64,000 bases of DNA from Streptomyces sp. NRRL F-5135 (GTDB lineage: Bacteria > Actinomycetota > Actinomycetes > Streptomycetales > Streptomycetaceae), in the NCBI RefSeq assembly GCF_000719775.1, contig NZ_JOHR01000012.1, positions 186,001-250,000 on the forward strand, written 5' to 3'. A program made the position numbers and the translations under genes. Positions within the stretch are counted from its first letter, which is position 1, and every line of letters begins with the position of its first letter. Below, piece by piece: positions 1-64,000 of the stretch. The notes below the pieces were generated by a model. It saw nothing but the letters and a program-made list of their open reading frames with translations. It was not told where the DNA came from and made no database searches.

Positions 1-415
1 CCAGTTCCTGGGCGACCGACAGATCCAGCGCTTCCGGACCGACGCGCAGGGCGTATCCACCGGACTCGCTGACCAGCCCGCCGGGGCCGGCCTCCGGCCC
101 CGGCGCCCCCGCGCCGCTCTCCGGCCCGAGCACCTTGCGCAGCCGGGAGGCGTACGTCCGTACGGTGGCCAGCGCCTGCGAGGGCGGTTCGGCGCCCCAG
201 AGCGCGTCGATGAGCTCGGCGGACGTCGCGGTACGTCCCTCGCGCAGTAACAGGGCGGCCAGCACGGCTCGTTGCTGCGGCGAACCGGGCGGCAACGCCT
301 TGCCGCCACGCCACGCGCGTACCGGGCCGAGCACGCTGAAGCGGAGCTCACCGGTTTCACCCGGCCCGGCCGGATGCCTCTGCTCCGGTACGCGCGGCCC
401 GCCGTCTGGGTCCAT
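1..415 (-). CDS. SARP/AfsR-type transcriptional regulator, N-terminal part only
   Basis: The reverse strand reads from an ATG at 415 to the window edge, so only about 138 N-terminal residues are present. After about 25 residues comes a segment typical of the OmpR-like winged helix of the SARP/BTAD family: LRFSVLGPVRAW, then QQRAVLAALLL, then ELIDALWG, then VRTYASRLRKVLG. Such proteins activate secondary-metabolite or developmental genes; larger AfsR-like members add an ATPase and TPRs, which cannot be judged here. It runs in the same direction as the PHP-domain gene upstream of it. Family assignment is fairly sure; target and full length are unknown. Confidence 0.8.
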   Translation of the reverse strand, partial: MDPDGGPRVPEQRHPAGPGETGELRFSVLGPVRAWRGGKALPPGSPQQRAVLAALLLREGRTATSAELIDALWGAEPPSQALATVRTYASRLRKVLGPESGAGAPGPEAGPGGLVSESGGYALRVGPEALDLSVAQEL

Positions 416-547
416 AGCTCCCCCTGCCTCCGCTGCTGCCGGATTCGCCGTGGACAGTCTGCCTTGTCGGGGGTTGGCGCGTCAGCAGTGAGTGAGGGTC
501 TGCACAAGGCTTCGACACGATGGAGAAGGCCCGGACCCCTCGTTTCC

Positions 548-2116
548 TCAGCCCCGTTCTCCCAGGAACACCGGATTGGTGAAGGCCACGAGCGCGCCCG
601 GCAGGCCGGGGGTCTTCGGCGCGCGGCGCACTTCCGCCCGGACGTACGTGGCGTACGCGGGCGTCGTGCGCCACTCGACCGCCCCCGAGCCGGACTCCGG
701 GAGCGCGGCCGTGTGCAGGGTGCCCTGGTCGGTGACGAAGTGGACGGTGCCGCCGGGGGCCCCGGTCACCTCCAGGCGTACCGTCACGGGGCTGTCGTCG
801 GCGGCGCGCAGGCGGTCGCCGATCCCCGCGTGCCGGCCCCGGCCGTCCGCCGCGCCGAAGGAGAGCGACACCTTCGACGACTCCGCGACATAGCTGTGGC
901 CCGCCCGGATGCCCGCCAGGATCGCCTCGCGGCTGAGGTCGTCGGCGAGGACCACCGTCTGCGGGGTGCCGACGGGGTCGGGGTCGCGGTGGGCGTCGCT
1001 GCTGCCCATCGCGGGTGTCCAGGCCCCGCCCGAACGAGCCGCGGCCACCAGGGTGCTGTCCCAGTCCGCGAGGGAGACCTCGTCGTCCGGCGTGTACGCG
1101 CCGTTCCACACCTCCACCGCGTCCGCCTCGCCGAAGCCGAACTTCCAGTTGCAGCCGATGCAGGTGGCGTGCGGGTGCGCGGGGACCACCAGGCCGCCCG
1201 CGCGGCGCACCTCGCGGGCGTAGTGGCCGAAGCGGTTGTCGCGGGCCCGGTAGCGCCAGTCGACGAACGTACCGCCGTCCATGCCCAGCGCGACCACGTG
1301 CCCGTTCCGGGTGGTGATCTCCTCGCCCGTCAGGATGAGCAGGTCGTCGCCCCACAGGCCGGCCCACGCGCCGTGCGCGGAGTGCGTGTTGTGCTCGCTC
1401 GTGTTGATGAAGTCGAGCCCGGCGGCGCGGGCGAGCGCGGCGATCTCGGCGGGGGTGCGCCGGCCGTCGGAGTGGACGGAGTGGAGGTGGCAGTCGCCCC
1501 GGTACCAGGCCCGGCCGCGGCCCTTGGCGCGCTCGGGCGGGTGGACGGGCGCCGGCGTCTCGCCCGGCGCCCCGAACGTGAGCGTGATCGTCACCTCGTA
1601 CGCGAGGCCCTGCGGCGCCACGGTGTACGGTCCGAGCGCGACGGACCAGGTGCCGGGGCGCACCGGGCCCGGGATGTAGCCGGGGGTCGCGGCGTCGGCG
1701 CGCACGAAGAACTCGGTGCGGGCGCCGCCGGACCAGCCCCGGAAGCCCCGCCCGCCGAGCCGCGTCCCGCGCTCGTCGAAGAGGCCGATGTCGAGCGCGT
1801 TGCCCTGCGTCCCGGCGGGGACGGCGGGCCGCTCGTAGGTGTACGCGACGTGGATCTCGCGGACCCCGCGGGGCACTTCCACGGGCAGGTACACGAAGTC
1901 GGGCGACCCGGGCGGCAGCGTGCCCCGCACGGTCCGGCTCTCGGTCCGCTCGGCTCCGGTACCGCTCCCGGTGCCGTCGTCGCTCCCGCCACCCCCGGTG
2001 GCCGCGCTCGCGAAGCTCACGGTACTCAACGTAACGGCGCCGGCGACTCCCGTCACCAGCAGCGCGCGTCTGCCGAGCCCGTCCGTCGAAGAGGCGCTGT
2101 CGTGGTCCTTGCACAT
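548..2116 (-). CDS. Exported PHP-domain (CehA/McbA-like) metallohydrolase
   Basis: 522 residues from the ATG at 2116, which is preceded by GGGAGCC; upstream in-frame starts would add a proline-rich tail and were rejected. The N-terminus has a twin-arginine-like signal (GLGRRALLVTG and a hydrophobic stretch ending SFASA), so export by Tat is likely. The second half carries a PHP metal-binding signature: GDCHLHSVHSDG, then NTSEHNTHS, then GEEITT, then VPAHPHA, and SSDAHRD near the end. These are the His/Asp ligands of CehA/McbA-type phosphoesterases. The first third is probably a beta-sandwich binding domain. The substrate is unknown; a periplasmic-type phosphoesterase role is an inference from the family. 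Confidence 0.85.
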   Translation of the reverse strand: MCKDHDSASSTDGLGRRALLVTGVAGAVTLSTVSFASAATGGGGSDDGTGSGTGAERTESRTVRGTLPPGSPDFVYLPVEVPRGVREIHVAYTYERPAVPAGTQGNALDIGLFDERGTRLGGRGFRGWSGGARTEFFVRADAATPGYIPGPVRPGTWSVALGPYTVAPQGLAYEVTITLTFGAPGETPAPVHPPERAKGRGRAWYRGDCHLHSVHSDGRRTPAEIAALARAAGLDFINTSEHNTHSAHGAWAGLWGDDLLILTGEEITTRNGHVVALGMDGGTFVDWRYRARDNRFGHYAREVRRAGGLVVPAHPHATCIGCNWKFGFGEADAVEVWNGAYTPDDEVSLADWDSTLVAAARSGGAWTPAMGSSDAHRDPDPVGTPQTVVLADDLSREAILAGIRAGHSYVAESSKVSLSFGAADGRGRHAGIGDRLRAADDSPVTVRLEVTGAPGGTVHFVTDQGTLHTAALPESGSGAVEWRTTPAYATYVRAEVRRAPKTPGLPGALVAFTNPVFLGERG

Positions 2117-2320
2117 ACCGGCGGCTCCCAGGATGCCGAGGGGACACGGAGGGTCCCACGAGTCGGGTTCTCGAACTCTGGTAGCGGCCGGTGAACCGGA
2201 CGGCAAGGGAAGGCGGGAGCGGAGTGGCGGAATCGGGGCGGAGGCGTGACGCGGGGCCGCCGCCGGCCCGGGCGCCGGGAGCGGCGTGGGCGGCGGCGCC
2301 CGCACGCGTGCCGGATCAGC

Positions 2321-2854
2321 TCAGGGGAAGTTCAGGGGAAGTGCGGCGAGCATCACCGCGTACACCGGGGAGTCCGGGAAGGGCCGGTCCTCGCCGACCT
2401 TCCGGAAGCCCCAGGACTCGTACAGGGCTTGCACCCGGGGGTGTTCGACGTCCACCAGCAGGACGGCCAGGTCGTCGTCGCGGCCGTCCAGCAGCGCGCG
2501 GGAGAGCAGCTTCGCCACGCCCTTCTTGCGCCACTTGGTGCTGACCGCCAGCTCCGAGTAGGAGAACGTCCGGGTCTTCTCCGGCGCCGGGTCGAGGTGC
2601 TCGCGCCACCATTCCCGCCGGGGCGTCGCGGGCGCTCCGTAGGCGAAGCCCACCGGCTCGGCACCGTCGTACGCGATCACGCAGGAGAAGTCCGGGCGGC
2701 CGCCCCAGTGGTCCACGAACCAGGGGAAGCGCTTCGTGAACTCGTCGTCCCCGTCGACGCCCTGGGCCTCGGCGTGCACGTCGATGAGGACCTGGCGGAT
2801 CCGCGGCAGGTCCGCGTGAGTGAAGCGGCGGACGTCCAGCTCGGCGGCGCTCAC
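2321..2854 (-). CDS. GNAT-family N-acetyltransferase
   Basis: 177 residues from a GTG at 2854, chosen because GGAGACC lies about 6-8 bases upstream and because the protein then starts directly at the fold (LDVRRFTHADLPRIRQVL). The acetyl-CoA segment is visible around FSYSELAVSTKWRKKGVAKLLSRALL, with beta-4/helix-3 architecture, followed by the typical C-terminal ALYESWGFRKVGEDRPF. Proteins like this acetylate an amine of a small molecule or peptide; the acceptor cannot be predicted. It stands alone, between the exported PHP protein (same strand) and a divergent DUF6461 gene. Confidence 0.85.
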   Translation of the reverse strand: MSAAELDVRRFTHADLPRIRQVLIDVHAEAQGVDGDDEFTKRFPWFVDHWGGRPDFSCVIAYDGAEPVGFAYGAPATPRREWWREHLDPAPEKTRTFSYSELAVSTKWRKKGVAKLLSRALLDGRDDDLAVLLVDVEHPRVQALYESWGFRKVGEDRPFPDSPVYAVMLAALPLNFP

Positions 2855-2994
2855 GGTCGGTCTCCGTTCGGATCCGATTGTCAGAGGGGCGTGGCAGGGT
2901 GCGGAGTCATGGACACCGACAGCGACAGGTTCCGGAAGATCCCCCCGAATGAATTCCCGGGCCTGTGTCCCGCGGAAACCCGACGGGGGAACAA

Positions 2995-3774
2995 GTGAGG
3001 GGCTCCACGGGCGACCCATGGTCGTGGATCAGAGACGAACGCACCGTGATGTGGTGTGTGACCTTCACCCATGGCATCCCGCCGGAGGACGTGCTCGCCC
3101 GCTACGGGGGCGACCCCCGAAACGCTCGGTTCCTGACCCGGCAGCAGGCCCGCCCTCTCTACGTCGCGGACCAGTCGGCGGGATCGGTGTTGCGGGCCGG
3201 GATGCTGGACGACTGGTCCTTCTGCTACGAGGACTTCGGGATCACGGGGGCGATGGACGGCCCCCTGGCCGCACTGTCCCAGGGCACGGAGTCCTTCAGC
3301 GTCCTGCGCGGCGGGGACGGCATGAACGTCTTCGCTCACTGGCGTGACGGTCAGCGCACCGAGCAATTCGAGCCGAGCTTCCGTTCCACCAGGCCGCGTC
3401 CTCCGCACCCTTGGTGGGACGCGGTGCGGGAGCGGTACGACGCGTGGAACGAGGAGTACTACTCGGGCCTGACACCCGTGATGGAAGCGATAGGCCGTCA
3501 CACCGGAACCGTGCTGGAGACCGGCACGCTCGGCGGCCCGCTGCTCACCCTGCTGCTCGAAGACGGCAGTCGGACCCCTGACCCCCCTCAGCCGCCACCC
3601 TGCGCACGCAACCCGCGAGCGGAAGCCCGCCGGTCGTTGGGGCGAGGGTCGGGGGTTTTGATCACGCCTGCGCCGAGTGACGCCGCCACAGAGAGTGCCC
3701 GCGCCACGGTGGTGTGCGTCCCCAATGTCGTCACCGTCCGTCAGACGTACCGAACCAACACGACCGAGGATTGA
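2995..3774 (+). CDS. DUF6461-like protein
   Basis: 259 residues from a GTG at 2995 with GGGGGA just upstream; an ATG at 2965 is possible but has no ribosome site. The N-terminal half resembles actinobacterial DUF6461 proteins: WCVTFTHGIPPEDVLARYGG, then DDWSFCYEDFGI and a tryptophan-rich core (HPWWDAVRERYDAW). The last 60 residues are low-complexity and composition-biased, so the reading frame near the 3' end may not be the conserved one. Function is unknown for the family. It ends 18 bases before a convergent DUF397 gene. Confidence 0.6.
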   Translation: MRGSTGDPWSWIRDERTVMWCVTFTHGIPPEDVLARYGGDPRNARFLTRQQARPLYVADQSAGSVLRAGMLDDWSFCYEDFGITGAMDGPLAALSQGTESFSVLRGGDGMNVFAHWRDGQRTEQFEPSFRSTRPRPPHPWWDAVRERYDAWNEEYYSGLTPVMEAIGRHTGTVLETGTLGGPLLTLLLEDGSRTPDPPQPPPCARNPRAEARRSLGRGSGVLITPAPSDAATESARATVVCVPNVVTVRQTYRTNTTED

Positions 3775-3792
3775 GGCAGCCGACGTCCCCAT

Positions 3793-4233
3793 TCAGGACA
3801 TGACGGGGCTTGTGCCGCCAACGCGTTCGGCGAAGTGGTCGAACTCGCCTGCCAGGACGCCCTGAACGAATGCTTCCCATTTCGCCCGGGTGGTGGTCAC
3901 GACGGGGCCGGGGGCGCTGGTCTCGCGGAGACGCACAAGGTCCCCGGGCCCCATCGCGACCTCGATCCACGGGCCGGGGCCGGTCTGGTTATCGGCGGCA
4001 CGGATCCAGTTCAGCGGGGCGGGTACGTCCGCCGGTGCGTCGCCATGATGCGTGGACGTCTCCTTGACCGATTGGAGGAACGCCGCCCAAGTGGCGGGGC
4101 TGGTCGAAAGTATGGCCCCGTCGGGGTCGGCGCTTTCGGTGAGTATGACGGTGCGGTCGTTGGTCGTTGCGACGTTCAGGCAGGCCTCGCCCTGCGCGCA
4201 GTACGACGACGTCTGCCAGCTTGGTTCGGTCAC
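3793..4233 (-). CDS. Tandem DUF397 protein
   Basis: 146 residues with two DUF397 units: the first begins SWQTSSYCAQGEACLNVA with VILTESADPDGAILSTSPATWAAFL, and the second begins APLNWIRAADNQTGPGPWIEVA with VTTTRAKWEAFVQGVLAGEFD. DUF397 proteins are small partners of XRE/DUF5753 regulators in Streptomyces (WhiJ/AbaA-type loci) and are thought to bind them and change DNA binding. The GTG start lies inside the TGA stop of the upstream XRE gene (GTGA), so translation is probably coupled. Two units in one polypeptide is less usual than the single 60-80 residue form. Confidence 0.85.
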   Translation of the reverse strand: MTEPSWQTSSYCAQGEACLNVATTNDRTVILTESADPDGAILSTSPATWAAFLQSVKETSTHHGDAPADVPAPLNWIRAADNQTGPGPWIEVAMGPGDLVRLRETSAPGPVVTTTRAKWEAFVQGVLAGEFDHFAERVGGTSPVMS

Positions 4234-5105
4234 GGTGCTTCCTTTCGCAGACTTTCGGCGATGCGGTGGATGAAGTCCCGGGACTCCGTCTCCGCCAAGG
4301 CCACGGCATCGAGCCGTTCGAAGAGCAGGCGGTACTGGGTCAGCTGGGCTTCGGTATCGATGAACGTGACGCCATGTGCCTGATCGAGCTGCACGGTGTC
4401 CAATTGGGGTACAGCCCCGTAGCCGTAACAGGCAGTCTGCCCCGACCCTGGAAAGGAGCCGAGGGCGAAGGGAATGACGCGGATGGTGACGTGAGCCATT
4501 TCGCTCAGCTCCAGCAGGTGCCGCAGCTGAGCCTGGGCCACCACGGCGCCGCCGAACCTCATTCGCAGAGCGGCCTCATGAATGATTGCCCGGTAGGGGA
4601 CCGGGGCGTCTCGGTACAGGATGGTCTGCCGCTTGATTCTGTGCGAGACGCGATGTTCCACTTCCGGTGGGCTGAACGAAGGCACGGCCTGGCGGTAGAT
4701 CTCGCGTGCGTGTTCCGCGGTCTGCAACAGGCCCGGGACGTGTGCTGTGTGAACGGTTCTGAATCCGATGGCGTGATGTTCGAACTCCGCGAGGTCGAGA
4801 AGCCCGGCGGGAAGAATTCCCTGGTACTCCTCCCACCACCCGCGAGTCCGCTCCTGAGCCATGTCCGCCAGCGCGGTGATGAATGCTTCGTCCCGGCATC
4901 CGTAGGCGCTTGCCATGGCGCGTACTCGGTCGCCGCTGACGCCGAACCGGGCCGTCTCGATATTGCTGATCGGTCCCGGTCTCATCCCAAGGAGTTCGCC
5001 TGCCGCGGTCGAGGTCAGACCGGCACGGTCACGGAGCCTCCGTAGCTCGGAGCCCAGACGGAGACGCCTCGCGGTAGGGGCGGGCTTGGTGGCCATCGCT
5101 CGCAT
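4230..5105 (-). CDS. XRE-family regulator with DUF5753 domain
   Basis: 291 residues. Residues about 15-70 are a Cro/C1-type helix-turn-helix (LGSELRRLRDRAGLTSTAAGELLGMRPGPISNIE); the rest is the DUF5753 effector domain (WWEEYQGILP, HVPGLLQTAEHAREIY, EAALRMRFGG, MAHVTIRVIPFALG). It is a DNA-binding regulator of the WhiJ/AbaA-like class and pairs with the coupled DUF397 gene downstream and the divergent anti-sigma-like ATPase. The start could be the ATG at 5105 or the one at 5096; AAAGG lies 3 or 12 bases upstream respectively. Interleaved inverted repeats just upstream are a probable operator. Confidence 0.88.
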   Translation of the reverse strand: MRAMATKPAPTARRLRLGSELRRLRDRAGLTSTAAGELLGMRPGPISNIETARFGVSGDRVRAMASAYGCRDEAFITALADMAQERTRGWWEEYQGILPAGLLDLAEFEHHAIGFRTVHTAHVPGLLQTAEHAREIYRQAVPSFSPPEVEHRVSHRIKRQTILYRDAPVPYRAIIHEAALRMRFGGAVVAQAQLRHLLELSEMAHVTIRVIPFALGSFPGSGQTACYGYGAVPQLDTVQLDQAHGVTFIDTEAQLTQYRLLFERLDAVALAETESRDFIHRIAESLRKEAP

Positions 5106-5146
5106 CGCCTTTCAGAACATGGCTCCGGACCGTCACTCACTCGGCT

Positions 5147-5187
5147 GAGATTCGGGAGTATTGCTTGGGAATCTCGCAAGTAATACT
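5147..5187. promoter_or_regulatory. Two interleaved inverted repeats, probable operator of the XRE/ATPase divergon
   Basis: In the gap between the divergent XRE and ATPase genes, AGTATTGCTTG (5157-5167) pairs with CAAGTAATACT (5177-5187), 10 of 11 bases matching across a 9-base spacer. A second pair, GAGATTC (5147-5153) and GAATCTC (5169-5175), is perfect and overlaps the first. The low local GC and position suggest autoregulation by the XRE protein. Seen directly; the role is inferred. Confidence 0.6.
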
Positions 5188-5310
5188 TGGTGGCAGTCTA
5201 CTGTCGGGTTCAGGCCGCCGCCTGGAAGCACCCCGCTCGACGGAGCGACCTGGTCACCGGGCATCGCACGACATCCACCTGGTCGAACTGTCCCGAGAAC
5301 GGAGACTTCC

Positions 5311-5766
5311 GTGGCAACCGTAGCCCCGCCCAAGGCCTATACGCTCCACCTCCCGCGCGACCCCCGCGCACCGAGAATCGCCCGCAGCACCCTCCGTGGT
5401 GTGCTCCAGGTCCACCGTATGAACGACCTCATCGACACGGCGGAACTACTGGCGAGCGAACTGGTGACCAACGCTCATCTGCACTCCACAGGCGTGTACA
5501 CGCTCCTGATCAGCACGCGTGAACCACGTCGGCTCCGGATCGGCGTGTGTGACGGCAACCCTGACATCCCGTCTCCGTTCGGTGAGGCCTTCTCCCGGTC
5601 GCCCGGCCCGGGGGCGGAGCTGGCCGAGAACGGCAGAGGGCTACAGCTCGTTCAGATATACGCCGACGCTTGGGGTGCGTACCGCCTCGGCGGCGCGCGG
5701 TGGGGGCACGGCGGAAAGTTGCTGTGGGTGGAGTGCGTACACAAGGTGCCGGGGACGTCCGTGTGA
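5311..5766 (+). CDS. Anti-sigma-factor-like ATP-binding protein (HATPase_c)
   Basis: 151 residues from a GTG at 5311 with GGAG seven bases upstream. It has the GHKL motifs of RsbW/SpoIIAB-like kinases: an N-box ([15 protein letters not shown]), a G1-like segment ([13 protein letters not shown]) and a G2-like segment ([17 protein letters not shown]). Short ATPases of this class sit beside XRE/DUF397 pairs in many Streptomyces loci and act as partner-switch anti-sigma factors or bind the regulator. No partner sigma gene is visible. Transcribed divergently from the XRE gene through a shared operator region. Confidence 0.82.
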
Positions 5767-5969
5767 AGGGGAAAGGCGGTGCACGCGTGTCGCGCGGCGG
5801 TCCCACGGGGTTGCCGAAGGATCAGCGCGCAACTCTTGCGTCGTCCGTTGCGTTCCACGCGTTCGTGGCGGGCAGGATCGCAGCGGTACGCGGGGCCGGG
5901 CGTCGGCCGTCCCCGGCCGACAGCGCGGCGTACCGGTGGCCGTCTTCCCGTCCACCGGGCGCGTGCTCA

Positions 5970-5975
5970 TATGCT
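5970..5975 (+). promoter_or_regulatory. -10 box for a probably leaderless fbiC transcript
   Basis: TATGCT (a TANNNT match) ends six bases before the A of the fbiC ATG, which is the spacing expected if transcription starts at that A. No Shine-Dalgarno sequence is present upstream of the ATG. No convincing -35 box is visible. Confidence 0.45.
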
Positions 5976-5981
5976 CGATTC

Positions 5982-8576
5982 ATGACGAATCAGCAGGCTG
6001 GACAGCAGACCGGACGACCGACTGCCAACGCCATGCGCCGCGCCCTCAAGCGCGCCAGGGACGGGGTCGCGCTCGATGTCGACGAGGCGGCCGTGCTGCT
6101 CCAGGCGCGCGGGGAGGACCTCACCGACCTCGCCGCGTCCGCCGCGCGCGTACGGGACGCCGGGCTGGCGGCCGCCGGGCGGGCCGGGGTCATCACGTAC
6201 TCCCGCAAGGTGTTCATCCCGCTGACGCGGCTGTGCCGGGACAAGTGCCACTACTGCACCTTCGTCACGGTGCCCGGCAAGCTGCGCCGCGCCGGGCACG
6301 GCATGTTCCTCTCGCCCGACGAGGTGGTGGACATCGCGCGGGAGGGCGCGGAACTGGGCTGCAAGGAAGCGCTGTTCACGCTCGGCGACCGGCCCGAGGA
6401 CCGGTGGCCCGAGGCGCGGGAGTGGCTGGCGGCGGAGGGGTACGACGACACCCTCGCCTACGTCCGCGCCATGGCGATCAGGGTGCTGGAGGAGACCGGG
6501 CTGCTGCCCCACCTCAACCCCGGGGTGCTGAGCTGGACCGACTTCCAGCGGCTCAAGCCGGTCGCGCCGAGCATGGGCATGATGCTGGAGACCACCGCGA
6601 CGCGGCTGTGGGCCGAGCCCGGTGGCCCGCACCACGGCTCGCCGGACAAGGAACCCGCCGTACGGCTGCGGGTTCTTCAGGACGCGGGCCGGTCCAACGT
6701 CCCGTTCACCACCGGCGTACTGATCGGGATCGGGGAGACGTACGAGGAGCGCGCCGAGGCCCTCTTCGAGATCCGGCGCGTGCAGCGGGCGTACCACGGC
6801 GTGCAGGAAGTCATCGTCCAGAACTTCCGCGCCAAGCCGGACACCGCGATGCGCGGCATGCCCGACGCCGAACTGGAGGAACTGGCCGCGGCGGTCGCCG
6901 TCACCCGGCATGTCCTCGGCCCGTCCGCGCGTATCCAGGCGCCGCCCAACCTCGTGGACGCGGAGTACGCGCTGCTGATCGGTGCCGGAATCGACGACTG
7001 GGGCGGGGTCTCGCCGCTCACCCCCGACCACGTCAACCCCGAGCGCCCCTGGCCGCACCTCGACGAACTGGCCGCCAAAACCGCCGAGTCCGGCTTCGCG
7101 CTGCGCGAACGCCTCACCATCTACCCCGAGTTCATCCAGCGCGGCGAGCCCTGGCTGGACCCCCGCCTCCTGCCGCACGTCACCGCGCTGGCCGACCCGG
7201 ACACCGGCCTCGCCCGCCCGGACACCCGCCCGGCCGGGCTGCCCTGGCAGGAGCCCGACGAGGGCTTCACGGCCACCGGCCGCACGGATCTGCACCGTAC
7301 GATCGACACCGAGGGCCGTACGGACGACCGGCGCGACGACTTCGACGTCGTGTACGGCGACTGGGAGGCGCTGCGGGAGGCGGCCGCGCCGGGCATGGTC
7401 CCCGAGCGCATCGACACGGACGTACGGACCGCCCTCTCCCGGGCCGCCGACGACCCCACCGCGCTCACCGACGCCGAAGCGCTCGCCCTGCTGCACGCGG
7501 ACGGCCCGGCGCTGGACGCGCTCACCCGGATCGCCGACGACCTGCGGCGCGACACGGTCGGCGACGACGTCACGTACATCGTCACCCGCAACATCAACTT
7601 CACCAACGTCTGCTACACGGGCTGCCGCTTCTGCGCCTTCGCCCAGCGCCGTACGGACGCCGACGCGTACACCCTCTCCCTGGAGCAGGTCGCCGACCGC
7701 GCCCAGCAGGCGTGGGACGTGGGCGCCACGGAAGTCTGCATGCAGGGCGGCATCCACCCCGACCTGCCCGGCACCGCGTACTTCGACATCGCGCGCGCCG
7801 TGAAGGAACGCGTTCCGGGCATGCACGTCCACGCCTTCTCCCCGATGGAGGTCGTCAACGGCGCGTCCCGCACCGGCCTGTCGATCCGGGAGTGGCTGAC
7901 CGCCGCCAAGGAGGCCGGACTCGACTCGATCCCCGGTACGGCGGCCGAGATCCTCGACGACGAGGTGCGCTGGATCCTCACCAAGGGCAAGCTGCCCGCG
8001 GCGACCTGGATCGAGGTCGTCAGGACCGCCCACGAGCTGGGCATCCGCTCCAGCTCCACGATGATGTACGGCCATGTCGACCAGCCCCGCCACTGGCTGG
8101 GCCACCTCCGTACGCTGGCGGGGATCCAGCGGGAGACGGGCGGCTTCACCGAGTTCGTCACGCTCCCCTTCATCCACACCAACGCCCCCGTCTACCTCGC
8201 CGGCATCGCCCGCCCGGGCCCGACCGACCGCGACAACCGCGCGGTGACCGCGATGGCCCGTCTGCTGCTCCACCCGTACATCCCGAACATCCAGACCAGC
8301 TGGGTGAAGCTGGGCACGGAAGGGGCGGCGGAGATGCTCCGCTCGGGCGCGAACGACCTGGGCGGCACGCTGATGGAGGAGACCATCTCCCGGATGGCCG
8401 GGTCCGGCTACGGCTCGTACCGCTCGGTCAAGGACCTGATCGCCATCGCGGACGCGGCGGGCCGCCCGGCGCGGCCGAGGACGACGCTGTACGGGGAGGT
8501 CCCGGCGGAGCGGGTACGGACGGCGGCGGCCTCGGACGGACACCTGCCGGAGCTGCTGCCACTGCTGACGGACTGA
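5982..8576 (+). CDS. fbiC: FO synthase, FbiC (CofG-CofH fusion), coenzyme F420 biosynthesis
   Basis: 864 residues, the usual length for actinobacterial FbiC. It makes 7,8-didemethyl-8-hydroxy-5-deazariboflavin (FO), the F420 chromophore, from tyrosine and 5-amino-6-ribitylaminouracil using two radical-SAM centres. The CofG half has CRDKCHYC (Cys85, Cys89, Cys92) and the CofH half has CYTGCRFC (Cys544, Cys548, Cys551), both the CX3CX2C pattern for a 4Fe-4S cluster. [11 protein letters not shown] and MMYGHVD are typical CofH segments. The ATG at 5982 replaces in-frame upstream starts that would add a low-complexity tail; translation is probably leaderless. Cytoplasmic, single gene, 187 bases before the AAA-TPR gene. 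Confidence 0.97.
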
Positions 8577-8584
8577 CCGGGGAC

Positions 8585-8624
8585 GGACCGACCGGAGCCG
8601 GACCGACCGGAGCCGGACCGACCG
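8585..8624 (+). repeat. 15-bp tandem repeat downstream of fbiC
   Basis: GGACCGACCGGAGCC occurs twice in perfect tandem (8585-8599, 8600-8614) and a third time for its first ten bases. It lies between fbiC and the next gene and codes for nothing obvious. Confidence 0.8.
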
Positions 8625-8763
8625 CCGCCGCTGCCGCCGTCGGCCGGGTGAACGCAGCGGTACCGGACCGTTGTCGGACCCGGATGCCAGACTTGGCCCG
8701 CACGACGGAAACGGGCTCCTCCGCGGGGGAGGGGGCCCGGACGTCGGGAGGGGAGGGCCGGGG

Positions 8764-11688
8764 ATGGCGGGGCAGGTGCGGCGGCCGTCGATGGCCGAGC
8801 TGATCGGGCGGCGGCGCAGGACGCGGTTCGTCGGCCGCCAGGACGAGCTGGGCTCGTTCCGGGCCAATTTCGACCTGGCGCCGGACGACGAGCGGCACCG
8901 CTTCCTGTTCTACGTCCACGGCAACGCCGGCGTGGGCAAGACGTCCCTCGTACGGGAGATGCGGCAGGCGGCGGGGGAGCGCGGCGCGCTGACGGCGTAC
9001 GTGGACGAGACCGTGAGCAGTGTGCCCGAGGCGCTGGCGGTGGTGGCGGAGCAGTTCGGGCGTCAGGGGCGCCCGTTGAAGCAGCTCGACCGGCTGCTCG
9101 CGACGTACCGGCAGCGGCGGCACGAGGCGGAGTCGGCGGCCGTGCCCGTGCACCCGGCGGCGTCGGCGGCCCCGGCGGAGGGGGACGCCGGGGCCGGCCT
9201 CCCGTCCGCCCGGCCGGGCGGCGGATCCGCCGCGTCGCTCCCGCCACCGTCCGCCGGGAGCACGGCCGTGGCCACGGCCGGCGTGATCGGGCTCGGGATG
9301 GTGCCGGTCGTCGGGCCGTTCGCCGGGGCGCTGGACCCCGTGCGGCTGGCGCGCGGGACCGACCGGCTGCGGGCCGCGCTCAGCGCCCGGTTCCGCGACG
9401 AGGAGGACGTGCAACTGGTCCTGGCGCCGGACCGGATACTGACCCCCGTGCTGGTCGCCGAGCTGGCCGAGGCGGTGCGCGAGACCCCCTGGATCGCGCT
9501 GTTCTTCGACACGTACGAGCGCACCGCGCCGTTCCTGCACGCCTGGCTGAGCGATCTGATGACGACGGAGCGGTACGGGGCGCTGCCGGCCCAGGTCGTG
9601 GTCACCCTCTCCGGACAGCGGCCGTTCGACGGCGAGGGCTGGAGCGGCATCGAGGACTTCATGGCGGACATGCCGCTCGGGCCGTTCACGGAACGGGAGG
9701 CGCGGCAGCTGCTGGCGGCGAAGGACGTCACCGACGAGTCCGTGGTGGAGGAGGTCCTGCGGCTCTCCGGCGGGCTGCCCGTCCTCGTCTCCACGCTCGC
9801 CGAGAACCAGCCCGTGGACCGCGCCGACGTGGGCGACCCCAGTGCGACCGCCGTGGAGCGCTTCCTCAAATGGGAGCGGGACCCGGTCCGGCGCGCCACG
9901 GCGCTCGCCTGCGCGCTGCCGCGCCGCCTGGACGAGGACGTGTTCCGGGCGGTGGCCCCGCGGGAGGCGGCGGGGCTGTACGACTGGCTGCGGGCCCTGC
10001 CGTTCGCCACCCGCAAGGACGCCGGGGTCCGCTACCACGACGTGGTCCGGGCTCCGATGCTGCGCCTCCAGCGCACCCGCTCGCCGCGCGGCTGGAGCGA
10101 GCGGCACGGCGCGCTGGCCGAGTGCTTCGCCCGCTGGCGGGCGGAGACCGAGGCCGAGGCCGGGGCGCGCGCCGACGAGGTGTGGGAGTCCGCCGCCTGG
10201 CGCGCGCTGCGCTTCGAGGAGACGTATCACGCGCTGTGCGCGAGTCCGCGCGGCGCGCTCGCGGGCGCCCTGCGGGACGTGGTCGAGGCGTGTGGGCAGG
10301 GCCCGGCGGCGGGCCGCCGGGCCGCGCGGGTGGTGGCCGAGGCCGGCGAGGACACCGACGACCGCCTGCTGCGCGAGTGGGGGCAGCGGCTGGGGGCCGT
10401 GCTGAGCGACGACGAGGGCGGCGTGGTCGAGGGGTTGGGGCTGCTGCTGGACAGGGCGGGGCTGGACACCGAGGGCCGGGCGGCGGCGCACGAGGCGCGG
10501 GGCCGTGAGCTGCGCGGCGCCGGGGAGTTCGAGCGTGCGCTCGCCGAGTACGACCGGTCGCTGGCGCTGGCTCCCGGGCGGTACGGGGCCCACCTCGGGC
10601 GGGGCATCACCCGTCAGATGAGCGGCGGTGACGTCTCGGCGGCACTGGACGACCTGCGCCGCGCCGACGAGCTGGCCCCCGACACCCCCTGGGTCCTGCG
10701 CGAGTACGGGGACGCGCTGCGGCGCGCCGGCCGGTCGGAGGAAGCCGCCGCCGTCCTGGACCGCGCGGTCGCGCTCGATCCGACGGAGGCGCGTTTCCTG
10801 GCGAGCAGGGCCTTCGTCCGGCAGGCGCTGGGGCGGACCGGGGAAGCCCTCGCCGACTTCGGCCGGGCCCTGGAGCTGGACGGGGAGTATCTGTGGGCGC
10901 TGGTCCGCAGATCCCGGCTGTTCCGGAGCCTGGGCGAGTACGAGCGGTGCTTCGCCGACCTGGACCGCGCCGCGGGCGTCGAGCCGGACAACGCGTGGGT
11001 CGCCTCCGAGCGCGGTGACGCCTATCGGCTGACCGGACGGTACGAGGACGCGGAGCGGGAGCTGACCCGCGCCCTGGAGCTCTCGCCCGGCTACACGTCG
11101 GTCCTCGCGAGCCGGGGAGCCGTACGGCACGAGCTGGGCCGGGCCGAGGAGGCGCTCGCCGACCTGGACGAGGCTCTCGCCGACGCTCCCGAGTACGTCT
11201 GGGCGCTGGTGCACCGGGCGTGGGTCCGCGAGGAACTGGGCGACAGTCCCGGGGCGTCCGCCGATCTCGACCGGGCCGTCGGCCTCCGGCCCGCCGACGT
11301 ATGGGTCAGGAGCGAGCGGGCACGGCACAGACGGCTCGCGGGCCGCTTCGAGGAATCGCTGGAGGACCTGACCGCGGTACTGGCCGAGGCGCCGGAACAC
11401 GTCTGGGCGCTGGTCGAGCGGGCTTGCTCCTACCGCGAGTTGGGCCGCTTCCCGGAGGCGCTGGCCGACGTGGACCGGGCGCTGGACCTGGACCCCCGGG
11501 ACAGCGAGGCGCACGCGGTCCGGGCCGGGACGGTACGGGCCATGGGATCCGGCACGCCGGCGACCACGGAGCCAACGGAACCGCCGAACCCGTCGGAACG
11601 GCCGAACCCGTCGAACCGGCCGAACCCGCCCGAGCCGACGGAACCGCCGGATCTCATACCGCCCCCGCCGTCAGAAGCGGGCGGCTGA
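8764..11688 (+). CDS. AAA/STAND-like ATPase with C-terminal TPR array
   Basis: 974 residues from the ATG at 8764, preceded by GGGAGGGGAGGG. The Walker A motif is GNAGVGKT (residues 53-60) inside an AAA_16-like domain, with a Walker-B-like LFFDTYER segment; the domain opens with TRFVGRQDELGSF. A Gly-rich hydrophobic stretch near residue 180 (GVIGLGMVPVVGPFAGAL) interrupts the ATPase region. From about residue 580 onward there are roughly ten TPR-like repeats (for example ALAEYDRSLALAPGRYGAHL and EALADFGRALELDGEYLWAL). This is the plan of signal-sensing STAND ATPases, with the TPRs binding a partner. The tail is a Pro/Glu/Asn repeat (EPPNPSERPNPSN). Function is unknown; it precedes an ADP-ribosylglycohydrolase homologue on the same strand. 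Confidence 0.85.
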   Translation: MAGQVRRPSMAELIGRRRRTRFVGRQDELGSFRANFDLAPDDERHRFLFYVHGNAGVGKTSLVREMRQAAGERGALTAYVDETVSSVPEALAVVAEQFGRQGRPLKQLDRLLATYRQRRHEAESAAVPVHPAASAAPAEGDAGAGLPSARPGGGSAASLPPPSAGSTAVATAGVIGLGMVPVVGPFAGALDPVRLARGTDRLRAALSARFRDEEDVQLVLAPDRILTPVLVAELAEAVRETPWIALFFDTYERTAPFLHAWLSDLMTTERYGALPAQVVVTLSGQRPFDGEGWSGIEDFMADMPLGPFTEREARQLLAAKDVTDESVVEEVLRLSGGLPVLVSTLAENQPVDRADVGDPSATAVERFLKWERDPVRRATALACALPRRLDEDVFRAVAPREAAGLYDWLRALPFATRKDAGVRYHDVVRAPMLRLQRTRSPRGWSERHGALAECFARWRAETEAEAGARADEVWESAAWRALRFEETYHALCASPRGALAGALRDVVEACGQGPAAGRRAARVVAEAGEDTDDRLLREWGQRLGAVLSDDEGGVVEGLGLLLDRAGLDTEGRAAAHEARGRELRGAGEFERALAEYDRSLALAPGRYGAHLGRGITRQMSGGDVSAALDDLRRADELAPDTPWVLREYGDALRRAGRSEEAAAVLDRAVALDPTEARFLASRAFVRQALGRTGEALADFGRALELDGEYLWALVRRSRLFRSLGEYERCFADLDRAAGVEPDNAWVASERGDAYRLTGRYEDAERELTRALELSPGYTSVLASRGAVRHELGRAEEALADLDEALADAPEYVWALVHRAWVREELGDSPGASADLDRAVGLRPADVWVRSERARHRRLAGRFEESLEDLTAVLAEAPEHVWALVERACSYRELGRFPEALADVDRALDLDPRDSEAHAVRAGTVRAMGSGTPATTEPTEPPNPSERPNPSNRPNPPEPTEPPDLIPPPPSEAGG

Positions 11689-11865
11689 GGGACCCCAGGG
11701 ACACCCAGGGACCCGGGGTGCCGAGGAGCCGGGCCGGGCCGGGCGCGTGACGCCTCGGTCGGACCTCGCGCGCACCGAGGCCGGACTGCCGGACACGCTA
11801 CGACCGCACCCCTCAACTGGCTGTTCCCGTTCGATTACAGTCCTTCCGAAAAGCCCGACGTCCGC

Positions 11866-11905
11866 GAGGCCACCTGCCAGGCTCGGAGGCCACCTGCCAA
11901 GGCTC
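11866..11905 (+). repeat. 20-bp tandem duplication upstream of the ADP-ribosylglycohydrolase gene
   Basis: Two near-identical 20-base copies beginning GAGGCCACCTGCCA lie at 11866-11885 and 11886-11905, just before the GGGAGGGAGGAG ribosome site of the next gene. It may be a recent slippage product or a duplicated protein-binding site. Confidence 0.7.
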
Positions 11906-11923
11906 AGGGGGAGGGAGGAGCGC

Positions 11924-13039
11924 GTGAGCACACCGTCCAGGGCCGTCTGGGGCCGTACCGAGCAGCAGGACTTCCGCAGCCGGGTGCGGGGCTGTCTGCT
12001 CGGCGGTGCCATCGGAGACGCGCTCGGCGTCGGTGTCGGGGCGCTCACGCTCGCGGAGATCCGGTCCGCGCACGGTGCCGACGGCGTCGTGGACTACGTA
12101 CCGGCGTACGGCCGCAGGGGCGCCGTCAGCGCGTCCACCCAGCTGACCCTGTTCACCGTGGACGGGCTGATCCGCGCACAGGTGCGCCGGGACACCGGTG
12201 CCTGGCATCCGCCCACCGACGTCTACCGCGCCCATCGGCGCTGGGTCGCGACGCAGCGCGACTGGGGGCCGGACCTGCGGCGCAAGGACAACGGCTGGCT
12301 GGCGCAGGAGGAATGGCTGTACGCGCGCCGTGACCCGGTGATCTCCGTCCTCACCGGACTCGGCGATCCGCCCATGGGCACGCTCGACACCCCCAAGAAC
12401 CCCATTGCGCGCGACTCGGGCGCGCTGGTGCGCTCCGCGCCGTTCGGGCTGCTCGTCGGCTGGGAGCCGCAGTTGGTCTTCCAGCTCGCCATCGAGTGCG
12501 CGGTCCAGACGCACGGCGCGCCGGGCGCGTACCTCGCGCCGGGGGCCTTCGCGGTGATCCTGCACGCCGTGGCCCGGGGCGAGAGCATCGAGACAGGGGT
12601 CGGGCGCGCCGCCGCGCTGCTCGGGCCCCGCCCCGGGCACGAGCCCGTGACCGACTGCCTAGAACTGGCGCTCGGCACCGTGCGGCTCGGGGCCCCGGTG
12701 CCCGAGCGCCTGGCCGCGCTGGGCGAGGGACGTACGGCCGAGTCCGCGCTCGCCGTCGCCGTTCACTGCGCGCTGGCCGCCGAGGACGTACGCCACGGGC
12801 TGCGCCTCGCCGTCAACCACGACGGCCCTTCCGCCGTCACCGCCACGCTGTGCGGCGCGCTGCTGGGCGCGATGCACGGCGAGACGGCGCTGCCGCCCGC
12901 CTGGCTGGCCGAGGTGGAGGGCCGTCCCACCCTGCTGGAGATCGCCGACGACTTCGCGATGGAGATGACCCAGGGCCCGGCCCTGCACAGCCGTGTGGTG
13001 AGCACGTCGGGCTGGCTGGCGCGGTACCCGCGGGACTGA
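11924..13039 (+). CDS. ADP-ribosylglycohydrolase-fold protein, probably catalytically dead
   Basis: 371 residues from a GTG at 11924 behind GGGAGGGAGGAG. The fold is clear: RVRGCLLGGAIGDALG at the start and LRLAVNHDGPSAVTATLCGALLGAMHGE near the end. Active members need two Asp clusters for binuclear Mg2+: a (S/T)DDTQ motif and a GDSD(S/T) motif. Here they read SASTQ (in GAVSASTQLTLFT) and GPSAVT, so every metal-binding aspartate at those sites is gone. It therefore probably binds rather than cleaves ADP-ribose or has another role. It follows the AAA-TPR gene and may work with it; the two genes are separated by about 235 bases. Confidence 0.85.
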   Translation: MSTPSRAVWGRTEQQDFRSRVRGCLLGGAIGDALGVGVGALTLAEIRSAHGADGVVDYVPAYGRRGAVSASTQLTLFTVDGLIRAQVRRDTGAWHPPTDVYRAHRRWVATQRDWGPDLRRKDNGWLAQEEWLYARRDPVISVLTGLGDPPMGTLDTPKNPIARDSGALVRSAPFGLLVGWEPQLVFQLAIECAVQTHGAPGAYLAPGAFAVILHAVARGESIETGVGRAAALLGPRPGHEPVTDCLELALGTVRLGAPVPERLAALGEGRTAESALAVAVHCALAAEDVRHGLRLAVNHDGPSAVTATLCGALLGAMHGETALPPAWLAEVEGRPTLLEIADDFAMEMTQGPALHSRVVSTSGWLARYPRD

Positions 13040-13079
13040 GGAGCGCTACGCGTCGAGGCCACCGTACGGACGTGGGGCG

Positions 13080-13155
13080 ATGCGTGTGCGGGGCGGTGCG
13101 TGTGCGGGGCGGTGCGTGTGCGGGGCGGTGCGTGCGCGGGGCGGTGCGTGCGCGG
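13080..13155 (+). repeat. 16-bp tandem repeat, about 4.75 copies
   Basis: The unit GTGCGTGTGCGGGGCG (with T/C variation at one position in later copies) is repeated at 13080, 13096, 13112, 13128 and partly at 13144, between the convergent ends of the glycohydrolase-like and symporter genes. Confidence 0.85.
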
Positions 13156-13164
13156 CACCGCCCC
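13138..13164. terminator. Hairpin between convergent genes, probable bidirectional terminator
   Basis: GGGGCGGTGC (13138-13147) and GCACCGCCCC (13155-13164) form a perfect 10-bp stem with a 7-base loop. It overlaps the last units of the 16-bp tandem repeat, so the array and hairpin share sequence. There is no U-tract, which is usual in Streptomyces. Confidence 0.6.
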
Positions 13165-13302
13165 GCATCCCTGCGCGGCGCACCGCATGCATACGGTGTC
13201 CGGGCGACCGGGCGTCCGGGCGTACGGAGGCCAGGGAGGCCAGGGGGCCAGGGAGGCCAGGGGGCCGGGCACCCGGACGTCCGGGCGCCCGGCCCTTCCC
13301 CG

Positions 13303-14901
13303 TCAGGAACTCAGCGGTGAGTCCGTCGGACCCGCCGGGCCGGAGCGCGCCGCGCCCGCGGCCTGAGGCCCGTTCGACCCGGCCCCGGTGCCGGCCCCGT
13401 CGCCGTCGTCGTCCTCGTCGTTGACGCGCGCCAGCACCGCGTCCCGGCCGGGGGTGTCCTCCGGCTTCAGGAACCCGATCACGATGTACAGCACCAGCGA
13501 GACGGCGAGCGGCACGGAGACCTGGTACTCGAGCGGGACACCGCCCGACACGTTCCAGTTGATCGGGTAGTTGACCAGCCAGAAGGCGAGCAGCCCCATC
13601 GCCCAGCTCACCAGCGCCGCCGTCGGTCCCGACTTACGGAACGGCCGCAGCAGGCCGAGCATGAACGGGATCGCGATCGGCCCCATCAGCCCGGCCACCC
13701 ACTTGATGACGACGGTGATGATGTCCTTGAACGTGGGCGAGTTGACCTGGGTGGCGATGGCCATCGACAGCGCCAGGAACGAGATCGTGGACAGCCGGGC
13801 CGCCAGCAGCCCCGTCCGCTCCGACCAGCTGCGCGCCGCCTTGCTGAGCGTGGGGGCGATGTCCCGCGTGAAGACGGCGGCGATGGCGTTGGCGTCGGAG
13901 GAGCACATGGCCATCGTGTGGGAGAAGAAGCCGACGATGACCAGGCCCAGCAGGCCGTGCGGCAGCAGCTGTTCGGTCATCAGGGCGTACGAGTCGGAGG
14001 CATCCGGCTTCTGCGCCTCGACGAGCAGCGGAGCGCACCACATCGGGAAGAACAGGACCAGCGGCCAGACGAGCCAGAGGATCGCCGACAGCCGGGCCGA
14101 ACGGGTGGCTTCCCGGGCGCTCGCGGTGGCCATGTAGCGCTGCGCCTGGTTCCACATGCCGCCGTTGTACTCGAAGGTCTTGATGAAGAGGAAGGCGAGC
14201 AGGAACGTGACGGTGTACGGCCCCGCCGTCGGCGACGCGTGCCCCTCGGGCAGCTTGTCCCAGACCGTCCACAGCGCGCTGAAGCCGCCGAGCTTGCTCA
14301 TGACGGCGACGAGCATCGCGAGGCCGGCGAAGAGCTGGATGATGAACTGCCCCAGTTCGGTCAGGGCGTCGGCCCACAGCCCGCCGACCGTGCAGTAGAT
14401 ACCGGTGATGACGCCGGTGATCAGGATGCCCTGATTGAGGGAGATGCCGGTGAAGACGGAGAGCAGGGTGGCGATGGCCGCCCACTTCGCCCCGACATCG
14501 ACGATCTTCAGCAGCAGCCCGGACCAGGCGAGCGCCTGCTGGGTCTTCAGGTCGTAGCGGTTCTTGAGGTATTCGAGCGGCGACGCGACGTGTAACCGGG
14601 AACGCAGCCGGTTGAGCCGGGGCGCGAAGAGCTGCGCTCCGATGCCGATACCGATGGCGATGGGAAGTGACCACGTCACGAACGAGGTGACGCCGTAGAG
14701 GTACGCGATGCCCGCGTACCCGGTGAACATCACGGCGCTGTAGCCGGACATGTGGTGCGAGATGCCGGACAGCCACCAGGGCATTTTGCCGCCGGCGGTG
14801 AAGAAGTCGCTGACGTTGTCCACACGCTTGTGCGACCAGAGGCCGATCGCGATCATCACACCGAAGTAACCGACGAGCACGATCCAGTCGAGGCTGTTCA
14901 T
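13303..14901 (-). CDS. Sodium:solute symporter (SSS family)
   Basis: 532 residues from the ATG at 14901, preceded by GGAGGGGGC; upstream in-frame starts lack a ribosome site. The sequence is almost all hydrophobic, with about 13 predicted membrane segments in the LeuT-like SSS arrangement: MNSLDWIVLVGYFGVMIAIG, GGKMPWWLSGISHHMSGYSAVMFTGYAG in the substrate/Na+ region, and ALAWSGLLLKIVDVG further on. It imports an unknown solute with Na+ at the cytoplasmic membrane. The C-terminal tail is acidic and Gly-rich. It stands alone, facing the glycohydrolase-like gene, with a 507-base upstream gap. Confidence 0.9.
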   Translation of the reverse strand: MNSLDWIVLVGYFGVMIAIGLWSHKRVDNVSDFFTAGGKMPWWLSGISHHMSGYSAVMFTGYAGIAYLYGVTSFVTWSLPIAIGIGIGAQLFAPRLNRLRSRLHVASPLEYLKNRYDLKTQQALAWSGLLLKIVDVGAKWAAIATLLSVFTGISLNQGILITGVITGIYCTVGGLWADALTELGQFIIQLFAGLAMLVAVMSKLGGFSALWTVWDKLPEGHASPTAGPYTVTFLLAFLFIKTFEYNGGMWNQAQRYMATASAREATRSARLSAILWLVWPLVLFFPMWCAPLLVEAQKPDASDSYALMTEQLLPHGLLGLVIVGFFSHTMAMCSSDANAIAAVFTRDIAPTLSKAARSWSERTGLLAARLSTISFLALSMAIATQVNSPTFKDIITVVIKWVAGLMGPIAIPFMLGLLRPFRKSGPTAALVSWAMGLLAFWLVNYPINWNVSGGVPLEYQVSVPLAVSLVLYIVIGFLKPEDTPGRDAVLARVNDEDDDGDGAGTGAGSNGPQAAGAARSGPAGPTDSPLSS

Positions 14902-15408
14902 GTGCCCCCTCCAGGGGTCCGCCTGATGAACTCGAAGCACTTCGTCGGTACGGGGCGTCCGGGCAGCGGTGCCCCGTGCGGGAGCAGCGGTTCCCCGTGC
15001 GGGAGCGGGGACAACGGGATTGAACAGCGTGGTGCAGGGCGGGTCAAGGGTCCCTCGGGGCATCGCACGGCCGTCACAGGTATGAACGCAGATCAGAGAA
15101 GCGAACGATTTTGCCGTCTCTTGACCGGTCGAAACGTTGTCGCGTGCGTGACACGCGCAACACGATGAGCGAGCACTTTGTCGGAACTCGGTCAGACGCA
15201 GGGGATGCGGGTCCCGCGCGCGGAGACGCGAAGGGGGTGAGGCGCGGGCGGAAGCACGGGTCGCGGAGCCGTGAACGAGCGGAGGCGCGGGTTGCGTGCG
15301 GCGGCGCACGCGCGCACACGACCGAGCCCCCTCGGCCGGGACGGCGGGCCTGAGAGGGCTCTACGCGTGGTGCGGGTGCAGGGCGGTGGTGGTCAACCTC
15401 GGCCGAAC
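14902..15408. other. 507-bp non-coding region upstream of the symporter
   Basis: No convincing gene. It holds the symporter ribosome site and presumably its promoter. An imperfect hairpin (TTGTCGCGTG / CACGCGCAA) sits at 15138-15160, and the related 12-mers GCACTTCGTCGG (14937-14948) and GCACTTTGTCGG (about 15173-15184) occur twice, which could be a regulator's binding sites. Confidence 0.4.
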
Positions 15409-15618
15409 TCAGCCGAGGTCGAAAGCGCCCTTGTTCATTTCCTGCACAAAGGCGTTCCAGGAAGAGGGGACGAAAGCGAGCGCGGGGCCGGCGGGAGCCT
15501 TTGAATCCCTGACGTCAATGCACTGGACGACAGGAGACCTGACCTCCACGCACGCCCCGTTTCCGCCGGAGTACGAGGACTTGGTCCACGTGTCCGTAGC
15601 GCCCTGAAGAATTGCCAT
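15409..15618 (-). CDS. DUF397 protein
   Basis: 69 residues, a single DUF397 unit: WTKSSYSGGNGACVEV, CIDVRDSKAPAGPALAFVPSSWNAFVQEM, ending GAFDLG. The ATG at 15618 has GGAGCGAAC upstream. It is the small partner of the XRE/DUF5753 regulator encoded 366 bases upstream on the same strand, a common Streptomyces pair thought to work as regulator and co-regulator. Unlike the first pair in this window, the two genes are not translationally coupled, so the DUF397 gene probably has its own promoter. Confidence 0.88.
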   Translation of the reverse strand: MAILQGATDTWTKSSYSGGNGACVEVRSPVVQCIDVRDSKAPAGPALAFVPSSWNAFVQEMNKGAFDLG

Positions 15619-15984
15619 GTTCGCTCCGGTTCAGCAAGTGATGTGAATGCGCGCCAACACCTCGCTGGCTTGATCAACGCTACTCGTCTCACTCGTTGGG
15701 CGGGATCGGCGTTCACTCTTCCGGATGGCGTTTGCGTTAAAGGTCTTACCGGATTGGGGAGTTCGGGTGTACCGTGCCCTCGCTTCTGTGGGGTTAATGT
15801 AAATACCCGTCATTTCCGGGCAATGCGGAAGGTGGGTGGCGGAGCGGAGGCAGCGGTGGCGGCGGCCCGGGAACCGGCCAAACGGGGCCGGTGTTCGTGG
15901 TTGCTCCGGTGGTCTTCCACGGCAGCCTTCCACGGCCTTGGCGGTGCCGGTCGTCCCGTCGGCGGCGTCGGCGGTCGCCACGGC
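15619..15984. other. 366-bp gap inside the XRE-DUF397 pair
   Basis: No gene is supported. The part nearest the DUF397 start (about 15640-15820) has lower GC than its surroundings and is the likely promoter region; I cannot fix -35 and -10 boxes with confidence. The rest is GC-rich sequence just downstream of the XRE stop. Confidence 0.4.
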
Positions 15985-16842
15985 TCAGAGGGCGTATTCC
16001 TTGGCGATCTTCGAAATGAACTGCCGGCTCTGGTCGGCGTTCAGCGCCTGTGCGCGCAGGTGCTCGTACATCACGCTGTACCGCTGGACGTCATTCGACT
16101 TCTCCAGGTAGAGGTCGCTCGTCACACCCTCGATGTAGACGACGCTGGAGTCGGACGCGTCGGGGAATTCGAGAATCGCGTAGTGGCCCGTGATGCCGGG
16201 GTGCGCGCCCATCTCGAAGGGAAGTACCTGCACGGTCACGTGCGGCAGCTCGGACTGCTCCATGAGGTGTTCCAGCTGTTCCCGCATCAGGGTCCGGTTG
16301 CCGACGGCCCGGCGCAGCGCCGCCTCGTCGACCACGGCCCACAGGCGCAGCGGGTCCTCGGTCGAGGTGATGCGGTCCTGGCGGCGCATCCGTACCCCGA
16401 CGCGTTTCTCGACGTCGAGCACGGGTGACTCGGGCAGCGCGCCATTGATCAGCGCCTCCGCGTACGGCTTGGTCTGGAGCAGCCCGGGAATGACCTGCGG
16501 CTCGTACACCCTGAGCGAGGCGGCGTCCGTTTCCAGGCCGATGTAGACGCTGTACGGGATGTCACCGAAAGCGTGCCACCATCCCTGCTGGCGCGAATCC
16601 TTGGCCATTTGCATCAGCGAGTCCACGATGCGCTGGTCCTCGACCTCGTAGACTCCGCAGAGGTCGCGGACGTCCCGCTGACTGATGGAACGGCGGCCGT
16701 TCTCCAGGCGGCTGATCTTCGACTGGGACACCAGAAGGCGCTCCGCCACTTCTTCGGCGGTCATGCCTTTGAGTTCGCGGAGCCGGCGCAACTCCTGGCC
16801 CAATCGGCGTCGCCTGACAGTGGGATTGACGTTGGACGCCAC
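15985..16842 (-). CDS. XRE-family regulator with DUF5753 domain
   Basis: 285 residues from a GTG at 16842 with a strong GGAGGT nine bases upstream. Residues about 10-70 are the helix-turn-helix (LGQELRRLRELKGMTAEEVAERLLVSQSKISRLENG); the remainder is DUF5753 (WWHAFGDIPYSVYIGLE, VIPGLLQTKPYAEALI, DEAALRRAVGN, LPHVTVQVLPFEMGAHPGI). This is the canonical regulator partner for DUF397 proteins such as the one downstream. The short palindrome CTGCTCAGCAG about 40 bases upstream may be an operator. This class often controls development or antibiotic production; the target here is unknown. Confidence 0.9.
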   Translation of the reverse strand: MASNVNPTVRRRRLGQELRRLRELKGMTAEEVAERLLVSQSKISRLENGRRSISQRDVRDLCGVYEVEDQRIVDSLMQMAKDSRQQGWWHAFGDIPYSVYIGLETDAASLRVYEPQVIPGLLQTKPYAEALINGALPESPVLDVEKRVGVRMRRQDRITSTEDPLRLWAVVDEAALRRAVGNRTLMREQLEHLMEQSELPHVTVQVLPFEMGAHPGITGHYAILEFPDASDSSVVYIEGVTSDLYLEKSNDVQRYSVMYEHLRAQALNADQSRQFISKIAKEYAL

Positions 16843-17569
16843 GGAAACTGCACCTCCGGCTGCATAGCTGTACGTATCTACTGCTCAGCAGATTGCCACC
16901 AAAGGCCCTGGCCTCGCTGGGAAATGGCGACAGAAGCGAATACAACGGTGCGCGGAGACGGCCGCGCGCCGGGCCGCGCGCTGGGGCGCCGGGGCCGGAT
17001 GCGGCCGGTCGGGTCCGGCCCGGGGACCGGGGTCGGGTCGAGGTCGGGGTCGGTATCGGCCCACGGTTCGGTACAGGTCCGTAACAACTTCGGGTGCCCG
17101 TACGCGCCTTGGTGCGGCTTCTCGGGGGCGGCCTGCGGGGCTCCGGGGGCCTCGGTGGACGGCGGTGGACGGACAAGCGGCGCGCGGGGCGGCCTGGCTG
17201 TCGGCCAGACCGCCCCGCGCGCTGTGTGCGGCTCCCGAACCGGCTCTGGGGACGTCGGTGCGGCGGATCGGTGTGTTGCTGTATCGCGGTGTGTCGCGTT
17301 GTGCGTGCGGTGGGTCGCGGTGGGTCGCGGTGGGGATCATCCGTCGTCCGCCGTGCGTGCCCGCCGCGTCGCGCTGACACGTGGCGGGGGCACGGACACT
17401 GGTGCGGTGTGCTGCGGTGGTGATGCTGCCGCGGTGCCGGCTGTGCTGTTGTGTTTGTGCGGCGTCGCGCTGGGTGACGTCCGCTGTACGGCGTCGTGCT
17501 GTGCTGTACGCCGGCCTTGCTGGTCCTGCTGGTCCTGCTGGTCCTGCTGGTCCCGCAGTGCCGCGCCCG
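16843..17569. other. 727-bp low-complexity non-coding region
   Basis: No frame shows a recognisable protein or a good ribosome site. It contains the promoter region of the XRE gene (near 16,880) and stretches of simple-sequence DNA, including repeats of GGTGGGTCGC around 17,310-17,333 and the nine-base array listed separately. The sequence past the GPP34 stop may include that gene's terminator but I see no clear hairpin. Confidence 0.4.
17519..17554 (+). repeat. 9-bp tandem repeat, four copies
   Basis: GCTGGTCCT is repeated at 17519, 17528, 17537 and (last base changed) 17546, just past the 3' end of the GPP34 gene. Simple slippage-type array. Confidence 0.8.
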
Positions 17570-18340
17570 TCAGTGCGCCGGGACGCGGGCCATGCTGCCG
17601 TGCCGCGGCTGCGACGGCACCCCCGATGCCGGCACCGCCGGTGCCGACGGCGTCGCCCTGCCTCCGCCCGCGGGAGCGCCGGACGCGCCCTGGGCGGTGT
17701 TGCGGCGAGGCTGTGCGCCCACACCGTTCTGGACGTCCATCACGGCGTGTGCCACGAGACCGCCCATGGGGTCGTGCCGGATCAGGTCCCGGAGCCGGGA
17801 GCGCGAGGAGCGCCCCTCGTTGCCGGGGTAGAGGTGCTTGCCGAGTCCGACCGCGTGGGCCAGCGCGGCGAGCGCCGCGGTCCGCGGGTCCGGCGGCACA
17901 CCGGTGCGGATCGCACTGTCCAGCCGGGTTCTTATCTCCCGGCTGATCGCCGTCTCCGTCGCCTGGTAGCGCGTTGTCGGCAGCACTCCGCACATCTGGC
18001 CCTCGACGGCGTGCACCATGCCGCACCGTTCCAGATGTGAGAGGTAGGTCTGGCGCAGCCCCAGTCGGGGCCCGCCGATCCAGTGGACGGCCCGAACCGG
18101 GCTGCCGCGCCTGCGCAGCAACTCCAGTGCGGAGTCCAGAGTCGGATCTCCGGTCGGCCGTGGCATCACCACGGCGATACGATCCCCATCAGGGGCTATC
18201 CGTCCTGCCAGAGCCAGCTCCACTAGCTGTGCTCCGGCCAGGCCGAGGTCGAGCGACTGCGGCTGCGCTGTGGTACCCGTGGCCGGGTCCAGAGCGAGCA
18301 GCAGAAGCTCCTCCGGAATTGTTCTGCGGCTCCTGCCCAT
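17570..18340 (-). CDS. GPP34 (GOLPH3/VPS74-like) family phosphoprotein
   Basis: 256 residues from the ATG at 18340 behind GGGGAGG. The GPP34 fold is recognisable from ELLLLALDPATG, LDLGLAGAQLVELALAGRI and the C-terminal ALAALAHAVGLGKHLYPG followed by RDLIRHDPMGGLVAHAVMDV. Eukaryotic GOLPH3 binds phosphatidylinositol-4-phosphate; the many Streptomyces paralogues have no settled role, though membrane-lipid binding is assumed. The last 45 residues are a Gly/Ala/Pro-rich tail that may be variable. It is transcribed divergently from the D-Ala-D-Ala carboxypeptidase gene. Confidence 0.85.
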   Translation of the reverse strand: MGRSRRTIPEELLLLALDPATGTTAQPQSLDLGLAGAQLVELALAGRIAPDGDRIAVVMPRPTGDPTLDSALELLRRRGSPVRAVHWIGGPRLGLRQTYLSHLERCGMVHAVEGQMCGVLPTTRYQATETAISREIRTRLDSAIRTGVPPDPRTAALAALAHAVGLGKHLYPGNEGRSSRSRLRDLIRHDPMGGLVAHAVMDVQNGVGAQPRRNTAQGASGAPAGGGRATPSAPAVPASGVPSQPRHGSMARVPAH

Positions 18341-18419
18341 CCATGCCTCCCCGCGTGGATGAATGACAGGGTGACCCCTCTCACAATGGTCTGTCGAGAG
18401 TGCCTGGGTGCTTTGTGCG

Positions 18420-18448
18420 GGAACCGTTATGTATGTCGTTCTCGTCTA
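18420..18448 (+). promoter_or_regulatory. Sigma-E-type (ECF) promoter candidate
   Basis: GGAACC (18420-18425) and CGTCTA (18443-18448) are separated by 17 bases, resembling the ECF sigma-E promoter pattern of Streptomyces, which serves cell-envelope stress genes. It lies about 100 bases before the start of the carboxypeptidase gene, a fitting target. Motif seen; recognition by sigma-E is inferred. Confidence 0.5.
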
Positions 18449-18548
18449 GCACGTAGGCCGAGGTGTCGGAGCGGGACACTGGTAGACGGTTCGGGCAGTC
18501 GGACCGTGCGGTACGGCGGTACGACGGATGAGACACGAAGGAGACACG

Positions 18549-21179
18549 GTGGCGGGCGAGTCCCCCGGCAAGTCGGAACAGCGGAAGTCGTCGGGGGAGA
18601 CGACTGAAGGTGAACGGGATCCGCGGCTCGCGTTCAGCGGGCCGTCGACCGTGGCGGCGGAACGGGATTCCGCCGTGCCGGACTCCCGTTCCGCCGTGTC
18701 GACAAAGGTCGCGACTGCAAATCGAGCGGATTCCGGAGACGAGGACTCCACCGTCTCCGAGGGGGCTGAAGAACCGGACAGCAGCCGTATAGCGGCTCGT
18801 TCGGAAGTTCCGGAGAGCCGCGCCGGGGAGACGTCCGGAGGAAAGTCCGAGGACGGAAAGCCCGGGGACGGGTTGACGGACGAGGCCGGGGCGGGGGGCG
18901 CGGAGAAATCCGGGGACGGACCCGAGGAGAAGTCAGGAGAGAAGTCCCGGGAGACGTCCGGAGGAAAAGCCGGGGAGAAGCCTGGGAAGGCGTCGGGGGG
19001 GAAGTCCGGGGAGACGTCCGCCGAACAGCTCGGTGAGACCGACGAGTCGGGCGAGCCCGCCATGTCGGGAGAGTCCGCAGAGTCCGCCGAGTCCACCCGG
19101 TCCGGTGAGTCCGACAAGGCGGAGAGCCCGGTGCCCGACGCGGCGACTGAGGCCACGGAGGCCGACGCCGGGGAAAGCGCGGCGGAGGGCCGGAAGAAGG
19201 CCGGCGCGGCGGCGGACGAGAAGGACGCCGCGCCCGGCGGGACGGCCGGCGAAGGCGGTGCCGGAAACGCCACCGGAGCCGGCACCACCGGTACGGGGAC
19301 CGGCTCCCGTGGCGACGCGAGCGGCAAGGCCGACGAGGCCGCTGACGCGGCTGCCGGGACTACCGGGACTACCGGGGGCGACAAGGCTGACGGCGGGGAC
19401 GTCGAGTCGCGGGTCGATCAGCCGACCGCCGTCTTCACCTCCCGGCCCAAGCCGAAGGCTGACGGCGGCGGGGACGGCACGGCCGATGGCGGGGACGTCG
19501 AGTCGCCGGTCGATCAGCCGACCGCCGTCTTCACCTCCCGGCCCAAGCCGAAGGCCGATCAGCCGACCACGGCACTCAAGCTGCCCCCCTCGTCCCGGGA
19601 CGAGAAGAAGCACGAGCCGAACGGAAAGGCCGAGCCGGGCGTAAAGGCCGAGCCTGACGAGAAGACCGAGTCCCCGGCCGAGCGCACGAGTACGTTCGTG
19701 CCGCTGCGCCGGGACGACGACGTGCGCTCCGTGGACGCCAAGGCGGCCGCGAAGGCGCAGCCCGCCGCCGCCCCCATGCCCACGTCCTCGGAGCCCTCGG
19801 AGCCGCCCAAGCCCGGCGGGGGCGCCGAGCCCCCCGCCGCGGTGACCTCCGCGATCCCCGAGGCCGAGCGGACCCGGCAGCAGCCGATGCCGCCCAAGCC
19901 CCCGCTCGACCTGCTCGCCGAGCTGACGAACAAGCCCGCGCCGCCGGAGACCCCGGTCCGCGTCGCGGTCCGCCGGGTCAAGATCTGGACCCCGCTGGTC
20001 CTGCTCGTCCTGATCATCTTCGCGATCGTCCAGGCGGTGCGCCCGCTGCCCGACCCGGCGCTCGGCCTGACCGCCGACTCCGAGTACACCTTCGACGGCG
20101 GCAAGCCCTCGCTTCCGTGGCCCGACGAGGGGCAGGGCGCGATGTCCGTGTCCGGCCTGGGGAAGGTGGACGCGTTCGGTGAGGAGAAGCCGGTCCCGAT
20201 CGCCAGCGTGACCAAGACGATGACGGCGTACATCATCATGCGCGACCACCCGATGAAGCCCGGCCAGGACGGCGCGCGGATCACGGTCGACGCCCTGGCC
20301 GAGAAGGAGGGCGGTTACGACCAGACGGACCAGGAATCGACGCTGAACACGATCAAGGAGGGCGACAAGCTCAGCCAGAAGGACGCCCTCAGCGCGCTCA
20401 TGATCCCGTCCGCGAACAACGTGGCACGGCTGCTCGCGCGTTGGGACGCCGGCTCGCAGGAGGCGTTCGTCAAGAAGATGAACGCCACGGCCAAGCAGCT
20501 CGGCATGACCAACACCACGTACACCGACCCCTCGGGGCTGGACGCGACGACCGTCTCCACCGCCGCCGACCAGGTCAAGCTGGGGCTGGAAGTGGTGAAG
20601 TATCCGGCGCTGCTGGACATCACGAAGCTGCCGAGCTGGACCGACCCGTCGGGCAAGGCCCACCGCAACTGGAACACCCTGGTCCCGTACGACGGAGCGC
20701 TCGGGATCAAGACCGGTACGACCACCAAGGCGGGCGGCAACCTGCTCTTCGCCGCGAAGAAGGATGTCGGCGGGACCGACCAGTATCTCGTCGGAGCCAT
20801 CCTCGGCCAGCACACCGGCGGCTCGATCATCGACATCGCGAACGAGCGGAGCAAGACCGTGATGCTCGCGACGCAGGAGCTGCTGGAGTCGCGGACGGTG
20901 GTGAAGAAGGGGGACGTCGTCGGTCATGTCGACGACGGTCTGGGCGGCCTGACCCCGGTCGTCGCCACGAAGGACCTGAAGGCGGCCGGCTGGGCGAGCC
21001 TCAAGGTCGCCGTGGAGCTGACCGACGGCGGAAAGACGATTCCGCACACGGCGGAAGCGGGCACGGTCGTCGGGAAGCTGACGGTCGGCTCCGGCCCCGG
21101 TCAGGTCTCCGCTCCGGTCGCCCTCCAGAGCGACCTGGCCGAGCCCGGGTTCGGCGCGAAGCTGACCCGCGTCAGCTGA
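18549..21179 (+). CDS. D-alanyl-D-alanine carboxypeptidase (S11/PBP5-like) with long acidic N-terminal region
   Basis: 876 residues from a GTG at 18549 with AGGAG upstream. It trims the terminal D-Ala from peptidoglycan stem peptides outside the membrane. The catalytic triad motifs are present: SVTK (Ser553), SANN (Ser621) and KTGTT (Lys721). One membrane span lies at about 480-497 (WTPLVLLVLIIFAIVQAV). Before it are nearly 480 residues of Glu/Gly/Ser/Lys-rich, probably disordered cytoplasmic sequence with a duplicated 32-residue unit. It resembles S. coelicolor SCO4439, as far as I recall that protein, which affects spore wall maturation. A sigma-E-like promoter precedes it and a 17-bp-stem terminator follows. 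Confidence 0.93.
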   Translation: MAGESPGKSEQRKSSGETTEGERDPRLAFSGPSTVAAERDSAVPDSRSAVSTKVATANRADSGDEDSTVSEGAEEPDSSRIAARSEVPESRAGETSGGKSEDGKPGDGLTDEAGAGGAEKSGDGPEEKSGEKSRETSGGKAGEKPGKASGGKSGETSAEQLGETDESGEPAMSGESAESAESTRSGESDKAESPVPDAATEATEADAGESAAEGRKKAGAAADEKDAAPGGTAGEGGAGNATGAGTTGTGTGSRGDASGKADEAADAAAGTTGTTGGDKADGGDVESRVDQPTAVFTSRPKPKADGGGDGTADGGDVESPVDQPTAVFTSRPKPKADQPTTALKLPPSSRDEKKHEPNGKAEPGVKAEPDEKTESPAERTSTFVPLRRDDDVRSVDAKAAAKAQPAAAPMPTSSEPSEPPKPGGGAEPPAAVTSAIPEAERTRQQPMPPKPPLDLLAELTNKPAPPETPVRVAVRRVKIWTPLVLLVLIIFAIVQAVRPLPDPALGLTADSEYTFDGGKPSLPWPDEGQGAMSVSGLGKVDAFGEEKPVPIASVTKTMTAYIIMRDHPMKPGQDGARITVDALAEKEGGYDQTDQESTLNTIKEGDKLSQKDALSALMIPSANNVARLLARWDAGSQEAFVKKMNATAKQLGMTNTTYTDPSGLDATTVSTAADQVKLGLEVVKYPALLDITKLPSWTDPSGKAHRNWNTLVPYDGALGIKTGTTTKAGGNLLFAAKKDVGGTDQYLVGAILGQHTGGSIIDIANERSKTVMLATQELLESRTVVKKGDVVGHVDDGLGGLTPVVATKDLKAAGWASLKVAVELTDGGKTIPHTAEAGTVVGKLTVGSGPGQVSAPVALQSDLAEPGFGAKLTRVS
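19392..19555 (+). repeat. 96-bp direct repeat inside the carboxypeptidase gene
   Basis: About 68 bases at 19392-19459 recur at 19488-19555 with very few changes, at a 96-base offset (32 codons). Each copy encodes GGDVES-VDQPTAVFTSRPKPKA (one Arg/Pro change). This is a recent in-frame duplication in the disordered cytoplasmic tail. Confidence 0.9.
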
Positions 21180-21270
21180 TCCGGCCGTTCCGACGCGCCC
21201 CGGTCGTACCGGCTGAGACGCGTCGGGCGGTCTGCGCCACCCGCGTTCGCGGTCGGCGCGCGACTCGCGT

Positions 21271-21315
21271 ACGCGGCCGGGGCGGGCATCCCTACGGAGC
21301 CCGCCCCGGCCGCGT
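21271..21315 (+). terminator. Strong hairpin terminator after the carboxypeptidase gene
   Basis: Two 17-base arms, 21271-21287 (starting ACGCGGCCGGGG) and 21299-21315 (ending CCCCGGCCGCGT), are perfectly complementary around an 11-base loop. It lies about 90 bases past the stop codon. Confidence 0.8.
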
Positions 21316-21557
21316 CGCGTGCTAGCGTCCCAAAACGACCCATCTGGTGAGCCGTCCCGGGCTCACGGCCGGCCGGTCGGGCAACTGCGGGGCGCGGGGA
21401 CGGCGTCCCCACCCATGACCTGGCCGCGCCGAAGGCGGGCGGCCGGCACACCGGGCGGTCGGAGGACAGCCGGCCGCCGGGCAGTGACCTGCTGCCGGAC
21501 TGTGACCGGCCACCGGGCAGTGACCGGACGGTGAGACGAAGGACGGGGAGTGCCGCA

Positions 21558-23567
21558 GTGACCACCGCTGAGCCGACGCGCGCCACGGGCGGTAACGACT
21601 CCGACGGGGGGACGAACGACGCCTCCGATGCCCGCGGCGCCTCGGGCCCACCTGATGCCCGCGGTGCCGCCGGTGCGTCTGTGACCGCCGATGTCTCCGA
21701 AGCCGCCACCGGGCCGCGAATAGAACCGCCGCCACCCGGTGCTGCCGCCGGAGCGGGCCCGGTCCGGGAGGAAGCGTCCGGAGCGGACCCGACCGGCACC
21801 GGCTCCCCGGCCGCCGGCACGGCCACCCGCACGGCAACGGACGCGGCCCCGAGGGCCACCGCCCGCCTCCGCGCCTGGCCGGCCGCCCGTCCCGTCCTGT
21901 TCACCACCGTCGTGGCCGCCGCCATCCACCTCGTCTGGTTCCTCGTCTTCGCCAACAGCGGCGGCGACATCGCCGCCCAGGACGCCTGGGCCGAGTTCGT
22001 CGGCCGGCACCCCGACTCCGCGTACAACCTCGCCTGGTACGGCGGGATGCACCCCGTCTCGTACAGCGTCGTCTCGCCGTACCTGATGTCCCTCCTCGGC
22101 GTCCGTACGACGATGATGCTCGCCGGGACCGTGTCCGCCGCCCTGATGGCGCTGGTCCTCGTCCGCGTGCGGGCCGTCCGTAACCCCGTGGCGTGTTCCC
22201 TCGCCGGGGTCTACGCCTTCTTCTGCAACGCCATGTCGGGGCGGGTGACGTTCGGCCTCGGCATGATGTTCGCGCTCGGGGCCGTCGCGGCGGTGTTCTG
22301 CTGGCCGTACCGCTGGCGCACGAAACGCTGGGCCAAGGCCGTCGTCGCCGCCGTGTTCGCCGGGACCGCGACGGCCGCCAGCCCGGTCGCCGGGCTCTTC
22401 CTCGGGGTCGTCGCGGCGGCGCTCTTCCTCAACAAGCGGCGGCCCGGGGCGTACGCGCTCGGCCTCGCCCCCGCCGCCGTCGTCGCGCTCTCCGCCTGGC
22501 TCTTCCCCTTCTCCGGCACCCAGCCGATGTCGATCGGCTCGACGTCCCTGCCCTTCCTCACCGCGGTGCTGGTGTTCCTCCTCGTCCCCGTGCGGTGGCG
22601 CACGGTCCGCACGGCCACCGCGGTCTACGGTGTCGGCACGCTGCTGACCTGGGCGATCGACTCGCAGATCGGATCCAACGTCTCCCGGCTCGCCATGGTC
22701 GTGGGCGGCGTGGTCCTGCTGGCGGCCCTGCCGTACACCGCGCCGCGCTCACGCCGCTGGTACGCCCTCGTGCTCGCCTTCGCCGGCGTCTCCTTCTGGA
22801 TCGGTTTCAAGGGGGTGGACGACATCGTGCGTACGGCTCCCACGGCGTCCTGGACCCGGGAGCTGGCACCCCTGGTCCACCAGTTGCAGCGCGCGGGCGC
22901 GGAGAAGGGCCGGGTCGAGGTGGTCCCGGCCAGCAGCCACCGTGAGTCGTCCGCGCTCGCCCCGTACGTCAATCTCGCCCGTGGCTGGAACCGCCAGGCG
23001 GACATGGAACGCAACCCGCTGTTCTACGACGACACCCTGACGTCCGACAGCTACCGCGACTGGCTGGACCGCTGGGCGGTGCACTACGTCGTTCTCCCCG
23101 CCGGCCGGCCCGACCGGGGCGCCGGTCAGGAGACGGAACTCGTCGAGCGGGGCCAGCCGTACCTGAAGCCCGTCTGGAGCGACGCCAACTGGCGCCTCTT
23201 CGCCGTCGAGGACCCCACACCGCTCGCCGACCCGCCCGCGACGGTGGACCGGGCGGGCGCGGGGGAGCTGACGATCCACGTGAAGTCGGCGGGCCGGGTG
23301 CTGATCCGGATCCCCTACTCCCCGTGGCTGGGCCTGGTCGACGCGGAGGGCAAGAGCGTGCCGCCGCCGCGGCAGACGGCGGAGTCGCGGGCCGACGAGA
23401 ACGGACCCAGGGTCTTCACCAATCCCAACGGCTGTCTGATGAAGGCCGAGCCGACGGCGGAGGGCGACGAGTGGACGGAGCTGCTGGCGCCGCGGGCCGG
23501 GGTGTACCGGCTGGCCGCGCCGTACCAGCTGCCGCGCGGGACGGGCTGCCCGGAGGAACTGCGCTGA
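21558..23567 (+). CDS. Polytopic membrane protein, possibly GT-C-like
   Basis: 669 residues from a GTG at 21558 with GGGGAG upstream. About 110 residues of Ala/Gly/Thr-rich, charged N-terminal sequence are followed by some ten membrane spans (the first around LFTTVVAAAIHLVWFLVFAN), then roughly 230 residues of soluble, probably extracytoplasmic sequence. After the first span comes GGDIAAQDAWAEFVGRHPDSAYN and WYGGMHPVSYS, a layout like GT-C glycosyltransferases, whose first external loop carries acidic catalytic residues; this is a suggestion only, as these proteins are often annotated simply as MFS or hypothetical. It sits between two cell-surface genes. Function not established. Confidence 0.8.
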   Translation: MTTAEPTRATGGNDSDGGTNDASDARGASGPPDARGAAGASVTADVSEAATGPRIEPPPPGAAAGAGPVREEASGADPTGTGSPAAGTATRTATDAAPRATARLRAWPAARPVLFTTVVAAAIHLVWFLVFANSGGDIAAQDAWAEFVGRHPDSAYNLAWYGGMHPVSYSVVSPYLMSLLGVRTTMMLAGTVSAALMALVLVRVRAVRNPVACSLAGVYAFFCNAMSGRVTFGLGMMFALGAVAAVFCWPYRWRTKRWAKAVVAAVFAGTATAASPVAGLFLGVVAAALFLNKRRPGAYALGLAPAAVVALSAWLFPFSGTQPMSIGSTSLPFLTAVLVFLLVPVRWRTVRTATAVYGVGTLLTWAIDSQIGSNVSRLAMVVGGVVLLAALPYTAPRSRRWYALVLAFAGVSFWIGFKGVDDIVRTAPTASWTRELAPLVHQLQRAGAEKGRVEVVPASSHRESSALAPYVNLARGWNRQADMERNPLFYDDTLTSDSYRDWLDRWAVHYVVLPAGRPDRGAGQETELVERGQPYLKPVWSDANWRLFAVEDPTPLADPPATVDRAGAGELTIHVKSAGRVLIRIPYSPWLGLVDAEGKSVPPPRQTAESRADENGPRVFTNPNGCLMKAEPTAEGDEWTELLAPRAGVYRLAAPYQLPRGTGCPEELR

Positions 23568-23646
23568 GGAACTGTGCTGAGGACGGGAGCGGTTGCCGTA
23601 CCGAGCAGTTCCACGAGGTCGCGTTCCACGAGGTCACATCCTCCGT

Positions 23647-23670
23647 CACCGGGCCGGTCGCGGCCCGGTG
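23647..23670 (+). terminator. Hairpin terminator
   Basis: CACCGGGCCG (23647-23656) and CGGCCCGGTG (23661-23670) form a perfect 10-bp stem with a GTCG loop, 80 bases past the membrane-protein stop. Confidence 0.75.
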
Positions 23671-23686
23671 AGCCCGACCGTGGGCC

Positions 23687-23707
23687 TTGACCTTGGGTCA
23701 AGGTCAA
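23687..23707. promoter_or_regulatory. Perfect inverted repeat, probable operator
   Basis: TTGACCTTG (23687-23695) and CAAGGTCAA (23699-23707) are perfect arms around GGT, 66 bases before the next start codon. Its TTGACC also resembles a -35 element. The compact, near-continuous dyad looks like a MerR- or TetR-class site. The regulator is not encoded next to it. Confidence 0.55.
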
Positions 23708-23773
23708 TCAATGTTCAACCAATCAATCGCTTCACCTGCCGGGCGACCGCGCCGTAGACCATAGTGAGGCGAT

Positions 23774-24748
23774 ATGACGCGCGGTCAGACACAGACGCAG
23801 ACGCAGACCCGGATACGCACTCCTACGGAGCCGGGCGACGAGCCGGGCGGCGGGTCCGGCGGCGGGTCCGGCGGCGGGTGGAACGAGGGCGGTGAAGCCC
23901 GGTCGGGTGGTGTTTTCCCCCCTTCCCACTCACGCGGGCGCGTGCTGGCCACGGCGATCGCCACGGTGGTGGCGCTCGGACTGGTGAGCGCGGCTGTCGT
24001 GCTCGTCGCCGGTGCCGGGTCGGGCGACGGCACGGACAGCGGCGCGGCTCGCACACCGCCGACCCGTGTCGCGCCGCCGCAGCTGCCGGGTCTGGACGGG
24101 CCGGGCGACGCGACGGACGACGCCACACCACCACCGTCGTCCGACCCGTCGGGCCAGTCGTCCGATCCCTCGGACCAGTCGTCCGAACCGTCCTCGGGCG
24201 GGGAGTCGGACTCGGAGTCCGGTGGGGCCCCTTCGATGTGGGCGGGTCCCGGTTGCACCGCCCCCTCCGGCCGCTACCGGGAGGAGGGCAGGTTCGAGAA
24301 CGGCGAGGCCGCGTGGTACACGGTGCGCGAAGGCGGCCACCAGGGCGATTCCTGCGACGGCCGGTTCTCCGCGGTCCCGATGTCCGGCAGCGAGGACCGG
24401 GACGGCGACTCCAGTGCCACCTGGTCGTTCGAGCTCGGCAAGGCGTACAAGACGTACGAGAAGTGCGCCCTGGCCGTCCACGTACCGGACACCGGCCGCG
24501 ACCGCGACGTGGCCGGCCGGCCCACCTTCTACAAGGTGCTGGCGGACCCGTCGGACGACCACTCCACGTACGCCGCCTTCGCCGTACGGCAGACCGTGCA
24601 CCGGGGCAGCCTGGTGAAGGTGGGCAGCTACGCGGTCAAGGGCGACACCTTCACGGTGCGGATGCTGGACCGCGGGCAGGACTGGGGCCGCGAGGAACTG
24701 GTCGGAGCCCACCACGCGGCGGCGCAGATGAGGCTCGACTGCCGGTGA
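23774..24748 (+). CDS. Membrane-anchored extracytoplasmic protein of unknown function
   Basis: 324 residues from an ATG with GAGG just upstream. Residues 1-50 are Gln/Thr- and Gly-rich (alternating QT then GGGSGGGSGGG), residues about 54-80 are a signal anchor (RVLATAIATVVALGLVSAAVVLVAGAG), then about 70 residues of Pro/Ser/Asp linker, and a folded C-terminal domain from about 155 with four cysteines (PGCTAPSGRYREEG, GDSCDGRFSAVP, YEKCALAVHVP, RLDC) that probably form two disulfides. This layout fits a conserved Streptomyces cell-surface protein whose role is not known. A perfect inverted repeat upstream suggests specific regulation. Confidence 0.82.
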   Translation: MTRGQTQTQTQTRIRTPTEPGDEPGGGSGGGSGGGWNEGGEARSGGVFPPSHSRGRVLATAIATVVALGLVSAAVVLVAGAGSGDGTDSGAARTPPTRVAPPQLPGLDGPGDATDDATPPPSSDPSGQSSDPSDQSSEPSSGGESDSESGGAPSMWAGPGCTAPSGRYREEGRFENGEAAWYTVREGGHQGDSCDGRFSAVPMSGSEDRDGDSSATWSFELGKAYKTYEKCALAVHVPDTGRDRDVAGRPTFYKVLADPSDDHSTYAAFAVRQTVHRGSLVKVGSYAVKGDTFTVRMLDRGQDWGREELVGAHHAAAQMRLDCR

Positions 24749-24834
24749 CGCGCACCGGCCGGACCCGTGGCGTCCCGGGAGTCACGTACGAGGAACGCGT
24801 ACGAGGACGGACGCGTCCCGGGACGGCGCGGGGG

Positions 24835-24881
24835 CCCGCCCCGGCGGCCCGGGACCGGCTCCGGCCGCCGCCCGGGGCGGG
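24835..24881. terminator. Long GC-rich hairpin between convergent genes
   Basis: CCCGCCCCGG (24835-24844) pairs with CCGGGGCGGG (24872-24881) and, inside it, GGCGGCC (24843-24849) pairs with GGCCGCC (24863-24869) across a small bulge. Between the surface-protein gene and the FolD-like gene, so probably stops transcription from both sides and marks the left edge of the biosynthetic cluster. Confidence 0.6.
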
Positions 24882-24934
24882 GCGTGGGTCTCGTCGCGGG
24901 GCCGGTCGTGGTCCGCGCGGCCGGTCCGCCGGCG

Positions 24935-25888
24935 TCACACTCCGGACAGCGCCACGGGTTCGGACCGGCGGGCGATCGTGGCCGCGACGATCTGCTGGGC
25001 CAGCGCACCGAGCATGACGGGGCCCACGCCGCCCGGGGCGGGGACGACGACACCGGCCACGGTTCCGGCGGAGTCCACGTCCACCCCGCCGACCAGCTGG
25101 GGCAGCTGCCGGTCGGGGTCCTTCCGGCTCCTCCTGAAGCCCGTGAAAACGGGGTTGAAATCGATCACGACGGCCCCGGGTTTGATCCAGTCGGCGGTCA
25201 CCACCGCGGGACGCTGGAGAGAGACCACCAACAGGTCGGCCGATCGCGCCAGTTCGCGGGCCCTGGGATGGGTGACCGGGACGACACAGCCCGAGGCGTT
25301 GGGCGGGAGCGCGGCGAACGCCGCGATCCGCGCCACCATCTTCGCCACCGGATTGGTCTCGGTCAGCTCCGGGTCGGTCAGGACGACGACCTCGTGCCCC
25401 TCGGGGTCGTAGTCGATGTCGGCGAGCAGGTGCACCACGGCGGTCGGGACGACGGGAATCCGGGTGGGCGCTTGGTCGCTCAGCGGATTGAGCCGCATGA
25501 CGTGGTCCAGGTGCAGCCCTTCGGCCTCCTTGGCCGGGTCGATGGCGGCCAGCACGGACCGGATGTCGAGGTGGTCGGGGAGCGGGATCAGGACGAGGAT
25601 CACGTCCACCTCGTCGTCCTTGTTCAGCCGCTCTATCAGGGCTCGCAGCGTGTCCCAGTCGGTGCTCGCGGCGAGTTCGTACGGGCGCACCTGGAACCCG
25701 GTGTCGGCGAACAGCTGCTGGTGCAGCCGGAAGTTGACCGGCAGCATCGGGTCGTCGTGGTCGACTCGCAGCAGTGCCACGGTCGGGACCACGTCGGCCT
25801 CCTTGGCGGTGCGCGCGGCCTGGTCGAGCAGAGTGCGCTTGAGGGCGTGGCCGGTGGCGATACGAGCGGGCAACGGGATTCCTCTCAT
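24935..25888 (-). CDS. FolD-like (methylene-THF dehydrogenase/cyclohydrolase fold) protein lacking catalytic residues
   Basis: 317 residues; ATG at 25888 with GGGGAA upstream. The overall FolD pattern is clear: ILVLIPLPDHLDIRSVLAAIDPAKEAEG in the middle, ADLLVVSLQRPAVVTADWIKPGAVVIDF in the Rossmann half, and the C-terminal hallmark APGGVGPVMLGALAQQ. In bifunctional FolD the folate site uses Tyr and Lys of a YxxxK motif, the Gln of VQLPLP and an Asp of KDVDG. Here the aligned positions are Asn and His (PVNFRLHQQ), Leu (VLIPLP) and Glu (KEAEG), and the GRSxxVGxP loop is replaced. It is therefore probably not a normal one-carbon enzyme. It follows the NRPS/PKS genes on the same strand after 166 bases and may be a cluster tailoring protein. 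Confidence 0.8.
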   Translation of the reverse strand: MRGIPLPARIATGHALKRTLLDQAARTAKEADVVPTVALLRVDHDDPMLPVNFRLHQQLFADTGFQVRPYELAASTDWDTLRALIERLNKDDEVDVILVLIPLPDHLDIRSVLAAIDPAKEAEGLHLDHVMRLNPLSDQAPTRIPVVPTAVVHLLADIDYDPEGHEVVVLTDPELTETNPVAKMVARIAAFAALPPNASGCVVPVTHPRARELARSADLLVVSLQRPAVVTADWIKPGAVVIDFNPVFTGFRRSRKDPDRQLPQLVGGVDVDSAGTVAGVVVPAPGGVGPVMLGALAQQIVAATIARRSEPVALSGV

Positions 25889-25972
25889 GGTTCCCCGGAT
25901 CTTCAGCCCGGGACGGCGATGTGTGGAGCAGTACGGGCGGTGTGCGAGGAGTGGGCGACGTGCGTGGGGCGA

Positions 25973-26016
25973 GTGATGCGTGTCGGATGGGTGATGCGTG
26001 TCGGATGGGTGATGCG
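25973..26016 (-). repeat. 18-bp tandem repeat between the PKS and FolD-like genes
   Basis: GTGATGCGTGTCGGATGG occurs at 25973-25990 and 25991-26008, with eight further bases of a third copy, within the 166-base gap between the two genes. Confidence 0.8.
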
Positions 26017-26054
26017 GGCCGGCCGGGGCCCGTGCCGAGGCGTGCCGCCCGTGC

Positions 26055-28973
26055 TCAGGGCGTGCCGGCGGGACCCAGGGCGCGGTCGAAGGCCGCGCCG
26101 AGGTGCGGCAGGTGCTCCGGGCTCCGGATCATCGAATAGTGGTCGCCGGGCACCTGACGGACCTCCACCCGGCCCGAGCTGTGCCGGGCCCAGAGGCCGC
26201 GTTCGGTCCTCCGGATGTCGAGGGCACGCATGATGGCCCGGTCCTCCTCCTGTTCGGCGGCCAGGACGACGATGTCCCCGGCGAGCGGCCGGTCGGGGAA
26301 CCAGCGCTTGAGAGCCTCGTGGTTGTCCTGCCATGTGTGGAAGAACCCGGCCAGTTCGGCCTTCATGGCCGCCGACCACGTGCCGTCGGCGAGCCGCTCG
26401 ATGACCTCTTCGACGGACCGGGGCGGGACGGTCTCCGCGGCTTCGGCGCCGGCCTCCCCGGTCCCGGGTGCCGAACCGGGAAGGATCTTCCCGACGAGGG
26501 CGGGGAACGCGGCCAGGAACGCGGCGTCGTCGGCCGAGCCGCCGATGTACGCCTCGGGCGGGTGGGAGTCGAGCAGTACGATCCGCTCCACCTCCTCCCC
26601 GTCCCGTTCCAGCTCCGCCGCCATCTCCAGGGCCACGCTGCCGCCGAAGGAGTACCCCGCGAGCAGGTAGGGCCCCTGGGGCTGGACCTCACGGACGAGA
26701 CTCGTGTACAGCCGGGCGAGGTCCCGGACGGAGCGGTGCCGGCCGGGCTGCCCGGAGGGATGCGTCAGCGCCCACAGGGTCCGTTCATCCCTCATGTGGC
26801 GACTGAGGTCGATGTAGGCCACCACGGTGCCGCCGGCGGGCGGCACCATGAACACGTGTCCCGGTGCGGAGCCCTCCCGGATCCTGGAGAGGAGGTGGCG
26901 GAAGCCGGCTGCCCCGGCCGTTCGCGTTGTCGCTGCCGACACCGCCGCCGAGGCCGACGACACCGGCGCTGACGCGGGCGGGACGGGAGAGCCGGCATCG
27001 GAAGCGGGGCCCGCGAGACCGGCCATGTGCGCCACCACGGCGGAGAGGGTGCGCAGACCGTCGAACTCCTCGAAGCTGAGCGGCAGTCCGGTGGTGTCCC
27101 TCAGCAGCGTGACGGTTTCCACCGCGCGCATCGAGTCGAGCCCCTGGTCGTAGAAGTCGTCGTCCGGCCCCAGCTCCGGGGCGTCGAGCATCCGAGTGAT
27201 CACCTCCCGGACCCGCTCCGCGAGGTCCGGCTCGGAGGCGGGGGGCTGTGCCGGGGGCCCGGACCGCTGTGCCTGCCGTGCGTCGATCCAGTGCCGGCGC
27301 CGGCGCATCGGGTGGCCCGGCAGCGCCACCCGACGGGCGTGCGAGCAGTCACCGGCCGACCGCGGGTCCCGTGGTCCTCCCGCCAGCCAGTCGGCCGCGG
27401 CCGGATCGGCCGGCGGGGTGCCGCCGGACGCGAGCTCCCCGAGCAGATCGACGAGTTCGGCCACGGAGCGGCACCGCAGCGCGGCGCGGGCGGCGAAGTC
27501 GGTCCGGCCGTGGGCGAGCGTGAAGACGATGTCGTCCAGGCGGGCGTCGGGCCGGACCCTCAGGTGATCGCGCAACTCCCCCGCCAGGGTGGTCAGGGCA
27601 TCGGTGTCCCGTGCGGACAGGAGCGCCAGGCGGGAGCCGGCCGGAGCGGGCCGTTCGTCGACCGGCGGCGGCGCGGCCAGAACGACATGGGCGTTGGTGC
27701 CGCCCAGCCCGAAGGAGCTGACGGCGGCCGCGCGGAGGGGCGCGGCGGGCCGTACCGGCTCCGCCGAGACCCGGTAGTCGGCCAGGTGAGCCTCAAGGGC
27801 CGGTCCCGGGGCGGTGAAGTCGGGCTGACCGGGTATGACCTGCTCCCGGAGCACCAGGACCGTTTTGATCAGGCCGGTGACTCCCGCCGCGGCGTCGAGG
27901 TGCCCGAGGTTGGCCTTGACGCTCCCCAGATGGCATTCCTTCGGGGGCTCCCCGTCGGCGGCGTGCGCCGAGGCCAGGGCGCGTACCTCGATCGGGTCCC
28001 CCAGGGAGGTGCCGGTGCCGTGGGCCTCGACGTAACCGATGGCGTCGGCCGGAAGGCCGGACACCGCTATGGCCTCGCGGATCACCTCGACCTGGCCCGC
28101 GGCGCCGGGCGCGGTGAACCCGACCTTGTCGGCCCCGTCGTTGTTGACCGCGCTGCCGCGGATCACCGCGCTCACCCGGTCGCGGTCGGCGACCGCGTCG
28201 TCGAGACGCCGGAGGACCACGACGCCGCACCCGCTGCCGCGCACGGTGCCGTTCGCTCCGGCGTCGAACACCCTGCACCGGCCGTCCGGCGACAGGATGC
28301 CGCCCTCGCGGTACAGATAGCCGGCCTTCTGCGGCACGGTGACGCTCACTCCGCCCGCCAGCGCCATGTCGCACTCGCCGGCGAGCAGCGCCTGCGTGGC
28401 GAGGTGGACGGCGACGAGCGAGGACGAACAGGCCGTCTGGACCGTCACCGCCGGGCCGGTGAGCCCGAGCCGGTGGGCCGTCCTGGTGCACAGGAAGTCC
28501 TTGTCGTTGCCGAGCAGCAGCGGATAGCTGATGCCGTCGGGCGGCAGTTCCTCACCGGCCGCGATCAACCCCAGCAGGTACGTACTGAGGCTGCTGGAGC
28601 CGAACACCCCGATCCGTCCGTCGAACCGGCCCGGTGGGTGGCCCGCGTCCTCCAGGGCGGCCCAGCAGGTCTCCAGGAACAGGCGGTGCTGGGGATCCGT
28701 CAACTGGGCCTCCCGCGAAGGGATGCCGAAGAACTCCGCGTCGAAGAGGTCGATGTCCTCCAGCGCCGCGGCCATGGGCACGTAGGAGGGGTGTCGCGCC
28801 AGGTCGTCCGGGACGCCCGCCTCGCGAAGCTCCTCATCCGTGAACCGCCGGACGGCGCGCTCGCCGTTCAGCAGGTTCCGCCACAGCTCGGACACCGACG
28901 CGGCTCCCGGGAACCGGCCGGCCATGCCGATCACGGCTGTCGGCGTGTCCTGGCCGCTGGTCTCCTCATTCAC
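26055..28973 (-). CDS. AT-less polyketide synthase module, KS-ACP-TE
   Basis: 972 residues from a GTG at 28973 (AGGGAG upstream), overlapping the NRPS stop by 8 bases. The ketosynthase spans about 10-435 with Cys182 (QTACSSSL), His318 (EAHGTGTSLGDP) and His358 (KANLGHLDAAAG). No acyltransferase follows; instead about 110 residues resemble the linkers that normally flank an AT, ending RVALPGHPMRRRRHWI. The ACP has Ser614 (GLDSMRA). The type-I thioesterase has Ser775 (GYSFGG), Asp802 (LLDSHPP) and a C-terminal His (GDHYSM). It should extend the NRPS-bound chain by one malonyl unit loaded in trans and release it. Whether release is by hydrolysis or cyclisation is unknown. Confidence 0.93.
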   Translation of the reverse strand: MNEETSGQDTPTAVIGMAGRFPGAASVSELWRNLLNGERAVRRFTDEELREAGVPDDLARHPSYVPMAAALEDIDLFDAEFFGIPSREAQLTDPQHRLFLETCWAALEDAGHPPGRFDGRIGVFGSSSLSTYLLGLIAAGEELPPDGISYPLLLGNDKDFLCTRTAHRLGLTGPAVTVQTACSSSLVAVHLATQALLAGECDMALAGGVSVTVPQKAGYLYREGGILSPDGRCRVFDAGANGTVRGSGCGVVVLRRLDDAVADRDRVSAVIRGSAVNNDGADKVGFTAPGAAGQVEVIREAIAVSGLPADAIGYVEAHGTGTSLGDPIEVRALASAHAADGEPPKECHLGSVKANLGHLDAAAGVTGLIKTVLVLREQVIPGQPDFTAPGPALEAHLADYRVSAEPVRPAAPLRAAAVSSFGLGGTNAHVVLAAPPPVDERPAPAGSRLALLSARDTDALTTLAGELRDHLRVRPDARLDDIVFTLAHGRTDFAARAALRCRSVAELVDLLGELASGGTPPADPAAADWLAGGPRDPRSAGDCSHARRVALPGHPMRRRRHWIDARQAQRSGPPAQPPASEPDLAERVREVITRMLDAPELGPDDDFYDQGLDSMRAVETVTLLRDTTGLPLSFEEFDGLRTLSAVVAHMAGLAGPASDAGSPVPPASAPVSSASAAVSAATTRTAGAAGFRHLLSRIREGSAPGHVFMVPPAGGTVVAYIDLSRHMRDERTLWALTHPSGQPGRHRSVRDLARLYTSLVREVQPQGPYLLAGYSFGGSVALEMAAELERDGEEVERIVLLDSHPPEAYIGGSADDAAFLAAFPALVGKILPGSAPGTGEAGAEAAETVPPRSVEEVIERLADGTWSAAMKAELAGFFHTWQDNHEALKRWFPDRPLAGDIVVLAAEQEEDRAIMRALDIRRTERGLWARHSSGRVEVRQVPGDHYSMIRSPEHLPHLGAAFDRALGPAGTP

Positions 28974-31900
28974 CCGTCATCTCCCTTTCCGTGCCGCTTG
29001 TTCCCATGCCGTCGGGGCCGTTCGCGCCCGCTCCGAAGCCGTCGGGGCCGTCCGCGCCCATGCGGTCGGGGCCGCCGCCGGACGCCGGCCCGTTACGGGA
29101 TGTGGCGCGCGCGGCACGCCTGCGGTCGCCGCCCGGCGGTGTCCTGCGAGTGACGGCCCGCCCGCCGGAGCGCCCGCCGGTCCGCCCGCCCGGACGTCCT
29201 CCGGTGAGCGCGCCGTCCGCGTCCGGCCGGTTCAGGCGGGCGGCGAGCAGCCGGGGCGTCGGGTACTCGAACAGCTCGACGACCTCGAGCCCCTCGGCCC
29301 GCAGTTCCCGGGTCAGGCGGCGGTGGACCTGTATGACGTGCATCGAGTTGCCGCCCGCCTCGAAGAAGCTGACGTCGGGTCCGACCGTGTCCCGTCCGAT
29401 GACCTCGGACCAGATCCTGGCGACGGCGCCCGTCGTCGCGTCCGCCGGGTCCGGCGCCGGGCCGTTCCGGGTACCGGACGGGGCCGGCAGCGCGCCCGTG
29501 TCGACCTTGCCGTTGACCGTCAGCGGCAGTTCCCCGACCCGGACGTACAGGGCGGGGAGCATGTACACCGGGAGCCGGTCCAGCAGCCGGGCGCGGACGG
29601 CGGCCTCGGCCGGAATCCGCTCGTCCGCGACGATCCAGGCGGCCAGCAGCGGTTCGCCGCCGTCGGGCGTGTGCACCGCCACGTGGGCGTCCTTCACTCC
29701 GGGTACCCCGCGCAGCGCGGTCTCCACTTCGCCCAGCTCCACGCGGTAGCCGCGCAGCTGTACCTGCCGGTCGATCCGGTCCAGGTAGACGAGGTTGCCG
29801 TCCGGTCTGACGTAGGCCCGGTCCCCGGTCCGGTAGGCGCGGTCCCCGTAGGGCGTCCCGGTCAGGAAGCGTTCGGCGGTGAGGTCGGGGCGGCCCAGAT
29901 AGCCGCGCGCCACACCGTCACCGGCGACCAGTACCTCTCCCGGCACCCCGGTCGGGCAGCGGTTCAAGTGGCGGTCGACGACGGAGATCCGCAGGTCCGC
30001 GAGCGGTTTCCCGATCACGCCGCTGTCCTGGTCGTCCACGGTGGCCGGGTCGATCTCGTGGAACGTGGTGTGCACGGTGGTCTCGGTGATTCCGTACATG
30101 TTCGCCAGCCGGGCCCGGTCGCCCAGCAGCGCGGTCCAGGGCCCCACGGTGCCGGGACGGAGCGCCTCGCCCCCGAAGACCACCCAGCGCACTCGCAGCC
30201 CGGCGGCCAGGTCCTCGTCGAGCGCGTCGGTGAGCCTGCGGAACGCCGACGGGGTCTGGTTGAGGACGGTGACGCCCCGACGCACCAGCATCCTGGCGAA
30301 GTTCACGGGGGAACGGACGGTCTCGTCGTCGGGCACGACGAGCCGTCCGCCGTGCAGCAGGGCGCCCAGCATCTCCCAGACCGCGAAGTCGAACGCGTAG
30401 GAGTGGAACAGGCACCAGACGTCGTTCTCGTCGAAGTCGTAGTGCTCCGACGCGGCGGCGAACAGCCGGGTCACGTTGTGGTGGGTAACCTCCACGCCCT
30501 TGGGCACGCCGGTCGACCCGGACGTGAAGATGATGTAGGCCACGTCCTCGGCGGACGGTCCCCGGCCGGCGGCGCGCTCCTCGCGCGGACCGTACCGGTC
30601 CGGCCGGTCGCGCGGGCCGGGAGCCGCCTCGAGCAGCTCCGCCGGGGAGAGACGGCGCCCGACGACCGCGTCCGGCAGAGCGGCGCCGGCGACCAGCGTG
30701 ATGCTGTCGAACTGTCCCAGGATGTGCCGCAGCCGGCCGGCGGGTGCGTTCGGGTCCAGCGGTAGGTACGTCCGCCCGGAGCGCAACACCCCCAGCAGTA
30801 CGGCGACGAGTTCCCGGCCGCGTGGCATGGCCACGGCCACGTGCGCTCCGTGCCCGCCCCGGTCCAGCGCGTCCGCGACCCGGGAGACCGCGCCGTCCAG
30901 CTCGGCGTACGTCCACGCTCCGGTGCTGTCGGTGACGGCCGTTCGCTCCGCGTGCTCTCGGGCGGTGGCGGAGAACCACGCGTCGACGCTCTCGGGCTTG
31001 TCCTGCGCCCGGTAGTCGTTGACCAGTTCGTCCAGCCCGCGGTCGGCCTCGGGGTCGAGCACCGCCATCGCGGACAGGGGCACCAGCGGATCGGCCACCG
31101 CGGCGCGCAGAACGTTGACCAGCATGGCCGCGGGGTCGGCCGGGGCCAGCCGGGCGGTGTACTCGACGCCGAGGGTGAAACCCCCCTCGCCCTCACGGAC
31201 GTTGACCGCCAGGGGATAGCGCACCAGGCTCCGCGGTACGAAGAGGGTGTCGGTGGTGCAGCCGGGCAGGTCGAGCGGATAGGCCTTGCGGTAATGCGTG
31301 ATCGCGTTGTCCATCTGGAGCGACGGTGTCCGCCGCCCCTCGAACACCTGCGGCGCGTGCTCCGTGAGGTCGAGCAGCTTGTGCCGGAGCATGGTGCGGA
31401 TCCGCACCGAGACGAGGTCGCACAGGTCGGCGAAGGTGGGGACGCCGTCCAGGTCCAGGGCCAGCGGGAGGGTGTTGATGAAGTACCCCAACGCGAACAT
31501 CTGCTGCCAGTTCCGCCGGGTGGCCATGGGGACGCCCACCACCACGTCCGGCCGGCCCGTCAGAGCGGACACGACCACGGCGTGGGCGGCGAGGAAGAAC
31601 GTGTAGGCCCCCGACTGGACGGTCAGCTCACTGGAGCGGAGGGCCGCGTCGAGGTCGGGCGGAAGCGCGATCTGCCGGACCACCCCGGGCAGCGCGCCGT
31701 CGGCCCGCCGTTTCTCGCTCAGCTCGTCGTGGGAGAGCCGGGACACCCCGCTGAGCAGCTCGCGGTACGCGCTCACGGCGGCCGCCGTCCGGTGCGGGCT
31801 CATCGTGTTCACCGGCTGGTACCGCAGCCCGGCCAGATAGTCCGGGCTCAGGCGCTGGTCCCGGTACAGCTGCGACGCCATTTCCGCGATGTTGAACATC

Positions 31901-32331
31901 GTGATGGCGTCACTGACCAGGTGCGTGCACACCACGCTCAGGTAGCCGGCGTGGCGGCCCCGGTAGAGGGTCACCTCGTACAGCGGCCACTCGTCCGGGG
32001 TCCTCGGCCGGTCCGCCGTGCGCCCGGTCTCCGCCGCGACCGCGGCGGCCTCCGACGCGGCGTCGGGCCCCCCGGGGGCGTCCAGGATCCGCACCACCGG
32101 CCGCCCGGGGTGCCGGTGGCCCACATCCCCGTCGGGCCCTTGCCGGAAGACCAGGTTCAGTCCGACGCTCTCGGAGAGGATGTACTCGAGCGCGTCCCGC
32201 AGCCGCTCCGCGTCGAAGTCGCCGCGGACGCGCTCCGCGTGCGCCAGGGTGAACGCGGTGTCCCCCGGGTAGAGCCGGTGATACAGCACCAGCTTGCGCT
32301 GTTCGGCGCTGAGGCTGATCTCCTCCGCCAT
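28966..32331 (-). CDS. NRPS module C-A-PCP, adenylation domain predicted for threonine
   Basis: 1121 residues from an ATG at 32331 behind GGGAGGGGAC. Condensation domain about 1-440: the HHxxxDG motif reads THLVSDA, keeping the catalytic second His (137) and Asp (141). Adenylation domain about 450-950: core A3 is FTSGSTGVPKG, and the A10 lysine is Lys942. The ten pocket positions read D648, F649, W652, N691, V718, G720, M745, V753, H754, K942, that is DFWNVGMVHK, one conservative change from the standard threonine code DFWNIGMVHK. PCP Ser996 lies in GGNSM. The last 80 residues are Gly/Arg-rich. It probably acylates Thr with the chain from the free ACP and passes it to the overlapping KS-ACP-TE protein. 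Confidence 0.95.
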   Translation of the reverse strand: MAEEISLSAEQRKLVLYHRLYPGDTAFTLAHAERVRGDFDAERLRDALEYILSESVGLNLVFRQGPDGDVGHRHPGRPVVRILDAPGGPDAASEAAAVAAETGRTADRPRTPDEWPLYEVTLYRGRHAGYLSVVCTHLVSDAITMFNIAEMASQLYRDQRLSPDYLAGLRYQPVNTMSPHRTAAAVSAYRELLSGVSRLSHDELSEKRRADGALPGVVRQIALPPDLDAALRSSELTVQSGAYTFFLAAHAVVVSALTGRPDVVVGVPMATRRNWQQMFALGYFINTLPLALDLDGVPTFADLCDLVSVRIRTMLRHKLLDLTEHAPQVFEGRRTPSLQMDNAITHYRKAYPLDLPGCTTDTLFVPRSLVRYPLAVNVREGEGGFTLGVEYTARLAPADPAAMLVNVLRAAVADPLVPLSAMAVLDPEADRGLDELVNDYRAQDKPESVDAWFSATAREHAERTAVTDSTGAWTYAELDGAVSRVADALDRGGHGAHVAVAMPRGRELVAVLLGVLRSGRTYLPLDPNAPAGRLRHILGQFDSITLVAGAALPDAVVGRRLSPAELLEAAPGPRDRPDRYGPREERAAGRGPSAEDVAYIIFTSGSTGVPKGVEVTHHNVTRLFAAASEHYDFDENDVWCLFHSYAFDFAVWEMLGALLHGGRLVVPDDETVRSPVNFARMLVRRGVTVLNQTPSAFRRLTDALDEDLAAGLRVRWVVFGGEALRPGTVGPWTALLGDRARLANMYGITETTVHTTFHEIDPATVDDQDSGVIGKPLADLRISVVDRHLNRCPTGVPGEVLVAGDGVARGYLGRPDLTAERFLTGTPYGDRAYRTGDRAYVRPDGNLVYLDRIDRQVQLRGYRVELGEVETALRGVPGVKDAHVAVHTPDGGEPLLAAWIVADERIPAEAAVRARLLDRLPVYMLPALYVRVGELPLTVNGKVDTGALPAPSGTRNGPAPDPADATTGAVARIWSEVIGRDTVGPDVSFFEAGGNSMHVIQVHRRLTRELRAEGLEVVELFEYPTPRLLAARLNRPDADGALTGGRPGGRTGGRSGGRAVTRRTPPGGDRRRAARATSRNGPASGGGPDRMGADGPDGFGAGANGPDGMGTSGTEREMTGE

Positions 32332-32355
32332 GGGTCCCCTCCCGGTGGGTGTGAC

Positions 32356-32369
32356 GGCCGGTACCGGCC
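32356..32369. promoter_or_regulatory. 14-bp perfect palindrome between the NRPS and LAL regulator genes
   Basis: GGCCGGTACCGGCC lies 25 bases upstream of the NRPS start in the 146-base divergent gap. It is well placed for the LAL regulator or another factor to act on the NRPS operon. High GC content makes chance palindromes less surprising. Confidence 0.35.
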
Positions 32370-32463
32370 ACGTACAGGTATCTCCCGGGAACCCCCGCCC
32401 CTGCTACGCGTACCGGCCCTGGACTTGACCGTCATAACCACGCCGGACAGGGCGCGGAAACCG

Positions 32464-32469
32464 TATAGC
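32464..32469 (+). promoter_or_regulatory. -10-like box just ahead of the LAL gene
   Basis: TATAGC lies eight bases before the ATG at 32478 and no Shine-Dalgarno sequence is present, suggesting a leaderless or nearly leaderless transcript. Short A/T-rich tract in very GC-rich DNA; the -35 region is unclear. Confidence 0.35.
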
Positions 32470-32477
32470 GTGCCGCC

Positions 32478-35396
32478 ATGTCTGCAGAGGGCGCTGAAGG
32501 CGCACGGACGCGAGGGACCGTTCCCGGCCCCGGCGGGACCGGCAAGCTGTTGGACGGACTCGAGGGGGGACGGTCGCGGCTGGTGACCGTGGAAGGCGGG
32601 GCGGGCTGCGGGCGCAGTACCGTACTGGACCGCTTGGTGGCGTCGGCCGTGGAGCGGGACGGACTCGGCACGGCGCTGGTGCGGTGCGGGCGGGAAGAAG
32701 CCTCGTCCGACTGGGGCGTCGTACGGCAGTTGCTCGACGCGCTTCCCGGACCCGTCGACCCGTCCCGGGCGCCGCACCGGCTCGCGCTGCGCGACGAGAA
32801 CTGGTTCGCGGCGGTACGTGAGAACGACCCCTGGGAGATCTGTCAGCGGCTGTACTGGCTGCTCGCGGAGCGGGCGGCGGAGTGGCCACTGGTGCTGGCC
32901 TTCGACGATGTGCACTGGTGCGACGCGTGGTCGCTGCGGTTCCTGGGGCATCTGGTGCGCCGACTCCACCAACTGCCGGTGCTGCTGGCCGTCTCCGTCG
33001 ACCCCGCGGAGCGGTCCGCTGCCGACGGGCTCCTGGCGGACGTGGTGAACGCCCCCCAACGGCTGTGCTGGTCACCCGGTTCGCTGGGACGTTCCGATGT
33101 CGCGGCGCTCGTACGGCGATTCCGCGACGACGACGGCGACGCGGTGGTGGACGCCTGTCTGGACGTGACGGCCGGCGTGCCCGGCCTGGTCGCCGAGGTC
33201 CTGCGCGCGTTACCCCGCGCGACGGCCGGGGAGACGCCCGCCGAGGCCGTACGACGGTGCGCGCCGCCCGCCGTCGCCACCGCCGCCCTGTCACGGGCCG
33301 CCCGGCACGGTGCGGACGCCGCACACGGGTTGAGGGTCCTGTCGGTGCTGCGTAGTCCGGTGCCCGCCCGGCAGGCGGCGCGGCTGCTGGACCTGGGGCC
33401 CGCCGAGGCCGCCGACACGCTGGCCCTGCTGGAGCGGCTGGGCTATGTGTCGGTCGGCCCCGAAGGGGTGCTGGTCGCGCCCGAGGTGCTGCGGCGGGCC
33501 GTCGGACAGCGGCTGAGCCCGTCGGAGCGGCACCGGGCGGAAAGCCTGGCCGCCGGGGTGCTGGCCGGCCGGCCCGAAGCGCTGAACGAGGCGGCGGGGC
33601 ACCTGCTGGCGGTGCTCCCCGAGGGCGACGCGGGGCACGCGGAGATCCTGCAGGCCTCCGGCCGCCGCATGCTGGCGGCCGGCCGCTACCCGGACGCCGC
33701 CCGGCTGCTGCGCCGGGCGTTGGAGGAGCCGCCGGCCGACGACCGCAGGGCGGAGGTGCTCGCCGATCTGGGCCTGGCCGAGCTGTACCGGGACCCCCGC
33801 TCCGCCACGGGGCACTTGCGGTCGGCGGTGGCGGGAGCGCTCTCGCCCGAGGAGCGGCTGTTGTGGAAGATGCGGCTCGCGCACGCTCTGGCGATCACCG
33901 GAGAGGCCGCCGAGGCCCACCGGGTCCTGTCGTCGGAGCTGGAGCGGACCCCGCTGCGCAGCAGCCACGAGCTGATCCGGCGCGCCTCGGCGGAACTGTT
34001 CTTCCTCGCGCTGAGCGACGACGGCATCGCCCGCGTACGGCACCGGCCGGCCGGCGAAGGCGGCCCCGGGGGCGTACGGCGTCGGAAGCCGCCCGTACCG
34101 GAGGAACCCCCGCTGCCCGCACGGGCGGTGCGGCTCTCCCGGGCCTCCAGGGCGCTCGCGGGTGCGTTCGCCTGCCGCCCGTCCGGCGAACTCGTCGAGG
34201 GCATCCACGAGGCGCTGTCCAGCGGGCCGGAACCGACCGACGAGAGCAGCATGGGCTGGCTGGCCATCGGATCGATCCTGCTGTGGGCGGACGATCTGAC
34301 CGCCGCCGAGCGGGTGTTCGGCCGGGCCGCGGAGGAGGCCGAGCGGTGGAACGCGCCCCTGCCCAGGTACACGGCGCTGTGGCTGCACGGCCTCGTCTGC
34401 GTGAACGCGGGCCGGCTCGACGAGGCCGGGGCGCTCACCGCGACCGCGGCCGGCCTGGCGCGCGCACGTCCCTGGGACGTGTGGCGGGCCGGTCCGGCCG
34501 TCGTCGCCATGCGTCTTGCCGAGGAGCGGGGGAGCGGACCGGCGCCCGCCGCGGGACCGTTCGCGGACGAGCCGGGCGGGGACTTTCCCCGGCTGTGGGT
34601 CGCTGACCTCGCCCTCGCGGGGCGGGGACGGCTGCGCGTGGTCGAAGGCGACACGAGCGGGGGCCTGGCGGATCTGCTGGAGGCCGGCCGACGGCTGACC
34701 GACATCGGCTGTCTCAATCCGGCGATGTCGGCCTGGCGGTCGGCCGCCGCCCTGGCCCTGGCCGGCCTCGGCCGGGCCGACGAGGCACATCCGCTCGCCG
34801 AGGAGGAGGTGCGGCTGGCGCGCGCCTGGGGGGCTCCGCGCGCCCTGTCCGTGGCCCTGCGTCGGCGGGGCGTGCTGCGCGGTGGTGACCAGGGGCTCAA
34901 GGACATCGGGGAAGCACTGTCGCTGCTGGCGGACGGCCGGTTCCCGCTGGAGTCGGCCCGCGCCCTGCTGGCCCGGGGCAGGCTGCACCGCTCGCGGCGC
35001 GCCCACGAACCGGCCCGGGACGCGCTGACCGAGGCGTACCGGCTGGCCGGGAAGTGCGGGGCGGAACGACTGTCGGGCCGGGTACGGGAGGAACTCCTCG
35101 CGGTGGGCGGGCGCCCCCGGGTCTCCCGGCCGGGCGACTCCCCGCCGCTCGCACCCGGCGAGTGGAGGGTGGCCCGGCTGGCGGCGAACGGCGCCACCAA
35201 CCAGGAGATCGCCGGGCACCTGTACCTCGCGCGCCGAACGGTGGAGGCGCATCTGACGAGCGTGTACCGCAAGCTCGGCATCCGCGGCAGGAGCCAACTG
35301 CCCAAGGCCCTGGAGCGGTTCGGCGAGGTTCCCGTGGACGGCGGCGACGGCGCCGCGCCCATGGTTACGGAAATCGTTGCGGAGCGACCACGATGA
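32478..35396 (+). CDS. LAL-type LuxR-family regulator, likely cluster-situated
   Basis: 972 residues. An N-terminal AAA domain (about 25-330) has Walker A GGAGCGRST (residues 40-48), with Arg46 where Lys is expected, and Walker B VLAFDDVHWCD. The middle is a long helical, TPR-like region. The C-terminus is a LuxR helix-turn-helix (APGEWRVARLAANGATNQEIAGHLYLARRTVEAHLTSVYRKL, split here only by description). LAL regulators usually activate the antibiotic cluster they sit in. It is divergent from the NRPS and 64 bases before the dikinase gene, so it is the leading candidate for pathway-specific control. The Lys-to-Arg change may weaken ATP hydrolysis. Confidence 0.92.
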   Translation: MSAEGAEGARTRGTVPGPGGTGKLLDGLEGGRSRLVTVEGGAGCGRSTVLDRLVASAVERDGLGTALVRCGREEASSDWGVVRQLLDALPGPVDPSRAPHRLALRDENWFAAVRENDPWEICQRLYWLLAERAAEWPLVLAFDDVHWCDAWSLRFLGHLVRRLHQLPVLLAVSVDPAERSAADGLLADVVNAPQRLCWSPGSLGRSDVAALVRRFRDDDGDAVVDACLDVTAGVPGLVAEVLRALPRATAGETPAEAVRRCAPPAVATAALSRAARHGADAAHGLRVLSVLRSPVPARQAARLLDLGPAEAADTLALLERLGYVSVGPEGVLVAPEVLRRAVGQRLSPSERHRAESLAAGVLAGRPEALNEAAGHLLAVLPEGDAGHAEILQASGRRMLAAGRYPDAARLLRRALEEPPADDRRAEVLADLGLAELYRDPRSATGHLRSAVAGALSPEERLLWKMRLAHALAITGEAAEAHRVLSSELERTPLRSSHELIRRASAELFFLALSDDGIARVRHRPAGEGGPGGVRRRKPPVPEEPPLPARAVRLSRASRALAGAFACRPSGELVEGIHEALSSGPEPTDESSMGWLAIGSILLWADDLTAAERVFGRAAEEAERWNAPLPRYTALWLHGLVCVNAGRLDEAGALTATAAGLARARPWDVWRAGPAVVAMRLAEERGSGPAPAAGPFADEPGGDFPRLWVADLALAGRGRLRVVEGDTSGGLADLLEAGRRLTDIGCLNPAMSAWRSAAALALAGLGRADEAHPLAEEEVRLARAWGAPRALSVALRRRGVLRGGDQGLKDIGEALSLLADGRFPLESARALLARGRLHRSRRAHEPARDALTEAYRLAGKCGAERLSGRVREELLAVGGRPRVSRPGDSPPLAPGEWRVARLAANGATNQEIAGHLYLARRTVEAHLTSVYRKLGIRGRSQLPKALERFGEVPVDGGDGAAPMVTEIVAERPR

Positions 35397-35460
35397 CCCT
35401 CTCCGCCCCGGCCGTTGTACTGGGAACGACGCCCTGGCGCGACGGAAGGCATAGTGGATT

Positions 35461-38265
35461 ATGAGTGAGGTACACGAGGCCGGCACCGCCTCCGCGGCCG
35501 ACGGCCGGACGCCCTTGGTGGTCGCGCTCGACCGGGCCGGTACCGGCATGCTGCCGCTCGTCGGTGGTAAGGCGGTCAACCTGGGGGTGATGACCGCCGC
35601 GGGCCTGCGGGTACCGGACGGTGTGTGCGTCACCACCGAGGCGTACCGCCAGGTGACGCGGGAAGCCAGGTTCGCCGTGCTGGCCGAGAAGCTGTCCGCC
35701 GTGCCGCCGGGCGACACCGTGGCGCTGTCCGAGCTGGCGGGGGAGATCCGCGACGCCGTGCTCGGCGCCCCGGTCCCGCGAGCGGTCACCGAGGCGCTGA
35801 CGGCCGCGTACCGGGGGCTGGGAAGCGACGTGCCCGTGGCGGTGCGGTCCTCGGCGACCGCCGAGGACCTGCCGTCGGCGAGCTTCGCCGGCCAGCAGGA
35901 CACCTACCTCAACGTGGTGGGCGAGGACGCGGTACTCGACGCCGTCCGTCACTGTTGGGCGTCTCTGTGGACGGACCGCGCGGTCGCCTACCGGGCCACC
36001 AACGGAATCGACAACCGCAGCGTACGGCTGGCCGTCGTCGTGCAGCGGATGGCCGGCGCCCGGGCCGCCGGGGTGATGTTCACCGCCGACCCGGTGTCGG
36101 GACGCCGGCACTGGGTCACGGTGGACGCCGCGCCCGGGCTCGGCGAGGCCGTCGTCTCCGGGGCGGTCAACCCCGACCATTTCGTCGTGGACACCACCGA
36201 GGACCGGGTCGTCGAGCGCCGGCTCGGTGACAAACGGCTGGCTGTGCGCCCCCTGTCGGGAGGCGGCACGGAGCACGTCGAACCCACCGACCCCGACACG
36301 GCGGCCCATGCCTGCCTGGACACCGGCGAACTGCGGCGGCTGGTCGCACTCGGCCGGGACGTCGAACGGCTCTTCGGCGGCCCGCAGGACGTGGAGTGGA
36401 CGCTGGACACGGAGGGCCGGTTCTGGCTCACCCAGTCCCGGCCCGTCACCACGCTCTACCCGCTGCCCGTCACCAACGCGCGCGGGGACGAGGAGATCCG
36501 CGCGTACTTCTGCTACAGCATGGTCTGGCAGGGCATCCAGGGGCCGGTGACCCCGGTGGGACTGTCCGCGCTGCGACTGGTCGCCTCCGGCATGGCGCGG
36601 CTCGCCGGACTGCGCGTCCCCGACCCGTACGACGGTCCCGCCGCCTACGCCGAGTCCGGCGGCCGCATGTTCCTGGACATCACCACCGCGGTGCGCGGGG
36701 CGGGCGGCCGGACGGCGCTGCCCAGCCTGCTGAAGATGGTGGACCACCAGACGGCGGAGCTGGTCGGCGAACTCTTCGATGACCCGCGCTTCGCGGTGAC
36801 CGACCCGTCCAGGGCGGGACTGGTGAGACGGCTCGGACGGATCGCGCTGCGCGCCGGGGTGCCGCTGAGGGTGGCGGAGGCCGTGATCCGGCCCGCTGCG
36901 GCCCGCGACCGGGCCGCGCGGGTGGGCGCCCGGCAGGCGGAGCGTTTCGTGCTCCCGGAGACCGCCGGAGCCGGGCAGCGCCTGGACACGGTGCGGCGCA
37001 TCCTGCTGGAGGGAATTCCCGCGCTGTTCCCCCGCATGGTGCCGATCCCGGCCGTCGGCGGGGCTGCCCTGGGGATCGCCCTGAAGCGGTTGGGCGAGGA
37101 GGTGACGGAGGAGGAGGGCCTGGCCCTGCTGCGGGGCCTGCCCCACAACGTCACCACCGAGATGGATCTCGAACTGTGGCGGCTCGCCGTCCGGATCCGG
37201 GAGGAGCCCGGGACCGTACGGCTGCTGGGAGACCACTCGCACGACGAACTGCTGCGGTCCTACCGGGAGGGCACGCTGCCGTCCGCGCTCCAGCGGGGAC
37301 TGACCGCGTTCCTCGACCGGTTCGGCCACCGGGCGGTGGCCGAGATCGACCTGGGAGCGCCGCGGTGGGCCGACGCCCCCCAGCACCTCTTCGGGGTCCT
37401 CGCCGGCTACCTGTCCTCGCCCGCCGGTGCCGCGTCTCCGGAGAGCCAGTTCGCCGACGGCGCGAAGCAGGCCGAGCGGACCGCGGGGGAACTCGTCGCC
37501 AGGGCCCGCGCACACGGTCGGCTGTCCGCCGCCGTGGTCGGGTTCGGCATCCGGCGTGCCCGGCAGTTGCTGGGACTGCGCGAGATCACCAAGTTCTACT
37601 CCGTTCTGCTGGTGGCCCGGGCCCGTCGTGAACTGCTCCTGGTCGGTGAGCACCTGGTGGCCGCCGGGCGGCTCGACGCGGTCGAGGACGTCTGTTTCCT
37701 CGACCTGCGGGAGGTCGGGGAGGCGCTGGCCGGAACCGTTGTCCGCGACCGGATCGAGCGACGGCGCGAGGAGTACGTCCGCGAGGGGCGTCGTCGGCAT
37801 GTGCCGCGGATGCTGCTCTCCGACGGCACCGAGCCGGCCCTGGCCGCCGGCGAGGACGGGACGCTGCGGGGCGCGCCCGCGTCACCCGGCTCCGTCACGG
37901 GCCCGGTCCGGCTGGTGTACGACCCCGTCGGCGTCAGTCTGCGACCGGGGGAGATCCTGGTCGCGCCGTCGACCGACCCGGGGTGGACCCCGCTCTTCCT
38001 CACGGCGGGCGGGGTGGTGCTGGAGACCGGCGGCGTGAACTCGCACGGCGCGGTGGTGGCACGGGAGTACGGAATTCCGGCGGTCGTCGGTGTGCCGGGG
38101 GTGCTCTCCGCGCTGTCGGAGGGGCAGACCGTCACGGTGAACGGGACGGCGGGCTCGGTGTCGGCCGAAGAGCGGCAGTCCCCGGAACCGGTCGCGCCCG
38201 GCGGTTCCGCGGCGTCCGCCGTACCGGCCGGGCGGACGGCGGAGGGGCGGGGACGGGATGTCTGA
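35461..38265 (+). CDS. PEP-utilising dikinase-like enzyme (rifampin phosphotransferase / PigC-RedH-like)
   Basis: 934 residues from an ATG at 35461. Residues about 20-340 form a PPDK/PEP-synthase ATP-grasp domain (VGGKAVNLGVMTAAGLRVPDG, VRSSATAEDLPSASFAGQQDTYLN, MVQ-type VVVQRMAGARAAGVMFTADP, QDVEWTLD). The C-terminal swivelling domain has catalytic His862 in GGVNSHGAVVAREYG, after ILVAPSTDPGWTPLF. The middle 450 residues are the variable substrate domain. Three-domain proteins of this size include rifampin phosphotransferases (antibiotic inactivation) and PigC/RedH-type enzymes, which use phosphoryl activation to condense two biosynthetic halves. Here it could be self-resistance or the ligase joining two precursors; sequence alone does not decide. 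It overlaps the next gene by 8 bases. Confidence 0.88.
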   Translation: MSEVHEAGTASAADGRTPLVVALDRAGTGMLPLVGGKAVNLGVMTAAGLRVPDGVCVTTEAYRQVTREARFAVLAEKLSAVPPGDTVALSELAGEIRDAVLGAPVPRAVTEALTAAYRGLGSDVPVAVRSSATAEDLPSASFAGQQDTYLNVVGEDAVLDAVRHCWASLWTDRAVAYRATNGIDNRSVRLAVVVQRMAGARAAGVMFTADPVSGRRHWVTVDAAPGLGEAVVSGAVNPDHFVVDTTEDRVVERRLGDKRLAVRPLSGGGTEHVEPTDPDTAAHACLDTGELRRLVALGRDVERLFGGPQDVEWTLDTEGRFWLTQSRPVTTLYPLPVTNARGDEEIRAYFCYSMVWQGIQGPVTPVGLSALRLVASGMARLAGLRVPDPYDGPAAYAESGGRMFLDITTAVRGAGGRTALPSLLKMVDHQTAELVGELFDDPRFAVTDPSRAGLVRRLGRIALRAGVPLRVAEAVIRPAAARDRAARVGARQAERFVLPETAGAGQRLDTVRRILLEGIPALFPRMVPIPAVGGAALGIALKRLGEEVTEEEGLALLRGLPHNVTTEMDLELWRLAVRIREEPGTVRLLGDHSHDELLRSYREGTLPSALQRGLTAFLDRFGHRAVAEIDLGAPRWADAPQHLFGVLAGYLSSPAGAASPESQFADGAKQAERTAGELVARARAHGRLSAAVVGFGIRRARQLLGLREITKFYSVLLVARARRELLLVGEHLVAAGRLDAVEDVCFLDLREVGEALAGTVVRDRIERRREEYVREGRRRHVPRMLLSDGTEPALAAGEDGTLRGAPASPGSVTGPVRLVYDPVGVSLRPGEILVAPSTDPGWTPLFLTAGGVVLETGGVNSHGAVVAREYGIPAVVGVPGVLSALSEGQTVTVNGTAGSVSAEERQSPEPVAPGGSAASAVPAGRTAEGRGRDV

Positions 38266-38833
38266 GCGCGGTACGGAATCCGGAGGTGTCTCGCCCGCCG
38301 TCACCTGGGGCTTGTTGGCCGCCTTCGTGGTGCACGATCTGGAGGAGCTGGCCACCATGCCCGGCTGGGCCGAGGCCCAAGTCGACCGGTTGCGGGAGGC
38401 CTGCCCGCGGGTACCCGAACGGGTCTGGTCCGCGATGCGGGTGACTCCCGGACACGCGGCCACCGCCATCGGCCTGATGGGGCTGGTGGTCGCGGCGGCC
38501 TCGGCCGACGGAGCGAGGACCGGCGGGAAGTCCGCCTTCTTCCAGACCGTACTGGCCGGGTTCGGGCTGCACGCCGTGTCGCATGTGGCGCAGAGCGCAG
38601 GCCTGCGCGGGTACACGCCCGGAGTGGTCACCGCGCCGCTGGTGGTCGCCCCGTTCTCCCTCTGGGCCTGGCGGGAACTGCGGCGCGGCGGTGTGCTCAA
38701 GGAGGTCGACACGCGGGGCGTGGTGACGAGCGCCGCCCTGTTCCCGGTGGGCATCCTCGGCGTGCACGCGGCGGCCTTCGGGGTCAGGCGGCTGGCCCGC
38801 GGAACCGCCCGGGCCCGCCCGGCGCGCCGCTGA
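38258..38833 (+). CDS. HXXEE-domain membrane protein
   Basis: 191 residues, starting 8 bases inside the dikinase gene with GGAGGGG upstream. The family motif is HDLEE (residues 26-30, in FVVHDLEELATMPGW), and further conserved histidines lie in LGFGLH-like AGFGLHAVSHVAQS and ILGVHAAAF. There are four to five predicted membrane segments. HXXEE proteins are uncharacterised integral membrane proteins; the buried His/Glu set suggests metal or haem binding, but this is inference. Coupling to the dikinase implies a joint function, perhaps in tailoring or resistance. Confidence 0.82.
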   Translation: MSERGTESGGVSPAVTWGLLAAFVVHDLEELATMPGWAEAQVDRLREACPRVPERVWSAMRVTPGHAATAIGLMGLVVAAASADGARTGGKSAFFQTVLAGFGLHAVSHVAQSAGLRGYTPGVVTAPLVVAPFSLWAWRELRRGGVLKEVDTRGVVTSAALFPVGILGVHAAAFGVRRLARGTARARPARR

Positions 38834-38886
38834 GGGGACGGCACGGGGGCGTGGCCGGCGAGCGGCCCCGTCCTCCGGGGCGGTGC

Positions 38887-40065
38887 TCAGGGGCGCGGGA
38901 GGTCCCGGAGGCCGGCGTGATGGCGTTCGGCGATCCGGGTCGCCACCCGCCGGGGACTCATGCCGGTGGCCCGGACCTCGGCGAAGACGTCCTCGACGAG
39001 CCGCCACACGGTTTTGTCGATCTTCGCCAGGGCCTCCCCGGCGTCCGCGCCGACATCCCCGAAGAGCGTCCACCACCACCAGCTGTTCGCGGCGAAGTTG
39101 GCGAGGAAGTCCGGCACCACGACCACACCGCGGTCCAGCAACGCCTTCTCGGCGCTGGGCAGTACGGAGACGTTCGCCGCCTCGACGAGGTACCGGCACC
39201 GTACGTCCGGCTCGTTCTCGTCGTCCACGGCGTAGGACGTCGCCGCGGTGACCAGGACGTCCGACGCCACCGAGAGCCACCGCGCGCGTCGCAGCAGGCG
39301 GGCGCCGGGGGAGAGCCGGTCACGGTCGATCAGACCGTCGGCGCTGCGGCCGGCCAGGAGGGCCTCCACGTCCAGGCCGTCCGGATCGGCCACCGCTCCG
39401 GCCCGGTCGACGACGGCGACGACGCGCAGGCCGGCCCGGGCCAGGTAGCGAGCGGCGGCGCCGCCCATCGAACCGAAGCCCTGCACCACGGCGGTCCGGC
39501 CCGCCGGGTCCTCGTCGTGTTCCGCCAGCGTCGCCAGCACGGCCTGGGCCACACCGTAGCCGCCGACCGTGTCGCCCAGGCCGAGTCCCTCGACCCGGAC
39601 CGCGAAGGCGTCGTCGAGCCGGCGCAGTCCCGCCTCCGGGCCGTCGGGCACGTGCCGGAGCGCGGGCTGGACACAGGAGCGGAGGCCGGCGGCGGTGACC
39701 GCCTCGTCGATGGCCTCCTGACGGGTGCCCAGGTCCTCGCCCGCGGCCCAGTACGTCTCGATCAACGGGCTGACAGCGGCCAGGAAGCGGGCCAGGACGC
39801 CCGGCGCCGCGGGGTCGGCGGGGTCGAAGTCGATGCCTCCCTTGGCGCCGCCGAAGGGCTGATAGCGGTCTCCGGGCTGGTGGACCAGCGCCTCTTTGAG
39901 GGTCATCGTCCGCGCCAGCTCGGTGACTTCGGCCGGCGTGCAGCCGGGACGCATCCTGAGCCCGCCGCTGGCGACGCCGCGCAGCAGCCGGTCGATCACC
40001 AGATAACCCTGGGCGCCGGTCTCCTCGTCGGACCAGGTCAGTTGAAGAAAGGGAGTTCGGTGCAC
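38887..40065 (-). CDS. Glu/Leu/Phe/Val dehydrogenase-family amino-acid dehydrogenase
   Basis: 392 residues from a GTG at 40065 with an ideal GGAGGAACC site. The substrate domain keeps GGLRMRPGCT and PFGGAKGGID with catalytic Lys75; the Rossmann domain has QGFGSMGGAAARYLA (GFGSMG at 196-201). Such enzymes interconvert an L-amino acid and its 2-oxo acid with NAD(P). It is the last gene of a five-gene operon on the minus strand and directly follows a ThDP decarboxylase gene, so the pair may deaminate then decarboxylate an amino acid to an aldehyde, or the reverse supply route. Its substrate is not predictable; no close match to housekeeping Glu or Leu dehydrogenase length is evident. Confidence 0.88.
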   Translation of the reverse strand: MHRTPFLQLTWSDEETGAQGYLVIDRLLRGVASGGLRMRPGCTPAEVTELARTMTLKEALVHQPGDRYQPFGGAKGGIDFDPADPAAPGVLARFLAAVSPLIETYWAAGEDLGTRQEAIDEAVTAAGLRSCVQPALRHVPDGPEAGLRRLDDAFAVRVEGLGLGDTVGGYGVAQAVLATLAEHDEDPAGRTAVVQGFGSMGGAAARYLARAGLRVVAVVDRAGAVADPDGLDVEALLAGRSADGLIDRDRLSPGARLLRRARWLSVASDVLVTAATSYAVDDENEPDVRCRYLVEAANVSVLPSAEKALLDRGVVVVPDFLANFAANSWWWWTLFGDVGADAGEALAKIDKTVWRLVEDVFAEVRATGMSPRRVATRIAERHHAGLRDLPRP

Positions 40066-40120
40066 GGTTCCTCCGGAGCCGTCGGACGGATTGCTGGACT
40101 GGTCGACGGGGGTGCGGGCG

Positions 40121-41680
40121 TCAGCCGGGCGGCTCGGGGATCTCGATGACGGTCGGTCCGGGCGTGGTGAGGGCCACCGCGACGGCGGCCCGCAGCTCCG
40201 CGGGGCCGGCGGCGTGCACTCCGGCCCCGCCGTAGGCCCGGCTCAGCGCCGGGAAGTCCGGGCCGTGCAGATCGACCCCGACCGGGGGGCACCCCCGCTC
40301 CGTCATCTCCTGACGGATCATGCCGTAGCCCCCGTTGTTCACCACCACCACGGGCAGCGGCAGGCCGAGTTCCACCGCCGTGGCCAGTTCGTTCACCGTG
40401 AACTGGAGCCCGCCGTCACCGGTGAGGACGGCCACCGGGCGGCCGGGGTCGGCGACGGCGGCGCCGATGGCGGCGGGCAGCGCGTATCCCAGGGTGCCGA
40501 AGCCCGTCGGATAAAGGAACCGGCCGGGCTGTTCCACGGCGAAGCCGGTCAGCGCGCCGAAGTAGCAGACCTGCGCGCTGTCGTTGACGAGTGCGGCGTC
40601 CTCGGGGAGCGCCGCCCGGACCGCCTCGATGAGCGGACGCCAGCGCCGCCCGTACGCCGTGACGGCGGACCGCGGTGTCACCTCCCGTCGCCGCCGGCCC
40701 GGCGCCCGGGGCGCCAGGGCCCGCCGCAGCCGGGCCAGAGTGGGCGCCGCGTCCCCGGCCAGCGGATGCGCGGCGGTGGGGCGGTGGAGCTGGGACGGGT
40801 CGATGTCCACCCGCACCAGCCGGCCGTCGAGCCGCAGCGGCTCGTCCCAGGTGTCGGTCTCGGCGAGTTCCGTGCCGACGGCGAGCACGACGTCGGCACG
40901 GCGGAGGAACTCCCGCACCTCGGGAATGTGCAGTCCGGCCCCGAGGGAGAGGGGATGGCCTTCCGGGAACACCCCCTTGCCGTTGGCGGTGGTCACCGTC
41001 GGTGCCGCCAGCAGTCCGGCGAGCGCGCGCACCTCGGCGGCGGCGTTCCGGGCCCCGCCGCCCACGATCAGCGCCGGCCGCCCGGCCGCCGACAGGGCCG
41101 CCGCGGCGGCCCGGATCCCGCTCTCCTCGGCAGCCCGCGGCAGTACCCGGGCCGCGGCCGGCACGGTGATGTCGGCGGTGCGGGCGAGCAGGTCGTAGGG
41201 CACTTCCAGATGGACCGGACGGGGCCGGCCGGTGGCGAAGTCCGTGAACATGGAGGCCAGGACGCGAAGCATCTCGGGGAGCGTCCCGACCCGTTCGCTC
41301 CGCGCGCAGACGGCGGCCATCGCCGCCGACTGGTCCTTGACCTCGTGCAGCAGGCCGGACCCCTGCTCGTGGCCCAGCGGCATGCCGGGCGAGACGATCA
41401 GCATGGGCACCGAGTCCGAGTACGCCTGACCGGCCGCCGCGGCGGCGTTGAGCAGGCCGGGACCACTGGTGGTCACCACCACGCCGGGGCGCCCGGTCAC
41501 CCGGGCGTAGCCGTCGGCGGCGTATCCGGCACCCTGTTCGTGGCGCGGTGTGACGACCCGCAGCCGGCCGGGCCCGAGATGCCGGTAGATCTCCAGGTTG
41601 TGGGTGCCGGGGATACCGAAGACCACATCGACGTGGTGCGCGCGTAGCGCGGTGACCAGCAATTCTCCGCCTGTGGGCAA
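40121..41680 (-). CDS. ThDP-dependent decarboxylase/acyloin-type enzyme (AruI-like)
   Basis: 519 residues from a TTG at 41680, chosen because GGGGGAACGCA precedes it and the protein starts directly at the fold (GGELLVTALRAHHVDVVFGIPGTHN). The ThDP-activating Glu48 lies in RHEQGAGYAADGYARVTG; the cofactor motif runs from GDGGLQFTVNEL (near 421) to VVNNGGYGM. The overall pattern is that of acetolactate-synthase-like enzymes and especially 5-guanidino-2-oxopentanoate decarboxylases. It should decarboxylate a 2-oxo acid, giving an aldehyde or an acyloin with a second carbonyl. The neighbouring amino-acid dehydrogenase could provide the oxo acid. Cytoplasmic; part of the minus-strand operon. Confidence 0.9.
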   Translation of the reverse strand: MPTGGELLVTALRAHHVDVVFGIPGTHNLEIYRHLGPGRLRVVTPRHEQGAGYAADGYARVTGRPGVVVTTSGPGLLNAAAAAGQAYSDSVPMLIVSPGMPLGHEQGSGLLHEVKDQSAAMAAVCARSERVGTLPEMLRVLASMFTDFATGRPRPVHLEVPYDLLARTADITVPAAARVLPRAAEESGIRAAAAALSAAGRPALIVGGGARNAAAEVRALAGLLAAPTVTTANGKGVFPEGHPLSLGAGLHIPEVREFLRRADVVLAVGTELAETDTWDEPLRLDGRLVRVDIDPSQLHRPTAAHPLAGDAAPTLARLRRALAPRAPGRRRREVTPRSAVTAYGRRWRPLIEAVRAALPEDAALVNDSAQVCYFGALTGFAVEQPGRFLYPTGFGTLGYALPAAIGAAVADPGRPVAVLTGDGGLQFTVNELATAVELGLPLPVVVVNNGGYGMIRQEMTERGCPPVGVDLHGPDFPALSRAYGGAGVHAAGPAELRAAVAVALTTPGPTVIEIPEPPG

Positions 41681-41751
41681 TGCGTTCCCCCGTGGTCGGT
41701 CAGGCCTGTGTCCCGGCGCGGGGCCGGGACACAGGGCGGGCGGTGGTCCGG

Positions 41752-42234
41752 TCAGTCCAGGGCGGACGCCTTGACGCCGTCGCGCTCCGCGGCCAGCTCC
41801 CGTACGTGGTCGTTGAGGGCGTAGCGCTCGAGGACCGACGCCGGCAGGTCCGACGCCCCGGTGATGGTGCCGAGGCAGGCGTCGGCACCGCACCGGCAGG
41901 CGAAGGGGCTCCCCATGCTCCACTCGGTCGAGGGGTAGAAGAAGCTGAGCGGTTCGCCGACGGCGATCGGCCGGATCGCGACCACATGCCGGGCCTCGGT
42001 GTCGAGGAACGTGTTGGGAACACATGAGTGGTTCAGGAAGTGGAGGTTCTCGGGGTCGAGGTGCTCCTCGCGCGAGACCTGGACGCTGTACACCGTGGGT
42101 TCCCCGGTCCTGACGTTGCCGGTCAGCGGGGAGACCACCTCTCCCACGCGCAGGGCGCGCCGGGCGTTGTACCCCTTGCCCCCGGCGTGGAACGTCGTTT
42201 CCTGAACCAGACTTTCATGCCTCATCTGCGGCAC
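41752..42234 (-). CDS. SET-domain protein
   Basis: 160 residues from a GTG at 42234 with AGGAAGGG five bases upstream; an in-frame ATG at 42225 is the alternative. It overlaps the ketosynthase gene by 20 bases, so translation is coupled. SET hallmarks are clear: NHSCVPNTF (the pseudoknot Asn-His-Ser-Cys), AIRPIAVGEPLSFFYPSTEW, and a post-SET CRCGADACLGTI with cysteines for zinc. SET proteins are normally SAM-dependent protein-lysine methyltransferases. As a compact single-domain protein inside a biosynthetic operon it may methylate a small molecule or a carrier-bound intermediate, or another cluster protein. No function can be assigned from sequence. Confidence 0.87.
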   Translation of the reverse strand: MPQMRHESLVQETTFHAGGKGYNARRALRVGEVVSPLTGNVRTGEPTVYSVQVSREEHLDPENLHFLNHSCVPNTFLDTEARHVVAIRPIAVGEPLSFFYPSTEWSMGSPFACRCGADACLGTITGASDLPASVLERYALNDHVRELAAERDGVKASALD

Positions 42235-43510
42235 TCGACCCTTCCTGTTCCCAGCGGCGGACGATGAGAACCGCGTTGTGTCCGCCGAAACCGAATGAGT
42301 TGCTCATCGCCACGTCGGTGTCCCACTTCTGGGCCACGTCCGGTACGAAGTTCAGCTGGTCGTCCTCCGGAACCTCACAGTTGAGCGTAGGGGGTACGAC
42401 ACTGTCCTGAATGGCTTTCACGGATGCGATCAGTTCGACCGCACCGGTTCCCGAGATCAGGTGCCCGGTCATGGATTTGGTGGAGCTGACCGGGATCTGG
42501 AGGGCACGGTCGCCGAGCACGTCCCGCAGGGCCGCGATCTCGGTCGTGTCGTTGAGTTCGGTGCTCGTCCCGTGCGCGTTGACGTAGTCGACGTCCTCCG
42601 GCCTCAGACCGGCCGACTCCAGGGCGATCCGCATGGCCCGCTTGGTGCCCAGTCCCTCGGGGTGCGGGGCCGTGAGGTGGTAGGCGTCAGTGGTGGCCCC
42701 GTACCCGACCAGCTCCGCGAGGACGGTGGCGCCCCGCCGCCGGGCGTGCTCGGCCTCCTCCAGGACCAGGACACCCGCACCGGCCCCCATGACGAAGCCG
42801 TCCCGGTCCTTGTCGAACGGGCGGCAGGCCCGGCCGGGAGCGTCGTTGCGGCGGGACAGGGCCCGGCAGGCCGCGGCGGCGGCGATGTTGAGACGGGTGA
42901 CGGGCGCCTCCGTGCCACCGGCCACCATCACGTCGGCCACGCCGAACTGGATGAGCCGCATGGCCTCGCCGATGGAGGTGGCACCCGACGCGCAGGCGGT
43001 GGTCAGGCTGGCCGACGGCCCGCAGGCGCCGAGCCACAGCGCGATCTCCCCGGCCGTGGCCTCGGAGCCGCTGGTGGCGAAGAAGAACGGGCTCACGGCG
43101 CGAGCGCCCCGTTCGTGGAGCTTGACGGTGGTGTCGTAGTTCATCGTGGCGGGGCCGGCCGAGGAACCGACGTAGACGCCCACCCGCGGCGCCAACTCCT
43201 CGTCGACTTCCAGTTTCGCCTGTTGGACCGCCTGCATCGCCGCGGCCACCCCGTACTGCGTGCTGACGTCGATCCGGCGCGACACCTTGTGCGGCATGTA
43301 CACGCCGGGGTCGAATTCCTTGACCTCCGCGCCGATGCGCACCGGCAGATCGGAGGCGTCGAAACCCTTGATGTCCGAGATGCCGCTGCGTCCATTGACG
43401 AGCGACGCCCAGAAGTCATCCACCGTGAGCCCGACCGGAGTAATTGCTCCGTAGCCGGTGATAACCACTTTTCGTCGGTCCTGCGGTTCTGAACCCACCT
43501 GAAATCCCAT
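42215..43510 (-). CDS. FabF-type beta-ketoacyl-ACP synthase
   Basis: 431 residues, the usual KAS II length. Catalytic residues are Cys173 (TTACASGA), His313 (NAHGTSTELND) and His350 (KSMTGHLISGTGA). The canonical GHLLGAAGA loop is altered to GHLISGTGA, and SPFFFATSGSEATAGEIALWLG also differs from primary FabF, which suggests a specialised chain length. It would condense a starter acyl group with malonyl-ACP during assembly of the cluster's acyl chain, with the FabG, FabI, MaoC and ACP genes of the divergent operon. It is 31 bases downstream of the AMP-ligase gene and coupled to the SET gene. Confidence 0.93.
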   Translation of the reverse strand: MGFQVGSEPQDRRKVVITGYGAITPVGLTVDDFWASLVNGRSGISDIKGFDASDLPVRIGAEVKEFDPGVYMPHKVSRRIDVSTQYGVAAAMQAVQQAKLEVDEELAPRVGVYVGSSAGPATMNYDTTVKLHERGARAVSPFFFATSGSEATAGEIALWLGACGPSASLTTACASGATSIGEAMRLIQFGVADVMVAGGTEAPVTRLNIAAAAACRALSRRNDAPGRACRPFDKDRDGFVMGAGAGVLVLEEAEHARRRGATVLAELVGYGATTDAYHLTAPHPEGLGTKRAMRIALESAGLRPEDVDYVNAHGTSTELNDTTEIAALRDVLGDRALQIPVSSTKSMTGHLISGTGAVELIASVKAIQDSVVPPTLNCEVPEDDQLNFVPDVAQKWDTDVAMSNSFGFGGHNAVLIVRRWEQEGSSAADEA

Positions 43511-43541
43511 CGGTAAGAACTATTTCCGTGTGGCGCGTCGA

Positions 43542-44987
43542 TCATCCGGAAAGGGCGTCGGCGGCTTCGGTTCTCTCGTCGACGGCGGAGTCCGCCAGCC
43601 TGAGGATGCGGCGCGTGTCCGTCTTTCCGTTGTGATTGAGCGGGAACTTTCCGACCACCACGACCTTGTTCGGCTGCTCGTATGCCGGAAGGAGTTCGCA
43701 GATGCGCTCGCGCCAGTACCGTGACGCGCGCTCCTCGGGGTCCTCCACCAGGAATACGAGCCGGCTTCCGAGCCGTTCGTCGGGTTGCGGGACGACCTGC
43801 ACGGGAGCACCGCACTCGGCCGCCTTGCGCTCGATGATGTCGGGATAGAGGGTGTATCCCATGCGGTGCACCGCGGACTTGCGTCCCAGCACGAAGAGAT
43901 TCCCGTCGCCGTCCATCGAGCCGAGGTCCCCGGGGCTGTACCACTCGGACACCGCGGGGACGATCTCTCCGCCCGGACTCAGGTATCCGCTGAAGGCGTC
44001 GGGCGTGCGGATGCGCAGTTCGCCGATGGCGCCCGGTGGCAGCGGCAGGGCGGCGTCGTCGGTGATCCGCACCACGACGCCGGGGAACACCTGGCCCGCG
44101 CCGACCGGGTTCTCCGGCAGCGCGGCCGCGATGTTGCCCATTTCCGTACTGCCGTAGCCGTCGAGCAGCGGCCGTCCGAACACCGTGGCGAACCGCGCGG
44201 CCGCCGACTGGTCCAGCGGAGCGCCGCCCGTGCAGTACATCCGCACCCCGCTCAGGTCCGCGGCCAGCTCCGGCCGGCGTTCGACCAGGTTGAGCAGGCT
44301 TCTGTGGGTCGCGGGTGTGGCGTCGACGACGGTGACGCCGGCCTGTCCCGCCATCCGCACCGCGCGGTCCAGCCGCCGGTACGGGGCGACCACCAGCGAG
44401 GCGTCGGCCAGCCAGGCGATCAGGAGGAGCGACAGCCCGTACTGGTGGGAGAACGGCAGCAGCGGAAGCAGCACGTCATCGGCGCGGTAGCGCATGAACT
44501 CGATGGTGCGGCGCAGGTTCCGGAGCACCGGCCGGCCGGACTTGACGATGCCCTTCGGCTCGCCGGTCGAGCCCGAGGACCAGGTGATCAGCGCGTCCGG
44601 CAGCCGTTCCCAGGTGTCGAAGCGGATCTGTTCGTCCGTGGGCCGGCGTTCCGCCGCCGCGGCGAGCAGTTCGTACACGAACAGCCGGGGCGGACCGGGC
44701 ACTTCGGGCGCGTCGTCGTCGACCACCGCGAGCCGGGCCCTGGCCTGAGCGGCGGCCCGGCCGCTCTCCTCCGCACGCTGCAACTGGTCGAGCAGGGCGA
44801 CGGACGCCCCGATGTGCATCAGGCCGAGGAGGACCGCGACGAACCCCGCGGAGTTGCCGGCCTTGAGGACGACCCGGTCGCCGGCGGAAACCCCCCGCTC
44901 CCGCAGAACATCGGCGACGCGCAGTGCCGTGCCCTGTAACTGGGACCTGGTCTGCACGGAATCCATGGACAAGAACTTTGCTGGCAT
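43542..44987 (-). CDS. Acyl-CoA synthetase / acyl-AMP ligase
   Basis: About 481 residues from the ATG at 44987; GGAA upstream is weak and an ATG at 44966 is possible. ANL-superfamily cores are present: A3 is ITWSSGSTGEPKG, A5-like GYGSTEMGN, A7-like WYSPGDLGSMDGDGN, and the A10 lysine is in PLNHNGKTDTRRI. It activates a carboxylic acid as the acyl-AMP and probably loads it on CoA or the free ACP as starter for the FabF-type synthase. First gene of the minus-strand operon (ligase, KS, SET, ThDP enzyme, dehydrogenase), with a promoter about 260 bases upstream. Confidence 0.9.
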   Translation of the reverse strand: MPAKFLSMDSVQTRSQLQGTALRVADVLRERGVSAGDRVVLKAGNSAGFVAVLLGLMHIGASVALLDQLQRAEESGRAAAQARARLAVVDDDAPEVPGPPRLFVYELLAAAAERRPTDEQIRFDTWERLPDALITWSSGSTGEPKGIVKSGRPVLRNLRRTIEFMRYRADDVLLPLLPFSHQYGLSLLLIAWLADASLVVAPYRRLDRAVRMAGQAGVTVVDATPATHRSLLNLVERRPELAADLSGVRMYCTGGAPLDQSAAARFATVFGRPLLDGYGSTEMGNIAAALPENPVGAGQVFPGVVVRITDDAALPLPPGAIGELRIRTPDAFSGYLSPGGEIVPAVSEWYSPGDLGSMDGDGNLFVLGRKSAVHRMGYTLYPDIIERKAAECGAPVQVVPQPDERLGSRLVFLVEDPEERASRYWRERICELLPAYEQPNKVVVVGKFPLNHNGKTDTRRILRLADSAVDERTEAADALSG

Positions 44988-45253
44988 GTGCTTATTGCTG
45001 TTCCTTCCCGTGTGCGTGTGCATGTGCGTGTTGAGCAGGAGCCGGCACGGCAGGGAACGGAAGGATGGGCCCGTGGGTCGTTCTCCGACCTCGCGCAGCC
45101 CGCAAGCGAATCGGACATTTGACGTGAAAATGCACGCGATAGAACGAGTATTTCCACGCGCCCCGAAGGGACGACATGTCCTTGCCCCCGATTGAACCCC
45201 CGTTGGGCAGCCTGGGCGCCTCGTGACGAGGGCTCGAACGGCTGCTCCCGGTG

Positions 45254-45283
45254 AGCGTACGAAGTCCAATCCGGCCGCGTCAA
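45254..45283 (-). promoter_or_regulatory. Promoter for the AMP-ligase operon
   Basis: On the minus strand TTGACG (45283-45278) and TACGCT (45259-45254) are 18 bases apart, close to the housekeeping (HrdB) pattern. The transcript would have a leader of about 260 bases before the ligase gene. Confidence 0.55.
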
Positions 45284-45370
45284 CACAATGCGTGCCGCGA
45301 AAATCCGGAGCGTTCCCATCCGAATAATCGGCTGATTGATCATCTCGCTGCCGTCGGGCGCCGGCGTCGC

Positions 45371-45400
45371 TTGACACTCGCGCGTACGTCTGCCTAGGTT
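45371..45400 (+). promoter_or_regulatory. Promoter for the fabG-to-FAD-oxidase operon
   Basis: TTGACA (45371-45376) and TAGGTT (45395-45400) are 18 bases apart, one of the best housekeeping-type promoters in the window. Transcription from about 45407 gives a leader of about 240 bases before fabG and could read the eight genes to 53,788. Confidence 0.65.
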
Positions 45401-45646
45401 CAACGCTTACATCGCGACGAGGTGAACGCCGCCACTGTGCCCGGCCGAATCATTCTCGTCGCAACGGGGGCTTTACGAAGTTGAGCGCACCAGGCATGTC
45501 CTATGAGCCCTGGTCCGCGACGGGGGAATTGCAGAACCGCTCGTGACGTGTCTGTCGCTGTCTGCCGGAAAACCAATCTTCTTGGTATGGACGCGGAAAC
45601 AGGTGCATCCAAAGCGAGTCGGTGAAACGGGGAGGTAACGTCTTTC

Positions 45647-46354
45647 ATGGCAGGACGCACAACTCTGATCAGCGGAGGGAACCGAGGAATCGGTCTCTCG
45701 ACCGTGCGGGCGCTGTCCGAGGCCGGTGAGACGGTGGTGGCCACGTACCGGAAGGATCCCGCGCCCGACGGTTGCCGCGCGGTGCGGTGCGACATCACCG
45801 ATCCCGAGCAGGTCGAGCGGGCCTTCAAGAAGGTCGAGGAGGAGTTCGGCCCGGTCGAGGTGCTGGTCGCCAACGCGGGGATCACCCGCGACGGCCTGCT
45901 GGTCACCATGTCGGACGAGGATCTCGGCGCCGTGGTGGAGACCAACCTGCTGGGCACGGCACGCGTGGTACGCCGCGCTCTGCGGGGCATGATCAGGCGC
46001 CGCCACGGGCGCGTCGTCCTGATCTCCTCCGTCTCCGGTCTCTCCGGTGCCGCGGGACAGGCCAACTACGCCGCGGCCAAGGCCGGCCTGATCGGTCTGG
46101 GGCGCTCGCTGGCCCGCGAAGTGGCCGGCCGGGACATCACGGTGAACATCGTCGCGCCGGGCTGGATCGACACGGACATGACCACGGCTCTCCCCGAACG
46201 GACACGGCGGGAGGCCGCCGGCCAGGTCCCGATGCGCCGCTTTGGCCGGCCGGAGGAGGTGGCGGCCGCCGTCCGCTTTCTGACCAGCCGCGAAGCCGGC
46301 TACATCACCGGCGCGGTCGTCCCGGTGGACGGCGGAATCGGAATGGGGCACTGA
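45647..46354 (+). CDS. FabG-like 3-oxoacyl-ACP reductase (SDR)
   Basis: 235 residues from an ATG with GGGGAGG ten bases upstream. A classical SDR: cofactor motif GGNRGIG, NAG motif VANAGITRDG, catalytic Ser in LISSVSG and Tyr-x3-Lys in YAAAKAG, and the C-terminal VVPVDGGIGMGH typical of FabG. It reduces the 3-oxo group after each condensation to the 3-hydroxyacyl-ACP with NADPH. First gene of the eight-gene plus-strand operon; its TGA overlaps the next ATG (TGATG). Probably dedicated to this cluster rather than primary fatty acid synthesis, given the neighbours. Confidence 0.93.
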   Translation: MAGRTTLISGGNRGIGLSTVRALSEAGETVVATYRKDPAPDGCRAVRCDITDPEQVERAFKKVEEEFGPVEVLVANAGITRDGLLVTMSDEDLGAVVETNLLGTARVVRRALRGMIRRRHGRVVLISSVSGLSGAAGQANYAAAKAGLIGLGRSLAREVAGRDITVNIVAPGWIDTDMTTALPERTRREAAGQVPMRRFGRPEEVAAAVRFLTSREAGYITGAVVPVDGGIGMGH

Positions 46355-47154
46355 TGGGACTGCTGACCGGAAAGACGCTGCTGATCACCGGCGTCATCAC
46401 CGAGTCCTCGATCGCCTTCCAGGTCGCCCGCGCGGCCCAGGAACAGGGGGCGCGGGTCGTCCTCACCGGGTTCGGCCGGGTGTCCCTGGTCGAACGCATC
46501 GCCAAACGGCTGCCGGAGCCGGCCCCGGTCACCGAGCTCGACGTCACCGACGAGGAGCAACTGAGCACTCTTCCCGACCGGGTCCGCGAGCACACCGACC
46601 GGCTGGACGGGGTGCTGCACTCGGTCGCCTACGCCCCGCCCGGGGCACTGGACGGCAAATTTCTGGACACCACCTGGGAAGAGGCGGCCACCGCGCTCCA
46701 TGTCTCCACTTACTCCCTCCAGGCGCTCACCACATCGCTCTTACCGTTGATGGACCGCGGCGGCTCGGTGGTGGGTCTGGACTTCGACGCGAGCCACACC
46801 TGGTCGGGCTACGACTGGATGGGCGTGGCCAAGGCCGGCCTGGAATCATGCGCCCGCTACCTGGCCTCGCACCTCGGAGCGCGGGGGATCAGGGTGAATC
46901 TCGTCGCGGCCGGACCGCTGAGCACCCTGGCGGCCCGCAACATCTCCGCGGGCGACGGTTCCGGCACGTTCGACGGCGGCTGGTCCGAGCGGGCGCCGCT
47001 GGGGTGGGACTCCCGGAACTTCCAACCGGTGGCCAACGCCTGTGTGGCTCTGTTCTCCGACCTCTTCCCGGCCACCACCGGGGAGATCGTCCACGTCGAC
47101 GGCGGAGCCCACGCGGTCGGCGACCGCCCCGCGCACACCCCGGCCGTCCGGTGA
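46354..47154 (+). CDS. FabI-type enoyl-ACP reductase
   Basis: 266 residues; the ATG overlaps the fabG stop. FabI/InhA-like SDR features: GKTLLITGVITESSIAF at the start, HSVAYAPPGAL, and YDWMGVAKAGLES with the Tyr-x6-Lys pair (Tyr and Lys of the catalytic site), ending GEIVHVDGGAHAV. It reduces the 2-enoyl-ACP to the saturated chain with NAD(P)H, so at least one extension cycle in this pathway is fully reducing. Its presence separates the cluster from those that keep polyene chains. Coupled to the MaoC gene by a GTGA overlap. Confidence 0.92.
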   Translation: MGLLTGKTLLITGVITESSIAFQVARAAQEQGARVVLTGFGRVSLVERIAKRLPEPAPVTELDVTDEEQLSTLPDRVREHTDRLDGVLHSVAYAPPGALDGKFLDTTWEEAATALHVSTYSLQALTTSLLPLMDRGGSVVGLDFDASHTWSGYDWMGVAKAGLESCARYLASHLGARGIRVNLVAAGPLSTLAARNISAGDGSGTFDGGWSERAPLGWDSRNFQPVANACVALFSDLFPATTGEIVHVDGGAHAVGDRPAHTPAVR

Positions 47155-47609
47155 CCCCGCTGCGTCCCACGCTGGACCAGCTCGCCCGGCACATCGGTCC
47201 GCTGGGGTACAGCGGCTGGCGCCGGATCAGCCAGCAGCAGGTGAATCTCTTCGCCGACGCCACCGACGACCACCAGTGGATCCACGTCGATCCGGACCGG
47301 GCCGCCGAGGGCCCGTTCGGGGGGACCGTCGCGCACGGCTTCCTGACCCTGTCGCTGCTGCCCGCGCTCACCTCCGAGGTGCTGGACGTCAGCGGTGTCG
47401 TACAAGCGGTCAACCACCGGGTCGACCGGGTACGGTTCCGGGCCCCGGTGGCGGTCGGTGCCCGGCTCCGTGCCTCGGTGGAGCTGCTCTCGGTGCGGCC
47501 TCGGCCGCGCGGATTCACCGAGGTCGTCGTCGCGGTCGCCATGGAACTGGACGACCGGCGGATTGCGTGCACCGCCGAGCAGACCACCCTTTACCTGGAC
47601 GGGGCGTAG
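47151..47609 (+). CDS. MaoC-type 3-hydroxyacyl-ACP dehydratase
   Basis: 152 residues from a GTG overlapping the fabI stop (GTGA). The hotdog-fold hydratase motif is intact: FADATDDHQWIHVDPDRAAEGPFGGTVAHGFLTLSLLP (Asp and His of the active site in D-x4-H), followed by NHRVDRVRFRAPVAVGARLR. It removes water from 3-hydroxyacyl-ACP between the FabG and FabI steps. Together with the KS and ACP it completes a four-enzyme elongation cycle. Only six bases separate it from the exporter gene. Confidence 0.9.
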   Translation: MTPLRPTLDQLARHIGPLGYSGWRRISQQQVNLFADATDDHQWIHVDPDRAAEGPFGGTVAHGFLTLSLLPALTSEVLDVSGVVQAVNHRVDRVRFRAPVAVGARLRASVELLSVRPRPRGFTEVVVAVAMELDDRRIACTAEQTTLYLDGA

Positions 47610-47615
47610 CCGACC

Positions 47616-48986
47616 GTGGGGAACTGGGCAGCGGCCGGGCCGGCGAACCGAACCAGGACCACCGTGGGGTCTCTGGTGCTCCTCGAAGTGGCGGCCACGG
47701 CATCCACCTGCGCGAACGGTCTGGTGACCCTGGCCCTGCCCTGGCTGGTCCTGGAGCGGACCGGCAGTCCCGCCGACGCCGGCCTGGTCTCCGCGACGGT
47801 CACCCTGCCCCTGCTGGCGGGCGCCCTCTTCGCGGGGACCGTCGTCGACCTCTTCGGCCGGCGCCGTACGGCCGTCGGCTCCGATCTGATGTCCGCAATG
47901 TCCGTGGCAGCCGTACCACTGGCGGACGCGGCCCTTGGATTCTCACTGTGGTGGCTCGCCGCGCTGGCGGTCCTGGGGTCCGTTTTCGACCTGTCGGGGG
48001 TCACCGCGCGCAAGACCATGCTCCCGACCGCGGCCGCCCGGGCCGGCTGGTCGCTGGAAAAGGCGAACGGCGTCCACGAGTCGGCCAAGGCCTTCGCGTT
48101 GATGGCCGGCCCGGGAGTGGGCGGCCTGCTGATCGGGTTCGGGGGAGCGGTGGCGCCGCTGTGGGCCGCCGCGGTCCTCTCCCTGCTCGCCACCCTCGTG
48201 CAGGCCGGCATGCGGCTGCCGTCGCCGGAGCGCCACGGCGAACCGGCACAGGGCTCGCCCTGGCGCGCCGTCAGGCGTGGTGCGGCGGAGGGCCTGGTGA
48301 TGGTGTGGAACGACAGGCTCCTGCGCGTGGTGGGTCTGCTGGGCAGCGTGCTCTTCATGATCTACCTGCCGATCTCGGGGATCGTCCTGCCCGCCTACTT
48401 CCACGAGCAGGGCACTCCCCAGCGGCTCGGCCTGCTCACGGTCGCCATGACCGTCGGAGGTGTCGTCGGCGCGCTGGTCTACGGATTCCACGGGCACCGG
48501 CTGCCGCGGCGGGGCCTGTTCACCGCCACCATGCTGACCGCCTCGGCCGGACTCTTCGCCATGTCCTGGCTCCCGCCGTACCCGCTGCTGCTGACCGCCG
48601 CCGTGGTCGTCGGCGTCGCCTACGGGCCCATCAGCCCTCTGATGAACCTGGCCACACAGCTGCGTTCCACGGAACGGACCAGAGGCCGGGTCATGGGAAT
48701 CATGACCTCGTGCGGATACGTGGCGGGCCCCGCCGGGTTCCTGGCCGGTGGGCCGCTGGTCGAACGCCTCGGCCCCGGGACGTCGTTCGTGCTGCTCGCC
48801 TCGGTGCTCTGCGTCCTGGTCACGGGCGCGTCGCTGCTCCCCGCCCTGCGTGAGTTCAACCATCTCTCGGACGCGCACCTCTCCGGCGTACCGCCGCGAG
48901 CCGAAGGCTCCGGCCGCGCCGTCGACGGCCCGGCGCCCGGTGGCACGCCGTCCCGTCGGCCCGACGTAAGTCCTGAAACAGATTGA
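47616..48986 (+). CDS. MFS transporter, likely product exporter
   Basis: 456 residues from a GTG at 47616. Twelve predicted membrane spans; the loop between spans 2 and 3 has DLFGRRRTAVGSDLM, a variant of the MFS signature, and another similar loop follows after residue 250. The layout matches the MFS_1/enterobactin-exporter-like (MFS_3) group that pumps small molecules outward. Lying between MaoC and ACP genes in the same transcript, it probably exports the cluster product and gives some self-protection. The C-terminal 40 residues are a hydrophilic tail. Confidence 0.88.
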   Translation: MGNWAAAGPANRTRTTVGSLVLLEVAATASTCANGLVTLALPWLVLERTGSPADAGLVSATVTLPLLAGALFAGTVVDLFGRRRTAVGSDLMSAMSVAAVPLADAALGFSLWWLAALAVLGSVFDLSGVTARKTMLPTAAARAGWSLEKANGVHESAKAFALMAGPGVGGLLIGFGGAVAPLWAAAVLSLLATLVQAGMRLPSPERHGEPAQGSPWRAVRRGAAEGLVMVWNDRLLRVVGLLGSVLFMIYLPISGIVLPAYFHEQGTPQRLGLLTVAMTVGGVVGALVYGFHGHRLPRRGLFTATMLTASAGLFAMSWLPPYPLLLTAAVVVGVAYGPISPLMNLATQLRSTERTRGRVMGIMTSCGYVAGPAGFLAGGPLVERLGPGTSFVLLASVLCVLVTGASLLPALREFNHLSDAHLSGVPPRAEGSGRAVDGPAPGGTPSRRPDVSPETD

Positions 48987-48999
48987 AAGGTGAACTGAC

Positions 49000-49251
49000 A
49001 TGGTCCTTCAGTACGAAGAGGTTCTCGCCGGCATCGCCGAGATCGTGCATGAGATCGCCGGCATCCCGACCGCGGACGTCGAACCGGCCAAGTCCTTCGT
49101 CGACGAGCTCGACGTGGACTCCCTGTCCATGGTCGAGGTCATCGTCGCGGCCGAGGAGCGCTTCGGCGTCACCATCCCGGATGACGACGCCAGGAACCTC
49201 AAGACGGTGGGCGACGCGGTGGATTTCATCGTGCTGGCCGGTGACGCCTGA
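49000..49251 (+). CDS. Free-standing acyl carrier protein
   Basis: 83 residues, an acidic four-helix carrier. The phosphopantetheine site is the Ser in ELDVDSLSMVEV, and the third helix is IPDDDARNLKTVGDAVDFI. GAAAGG-like GAAAGGTGAA precedes the ATG. It would carry the growing acyl chain between the FabF-type KS, FabG, MaoC and FabI, and present the finished chain to the NRPS condensation domain. It lies 13 bases after the exporter gene and 51 bases before the hydroxylase gene. Confidence 0.94.
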   Translation: MVLQYEEVLAGIAEIVHEIAGIPTADVEPAKSFVDELDVDSLSMVEVIVAAEERFGVTIPDDDARNLKTVGDAVDFIVLAGDA

Positions 49252-49302
49252 CCGAGCGGTCTCCGCCCTTCTCCCGCCGTCGACCGAAAGAGAGTCCGCA
49301 CA

Positions 49303-50673
49303 ATGGGGTCCGACAACGCCCGCCCCGGCCAGGCGCACTATCGGTGCGTCGGGGCCGGGGCGGGGCCCGCGAACCTGAGTCTGGCATCGCTCCTGTACAG
49401 CCACCCCGAGACGACCAACCTCTTCCTTGACCGGAAGGCCGCCTTCAGCTGGCACGACAGCCAGCAGATACCCGGTACGACCCTCCAGGTGTCCACGTTC
49501 AAGGACCTGGTCAGTCTCGCCGACCCGACGAACCCCTTCTCCTTCCTGTCCTATCTCCACGAGCAGGGGCGGGTGTACCACTTCCTCAACGCGCAGTTCG
49601 CCGAGGTGCCGCGCCAGGAGTTCCGCAACTACCTGGAATGGGCCGGCAGACGCAACGAGAACGTCGTCTTCGGGGAGGAGGTGCGGGAGGTCGACTTCGA
49701 CAGCACCGGAGACGGTCGCTACGTGGTGCGGACCGACCGGCGCCGGGTGACCGCCGACAACGTGGTGGTCGGGGTCGGCACGCGGCCGTGGGTCCCGCCG
49801 CACGCGCGGGCCGGACTGGGCAGGAGCCACTTCCACGTCAGCGAGTTCCTGGAGAAGGCCGGCGACGTGGGCGGCAAGCGGGTCGCGGTGATCGGCGGCG
49901 GTCAGTCGGGCGCGGAGGCATTCCTCGACCTGATCTCGCGTCCCGCCGCCGAGCGCCCGGACCGGGTCTCCTGGTTCTCCCGGCGGCGCAACTACCTGCC
50001 GCTCGACGACTCGCCGTTCACCAACGACTTCTACATGCCGTGCCACTCGGAGCACCACTACAACCTGCCGGCCGAGGCCCGGTCCGCCTTCAACGTCGAG
50101 CAACTCCTCAGCAGCGACGGCATCTCCGAAGTGACGCTCCGACAGATCTATCAGCAGCTCTACCTCCTGTCCTTCGTGACCGGCGCACCCGGCCTGGCCA
50201 GCCTCTATCCCCACCGCGAGGTCACCGACGTGACCGGCGGCGACAGCGAACCGCGGCACCTCACGATCCGGCACAAGGACGAGCCGGGCGCCGTCGAGCA
50301 CGAAAGGGCGGACGTCGTCATCTGGGCGACCGGCTTCCGCCCCGCCCCGATGGACTTCCTCGCCCCCGTCGCCGACCGCCTGGAGCGCGAGGGCGACGAG
50401 CTGCGCGTCGACCAGGACTACGCGGTGCACTGGGACGGTCCGCTGAACCGCAGGATCTTCGTGCAGAACGCCGTGCGCGAGCAGCGCGGTCTGGCCGACC
50501 CCAACCTCAGCCTCAACGCCTGGCGGAGCCGGCGCATCGCCGACCGGCTGCGCGGTGTCCGGACGGAAGAGCAGCTCCCGTCATTCGTCGCCTGGTCGTC
50601 GAAGGCGTCGGCCGAGCAGTACCGGACCTTGAGCGGGACGGGGACGACGATGAAGAAGAGGTATCGGACGTGA
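49303..50673 (+). CDS. L-lysine N6-hydroxylase (flavin-dependent N-monooxygenase)
   Basis: 456 residues, family length. It should hydroxylate the side-chain amine of lysine (or a related diamine such as ornithine) with FAD, NADPH and O2. The FAD motif GAGAGPANLSLA is at 17-28, the substrate segment FSWHDSQQIPGTTLQVSTFKDLV follows, the NADPH motif GGGQSGAEAF is near 197-206, and the FAD-closing ATGF motif (VIWATGFRP) and DPNLSLNAWRSRRIA end the protein. In siderophore clusters such enzymes precede acylation, but here the next gene is a cupin-MetRS fusion overlapping by four bases (GTGA). This points to N6-hydroxylysine as the substrate for N-N bond formation. Confidence 0.95.
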   Translation: MGSDNARPGQAHYRCVGAGAGPANLSLASLLYSHPETTNLFLDRKAAFSWHDSQQIPGTTLQVSTFKDLVSLADPTNPFSFLSYLHEQGRVYHFLNAQFAEVPRQEFRNYLEWAGRRNENVVFGEEVREVDFDSTGDGRYVVRTDRRRVTADNVVVGVGTRPWVPPHARAGLGRSHFHVSEFLEKAGDVGGKRVAVIGGGQSGAEAFLDLISRPAAERPDRVSWFSRRRNYLPLDDSPFTNDFYMPCHSEHHYNLPAEARSAFNVEQLLSSDGISEVTLRQIYQQLYLLSFVTGAPGLASLYPHREVTDVTGGDSEPRHLTIRHKDEPGAVEHERADVVIWATGFRPAPMDFLAPVADRLEREGDELRVDQDYAVHWDGPLNRRIFVQNAVREQRGLADPNLSLNAWRSRRIADRLRGVRTEEQLPSFVAWSSKASAEQYRTLSGTGTTMKKRYRT

Positions 50674-52685
50674 TCATCAGTGTCTACGACGGCAACCCCC
50701 GGTACGAAGGGTTCGGCATCGGGCTGACCGGCGTCGAAGGGCTGGGCGTGGGCGCCGACTGGGGCAGGGTCGTCCCGGGCGGCAGGTCCCTCTCGCACCG
50801 GCATGACGAGACCGAGATGTTCGTGATCGTGCGAGGACGGGGCGAGCTGGTCGTCGACGGTGTGCGCCACCCGGTCGCGCCCGGCACGCTCGCGCTGTTC
50901 GAGCCCTTCGAGTCCCACGTACTGGAGAACACCGGCGACACCGACCTGGTCTTCCTGACCCAGTACTGGAGGGACGCGGACCGGGCGCTGGTCTCGGCCC
51001 GGTCCGCGGACCGACTGGGCTTCGGCGGCCGTCCGGTCTTCGTGTGCTCGCCGCCGCCGACGCCCAACGGCGACCTGCACCTCGGGCACCTGGCGGGACC
51101 GTATATCGGGGCCGACGCCTATGTGCGCTTCCAGCGCATGAACGGCGTCGAAGCCTGGCACGTCACCGGCAGCGACGACTTCCAGAGCTACGTAGGGGCC
51201 GCCGCGCGCGGCGAGAGCCGGGAGACGGCCCCGACGGCGGCCCATTACAGCGACGAGATCGCCGCCACCCTCGCCCTGATGGACATCCGCGTGGACCAGT
51301 ACACGGTGCCCCACCGGGACGAGACGTACCGCCGCGGACTGCGGTCGTTCTTCACGCGTCTGGTCGACACCGGTGCGGTGGCTCCACGGGAGGGCGAGGC
51401 GCTCTTCGACTCGGAGACCGGCGAGTATCTTTACGAGGCCGACGTCACCGGACGCTGCCCGACGTGTGCTGGTGCCACCGGCGGCAACATGTGCGAGCAG
51501 TGCGGTGAGCCGAACACCGTCGTCGATCTGGCCGAGCCCGTTTCCCTGCGGTCGGCGGCCGAGCCGCGTCGCGGTCCGGTCACCCGGTACTCGCTGCCGC
51601 TGCACGAGTTCCGCGAGACCGTCAGGGAGCACCACCGCGTCGGCCGGGTGCCGGCCCGCCTGCGGGAACTCGCGGCCCGGGTCCTCGCCCGGCCGGTCCT
51701 GGACCTGCCCGTCAGCCACCCCTCCTCATGGGGCGTGACGCCCGCCGAGGGGAACGAGGACACGGAAGGCCAGGTGATCTGGGCGTGGCCTGAGCTGTCC
51801 TACGGCTTCCTGTACGGCATCCAGGCGCTCGGCAGCCGCCTGGGCAGGGACTGGCGCGCGTCCGAGCCGGACCAGGACTGGAAGATCGTCCACTTCCTGG
51901 GCTACGACAACGGCTTTTACCACTCGGTCCTCTCTCCCGTGCTCTACGGACTGGCCTTCCCTGAGTGGGCCCCCGACATCGACTACCACGTCAACGAGTT
52001 CTACCTGCTCGAGGGCAGCAAATTCTCCACGAGCCGCCGCCACGCCATCTGGGGCAAGGAGATCCTCGGCCCGGACAGCGTCGACGCTGTCCGCTACTTC
52101 CTGTCGAGCACCCGTCCGGAAGGGCTCAGGACCAACTTCGCGGGCGCGGAGTACGACACGCTGGTGCGTGACACGCTCATCGGAACGTGGCAGGAGTGGC
52201 TGGGCGACCTCGGCGAGCGCCTCGGCAAGGACTTCGACGGCGTGGCACCGGACGCCGGGAACTGGGCGCCGGAGCATTCGGCCTTCCTGGGCTCCCTGGG
52301 CGGTCGGCTGTCCGCGCTGACCGCGGCCCTGAGCCCGGACGGCTTCTCCCTGCGGCGGGCCGCCGCCGAGCTGAACGGCATCGTGACGGACGCCGTCGGG
52401 TTCTCCCGCCGGGAGAGCCCGCTGGCCGCCACCGAGTGGTCCGACGACCACCGGACCGTCATCGCCCTGGAGCTGGCCGCGGCCCGTCTGCTGGCCCACG
52501 GGTCGGCGCCGCTCATGCCCCGCTTCTCGGCACGCCTCGGCAGGGCACTGGGCCTGGGCGTTCCCTCCCACTGGCCCAGGACGGTCGGACTGCTGCCCCC
52601 CGGCACCCGGGTCGGCCTCGTCGGCGAGGTGTTCTTCGCACCGCCGGACCCGCTGCCCGACCCGTCGTCCCCGCTCCGGTCATGA
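50670..52685 (+). CDS. Hydrazine synthetase: cupin fused to methionyl-tRNA-synthetase-like domain
   Basis: 671 residues from a GTG inside the hydroxylase stop. Residues 1-105 are a cupin with metal ligands His43, His45, Glu49 and His83 (SHRHDETEM, FESHVLEN). Residues about 122-640 resemble class I MetRS: HLGH at 137-140 in PTPNGDLHLGHLAG, a zinc ribbon (Cys263, 266, 275, 278), and a KMSKS-equivalent SKFSTS at 450-455. In the Spb40-type enzymes of hydrazine pathways the MetRS part activates an amino acid (glycine in s56-p1), and the cupin rearranges its ester with N6-hydroxylysine to make the N-N bond. A tRNA anticodon-binding function is not expected. The amino-acid partner here is unproven. 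The ATG of the oxidase gene overlaps its stop. Confidence 0.92.
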   Translation: MIISVYDGNPRYEGFGIGLTGVEGLGVGADWGRVVPGGRSLSHRHDETEMFVIVRGRGELVVDGVRHPVAPGTLALFEPFESHVLENTGDTDLVFLTQYWRDADRALVSARSADRLGFGGRPVFVCSPPPTPNGDLHLGHLAGPYIGADAYVRFQRMNGVEAWHVTGSDDFQSYVGAAARGESRETAPTAAHYSDEIAATLALMDIRVDQYTVPHRDETYRRGLRSFFTRLVDTGAVAPREGEALFDSETGEYLYEADVTGRCPTCAGATGGNMCEQCGEPNTVVDLAEPVSLRSAAEPRRGPVTRYSLPLHEFRETVREHHRVGRVPARLRELAARVLARPVLDLPVSHPSSWGVTPAEGNEDTEGQVIWAWPELSYGFLYGIQALGSRLGRDWRASEPDQDWKIVHFLGYDNGFYHSVLSPVLYGLAFPEWAPDIDYHVNEFYLLEGSKFSTSRRHAIWGKEILGPDSVDAVRYFLSSTRPEGLRTNFAGAEYDTLVRDTLIGTWQEWLGDLGERLGKDFDGVAPDAGNWAPEHSAFLGSLGGRLSALTAALSPDGFSLRRAAAELNGIVTDAVGFSRRESPLAATEWSDDHRTVIALELAAARLLAHGSAPLMPRFSARLGRALGLGVPSHWPRTVGLLPPGTRVGLVGEVFFAPPDPLPDPSSPLRS

Positions 52686-53788
52686 GCCGTGTCGACGTCG
52701 ATGTCGTGGTGGTCGGCGCGGGGCTGGCGGGGGCGGCCACCGCCTGGCAGCTGGCCGGGCGCGGGGTGGCGGTCGCGGTGGTGGAGGCGTACCGCGCCGG
52801 GCACCGTCACGGCAGCTCGCACGGCAGCTCACGGATCTTCCGGCGCACCTACGAGGACCCGTTCTACGTTGGTCTGACGGGGCGGGCCGCGGAGTACTGG
52901 CGAGAGCTGGAGTCCGATTCCGGTACGGTCCTGCGCCGCCGCACCGGTGGCCTGGACATGGGAGCCGGGAGCGCACCGGAGAAGCTGGCCGGGGCCCTGG
53001 CGGGGGCCGGGGTGCCGTACGAACTGCTGACGTCGCGGGAGGCGGGCCTGCGCTGGCGCGGCCTGCGTTTCGAGGGGCCCGTCCTCCACCACCCGGAAGC
53101 CGGCGTTCTGGACCCCGCCGCCACCGTCGCGGCCTGTCTGCGCCGTGCCGTGGAACGGGGGGCGGAGGTGCTCACCGGGACCCGGGTCGTCCGGGCCGAG
53201 TACCCGGTGTCGGGCGGGGTCCGCCTCCGTACGGACACCGGCACCGAACTGTCCGCCCGGCGGGCGGTGGTCGCCGCCGGGGCGTGGCTGCCGGTGCTGG
53301 CCGGGGTCTTCGACATCCCCGTGCCCCCGCTGGAGGTGACCCAGCAGCAGGTGTTCCACTTCCGTCAGGACGAGCCCGACGCGGACTGGCCGGTCTTCCT
53401 GCACAGGGGCGACGTGCAGGTGTTCGGGGTGCCCTCCGGCTCCGACGCCGGTCCGGCGCCCGCGGTCAAAGTGGCGGAACTCGGCAACGGCACCCCGACC
53501 ACGGCCGACCTCCGCTCCGGGGTGCCCGACGCGGCCTCGCGCGCCGCCGTCACCGAGTTCGTCAGAACACGCCTCCCCGGACTGCGCGGTGAGCCGGTGG
53601 CGGAGAGTACCTGCCTCTACACCTCCACCGCGGACGGGGACTTCGTGCTGGACCGCCACGGCCCTGTCGTGGTGGTCTCGCCCTGCTCCGGCCACGGCGC
53701 CAAGTTCGCACCGCTGATCGGAGCGATGACCGCCGACCTGACCCTGGGCCGCACAGCCCCGCACCCCCGCTTCGCTCTGCGCCGCTGA
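52682..53788 (+). CDS. FAD-dependent amine oxidase (sarcosine-oxidase-like), hydrazine-releasing
   Basis: 368 residues; the ATG overlaps the synthetase stop (ATGA). DAO/MSOX fold: VVVVGAGLAGAATAWQLAGRG (GxGxxG from residue 12), HGSSHGSSRIFRRTYEDPFY as in monomeric sarcosine oxidases, and Cys311 in ESTCLYTSTADGDF, matching the Cys that covalently holds FAD in MSOX. In the s56-p1 type pathway a homologous enzyme oxidises the lysine-glycine N-N adduct to release hydrazinoacetate and 2-aminoadipate semialdehyde. Its position as third member of the overlapping trio supports the same job. Last gene of the plus-strand operon. Confidence 0.92.
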   Translation: MSRVDVDVVVVGAGLAGAATAWQLAGRGVAVAVVEAYRAGHRHGSSHGSSRIFRRTYEDPFYVGLTGRAAEYWRELESDSGTVLRRRTGGLDMGAGSAPEKLAGALAGAGVPYELLTSREAGLRWRGLRFEGPVLHHPEAGVLDPAATVAACLRRAVERGAEVLTGTRVVRAEYPVSGGVRLRTDTGTELSARRAVVAAGAWLPVLAGVFDIPVPPLEVTQQQVFHFRQDEPDADWPVFLHRGDVQVFGVPSGSDAGPAPAVKVAELGNGTPTTADLRSGVPDAASRAAVTEFVRTRLPGLRGEPVAESTCLYTSTADGDFVLDRHGPVVVVSPCSGHGAKFAPLIGAMTADLTLGRTAPHPRFALRR

Positions 53789-53903
53789 CGCCGGCAACCG
53801 GGAGCCGTCGGCGGCCTGCCCTCGGCCGGCGCCGTGGATGCCCCCTGGAGCACCGGTTCGGCGAGGGCGGAGAGCGTCCGCGCGACAGATCCAGACGCGG
53901 AGG

Positions 53904-54332
53904 TCAATGCGTGTAGCGGCGTACGGCCTCGGGGTGGATGACGAGACGGACCTGGTCCGCGGCCAGGATCCCGGCGAGGTCGTCGGCGCGGGCCGGGTCG
54001 CCGAGGTCCCAGTAGCGGGCGGCCAGGCGGGCGCACAGGTCGTGTGCTCCGTCGGGTTCCACCGTGGTGCGGCCGGCGACCGACAGCCAGCGTTCGCGTT
54101 CGCCCACCGGGGCGGCGACGACGATCGAGGCACGGGGGTCACGGCGCAGGTGGCGCACTTTGAGCGTGTCCGGGCCCGTGAACAACTGGATCGTGCCCTC
54201 GGCGGTGGCCTCGAACCACACCGGCCGGGGCTGTGGCGGGAGCGGCCCCCCGGCCATGGACAGGAACCCGTGCAGGGGGCGTCGGAGGAACTCGAGGTCC
54301 TCGGTGGTCAGCGAACTGGCGTCGGTGCTCAT
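53904..54332 (-). CDS. Pyridoxamine 5'-phosphate oxidase-family flavoprotein
   Basis: 142 residues; ATG at 54332 with GGAAGGA upstream. A split-barrel flavin-binding protein: FLRRPLHGFLSMAGGPLPPQPRPVWFEATAEGTIQLFTGP, then LKVRHLRRDPRASIVVAAP and a C-terminal RLVIHPEAVRRYTH. Members bind FMN, F420 or haem and reduce or oxidise small molecules; which cofactor is used here is unclear. It faces the cluster's FAD oxidase convergently and shares direction with the NmrA gene; probably outside the biosynthetic cluster. Confidence 0.82.
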   Translation of the reverse strand: MSTDASSLTTEDLEFLRRPLHGFLSMAGGPLPPQPRPVWFEATAEGTIQLFTGPDTLKVRHLRRDPRASIVVAAPVGERERWLSVAGRTTVEPDGAHDLCARLAARYWDLGDPARADDLAGILAADQVRLVIHPEAVRRYTH

Positions 54333-54413
54333 CACAGTCCTTCCGGTGCTTTCCGGTGCATGAGGGGACATGGTTTCGGGCGATCGGCGTCCCGAGGGCC
54401 GTAGCCGCCCGGC

Positions 54414-54475
54414 GGTTGTCCCGGCCGGACGGCTCCGGCTCGGAGGTTGTCCCCGGCCGGGCGGTTCCGGCTCGG
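54414..54475. repeat. 31-bp imperfect direct repeat
   Basis: A 30-base segment beginning GGTTGTCCCGGCC (54414-54443) recurs at 54445-54475 with few changes (GGTTGTCCCCGGCC), between the PNPOx and NmrA genes. Confidence 0.65.
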
Positions 54476-54478
54476 CGG

Positions 54479-55318
54479 TCATCCTCGCCAGGCTCCCGCC
54501 GCCGCGGCCCGTACGACGTAGTCCTCGAAGGCCCGGGGCGCCCGTCCCAGTACGGTGGCGAGGTCGTCCGTCGTCGCGGCGATCAGCCCGCGTTCCATCA
54601 GCACGAACATCTCGGCGACGTGGTGGGCGTCGTCCTCGCTCAAGCCCTGCTCGACCAGCGCCGCGGCGTACTCGGCGGGGGAGATCCGCCGGTAGGTGAT
54701 GGGCCGCCCGGACGCCCGGGAGATCAGCTCGACGGCCTCCCCGAAGGTGAGCGCACGTGGTCCGGTCAGCTCGTAGATCCGTCCGGCGTGCCGGCCGGCG
54801 GTCTCCGTCAACACCGCGGCCGCGGCGTCGGCGACGTCGTCCACGTCGATGAACGGTTCGGGCACCGCGTCGGCCGGGAGCGCCAGTTCGCCGGCGACCA
54901 GCGGGGCGTGGAAGACGTCCTCGTCGAAGTTCTGAGCGAAGTTGGACGCCCGCAGGACGGTCCACTCCAGCGCCGAGCCGCGCACGGCGTCCTCGGCCGA
55001 GCGCATGTCCAGGCCGAACGTGGAGTCGCCCCAGGTGTCGGCGCCGCGCCCGGAGAGCAGGACCAGCCGCCGCACTCCGGCGGCCTCGGCCCGGGCCACG
55101 AACTCGTGCACCGGCCCCGGCACGCCCGGGGCCACCACGTAGGCGACGGCGACACCCCGCAGGGCCTCGTCCCAGCTGCCGGGGTCGGTCCAGTCGAACC
55201 GGGTCCGGCTGGACCGGGAGGCAGCTCGTACGGGCGTGCCGCGCAGTCGTAGCCGGGCGACGACCCGCCGGCCGGTCTTGCCCGTCGCGCCGAGGACGAG
55301 AGTGTTGTCGTTGCTCAT
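54479..55318 (-). CDS. NmrA-like NAD(P)H-binding protein
   Basis: 279 residues. Rossmann start LVLGATGKTGRRVVARLRLRG, then typical NmrA-type segments LVLLSGRGADTWG, WTVLRASNFAQNFDED, FIDVDDVADAAAAVLTE and YELTGPRALTFGEAVELISRASG. Atypical SDRs of this type sense NADP(H) or reduce small carbonyls without the classical YxxxK pair. The start codon is close to that of the divergent AraC gene; this pair arrangement is common in Streptomyces and implies that the AraC protein controls this gene. No clear ribosome site is visible, so the mRNA may be leaderless. Confidence 0.88.
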   Translation of the reverse strand: MSNDNTLVLGATGKTGRRVVARLRLRGTPVRAASRSSRTRFDWTDPGSWDEALRGVAVAYVVAPGVPGPVHEFVARAEAAGVRRLVLLSGRGADTWGDSTFGLDMRSAEDAVRGSALEWTVLRASNFAQNFDEDVFHAPLVAGELALPADAVPEPFIDVDDVADAAAAVLTETAGRHAGRIYELTGPRALTFGEAVELISRASGRPITYRRISPAEYAAALVEQGLSEDDAHHVAEMFVLMERGLIAATTDDLATVLGRAPRAFEDYVVRAAAAGAWRG

Positions 55319-55400
55319 GACGCCGATTGAACAGGGCCGGCTCGGACAAACCCATAGGCGAGAAGCCGGATCGCCTGCGTATTCGTCTCACCTCGCCGGG

Positions 55401-56264
55401 GTGGACGTGTTCAGCGACCTGATCCGTGGGGCGCGGGCCCACGGCTCGTTGTTCGGCAGCTCGACCCTGTCCCCGCCCTGGGCGCCGCACTTCGTGGACG
55501 GCGCGCCGCTGACCCTGTGCACCGCCCTCACCGGGGCGGGCTGGATCGTGCCGGAGCACGGTCCGCCCGAGCCGCTTCGCGCCCGCGAGACGGTCGTCGT
55601 ACGCGGCCCCGCCACGTTCACCTTCGTCGACGAGGTCGGCACCCGGGCCGAACCGGTCGCGTGCGGCGAGTACTGCGCGACGCCCGAGCGGGGCGGGACC
55701 CGGTACCGGCGCGGCTGGCACGACAGCGGCAGCGGCGACCGCGCCGGGGACACGGACGACCCCGTGCTGGACCACCTCGCCGCCGAGGTCGCCGTCGACG
55801 CGCCGGGCCAGCAGGTGGTACTCGACCGGCTGCTGGACTGGATGCTGGTCTGCACGCTGCGCGCGTGGTTCGACCGGCCGGGCGGTCAGGCCCCGGCCTG
55901 GTGGGCCGCCCAGCGGGACCCGGTGGTCGGTGACGCGCTGCGGCTGCCGCACGCCGAACCGGCGGCACCGTGGACGGTGGGCGCGCTGGCCGAGCGGACC
56001 GGGGTGTCGCGTTCGACGCTGGCCAAGCGGTTCGCCGAGCTGGTCGGCGCACCGCCGCTGACCTACCTCACCCGCTGGCGCATGACGCTCGCGGCGGATC
56101 TGCTGGTCGAGCGGGAGGCCGCGACCATCGCGGACATCGCCCGCGCGGTGGGCTACGCCGACCCGTTCGGGGTCAGCGCGGCCTTCAAACGGGTCCGAGG
56201 TGCCAACCCGAGCGAGTTCCGGCGTACCGCGACCACCGCCCCTGCCGCGACCGCCCCTGCCTGA
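55401..56264 (+). CDS. AraC-family regulator with cupin_6 sensor domain
   Basis: 287 residues from the GTG at 55401 (VDVFSDLIRGARAHGS), the usual family start; an in-frame ATG at 55317 would overlap the divergent NmrA start and leave no promoter room. The N-terminal cupin_6 half has GAGWIVP and GPATFTFVDEVG; the C-terminal half is the AraC helix-turn-helix pair (WTVGALAERTGVSRSTLAKRF and ATIADIARAVGYADPFGVSAAFKRVRGANPSEFR). It most likely regulates the divergent NmrA-like gene. The effector is unknown. Confidence 0.87.
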   Translation: MDVFSDLIRGARAHGSLFGSSTLSPPWAPHFVDGAPLTLCTALTGAGWIVPEHGPPEPLRARETVVVRGPATFTFVDEVGTRAEPVACGEYCATPERGGTRYRRGWHDSGSGDRAGDTDDPVLDHLAAEVAVDAPGQQVVLDRLLDWMLVCTLRAWFDRPGGQAPAWWAAQRDPVVGDALRLPHAEPAAPWTVGALAERTGVSRSTLAKRFAELVGAPPLTYLTRWRMTLAADLLVEREAATIADIARAVGYADPFGVSAAFKRVRGANPSEFRRTATTAPAATAPA

Positions 56265-56338
56265 CCGGTGGCGTCGCGTACCCGACCGGTCGTCGGGACG
56301 CGATAACCCATGGCGGGCGCGGCCCCCCGCGGACGAAC

Positions 56339-56908
56339 ATGGCCCGCATGAGTGACCAATCGGCACGATGGAGCCGGGCAACCGTCTACCCCGACATGTG
56401 GGCCGACCCGGACGACGATCCCCGCGACAACGAAGGCCCCGGTCCGGACGGCGAGCTCGCGACGCTGCGGGACTACCTGACGAACTACCGCATGACCCTT
56501 CGGATGAAGTGCGAGGGCCTGGACCCGGAGCAGCTGGCCCGCCGGTCGGTCCCGCCGTCGACGATGTCCCTGCTCGGCCTGGTCCGGCACCTCGCCGAGG
56601 TGGAACGGGACTGGCGGAACTGGATCGGCGACGGTGATCCGCTGCCGAAGCTGTACGGCGAGCGCGACGCGGACTTCGACGGAGCGGTCGCCGAGCAGGC
56701 CGAGGTCGACGCCGCGTACGCCGATCTGGCGCGCGAGCAGGAAGCGACCGACGCGGCGCTGGCCGAGCATCCGGATCCGGGTGAGCGGCTGGGAAAGGAC
56801 GGGATCGCCGTGCGGGAACTGCTGGTGCACAGGATCGAGGAGTACGCCCGTCACTGCGGGCACGCCGACCTGCTGCGCGAGTGCGTCGACGGAAGGGTGG
56901 GCCAGTGA
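56339..56908 (+). CDS. DinB/DUF664-family protein
   Basis: 189 residues; ATG at 56339 (GGAC upstream), with a second ATG at 56348. The four-helix DinB fold shows TLRDYLTNYRMTLRMKCEGLDPEQLARR, SLLGLVRHLAEVERDWRNWI and VRELLVHRIEEYARHCGHADLLRE. The histidines of LVRHL, LVHRI and YARHCGH are the three metal ligands of the DinB/mycothiol-dependent transferase group. Such proteins use mycothiol in place of glutathione in actinobacteria; substrate unknown. Located between the AraC and MarR genes on the same strand. Confidence 0.87.
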   Translation: MARMSDQSARWSRATVYPDMWADPDDDPRDNEGPGPDGELATLRDYLTNYRMTLRMKCEGLDPEQLARRSVPPSTMSLLGLVRHLAEVERDWRNWIGDGDPLPKLYGERDADFDGAVAEQAEVDAAYADLAREQEATDAALAEHPDPGERLGKDGIAVRELLVHRIEEYARHCGHADLLRECVDGRVGQ

Positions 56909-56931
56909 CGGGAGCCGGGTAACCTGCCCCC

Positions 56932-57351
56932 ATGTCCGAGCCGCCTCCCTTCAGCCCCACCGTCACGCTGCTGACGGTGGGCCGGGTGTGGGAGGCCGCG
57001 TTCGCCGAGGGGCTGAAGCCGCTCGGGCTGACCACCCGCAAGTACGGGCTGCTGGGGCACGTCCGCGGAACCCCGGGCATTTCGTTCAGCGAACTCGCCC
57101 GGCGCTCGCGCATCACCGTGCAGAGCGCGCACACGGCGGTGGCGGCGTTCGTCGAGGCCGGGCTCGTCGACGACGGGACCGCGCACGCCGGGGCCGCGTC
57201 GAGCCTGCGGGTCACGGCCGAGGGCGAGTCGCTGCTGGCCCGGGCCGCCGAGGTGGTGGCCCGTCTCGACGCGGAGTTCGCCGTACGCCACCCGGAGTTG
57301 ACCGAGGCGCTGCGCGCTCCTATGGCGCGGGCGGTGGCGGGAAGCGACTAA
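56932..57351 (+). CDS. MarR-family transcriptional regulator
   Basis: 139 residues. Winged helix of MarR type: LLTVGRVWEAAFAEGLKPLGLTTRKYGLLGHV, RRSRITVQSAHTAVAAFVEAGLVDD and the wing with SLRVTAEGESLLARAAEVV. Its stop codon lies within a perfect 11-bp inverted repeat (57349-57373), which looks like a MarR operator and stands ahead of the rhodanese gene. The half-site TAACCT also occurs just before the MarR start. It probably controls both itself and the downstream gene. Confidence 0.9.
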   Translation: MSEPPPFSPTVTLLTVGRVWEAAFAEGLKPLGLTTRKYGLLGHVRGTPGISFSELARRSRITVQSAHTAVAAFVEAGLVDDGTAHAGAASSLRVTAEGESLLARAAEVVARLDAEFAVRHPELTEALRAPMARAVAGSD

Positions 57352-57373
57352 CCTTCAGCTAGGCTGAAGGTTA
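57349..57373. promoter_or_regulatory. Perfect inverted repeat, probable MarR operator
   Basis: TAACCTTCAGC (57349-57359) and GCTGAAGGTTA (57363-57373) are perfectly complementary around TAG and overlap the MarR stop codon. The 184 bases between it and the rhodanese ATG contain no complete gene; one frame there (VAGVLFAGYHAVTTSPFPRY) looks protein-like and may be a remnant. The low GC and lack of a U-tract favour an operator over a terminator. Confidence 0.65.
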
Positions 57374-57557
57374 TGGAGCCCCTGTTGCCGGTCCGTCCAT
57401 GTCGTGGCGGGCGTCCTCTTCGCCGGGTACCACGCCGTGACCACCAGTCCGTTTCCCCGGTACGCGCCATGGCCGTCGCCCCGTCGGGTGCGGAACGGGA
57501 ACGGGTGGAGAGCGGCCCTCCGGCGGGGATCGACGTACGACGGAAGGCGTGGCGGGC

Positions 57558-57890
57558 ATGAGCTTCCGGCACTACCTGCGCCGGCCGCCGGCGGTCACCG
57601 CGGCCGAAGCGGTCCGCCTCGTCGTGGACGGCGCGCTCGTCGTGGACGTCCGGCGCGAGTTCGAGTGGAACCGGGCGCACATCCCGGGCGCCGTGCACAT
57701 GCCGCTCGAGGAACTGCCCGAACGCTGCCTGGAACTCCCCGACGACCGCCTGCTCATCACCTTCTGCACCGGCGGTATCCGCTCCGCCGGCGCGGCGAAC
57801 CTGCTGGTGGAGAACGGCTTCGAAGCGGTCAACATGAGCCGCGGCCTCGTCGACTGGCGTGCCTCCGGCGGACCGCTCACCACCCGCTGA
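57558..57890 (+). CDS. Rhodanese-like sulfurtransferase domain protein
   Basis: 110 residues, a single rhodanese domain; ATG at 57558 chosen because GGAAGG is ten bases upstream. Features: ALVVDVRREFEWNRAHIPGAVHMPLEELPERC and the active-site loop TFCTGGIRSAGAANLL with catalytic Cys in CTGGIRS. It transfers sulfane sulfur or detoxifies reactive sulfur or cyanide; the acceptor is unknown. Probably regulated by the MarR protein through the palindrome between them. Confidence 0.9.
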   Translation: MSFRHYLRRPPAVTAAEAVRLVVDGALVVDVRREFEWNRAHIPGAVHMPLEELPERCLELPDDRLLITFCTGGIRSAGAANLLVENGFEAVNMSRGLVDWRASGGPLTTR

Positions 57891-58103
57891 ACGGTCGCCG
57901 CCCCGCGAAGGTGGGGGAGACGGAAAACGTCACTCGACGCACCGCGCCGGCGCGTGGTGCCGACGTCGCCGCGACATCGGTGCTCGCCACCGCGGCGTTC
58001 CATTCCCCCGCCGCCGCCCCGGGGCGGACACCGCGTGACAGCGCGTCGACTCCGAGCGCCGGTGCTGCCCGAGGAAACCGCTTCGGCGCCGGGCGGCAGA
58101 CTT

Positions 58104-58664
58104 TCAAGCCTCGTCAGGCGCGGCGGCCGCGCGCCGCCGCCGGTGCGCGTGGACCGGTACCGCGACTGACGTCAGCAGGAAGAGCAGGGCCGCTCCGCCC
58201 AGCATCGCTGCCAGCACGGCCGCCCCGCCGCCCCCGAGATCCGCTTCACGGACGGCCACCTGTGCGTCGTCCGCGTGGTAGCGGACGGTCATCGGGGTTC
58301 CGGCGGAGGCCTTGCCGCCACTGCTGCCCACCGGCAGGTCCGCCAGCACGGTCCGGCCGTCGGCCTCGAACTCGACCCGGCATCCGCCCAGCATGCACGA
58401 ACCCTTCGTGTGCAGCGTGGCGGAAACCTGCTCGCCGTCCTGAAAGGAACGCAGATGCCGGGCGGCCGGAAGCACCACCAGCGTCGCGAGCGCGCCCGCA
58501 AGCAGCGCGAGACCCCACAGCGTCAGCACGGCGGTAAGAGGCCGCACGCTTCCCGGAGCCGCCTTCTGATACCGCGCGTCGGCAGCGCCCCCGCCTTGTA
58601 TGCCGTCCAAGTCCCTCGCCGTCCGTCTCGGTTCCTCCGGAAGTGATGACCCGAGGTTACCCAT
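58104..58664 (-). CDS. DUF3592-like membrane protein
   Basis: About 186 residues if it starts at the ATG at 58664; a longer form from 58736 is possible and the ribosome site is unclear. Two membrane spans (LTAVLTLWGLALLAGALATLVVLP and AAVLAAMLGGAALLFLLTSVAVPV) flank a beta-rich domain with VSATLHTKGSCMLGGCRVEFEADGRT, GTPMTVRYHADDAQVAV, the usual DUF3592 plan. Function unknown. Convergent with the rhodanese gene and divergent from the LacI gene. Confidence 0.7.
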   Translation of the reverse strand: MGNLGSSLPEEPRRTARDLDGIQGGGAADARYQKAAPGSVRPLTAVLTLWGLALLAGALATLVVLPAARHLRSFQDGEQVSATLHTKGSCMLGGCRVEFEADGRTVLADLPVGSSGGKASAGTPMTVRYHADDAQVAVREADLGGGGAAVLAAMLGGAALLFLLTSVAVPVHAHRRRRAAAAPDEA

Positions 58665-58783
58665 CAGGCAACTCGCCGTAGCCGAACCGTCGTAGCCGAA
58701 CCCGTGAACCGCGTGCGTACCGAGGCCGGTTGTCATCGTGGGGAGAATGGGGGCGGTTCAAAACGACGAGGTGGGAGACGGGC

Positions 58784-59824
58784 ATGGCGGGCGACGGCGG
58801 TCCGGTGACACTGCGCGGGATCGCGGAACGGCTCGGGCTGCACGTCTCGACGGTCTCCCGAGTCCTCAACGGCTCGACCGGGGAGCAGGGCCGCGCGGCC
58901 TCGGGCGAGACAGCGCGACGGATCCGCGAGCTGGCCGACGAACTCGGCTACCGCCCCAACCCGCACGCCACCAGCCTGCGCACCCGCCGCAGCAATCTGG
59001 TCGGAGTGCTCTTCCCCCGGCTGTCGGAGATCGTGGTGGCCACCATCTACGAGGGCGTGGAGGAGGAGGCGACCCGGCGGGGGCTCTCCACCTTCGTCAC
59101 CAACACCCACGACGACCCCGCCACCCAGCGCGAGCGGATCGCGATGGTCCTGGGCCGCCGGGTGGACGGCCTCATCATCGGCGACGCACACCTGGACGGG
59201 GCCGCGGTGGCCGACCCGGCTCTGGACGGCACGCCCTTCGTGCTCGTCAACCGCCGTACGGACACCGGCCACCAGGCGGTCACCTGCGACGACCGCCGGG
59301 GCGGCCGGCTCGTGGCCGAGCACTTCCTGGCCCTGGGGCACCGCCAGGTGGCCGTCATCGCCGGTGAACCCTTCGCCAGCACCGGCACCGACCGCACCAC
59401 CGGCTTCACCGACCGCTACCGCGAGGCCGGGCTGCCCGTGCCCGCCCACCGGGTGCGGCACTGCCGCTTCGACACGGCCGGCGGGCACCGGGCCGCCGCC
59501 GAGCTGCTGAGCGGGTCCGACCGGCCGACCGCGATCTTCGCCGTCAACGACCTCGCGGCGATCGGCACCATGGGCGCCGCCCGTGACCTGGGCCTGCGGC
59601 TGGGGGAGGACCTCGCGCTGGCCGGGTTCAACGACACCCCCCTCGCCGCGGAACTGCCCGTCCCGCTCACCAGCGTCCACTCCCCGATGGCCGAGCAGGG
59701 CAGACGCGCCGTCCGGCTGCTGCTCCGCCGAATCGCGGGCGAGTCCGTCGCCTCCGAGGCGCTCACGCCCGAGCTCGTGGTCCGGGCCTCCACCGGCACA
59801 CCGGTCGGGCCGAGCCTGCGGTGA
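58784..59824 (+). CDS. LacI-family transcriptional regulator
   Basis: 346 residues; ATG at 58784 with GGGAGA upstream. N-terminal helix-turn-helix TLRGIAERLGLHVSTVSRVLNG and hinge YRPNPHATSLRTRRSN, followed by a periplasmic-binding-protein-like effector domain (VGVLFPRLSEIVV, GLIIGDAHLD, GHRQVAVIAGE, DRPTAIFAVNDLAAIGTMGAARDLG, LAGFNDTPLA). It should respond to a sugar or similar ligand. Three palindromes at 59881-59918, right after its stop, are the likely operators and precede the kinase gene. Confidence 0.92.
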   Translation: MAGDGGPVTLRGIAERLGLHVSTVSRVLNGSTGEQGRAASGETARRIRELADELGYRPNPHATSLRTRRSNLVGVLFPRLSEIVVATIYEGVEEEATRRGLSTFVTNTHDDPATQRERIAMVLGRRVDGLIIGDAHLDGAAVADPALDGTPFVLVNRRTDTGHQAVTCDDRRGGRLVAEHFLALGHRQVAVIAGEPFASTGTDRTTGFTDRYREAGLPVPAHRVRHCRFDTAGGHRAAAELLSGSDRPTAIFAVNDLAAIGTMGAARDLGLRLGEDLALAGFNDTPLAAELPVPLTSVHSPMAEQGRRAVRLLLRRIAGESVASEALTPELVVRASTGTPVGPSLR

Positions 59825-59880
59825 GCGGGAAGGCGTAACTCCGCCTGGCCATCCGTCAGTTCAGGCCCGGGGAACCTCAG

Positions 59881-59918
59881 GGGCAATGTTGCCCAAACGA
59901 TTGGCCCAAACGTTTGGG
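59881..59918. promoter_or_regulatory. LacI-type operator cluster ahead of the TPR-kinase gene
   Basis: Three dyads lie end to end: GGGCAATGTTGCCC (59881-59894), CCCAAACGATTGG (59892-59904, imperfect) and CCCAAACGTTTGGG (59905-59918, perfect). The AAACGTTT core with central CG is typical of LacI-family sites. The neighbouring LacI regulator probably binds here, about 55 bases before the kinase start. Confidence 0.7.
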
Positions 59919-59972
59919 TGGAGCATACTGGCCACTCTGTACGTGTCCGGGGGCGGCAGTGGGGGTGGCTTG

Positions 59973-62819
59973 ATGAGGTGGCCGGGGAGACGACGCGAGA
60001 CGACGGCGGTTCCCCGTGAGCAGTTCGTCGCGGCGCTGCGGGAGGGGCGGGGGGCGGCCGAAGTGATCGGCCGTCAGGGCGACGCGGCGCAGGCCGCCGA
60101 ACGCTACGCGGAACTGGTCGCGCGAGCGGAAAGCGTTCTGGGGCCGCGAGACACCGACACCTTGGCGTTGCGCCATCAACTGCCCCACTGGACGGGTGAG
60201 TCGGGCCGGGCCGAAGCCGCGGTCCAGCTGTTCGTCCGTCTGTTGACCGACCGGGAGCTGACCCAGGGGCCACGCCACCCGGACACCGAACTGGCCCGGC
60301 ACCAACTCGCCCACTGGCACGGCCGGTCGGGCCGGCCCGAGGAGGCCGTACGCCGCTACGAGGCGATGCGCCGGTCGGCCGAGCGGGAGAACCGTACGGA
60401 GAAGGCGCTCACCCTGCTGTGCGAGGTGGGTTACTGGCAGCAGAAGAGCGGCGACAACGCGGCCGCCCTCCGGGCGTTCTCCCAGATGCTGCAGACCGCC
60501 CAACAGGAACTCGGCCCCGGCCACCAGCTCGTCCACATCGCCCGTCAGCGCTACGCCGAGGTCGCCGGCGTGCTGCCGTTCGGCAACGAGGGCGGCCACG
60601 AAGGGCTGCGGGACCTCCTCGCGACGGCCGCCGCGGTCGAAGCCGCCGGAGACTTCCCGCGCGCCGGCCGGATGTACGGGGAGATGGCCGTACGGTCCGA
60701 GGAGCTCTACGGCGCGGGCAGCTCCCAGGTCCTCTCCGCGCGCGTCGCGCAGGCGAAGGCGGCCGTGGCGGCGGAGGACCACGCGACGGCTGTCGACTGT
60801 TTCGGCAGGGTGCTCGCGTGCATGGAGCTTCAGGGCCAACTGCCGGGCTCGCCGGCGTACGACGCCCTGTCCCGGCAGCGCGACGAGCTCGCCCGGATGG
60901 CCGCGCGCACGGTGCTGCGCGTCGCGGAACGGACCGCGACGCTGTTGGGGGAGACGGTGCAGGCCGCGCCGGAGACGGCGTGCGCGGTGCTGGCACGGGA
61001 GCCCGGCGCGTCCCACGCGACCTGCCTCGCGGTCGTGAACGACGGCGCGGACGACACGGCATGGCGCGCGTGGACGACGGAGCAGTGGACGGCTGTGCTG
61101 CGGGACGTGACGCGGCAGGGGTACGAGGCGACGGCCCTCTGCTTCGCCCGCGGCGGCGACCTGCGGCCGGCCCCCGAAGAAGCCTCTCTGTGCGATCAGT
61201 TGGGGCTGCCCGCCGTCTACGTGTCCCGCCTGAGTGACGCGAACGTACAGATCGAGGCGTACGTCTTCACGGAGGGCGGACCGCAGACGGCACGGATCGT
61301 CGTGGTGGAGGACGAGCACGGCCGGCGGACAGCGACGGGTGAACGGGACGCGTGGAAGGAGACGCCCGAGGGGGCCACGGGTGACGGCCGGATCGCGGTG
61401 CACCCCCGGGCCGCAGCCATCGGGACCTGGCGCGAGATGGAGCGAGCGCGGCCCGCGGCCGTGGCGGACGGGGCGGACCGGCCACCGGCCTTCGGCACGT
61501 ACGAGGTGCTGGAGAGCGTCGGCGAGGGCGGCTTCGGCTGGGTCTACCTGTGCCAGGATCCCGACGGGCTGATGGTCGCGGTCAAGACGCTGCACGCGCA
61601 CCTCGCCGCGGCTCCCCCGATCAAGCGGGGCTTCGCCCACGAGGTACGGGCGGCCCAGCGGGTCGACGGACGGTTCACCGTGCCGGTGATCGCGGCGGAC
61701 ACCGACGGGCCGACCCCGTGGATGGCGGTGCCGTACGTGGCCGCCCCCTCGTTGCGGGAACTCGTCGAGCGCTGCGGACGGCTGGACGTCGGCCTGGTGC
61801 GTACGCTGGGGGCGGGCATCGCCCTCGCCCTGAGCGCCATCCACGCCGAGGGCATCGTGCACCTCGACCTCAAACCGGCCAACGTGCTGCTGACCGAGGA
61901 CGGCCCACGCGTCATCGACTTCGGTATCGCCCAGATCGAACGGCTCACCGAGCCACGGCGCGGCTTCGTCGGCACCTACGCGTACGCCTCTCCCGAGCAA
62001 CTGCGCGAGCAGCGCACTTTCACACCTGCCAGCGATGTGTTCTCCCTGGGCACCGTCCTGGCCCGCCTTGCTCTGGGGCGCAGCCCCTGGGGCCAGGACA
62101 CGCCGTCCGTGGTCGCGGGCATCCGGGCCGGCACTCCCGACCTCGCCGGACTGCCGCAGGACTTCGCGGAGGTGGTCCGGTGGTGCCTGCGCCCCGATCC
62201 GGACCGGCGGCCGACGGCCGGTGAGGTGGCCGAGGCCCTGGTTCCCGGAGCGGGTGAGGGCAGGATCGATCCGCCGCCGCTGCCGGAGCGGGCGCGGGCT
62301 CTCGTCGCGGAGCACGCCACCGTGCCCGCGACCCGCCATTACGAGACGCTCGCCCACACCCGGGTCCATGCCGCCGACGACACCACATGGGCCGTGCCGC
62401 AGGCTTCCGACGCCGTCGACGCCGTCGACGCCGTCGACACCGCGGTCACCACGCCCTCGCGGGAGTCCGACACGCACGCCGGTACCGCTGCCCTCACGGG
62501 GACGCTCGACGAAGCGGCCGACGAGCTGGCGGCCCGGGTCCATCGCTGGGAACGCGAACAGGAGGGCATGCCCATGGCGCAGGCGCGTCGAGGATGCGGC
62601 ACCTTCCTCGACGAGGCCCAAGCCCGGCTGGGCGCGCGCCACCCCCTGACCCTGCGTCTGCGGGTGTCACACGCCATGCTCGGCTGCGACCGGCCCGGCG
62701 GAGTCTCCCACGCCGAGCAGGTCGTGAACGACGCCACTGTCCACCTCGGTGAGGGACACCCCACCGTGCGGGACGCCCGTACGCTGCTGGCGGTGCTGAA
62801 GTCGGTAGGCACGGCGTGA
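59973..62819 (+). CDS. Ser/Thr protein kinase with N-terminal TPR-like region
   Basis: 948 residues from the ATG at 59973 (GGGGTGG upstream). About 300 residues of TPR-like helices (AAQAAERYAELVARAESVLG, RPEEAVRRYEAMRRSAERE) and a restriction-endonuclease-like or regulatory segment (about 330-480) precede a PknB-type kinase domain: GEGGFG from Gly517, Lys538 (VAVKTL), HLDLKPAN with Asp632 and Lys634, DFG from Asp649, then SPEQL. The Arg of HRD is Leu, which is tolerated in bacterial kinases. After it a DAVDAVDAVD linker leads to further helices (about 850-940). No transmembrane span is visible, so it is a cytoplasmic kinase with protein-binding repeats. Probably under LacI-type control. Confidence 0.9.
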   Translation: MRWPGRRRETTAVPREQFVAALREGRGAAEVIGRQGDAAQAAERYAELVARAESVLGPRDTDTLALRHQLPHWTGESGRAEAAVQLFVRLLTDRELTQGPRHPDTELARHQLAHWHGRSGRPEEAVRRYEAMRRSAERENRTEKALTLLCEVGYWQQKSGDNAAALRAFSQMLQTAQQELGPGHQLVHIARQRYAEVAGVLPFGNEGGHEGLRDLLATAAAVEAAGDFPRAGRMYGEMAVRSEELYGAGSSQVLSARVAQAKAAVAAEDHATAVDCFGRVLACMELQGQLPGSPAYDALSRQRDELARMAARTVLRVAERTATLLGETVQAAPETACAVLAREPGASHATCLAVVNDGADDTAWRAWTTEQWTAVLRDVTRQGYEATALCFARGGDLRPAPEEASLCDQLGLPAVYVSRLSDANVQIEAYVFTEGGPQTARIVVVEDEHGRRTATGERDAWKETPEGATGDGRIAVHPRAAAIGTWREMERARPAAVADGADRPPAFGTYEVLESVGEGGFGWVYLCQDPDGLMVAVKTLHAHLAAAPPIKRGFAHEVRAAQRVDGRFTVPVIAADTDGPTPWMAVPYVAAPSLRELVERCGRLDVGLVRTLGAGIALALSAIHAEGIVHLDLKPANVLLTEDGPRVIDFGIAQIERLTEPRRGFVGTYAYASPEQLREQRTFTPASDVFSLGTVLARLALGRSPWGQDTPSVVAGIRAGTPDLAGLPQDFAEVVRWCLRPDPDRRPTAGEVAEALVPGAGEGRIDPPPLPERARALVAEHATVPATRHYETLAHTRVHAADDTTWAVPQASDAVDAVDAVDTAVTTPSRESDTHAGTAALTGTLDEAADELAARVHRWEREQEGMPMAQARRGCGTFLDEAQARLGARHPLTLRLRVSHAMLGCDRPGGVSHAEQVVNDATVHLGEGHPTVRDARTLLAVLKSVGTA

Positions 62820-62844
62820 CCCCGGGCACGGTTTCTACAGGTCA

Positions 62845-62861
62845 GCCGCCTGACTGGCGGC
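62845..62861. terminator. Short hairpin between convergent genes
   Basis: GCCGCC (62845-62850) and GGCGGC (62856-62861) with a TGACT loop, between the kinase and ATPase genes; a modest stem followed by CGTTCTT on the plus strand. Confidence 0.4.
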
Positions 62862-62976
62862 CGGCTCGTTCTTGCGACTCGGCGGGCGGCGAGAGGGCGG
62901 CTGCCGGACGACGGTTCCCGGCGCGCTCCCCTCCGGAGGCCATGGGCCCCGTACCGGGGAGGTGGCTGTGACCGGG

Positions 62977-64000
62977 TCAGTCGCCGTGGTAGAGGCGCAC
63001 CGAATCGATCAGCTGGATGGCGGGGTCGTTCTCGGCGAGGCGGCGCAGTTCAGAGGTGAAGCCGGTGCCGCTGTAGCACTGCAGCCGGGTGGCGTCGGTG
63101 GCGGTGCCGCGCGCGGTGAGGAGGGCACGGATGTGCTGGAGGCGTTCGAGGTGGCCCATTCCCATGACGTCGTTCCATTTGGCTTCACCGATGGCGAGCA
63201 GGGTTTCGCGTCCGCCGTCGGTCTCGCCATGGACGGCGACGTCGACTTCGTGGCCGGCCTTCGCGGCAGGATCGTTGACGGTGCCGCTGGCCACCCTTGT
63301 GGTGTGCCCGCCGTGTGTCGTGGGGGACGCGTGCCAGCGGGCCCATTCGCGGCAGACCTGTTCGAAGTGCGGCCCGACGATCTTGCTACGGAAGGTGGAC
63401 TGGGCGCGGCGCCAGACGGTGGCGGCGCGTCCGGGGCGCTCCAGATCGCCCCAGGCGGGGCGCATGACCGAGTGGTAGAAGGCGATGAGGGGTTCGGCGA
63501 TGCGGTAGGCAGAGCGGTTGCGGCGGAACGCGTCGGCCTCGTGGGTGATCAGGCCGACGTCCTGAAGGACGGTGAGCGGGTGGGCGAGGTCGGTGGACTT
63601 GCGGCCGAGGTAGTCGGCGATGCCGCCGCGCGCGGCGTTTCCGGCGGCGATGGCGGCGAGGACGGAGTGGTAGAGCGCGGTGTCGTGGAGTTCGGGTTCC
63701 TCCGCGAGCAGGTAGCGGGCCTCGCGGAAGAGCGGACGGGCTGGGTTGAGGACGGCTCGGGTGACCCAGTCGTCGAAGTCGTCGGGCCCGGCGGGGGTGT
63801 CGCCTTGGGTGAACTCGCGGCGGTAGGCGGGGGTGCCGCCGACGATGGCGTGGGTGAGCAGCGCGGTGCGCGGGTCGGTGATCTCCCAGAACTCGGCGGC
63901 GAGGCGGAAGTCCAGGGTGGGGACGACGAGTTCCAGGCCGGCGCGGCCCCGCAGTGGGGCGTTGCCGGCGAGGAGTCCGCCCATGAAGGACAGGGCGGAG
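62977..64000 (-). CDS. DUF234/archaeal-type ATPase, N-terminus beyond the window
   Basis: The frame stays open to the window edge (upstream residues read SALSF before an internal Met), so the gene is truncated at its 5' end. The visible part matches the C-terminal two-thirds of archaeal-ATPase/DUF234 proteins: SFMGGLLAGNAPLRGRA, LTHAIVGGTPAYRREF, a winged helix with GGIADYLGRKSTDLAHPLTVLQDVGLITHEADAF and a nuclease-like DUF234 domain with RIAEPLIAFYHSVM, FEQVCREWARWH, EVDVAVHG and LAIGEAKWNDV. The D-x-n-E-x-K set (Asp of EVDV, EAK) resembles PD-(D/E)XK nucleases. The P-loop would lie outside the window. Function unknown. Confidence 0.85.
   Translation of the reverse strand, partial: SALSFMGGLLAGNAPLRGRAGLELVVPTLDFRLAAEFWEITDPRTALLTHAIVGGTPAYRREFTQGDTPAGPDDFDDWVTRAVLNPARPLFREARYLLAEEPELHDTALYHSVLAAIAAGNAARGGIADYLGRKSTDLAHPLTVLQDVGLITHEADAFRRNRSAYRIAEPLIAFYHSVMRPAWGDLERPGRAATVWRRAQSTFRSKIVGPHFEQVCREWARWHASPTTHGGHTTRVASGTVNDPAAKAGHEVDVAVHGETDGGRETLLAIGEAKWNDVMGMGHLERLQHIRALLTARGTATDATRLQCYSGTGFTSELRRLAENDPAIQLIDSVRLYHGD

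Follow-up and report, generated by a model that had tools for sequence, protein, structure and literature searches.

The conserved gene block and its trio

The window, by which we mean the whole stretch of 64,000 nucleotides that was analysed, carries three adjacent forward-strand genes in the order NMO-synthetase-oxidase. They encode a lysine N6-hydroxylase-type flavin N-monooxygenase (NMO; 49303 to 50673, 456 amino acids; PF13434, 1.4e-90), a cupin-MetRS-like fusion predicted to be a hydrazine synthetase (50670 to 52685, 671 amino acids, GTG start; PF07883, PF09334 and PF19303) and a FAD oxidase of the monomeric sarcosine oxidase (MSOX) type (52682 to 53788, 368 amino acids; PF01266, 3.1e-50). 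As the original prediction had described, the three frames are joined by two 4-base overlaps, GTGA at 50670-50673 and ATGA at 52682-52685. The trio does not stand there by chance, since three clusters in the database, all of other Streptomyces, match the synthetase at 83-87% identity. Pfam domain calls found no C-terminal carrier domain in the fusion, and four window proteins scanned against a defence library gave no result bearing on the trio. The host of the cluster is a soil bacterium.

The trio forms the end of a 19-gene block (24.9-53.8 kb) that is conserved in S. corynorhini at 75-93% identity (values for S. corynorhini counterparts are given in brackets). Its left edge is a reverse-strand gene for a FolD-like protein (24935 to 25888; PF02882; 82%), followed on the same strand by a KS-ACP-TE protein (26055 to 28973; 80%), in which Pfam found no AT domain, and a C-A-PCP NRPS (28966 to 32331; 80%). 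The adenylation domain of the latter shows the motifs FDFAVWE, LNQTPS, VVFGGE and NMYGITETTVH, a code that we take to be threonine-like. Three forward genes follow, encoding a LuxR-type regulator (32637 to 35396; PF00196), whose S. corynorhini counterpart is split across two contig ends, a PEP-synthase-like protein with PPDK_N and PEP-utilizers domains (35461 to 38265; 77%), akin to Rph and the RedH/PigC ligases but below every cut-off of these, and an HXXEE-motif protein (38312 to 38833; PF13787; 85%). The reverse strand then encodes a Glu/Leu/Phe/Val-dehydrogenase-type (ELFV) enzyme (38887 to 40065; PF00208; 86%), a TPP-dependent enzyme of the 5-guanidino-2-oxopentanoate decarboxylase type (40121 to 41662; 82%; NF005712, 525.6 bits against a cut-off of 500, run on the longer frame 40121-42025), a small SET-domain protein (41752 to 42234; PF00856; 81%), a FabF-type ketosynthase (42215 to 43510; TIGR03150 above cut-off; 93%) and an AMP-binding acyl ligase (43542 to 45023; PF00501, run on the longer frame 43542-45377; 84%). 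Between these and the trio lie forward genes for a FabG-type ketoreductase (45647 to 46354; PF13561; 87%), a FabI enoyl reductase (46354 to 47154; NF005908 above cut-off; 90%), a MaoC-type dehydratase (47151 to 47609; PF01575; 82%), an MFS transporter (47616 to 48986; PF07690; 86%) and a discrete acyl carrier protein (49000 to 49251; PF00550; 82%).

A cluster of another Streptomyces genome, G034 (loci L149 and L153), shares 11 of the 19 block genes at 46-80% identity, including the threonine-type NRPS with near-identical A-domain motifs, the KS-ACP-TE protein and the fatty-acid cassette, which stands together with ELFV (67%) and TPP (65%) genes. Unlike the window, the G034 cluster has an alpha-oxoamine synthase-type enzyme, and no hydrazine trio was found in it. 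A search at 1e-50, with matches in 75 of 295 genomes, returned no close relative of the window synthetase in G034; at E<=1e-10 no MetRS was matched there, not even a housekeeping one, so that only a close relative is excluded. The window-type oxidase had no match in G034 either, an empty answer that does not by itself show absence.

Catalytic residues and lineage of the synthetase and the NMO

The diagnostic residues that had been claimed for all three proteins are present. The NMO carries GAGPANLSL at 19, GGGQSGAE at 198 and ATGFRP at 342. The fusion has the cupin pattern HxHxxxE...H (H43/H45/E49/H83), the MetRS-like motifs HLGH at 137 and SKFSTS at 450, and zinc-ribbon cysteines in CPTC (263) and CEQC (275). 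An alignment of 77 relatives shows no variation at H137, H140, K451-S455 or the four cysteines; each of the 73 rows with a residue at position 49 has E there, and position 43 is occupied by H in 67 rows, by D in 4 and by Q in 2. Of the glutamate-using hydrazine synthetases PyrN and RHS1, PyrN resembles the fusion in its cupin residues and in the lysine of KFSTS: PyrN H50/H52/E56/H90 are numbered exactly 7 above H43/H45/E49/H83 and its K458 is in register with K451. RHS1 has Asp63 where the fusion has His. The PyrN variants E56A and K458A are each inactive, and H52A and the double variant H50A/H90A retain less than 3% activity; since some single cupin-residue variants retain about 82% and 27%, the match with PyrN is weaker evidence than it appears.

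In the synthetase tree, which had a single MetRS-like outgroup row (L002) on a very long branch, the fusion belongs to a 4-member clade (100) nested in a 34-row set (98) that also contains the enzymes of S. fragilis and K. aureofaciens. It groups with the loci of characterised synthetases and is well separated from the other MetRS-like protein of this genome, to which it is 25% identical; this was the phylogenetic check proposed at the outset, and it separates the fusion from true MetRS. The window NMO, which shares 61% identity with its counterpart in the dob locus of Nocardia ninae (L020) and 85% with that in locus L004, is nested among the NMOs of hydrazinoacetate-type loci, and its tree, built by a quick method, is congruent with that of the synthetase. 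The N-hydroxylases and cupin-MetRS synthetases of Spb38/Spb39/Spb40, NngKLM (N-nitroglycine), DobG/DobE (DOBA), azaserine and triacsin loci are of this same lineage. On these sequence grounds, the window synthetase and hydroxylase are descendants of the hydrazinoacetate lineage and not of a tRNA-charging MetRS, which bears out the prediction of a Spb38/Spb40-type module for N-N bond formation. Lysine activity is described for DobG in PMC13061610.

The third enzyme and the predicted amino-acid pocket

The oxidase places Cys311, in TCLYT, in alignment with a Cys of solved sarcosine oxidase chains, and R51, R54, K263 and K341 are likewise aligned with these chains; C311 is presumably the flavin-binding Cys of the MSOX family, and R51/R54, K263 and K341 its binders of the substrate carboxylate. 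The window protein thus shares the FAD fold and the aligned residues of the monomeric sarcosine oxidase/N-methyltryptophan oxidase family, although it sits in a hydrazine operon and scores below the N-methyltryptophan oxidase cut-off (237.9 vs 257). Against the HMM of the Spb39-type oxidase it reached 20.6 bits, no Spb39-type oxidase was matched within the window by tblastn, and the two types form separate clades in the tree. By sequence comparison, the window oxidase is non-orthologous to the Spb39/Tri27 type.

The loci of the best 80 of 367 relatives served as the comparison set. Among these, tblastn found an Spb39-type oxidase in 79, the only exception being the S. corynorhini sister cluster, and in 78 the gene stands immediately upstream of that of the synthetase, whereas the window oxidase is downstream; Spb38/39/40-type operons have the order NMO-oxidase-synthetase. 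By HMM (>150 bits on called genes) the count was 72 of the 80 loci, because the gene caller missed seven Spb39-type genes (L046, L051, L055, L056, L058, L067 and L069; 243-294 bits), all directly upstream of the synthetase. The oxidases of L079-L081 are divergent Spb39-type members (119-137 bits, 32-36%). A window-type oxidase was found in one of these best 80 loci (L004). An MSOX-type partner is nevertheless not unique to the window, since the distant split synthetases of L120 and L121 also have MSOX-like oxidases beside them (34% and 33%). Five homologues within the genus are 63-66% identical to the window oxidase; four of them (L105, L106, L108 and L109) and that of L111 (54%) stand in one common operon, one gene of which scores above cut-off in L106 as a type III glutamine synthetase, and the L107 homologue (63%) does not share this operon. 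A literature search that covered few subscription papers found no paper on this cluster or on an MSOX-type third enzyme.

We also searched for the GNAT, C45 and ACAD genes that lead from hydrazinoacetate to a hydrazone. None was found in the window or in L004, and PF03417 had no match anywhere in the genome. Within the best 80 of 367 relatives, at least one of these genes occurs in 74 loci and all three in 46; besides L004, five loci have none within the stretch examined. The close relative L012, with an FTVMFY pocket and an Spb39-type enzyme, also has none in the stretch examined.

The pocket segments of the synthetase were placed via E. coli MetRS numbering, a placement that we assume to hold. 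Six substitutions are fixed in the 4-member clade, four of which (C126, P128, L376 and L410) fall in the three predicted pocket segments (hypergeometric p about 4e-4, for segments picked after inspection). At positions 126, 128, 372, 376, 410 and 422 the clade reads CPALL[SA], with S as the last residue in the window; the glycine-lineage signature FTVMFY, absent from the window, is found in 62 of 97 other rows, including all five that were taken as hydrazinoacetate makers. A distant group of fused synthetases has P128, L376 and L410 in 6/6 rows and A372 in 4/6; a search with this group returned names but no specificity. The rows compared did not include PyrN, Apy9 or Ser/Ala/Tyr enzymes, nor any reference of known Ala, Ser, Glu or Tyr specificity. 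Changes in pocket and oxidase need not be coupled, because six relatives (L064, L066, L070, L071, L077 and L138) have the signature FSSYL[IV] and yet keep Spb39-type oxidases.

Proposed chemistry and its alternatives

By analogy with close relatives, the flavin NMO would hydroxylate lysine at N6, and the MetRS-like domain would adenylate a second amino acid and transfer it to N6-hydroxylysine as an O-ester, which the zinc cupin would rearrange to an internal hydrazine. The sarcosine-oxidase-type flavoenzyme would then hold the adduct by its N-substituted amino-acid end, oxidise that end and release a hydrazino acid; the opposite regiochemistry would give an omega-hydrazino amino acid. We favour, with somewhat better than even confidence, a cupin/MetRS N-N module that has changed in its amino-acid half and exchanged its cleavage enzyme, set in a 19-gene NRPS-PKS/fatty-acid cluster. 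Glycine is probably not the second amino acid, although it may still be used because the clade sits within the glycine-type radiation. As the third enzyme is unrelated and the predicted pocket changed, the product is probably not the usual free hydrazinoacetate but a different hydrazine, which the Thr-NRPS/KS-ACP-TE line would use. Tentatively, the lineage may have switched its amino acid, converging partly on the pocket of the distant fused group, and recruited its oxidase from an N-alkyl-glutamate-like oxidase, a new 2-hydrazino acid passing to the threonine-NRPS/KS-ACP-TE line. If so, a beta-keto thioester and the hydrazine could close to a pyrazolone.

The original prediction was that the trio makes hydrazinoacetate or an analogue. 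An analogue is possible, whereas hydrazinoacetate as stated agrees poorly with the non-orthologous oxidase, the pocket signature and the failure to find hydrazone genes. An ordinary hydrazinoacetate maker, in which glycine is used, the MSOX-type enzyme cleaves like Spb39 by convergence and hydrazinoacetate is used directly, is doubtful but deserves serious weight: the synthetase and NMO lineage agrees with it, sarcosine is N-methylglycine, so that the MSOX fold suits an N-substituted glycine, and L012 likewise does without hydrazone genes in the stretch examined. The four clade-fixed pocket changes speak against it, as do the closest relatives of the oxidase, which mostly stand beside glutamate-metabolism-like genes. 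The comparison with fosfazinomycin was mistaken, since the review PMC11705231 places that pathway, which begins with FzmM on aspartate, under putative nitrite-dependent hydrazine synthases and not under the cupin/MetRS type.

The actinopyridazinone enzymes Apy9/Apy10/Apy11 share with the window the logic of an NMO, a hydrazine synthetase and a FAD oxidase. According to section 15 of PMC11705231, the oxidase Apy10 determines which half is released; the review counts it in the Spb39/Tri27 family, unlike the window oxidase, and Apy11 uses DABA, not lysine. With the opposite regiochemistry, as reported for Apy10, the window oxidase could cut the C-alpha-N bond of the second amino acid and yield 6-hydrazinyl-norleucine, which the ELFV and TPP enzymes would convert to a hydrazino-aldehyde or a cyclic hydrazone. 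The TPP enzyme scores above the 2-ketoarginine decarboxylase cut-off, and L114 groups MSOX-, ELFV- and TPP-type relatives at 50-51%; we consider this course improbable, and the processing of 6-hydrazinyl-norleucine by ELFV and TPP is largely rejected, because both genes accompany the fatty-acid cassette in G034, where synthetase and oxidase were not found, and more likely serve the acyl-chain module. There is a similarly small chance that the internal hydrazine is kept uncleaved, or cut by another enzyme, while the oxidase tailors a different intermediate: it has no close kinship to the usual third enzyme and the gene order is not the usual one, but its gene overlaps that of the synthetase by 4 bases and also adjoins it in the one sister locus examined. 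A role of the fusion as a MetRS paralogue that charges tRNA or confers antibiotic resistance, as its MetRS fold and anticodon-type C-terminal domain might suggest, has a negligible probability and was rejected: the four best MetRS equivalog models gave 167-200 bits against cut-offs of 336-587, identity to the genome's other MetRS-like protein is low and the two are far apart in the tree, the cupin has PyrN-like residues and the NMO gene is adjacent.

Compared with its Spb38/39/40 kin, the favoured module combines a non-orthologous third enzyme and a changed predicted pocket, with no hydrazone genes found. The cluster is thus an apparent natural case in which amino-acid pocket and cleavage enzyme were both altered within one young lineage, and therefore a few pocket residues and one enzyme swap become directly testable. 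It also joins an N-N module to a fatty-acid/NRPS framework that another Streptomyces apparently has without the module.

The overlapping trio and the lineage of the fused synthetase

Open reading frames and Pfam matches bore out the original prediction of three genes on the forward strand, namely a lysine N6-hydroxylase-type enzyme (NMO; 49303-50673, PF13434), a cupin-MetRS fusion with a GTG start (50670-52685, PF07883, PF09334 and PF19303) and an FAD oxidase (52682-53788, PF01266), with overlaps of GTGA at the NMO/fusion junction and ATGA at the fusion/oxidase junction. The diagnostic residues it had listed were all found in the trio sequences. In the fusion, the cupin positions H43/H45/E49/H83 and K451, the lysine of the KFSTS motif, correspond, with an offset of seven, to H50/H52/E56/H90 and K458 of the glutamate-using hydrazine synthetase PyrN. 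According to excerpts of PMC8664883, the PyrN single variants E56A and K458A are each inactive, H52A and the H50A/H90A double variant show less than 3% activity, and other variants retain about 82% and 27%.

A search with the fusion protein, in which 7994 candidates were scored out of 5.8 billion sequences, yielded 781 matches at 1e-10; among the 120 matches listed, identity rounded to 100% for protein cluster P0001 and was 83-87% for three Streptomyces clusters (P0002-P0004) and 72% for the following match. When species-representative genomes were scanned with the synthetase, the best 80 of 367 relatives (loci L004-L083) were headed by the sister cluster of Streptomyces corynorhini (L004) at 83%, with the runner-up at 71%. 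Maximum-likelihood analysis of the MetRS part (quick method, SH-aLRT support, 101 rows) gave a tree in which the window, P0002, P0003 and L004 formed one clade with a support of 100, nested in a 34-row set (98) that also includes L015 from S. fragilis and L031 from K. aureofaciens. As the original prediction anticipated, the fusion stood apart in this tree from the host genome's other MetRS-like protein (L002), which is 25% identical to it and distant, with a very long branch that makes its exact placement unsure. Because of this tree and an NMO tree (quick method) congruent with it, we assign the fusion to the lineage seen in hydrazinoacetate pathways; judged from its sequence, it is a hydrazine-synthetase-family protein.

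Regarding the reference loci, the gene content of the Nocardia ninae dob locus (L020) agrees with the dob set in the available parts of PMC13061610. The S. noursei locus L043 was linked to NngKLM without accession matching; excerpts of PMC13274452 report that NngKLM yield hydrazinoacetate in vitro. L015, L031 and L054 were assigned by organism name alone, and the L031 strain (ATCC 10762) is different from the triacsin strain. In the MetRS-part tree, the row of S. sporangiiformans (L071) is identical to that of L138, whose genome belongs to the same genus as the window, in keeping with Streptomyces as the very probable genus of the window.

Third enzyme and amino-acid pocket

In related loci, the gene sitting between those of the NMO and the synthetase encodes an Spb39/Tri27-type oxidase. 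An HMM built from five such oxidases (threshold 150 bits, run on called genes) detected it in 72 of the 80 loci, divergent members at L079-L081 scoring 119-137 bits, and tblastn with the dob enzyme as query detected it in 79, L004 being the sole locus without it. The gene lies immediately upstream of the synthetase in 78 of the 80 and is located elsewhere in L039. The window oxidase scored 20.6 bits against the same HMM. A tree built from 36 oxidases united the Spb39-type rows in a single clade (support 100) and placed the oxidases of the window and L004 with those of loci L105-L109, with a support of 83 for these seven rows and 99 for a wider 13-row set. The window oxidase could be aligned with solved monomeric sarcosine oxidases (MSOX) and retains R51, R54, K263, C311 and K341, which presumably have functional roles in that family.

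When 296 genomes were searched with the window oxidase, 11 others matched at 1e-90, five of them at 63-66% identity. Common neighbour genes were observed in four of these five (L105, L106, L108 and L109) and in L111 (54%), and were absent from L107. Those of L106 encode a glutamine synthetase of type III, which scored 603 bits against a cut-off of 470, a protein resembling glutamate synthase (129 bits, far under its own cut-off) and two further proteins without a match at 1e-30, one of which, judged from its first residues, appears to begin like a class II amidotransferase. The operon of L105, L106, L108, L109 and L111 may thus specify an N-alkyl-glutamate-type route. At L120 (3158-6337) and L121 (3040-6255), a split cupin and MetRS-like synthetase is followed in each case by an MSOX-like oxidase; these oxidases are 34% and 33% identical to that of the window and the synthetases are distant, so that the MSOX fold has been coupled with such synthetases more than once.

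MetRS pocket segments were mapped onto the fusion by alignment with L002 and by what we take to be the E. coli numbering. Six residues are fixed in the window clade (C126, P128, P214, M274, L376 and L410), at positions where at least 90% of the 77 other relatives carry another residue, and four of the six fall inside three predicted amino-acid-pocket segments; placing four of six by chance in these segments, which cover 43 of the 567 positions and were picked post hoc, has a probability of about 4e-4. At positions 126/128/372/376/410/422 the window clade has the signature CPALL[SA], 62 of 97 other rows, all five presumed hydrazinoacetate makers included, have FTVMFY, and a distant group of fused synthetases has either FPALLL (four rows) or FPPLLL (two rows). 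Since most pocket changes in the window clade lead to smaller or less bulky residues, we infer that the amino acid used by its synthetase may exceed glycine in size, or at least that the pocket would be non-standard. Counting against an altered substrate are the position of the window clade within the glycine-type radiation and a separate synthetase clade (L064, L066, L070, L071, L077 and L138) whose signature FSSYL[IV] is distinct from both the glycine type and the window clade and whose members retain the Spb39-type oxidase.

Hydrazone genes and the cluster framework

The hydrazone route (GNAT, C45 peptidase and acyl-CoA dehydrogenase) has been reconstituted for dob, according to excerpts of PMC13061610. 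Of the 80 loci, 46 carry all three genes and 74 carry one or more; L004, L012, L039, L065, L080 and L083 have none, absences that are local, within about 10 kb per side for most loci and less for some. No hydrazone gene was matched in the 64-kb window, L004 or the further loci L118 and L143, and the window's genome gave no PF03417 match, in a search whose control was positive in 5 of 14 genomes. The best window counterpart of the dob adenylase was the cluster's acyl ligase, at 25% only.

A block of 19 genes, from a FolD-like gene (24935) through the oxidase (53788), is 75-93% identical in S. corynorhini, where it is split over two contigs with the break within a LuxR gene; the other window genes had no match above 55% in the fetched S. 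corynorhini flanks. The block encodes a C-A-PCP NRPS, whose A-domain motifs we take to be a threonine-type code, a KS-ACP-TE protein in which no AT was recognized, a fatty-acid-type set (FabF, FabG, FabI, MaoC, ACP and acyl ligase), an ELFV dehydrogenase, an MFS transporter and a TPP enzyme above the 5-guanidino-2-oxopentanoate decarboxylase cut-off. It also encodes a PEP-synthase-like protein (35461-38265; PPDK_N and PEP-utilizers), kin of Rph and the RedH/PigC ligases and below their cut-offs, which may act either as a ligase or as a phosphotransferase conferring self-resistance, and a small SET-domain protein (41752-42234). With the latter as query, 4 of 391 other genomes of the genus matched at 1e-20, and in three of them (L149-L151) the protein occurs together with fatty-acid-cassette genes. 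Elsewhere, the catabolic-looking clusters L114 (9118-18519) and L112 (7769-11431) contain two sarcosine-oxidase-type genes and an ELFV dehydrogenase (51-52%), L114 with an additional 2-ketoarginine-decarboxylase-type TPP enzyme (51%).

The Streptomyces genome G034 (loci L149 and L153) carries 11 of the 19 block genes at 46-80%, with nearly identical A-domain motifs and an alpha-oxoamine synthase-type enzyme. Neither a window-type oxidase nor a close synthetase relative was found in G034; the synthetase search was silent for any housekeeping MetRS of this genome too, so distant synthetase relatives may be present. Partial framework versions occur in genomes G427 and G503, the latter with distant MetRS-like proteins (33-36%) elsewhere on the chromosome. 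Because these 11 genes are present in G034, where the trio was not found, the framework seems to exist without the trio, which may have been acquired by the window lineage or else lost from G034. Other window genes encode a single protein with TPR and serine/threonine kinase domains, outside the cluster (60063-62819), and an 847-aa, presumably FbiC-like protein (6033-8576) in which two radical SAM stretches are combined with a C-terminal region of the CofH/MqnC type.

Proposed chemistry and product

By analogy with relatives, from which all four steps are drawn, lysine would be N6-hydroxylated first, a second amino acid would then be joined as an ester in an ATP-dependent reaction, the cupin would rearrange this ester to an internal hydrazine, and the sarcosine-oxidase-type enzyme would cleave the latter oxidatively. 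The freed hydrazine could encounter the beta-keto thioester of the KS-ACP-TE protein and, speculatively, form a pyrazolone, which would be chemically natural. That such a set makes hydrazinoacetate, which the original prediction named along with a possible analogue, is not implied, since the oxidase and the pocket are lineage-specific; because of both, a hydrazine other than hydrazinoacetate would be the more likely product. This change of oxidase and pocket is sharp and open to testing.
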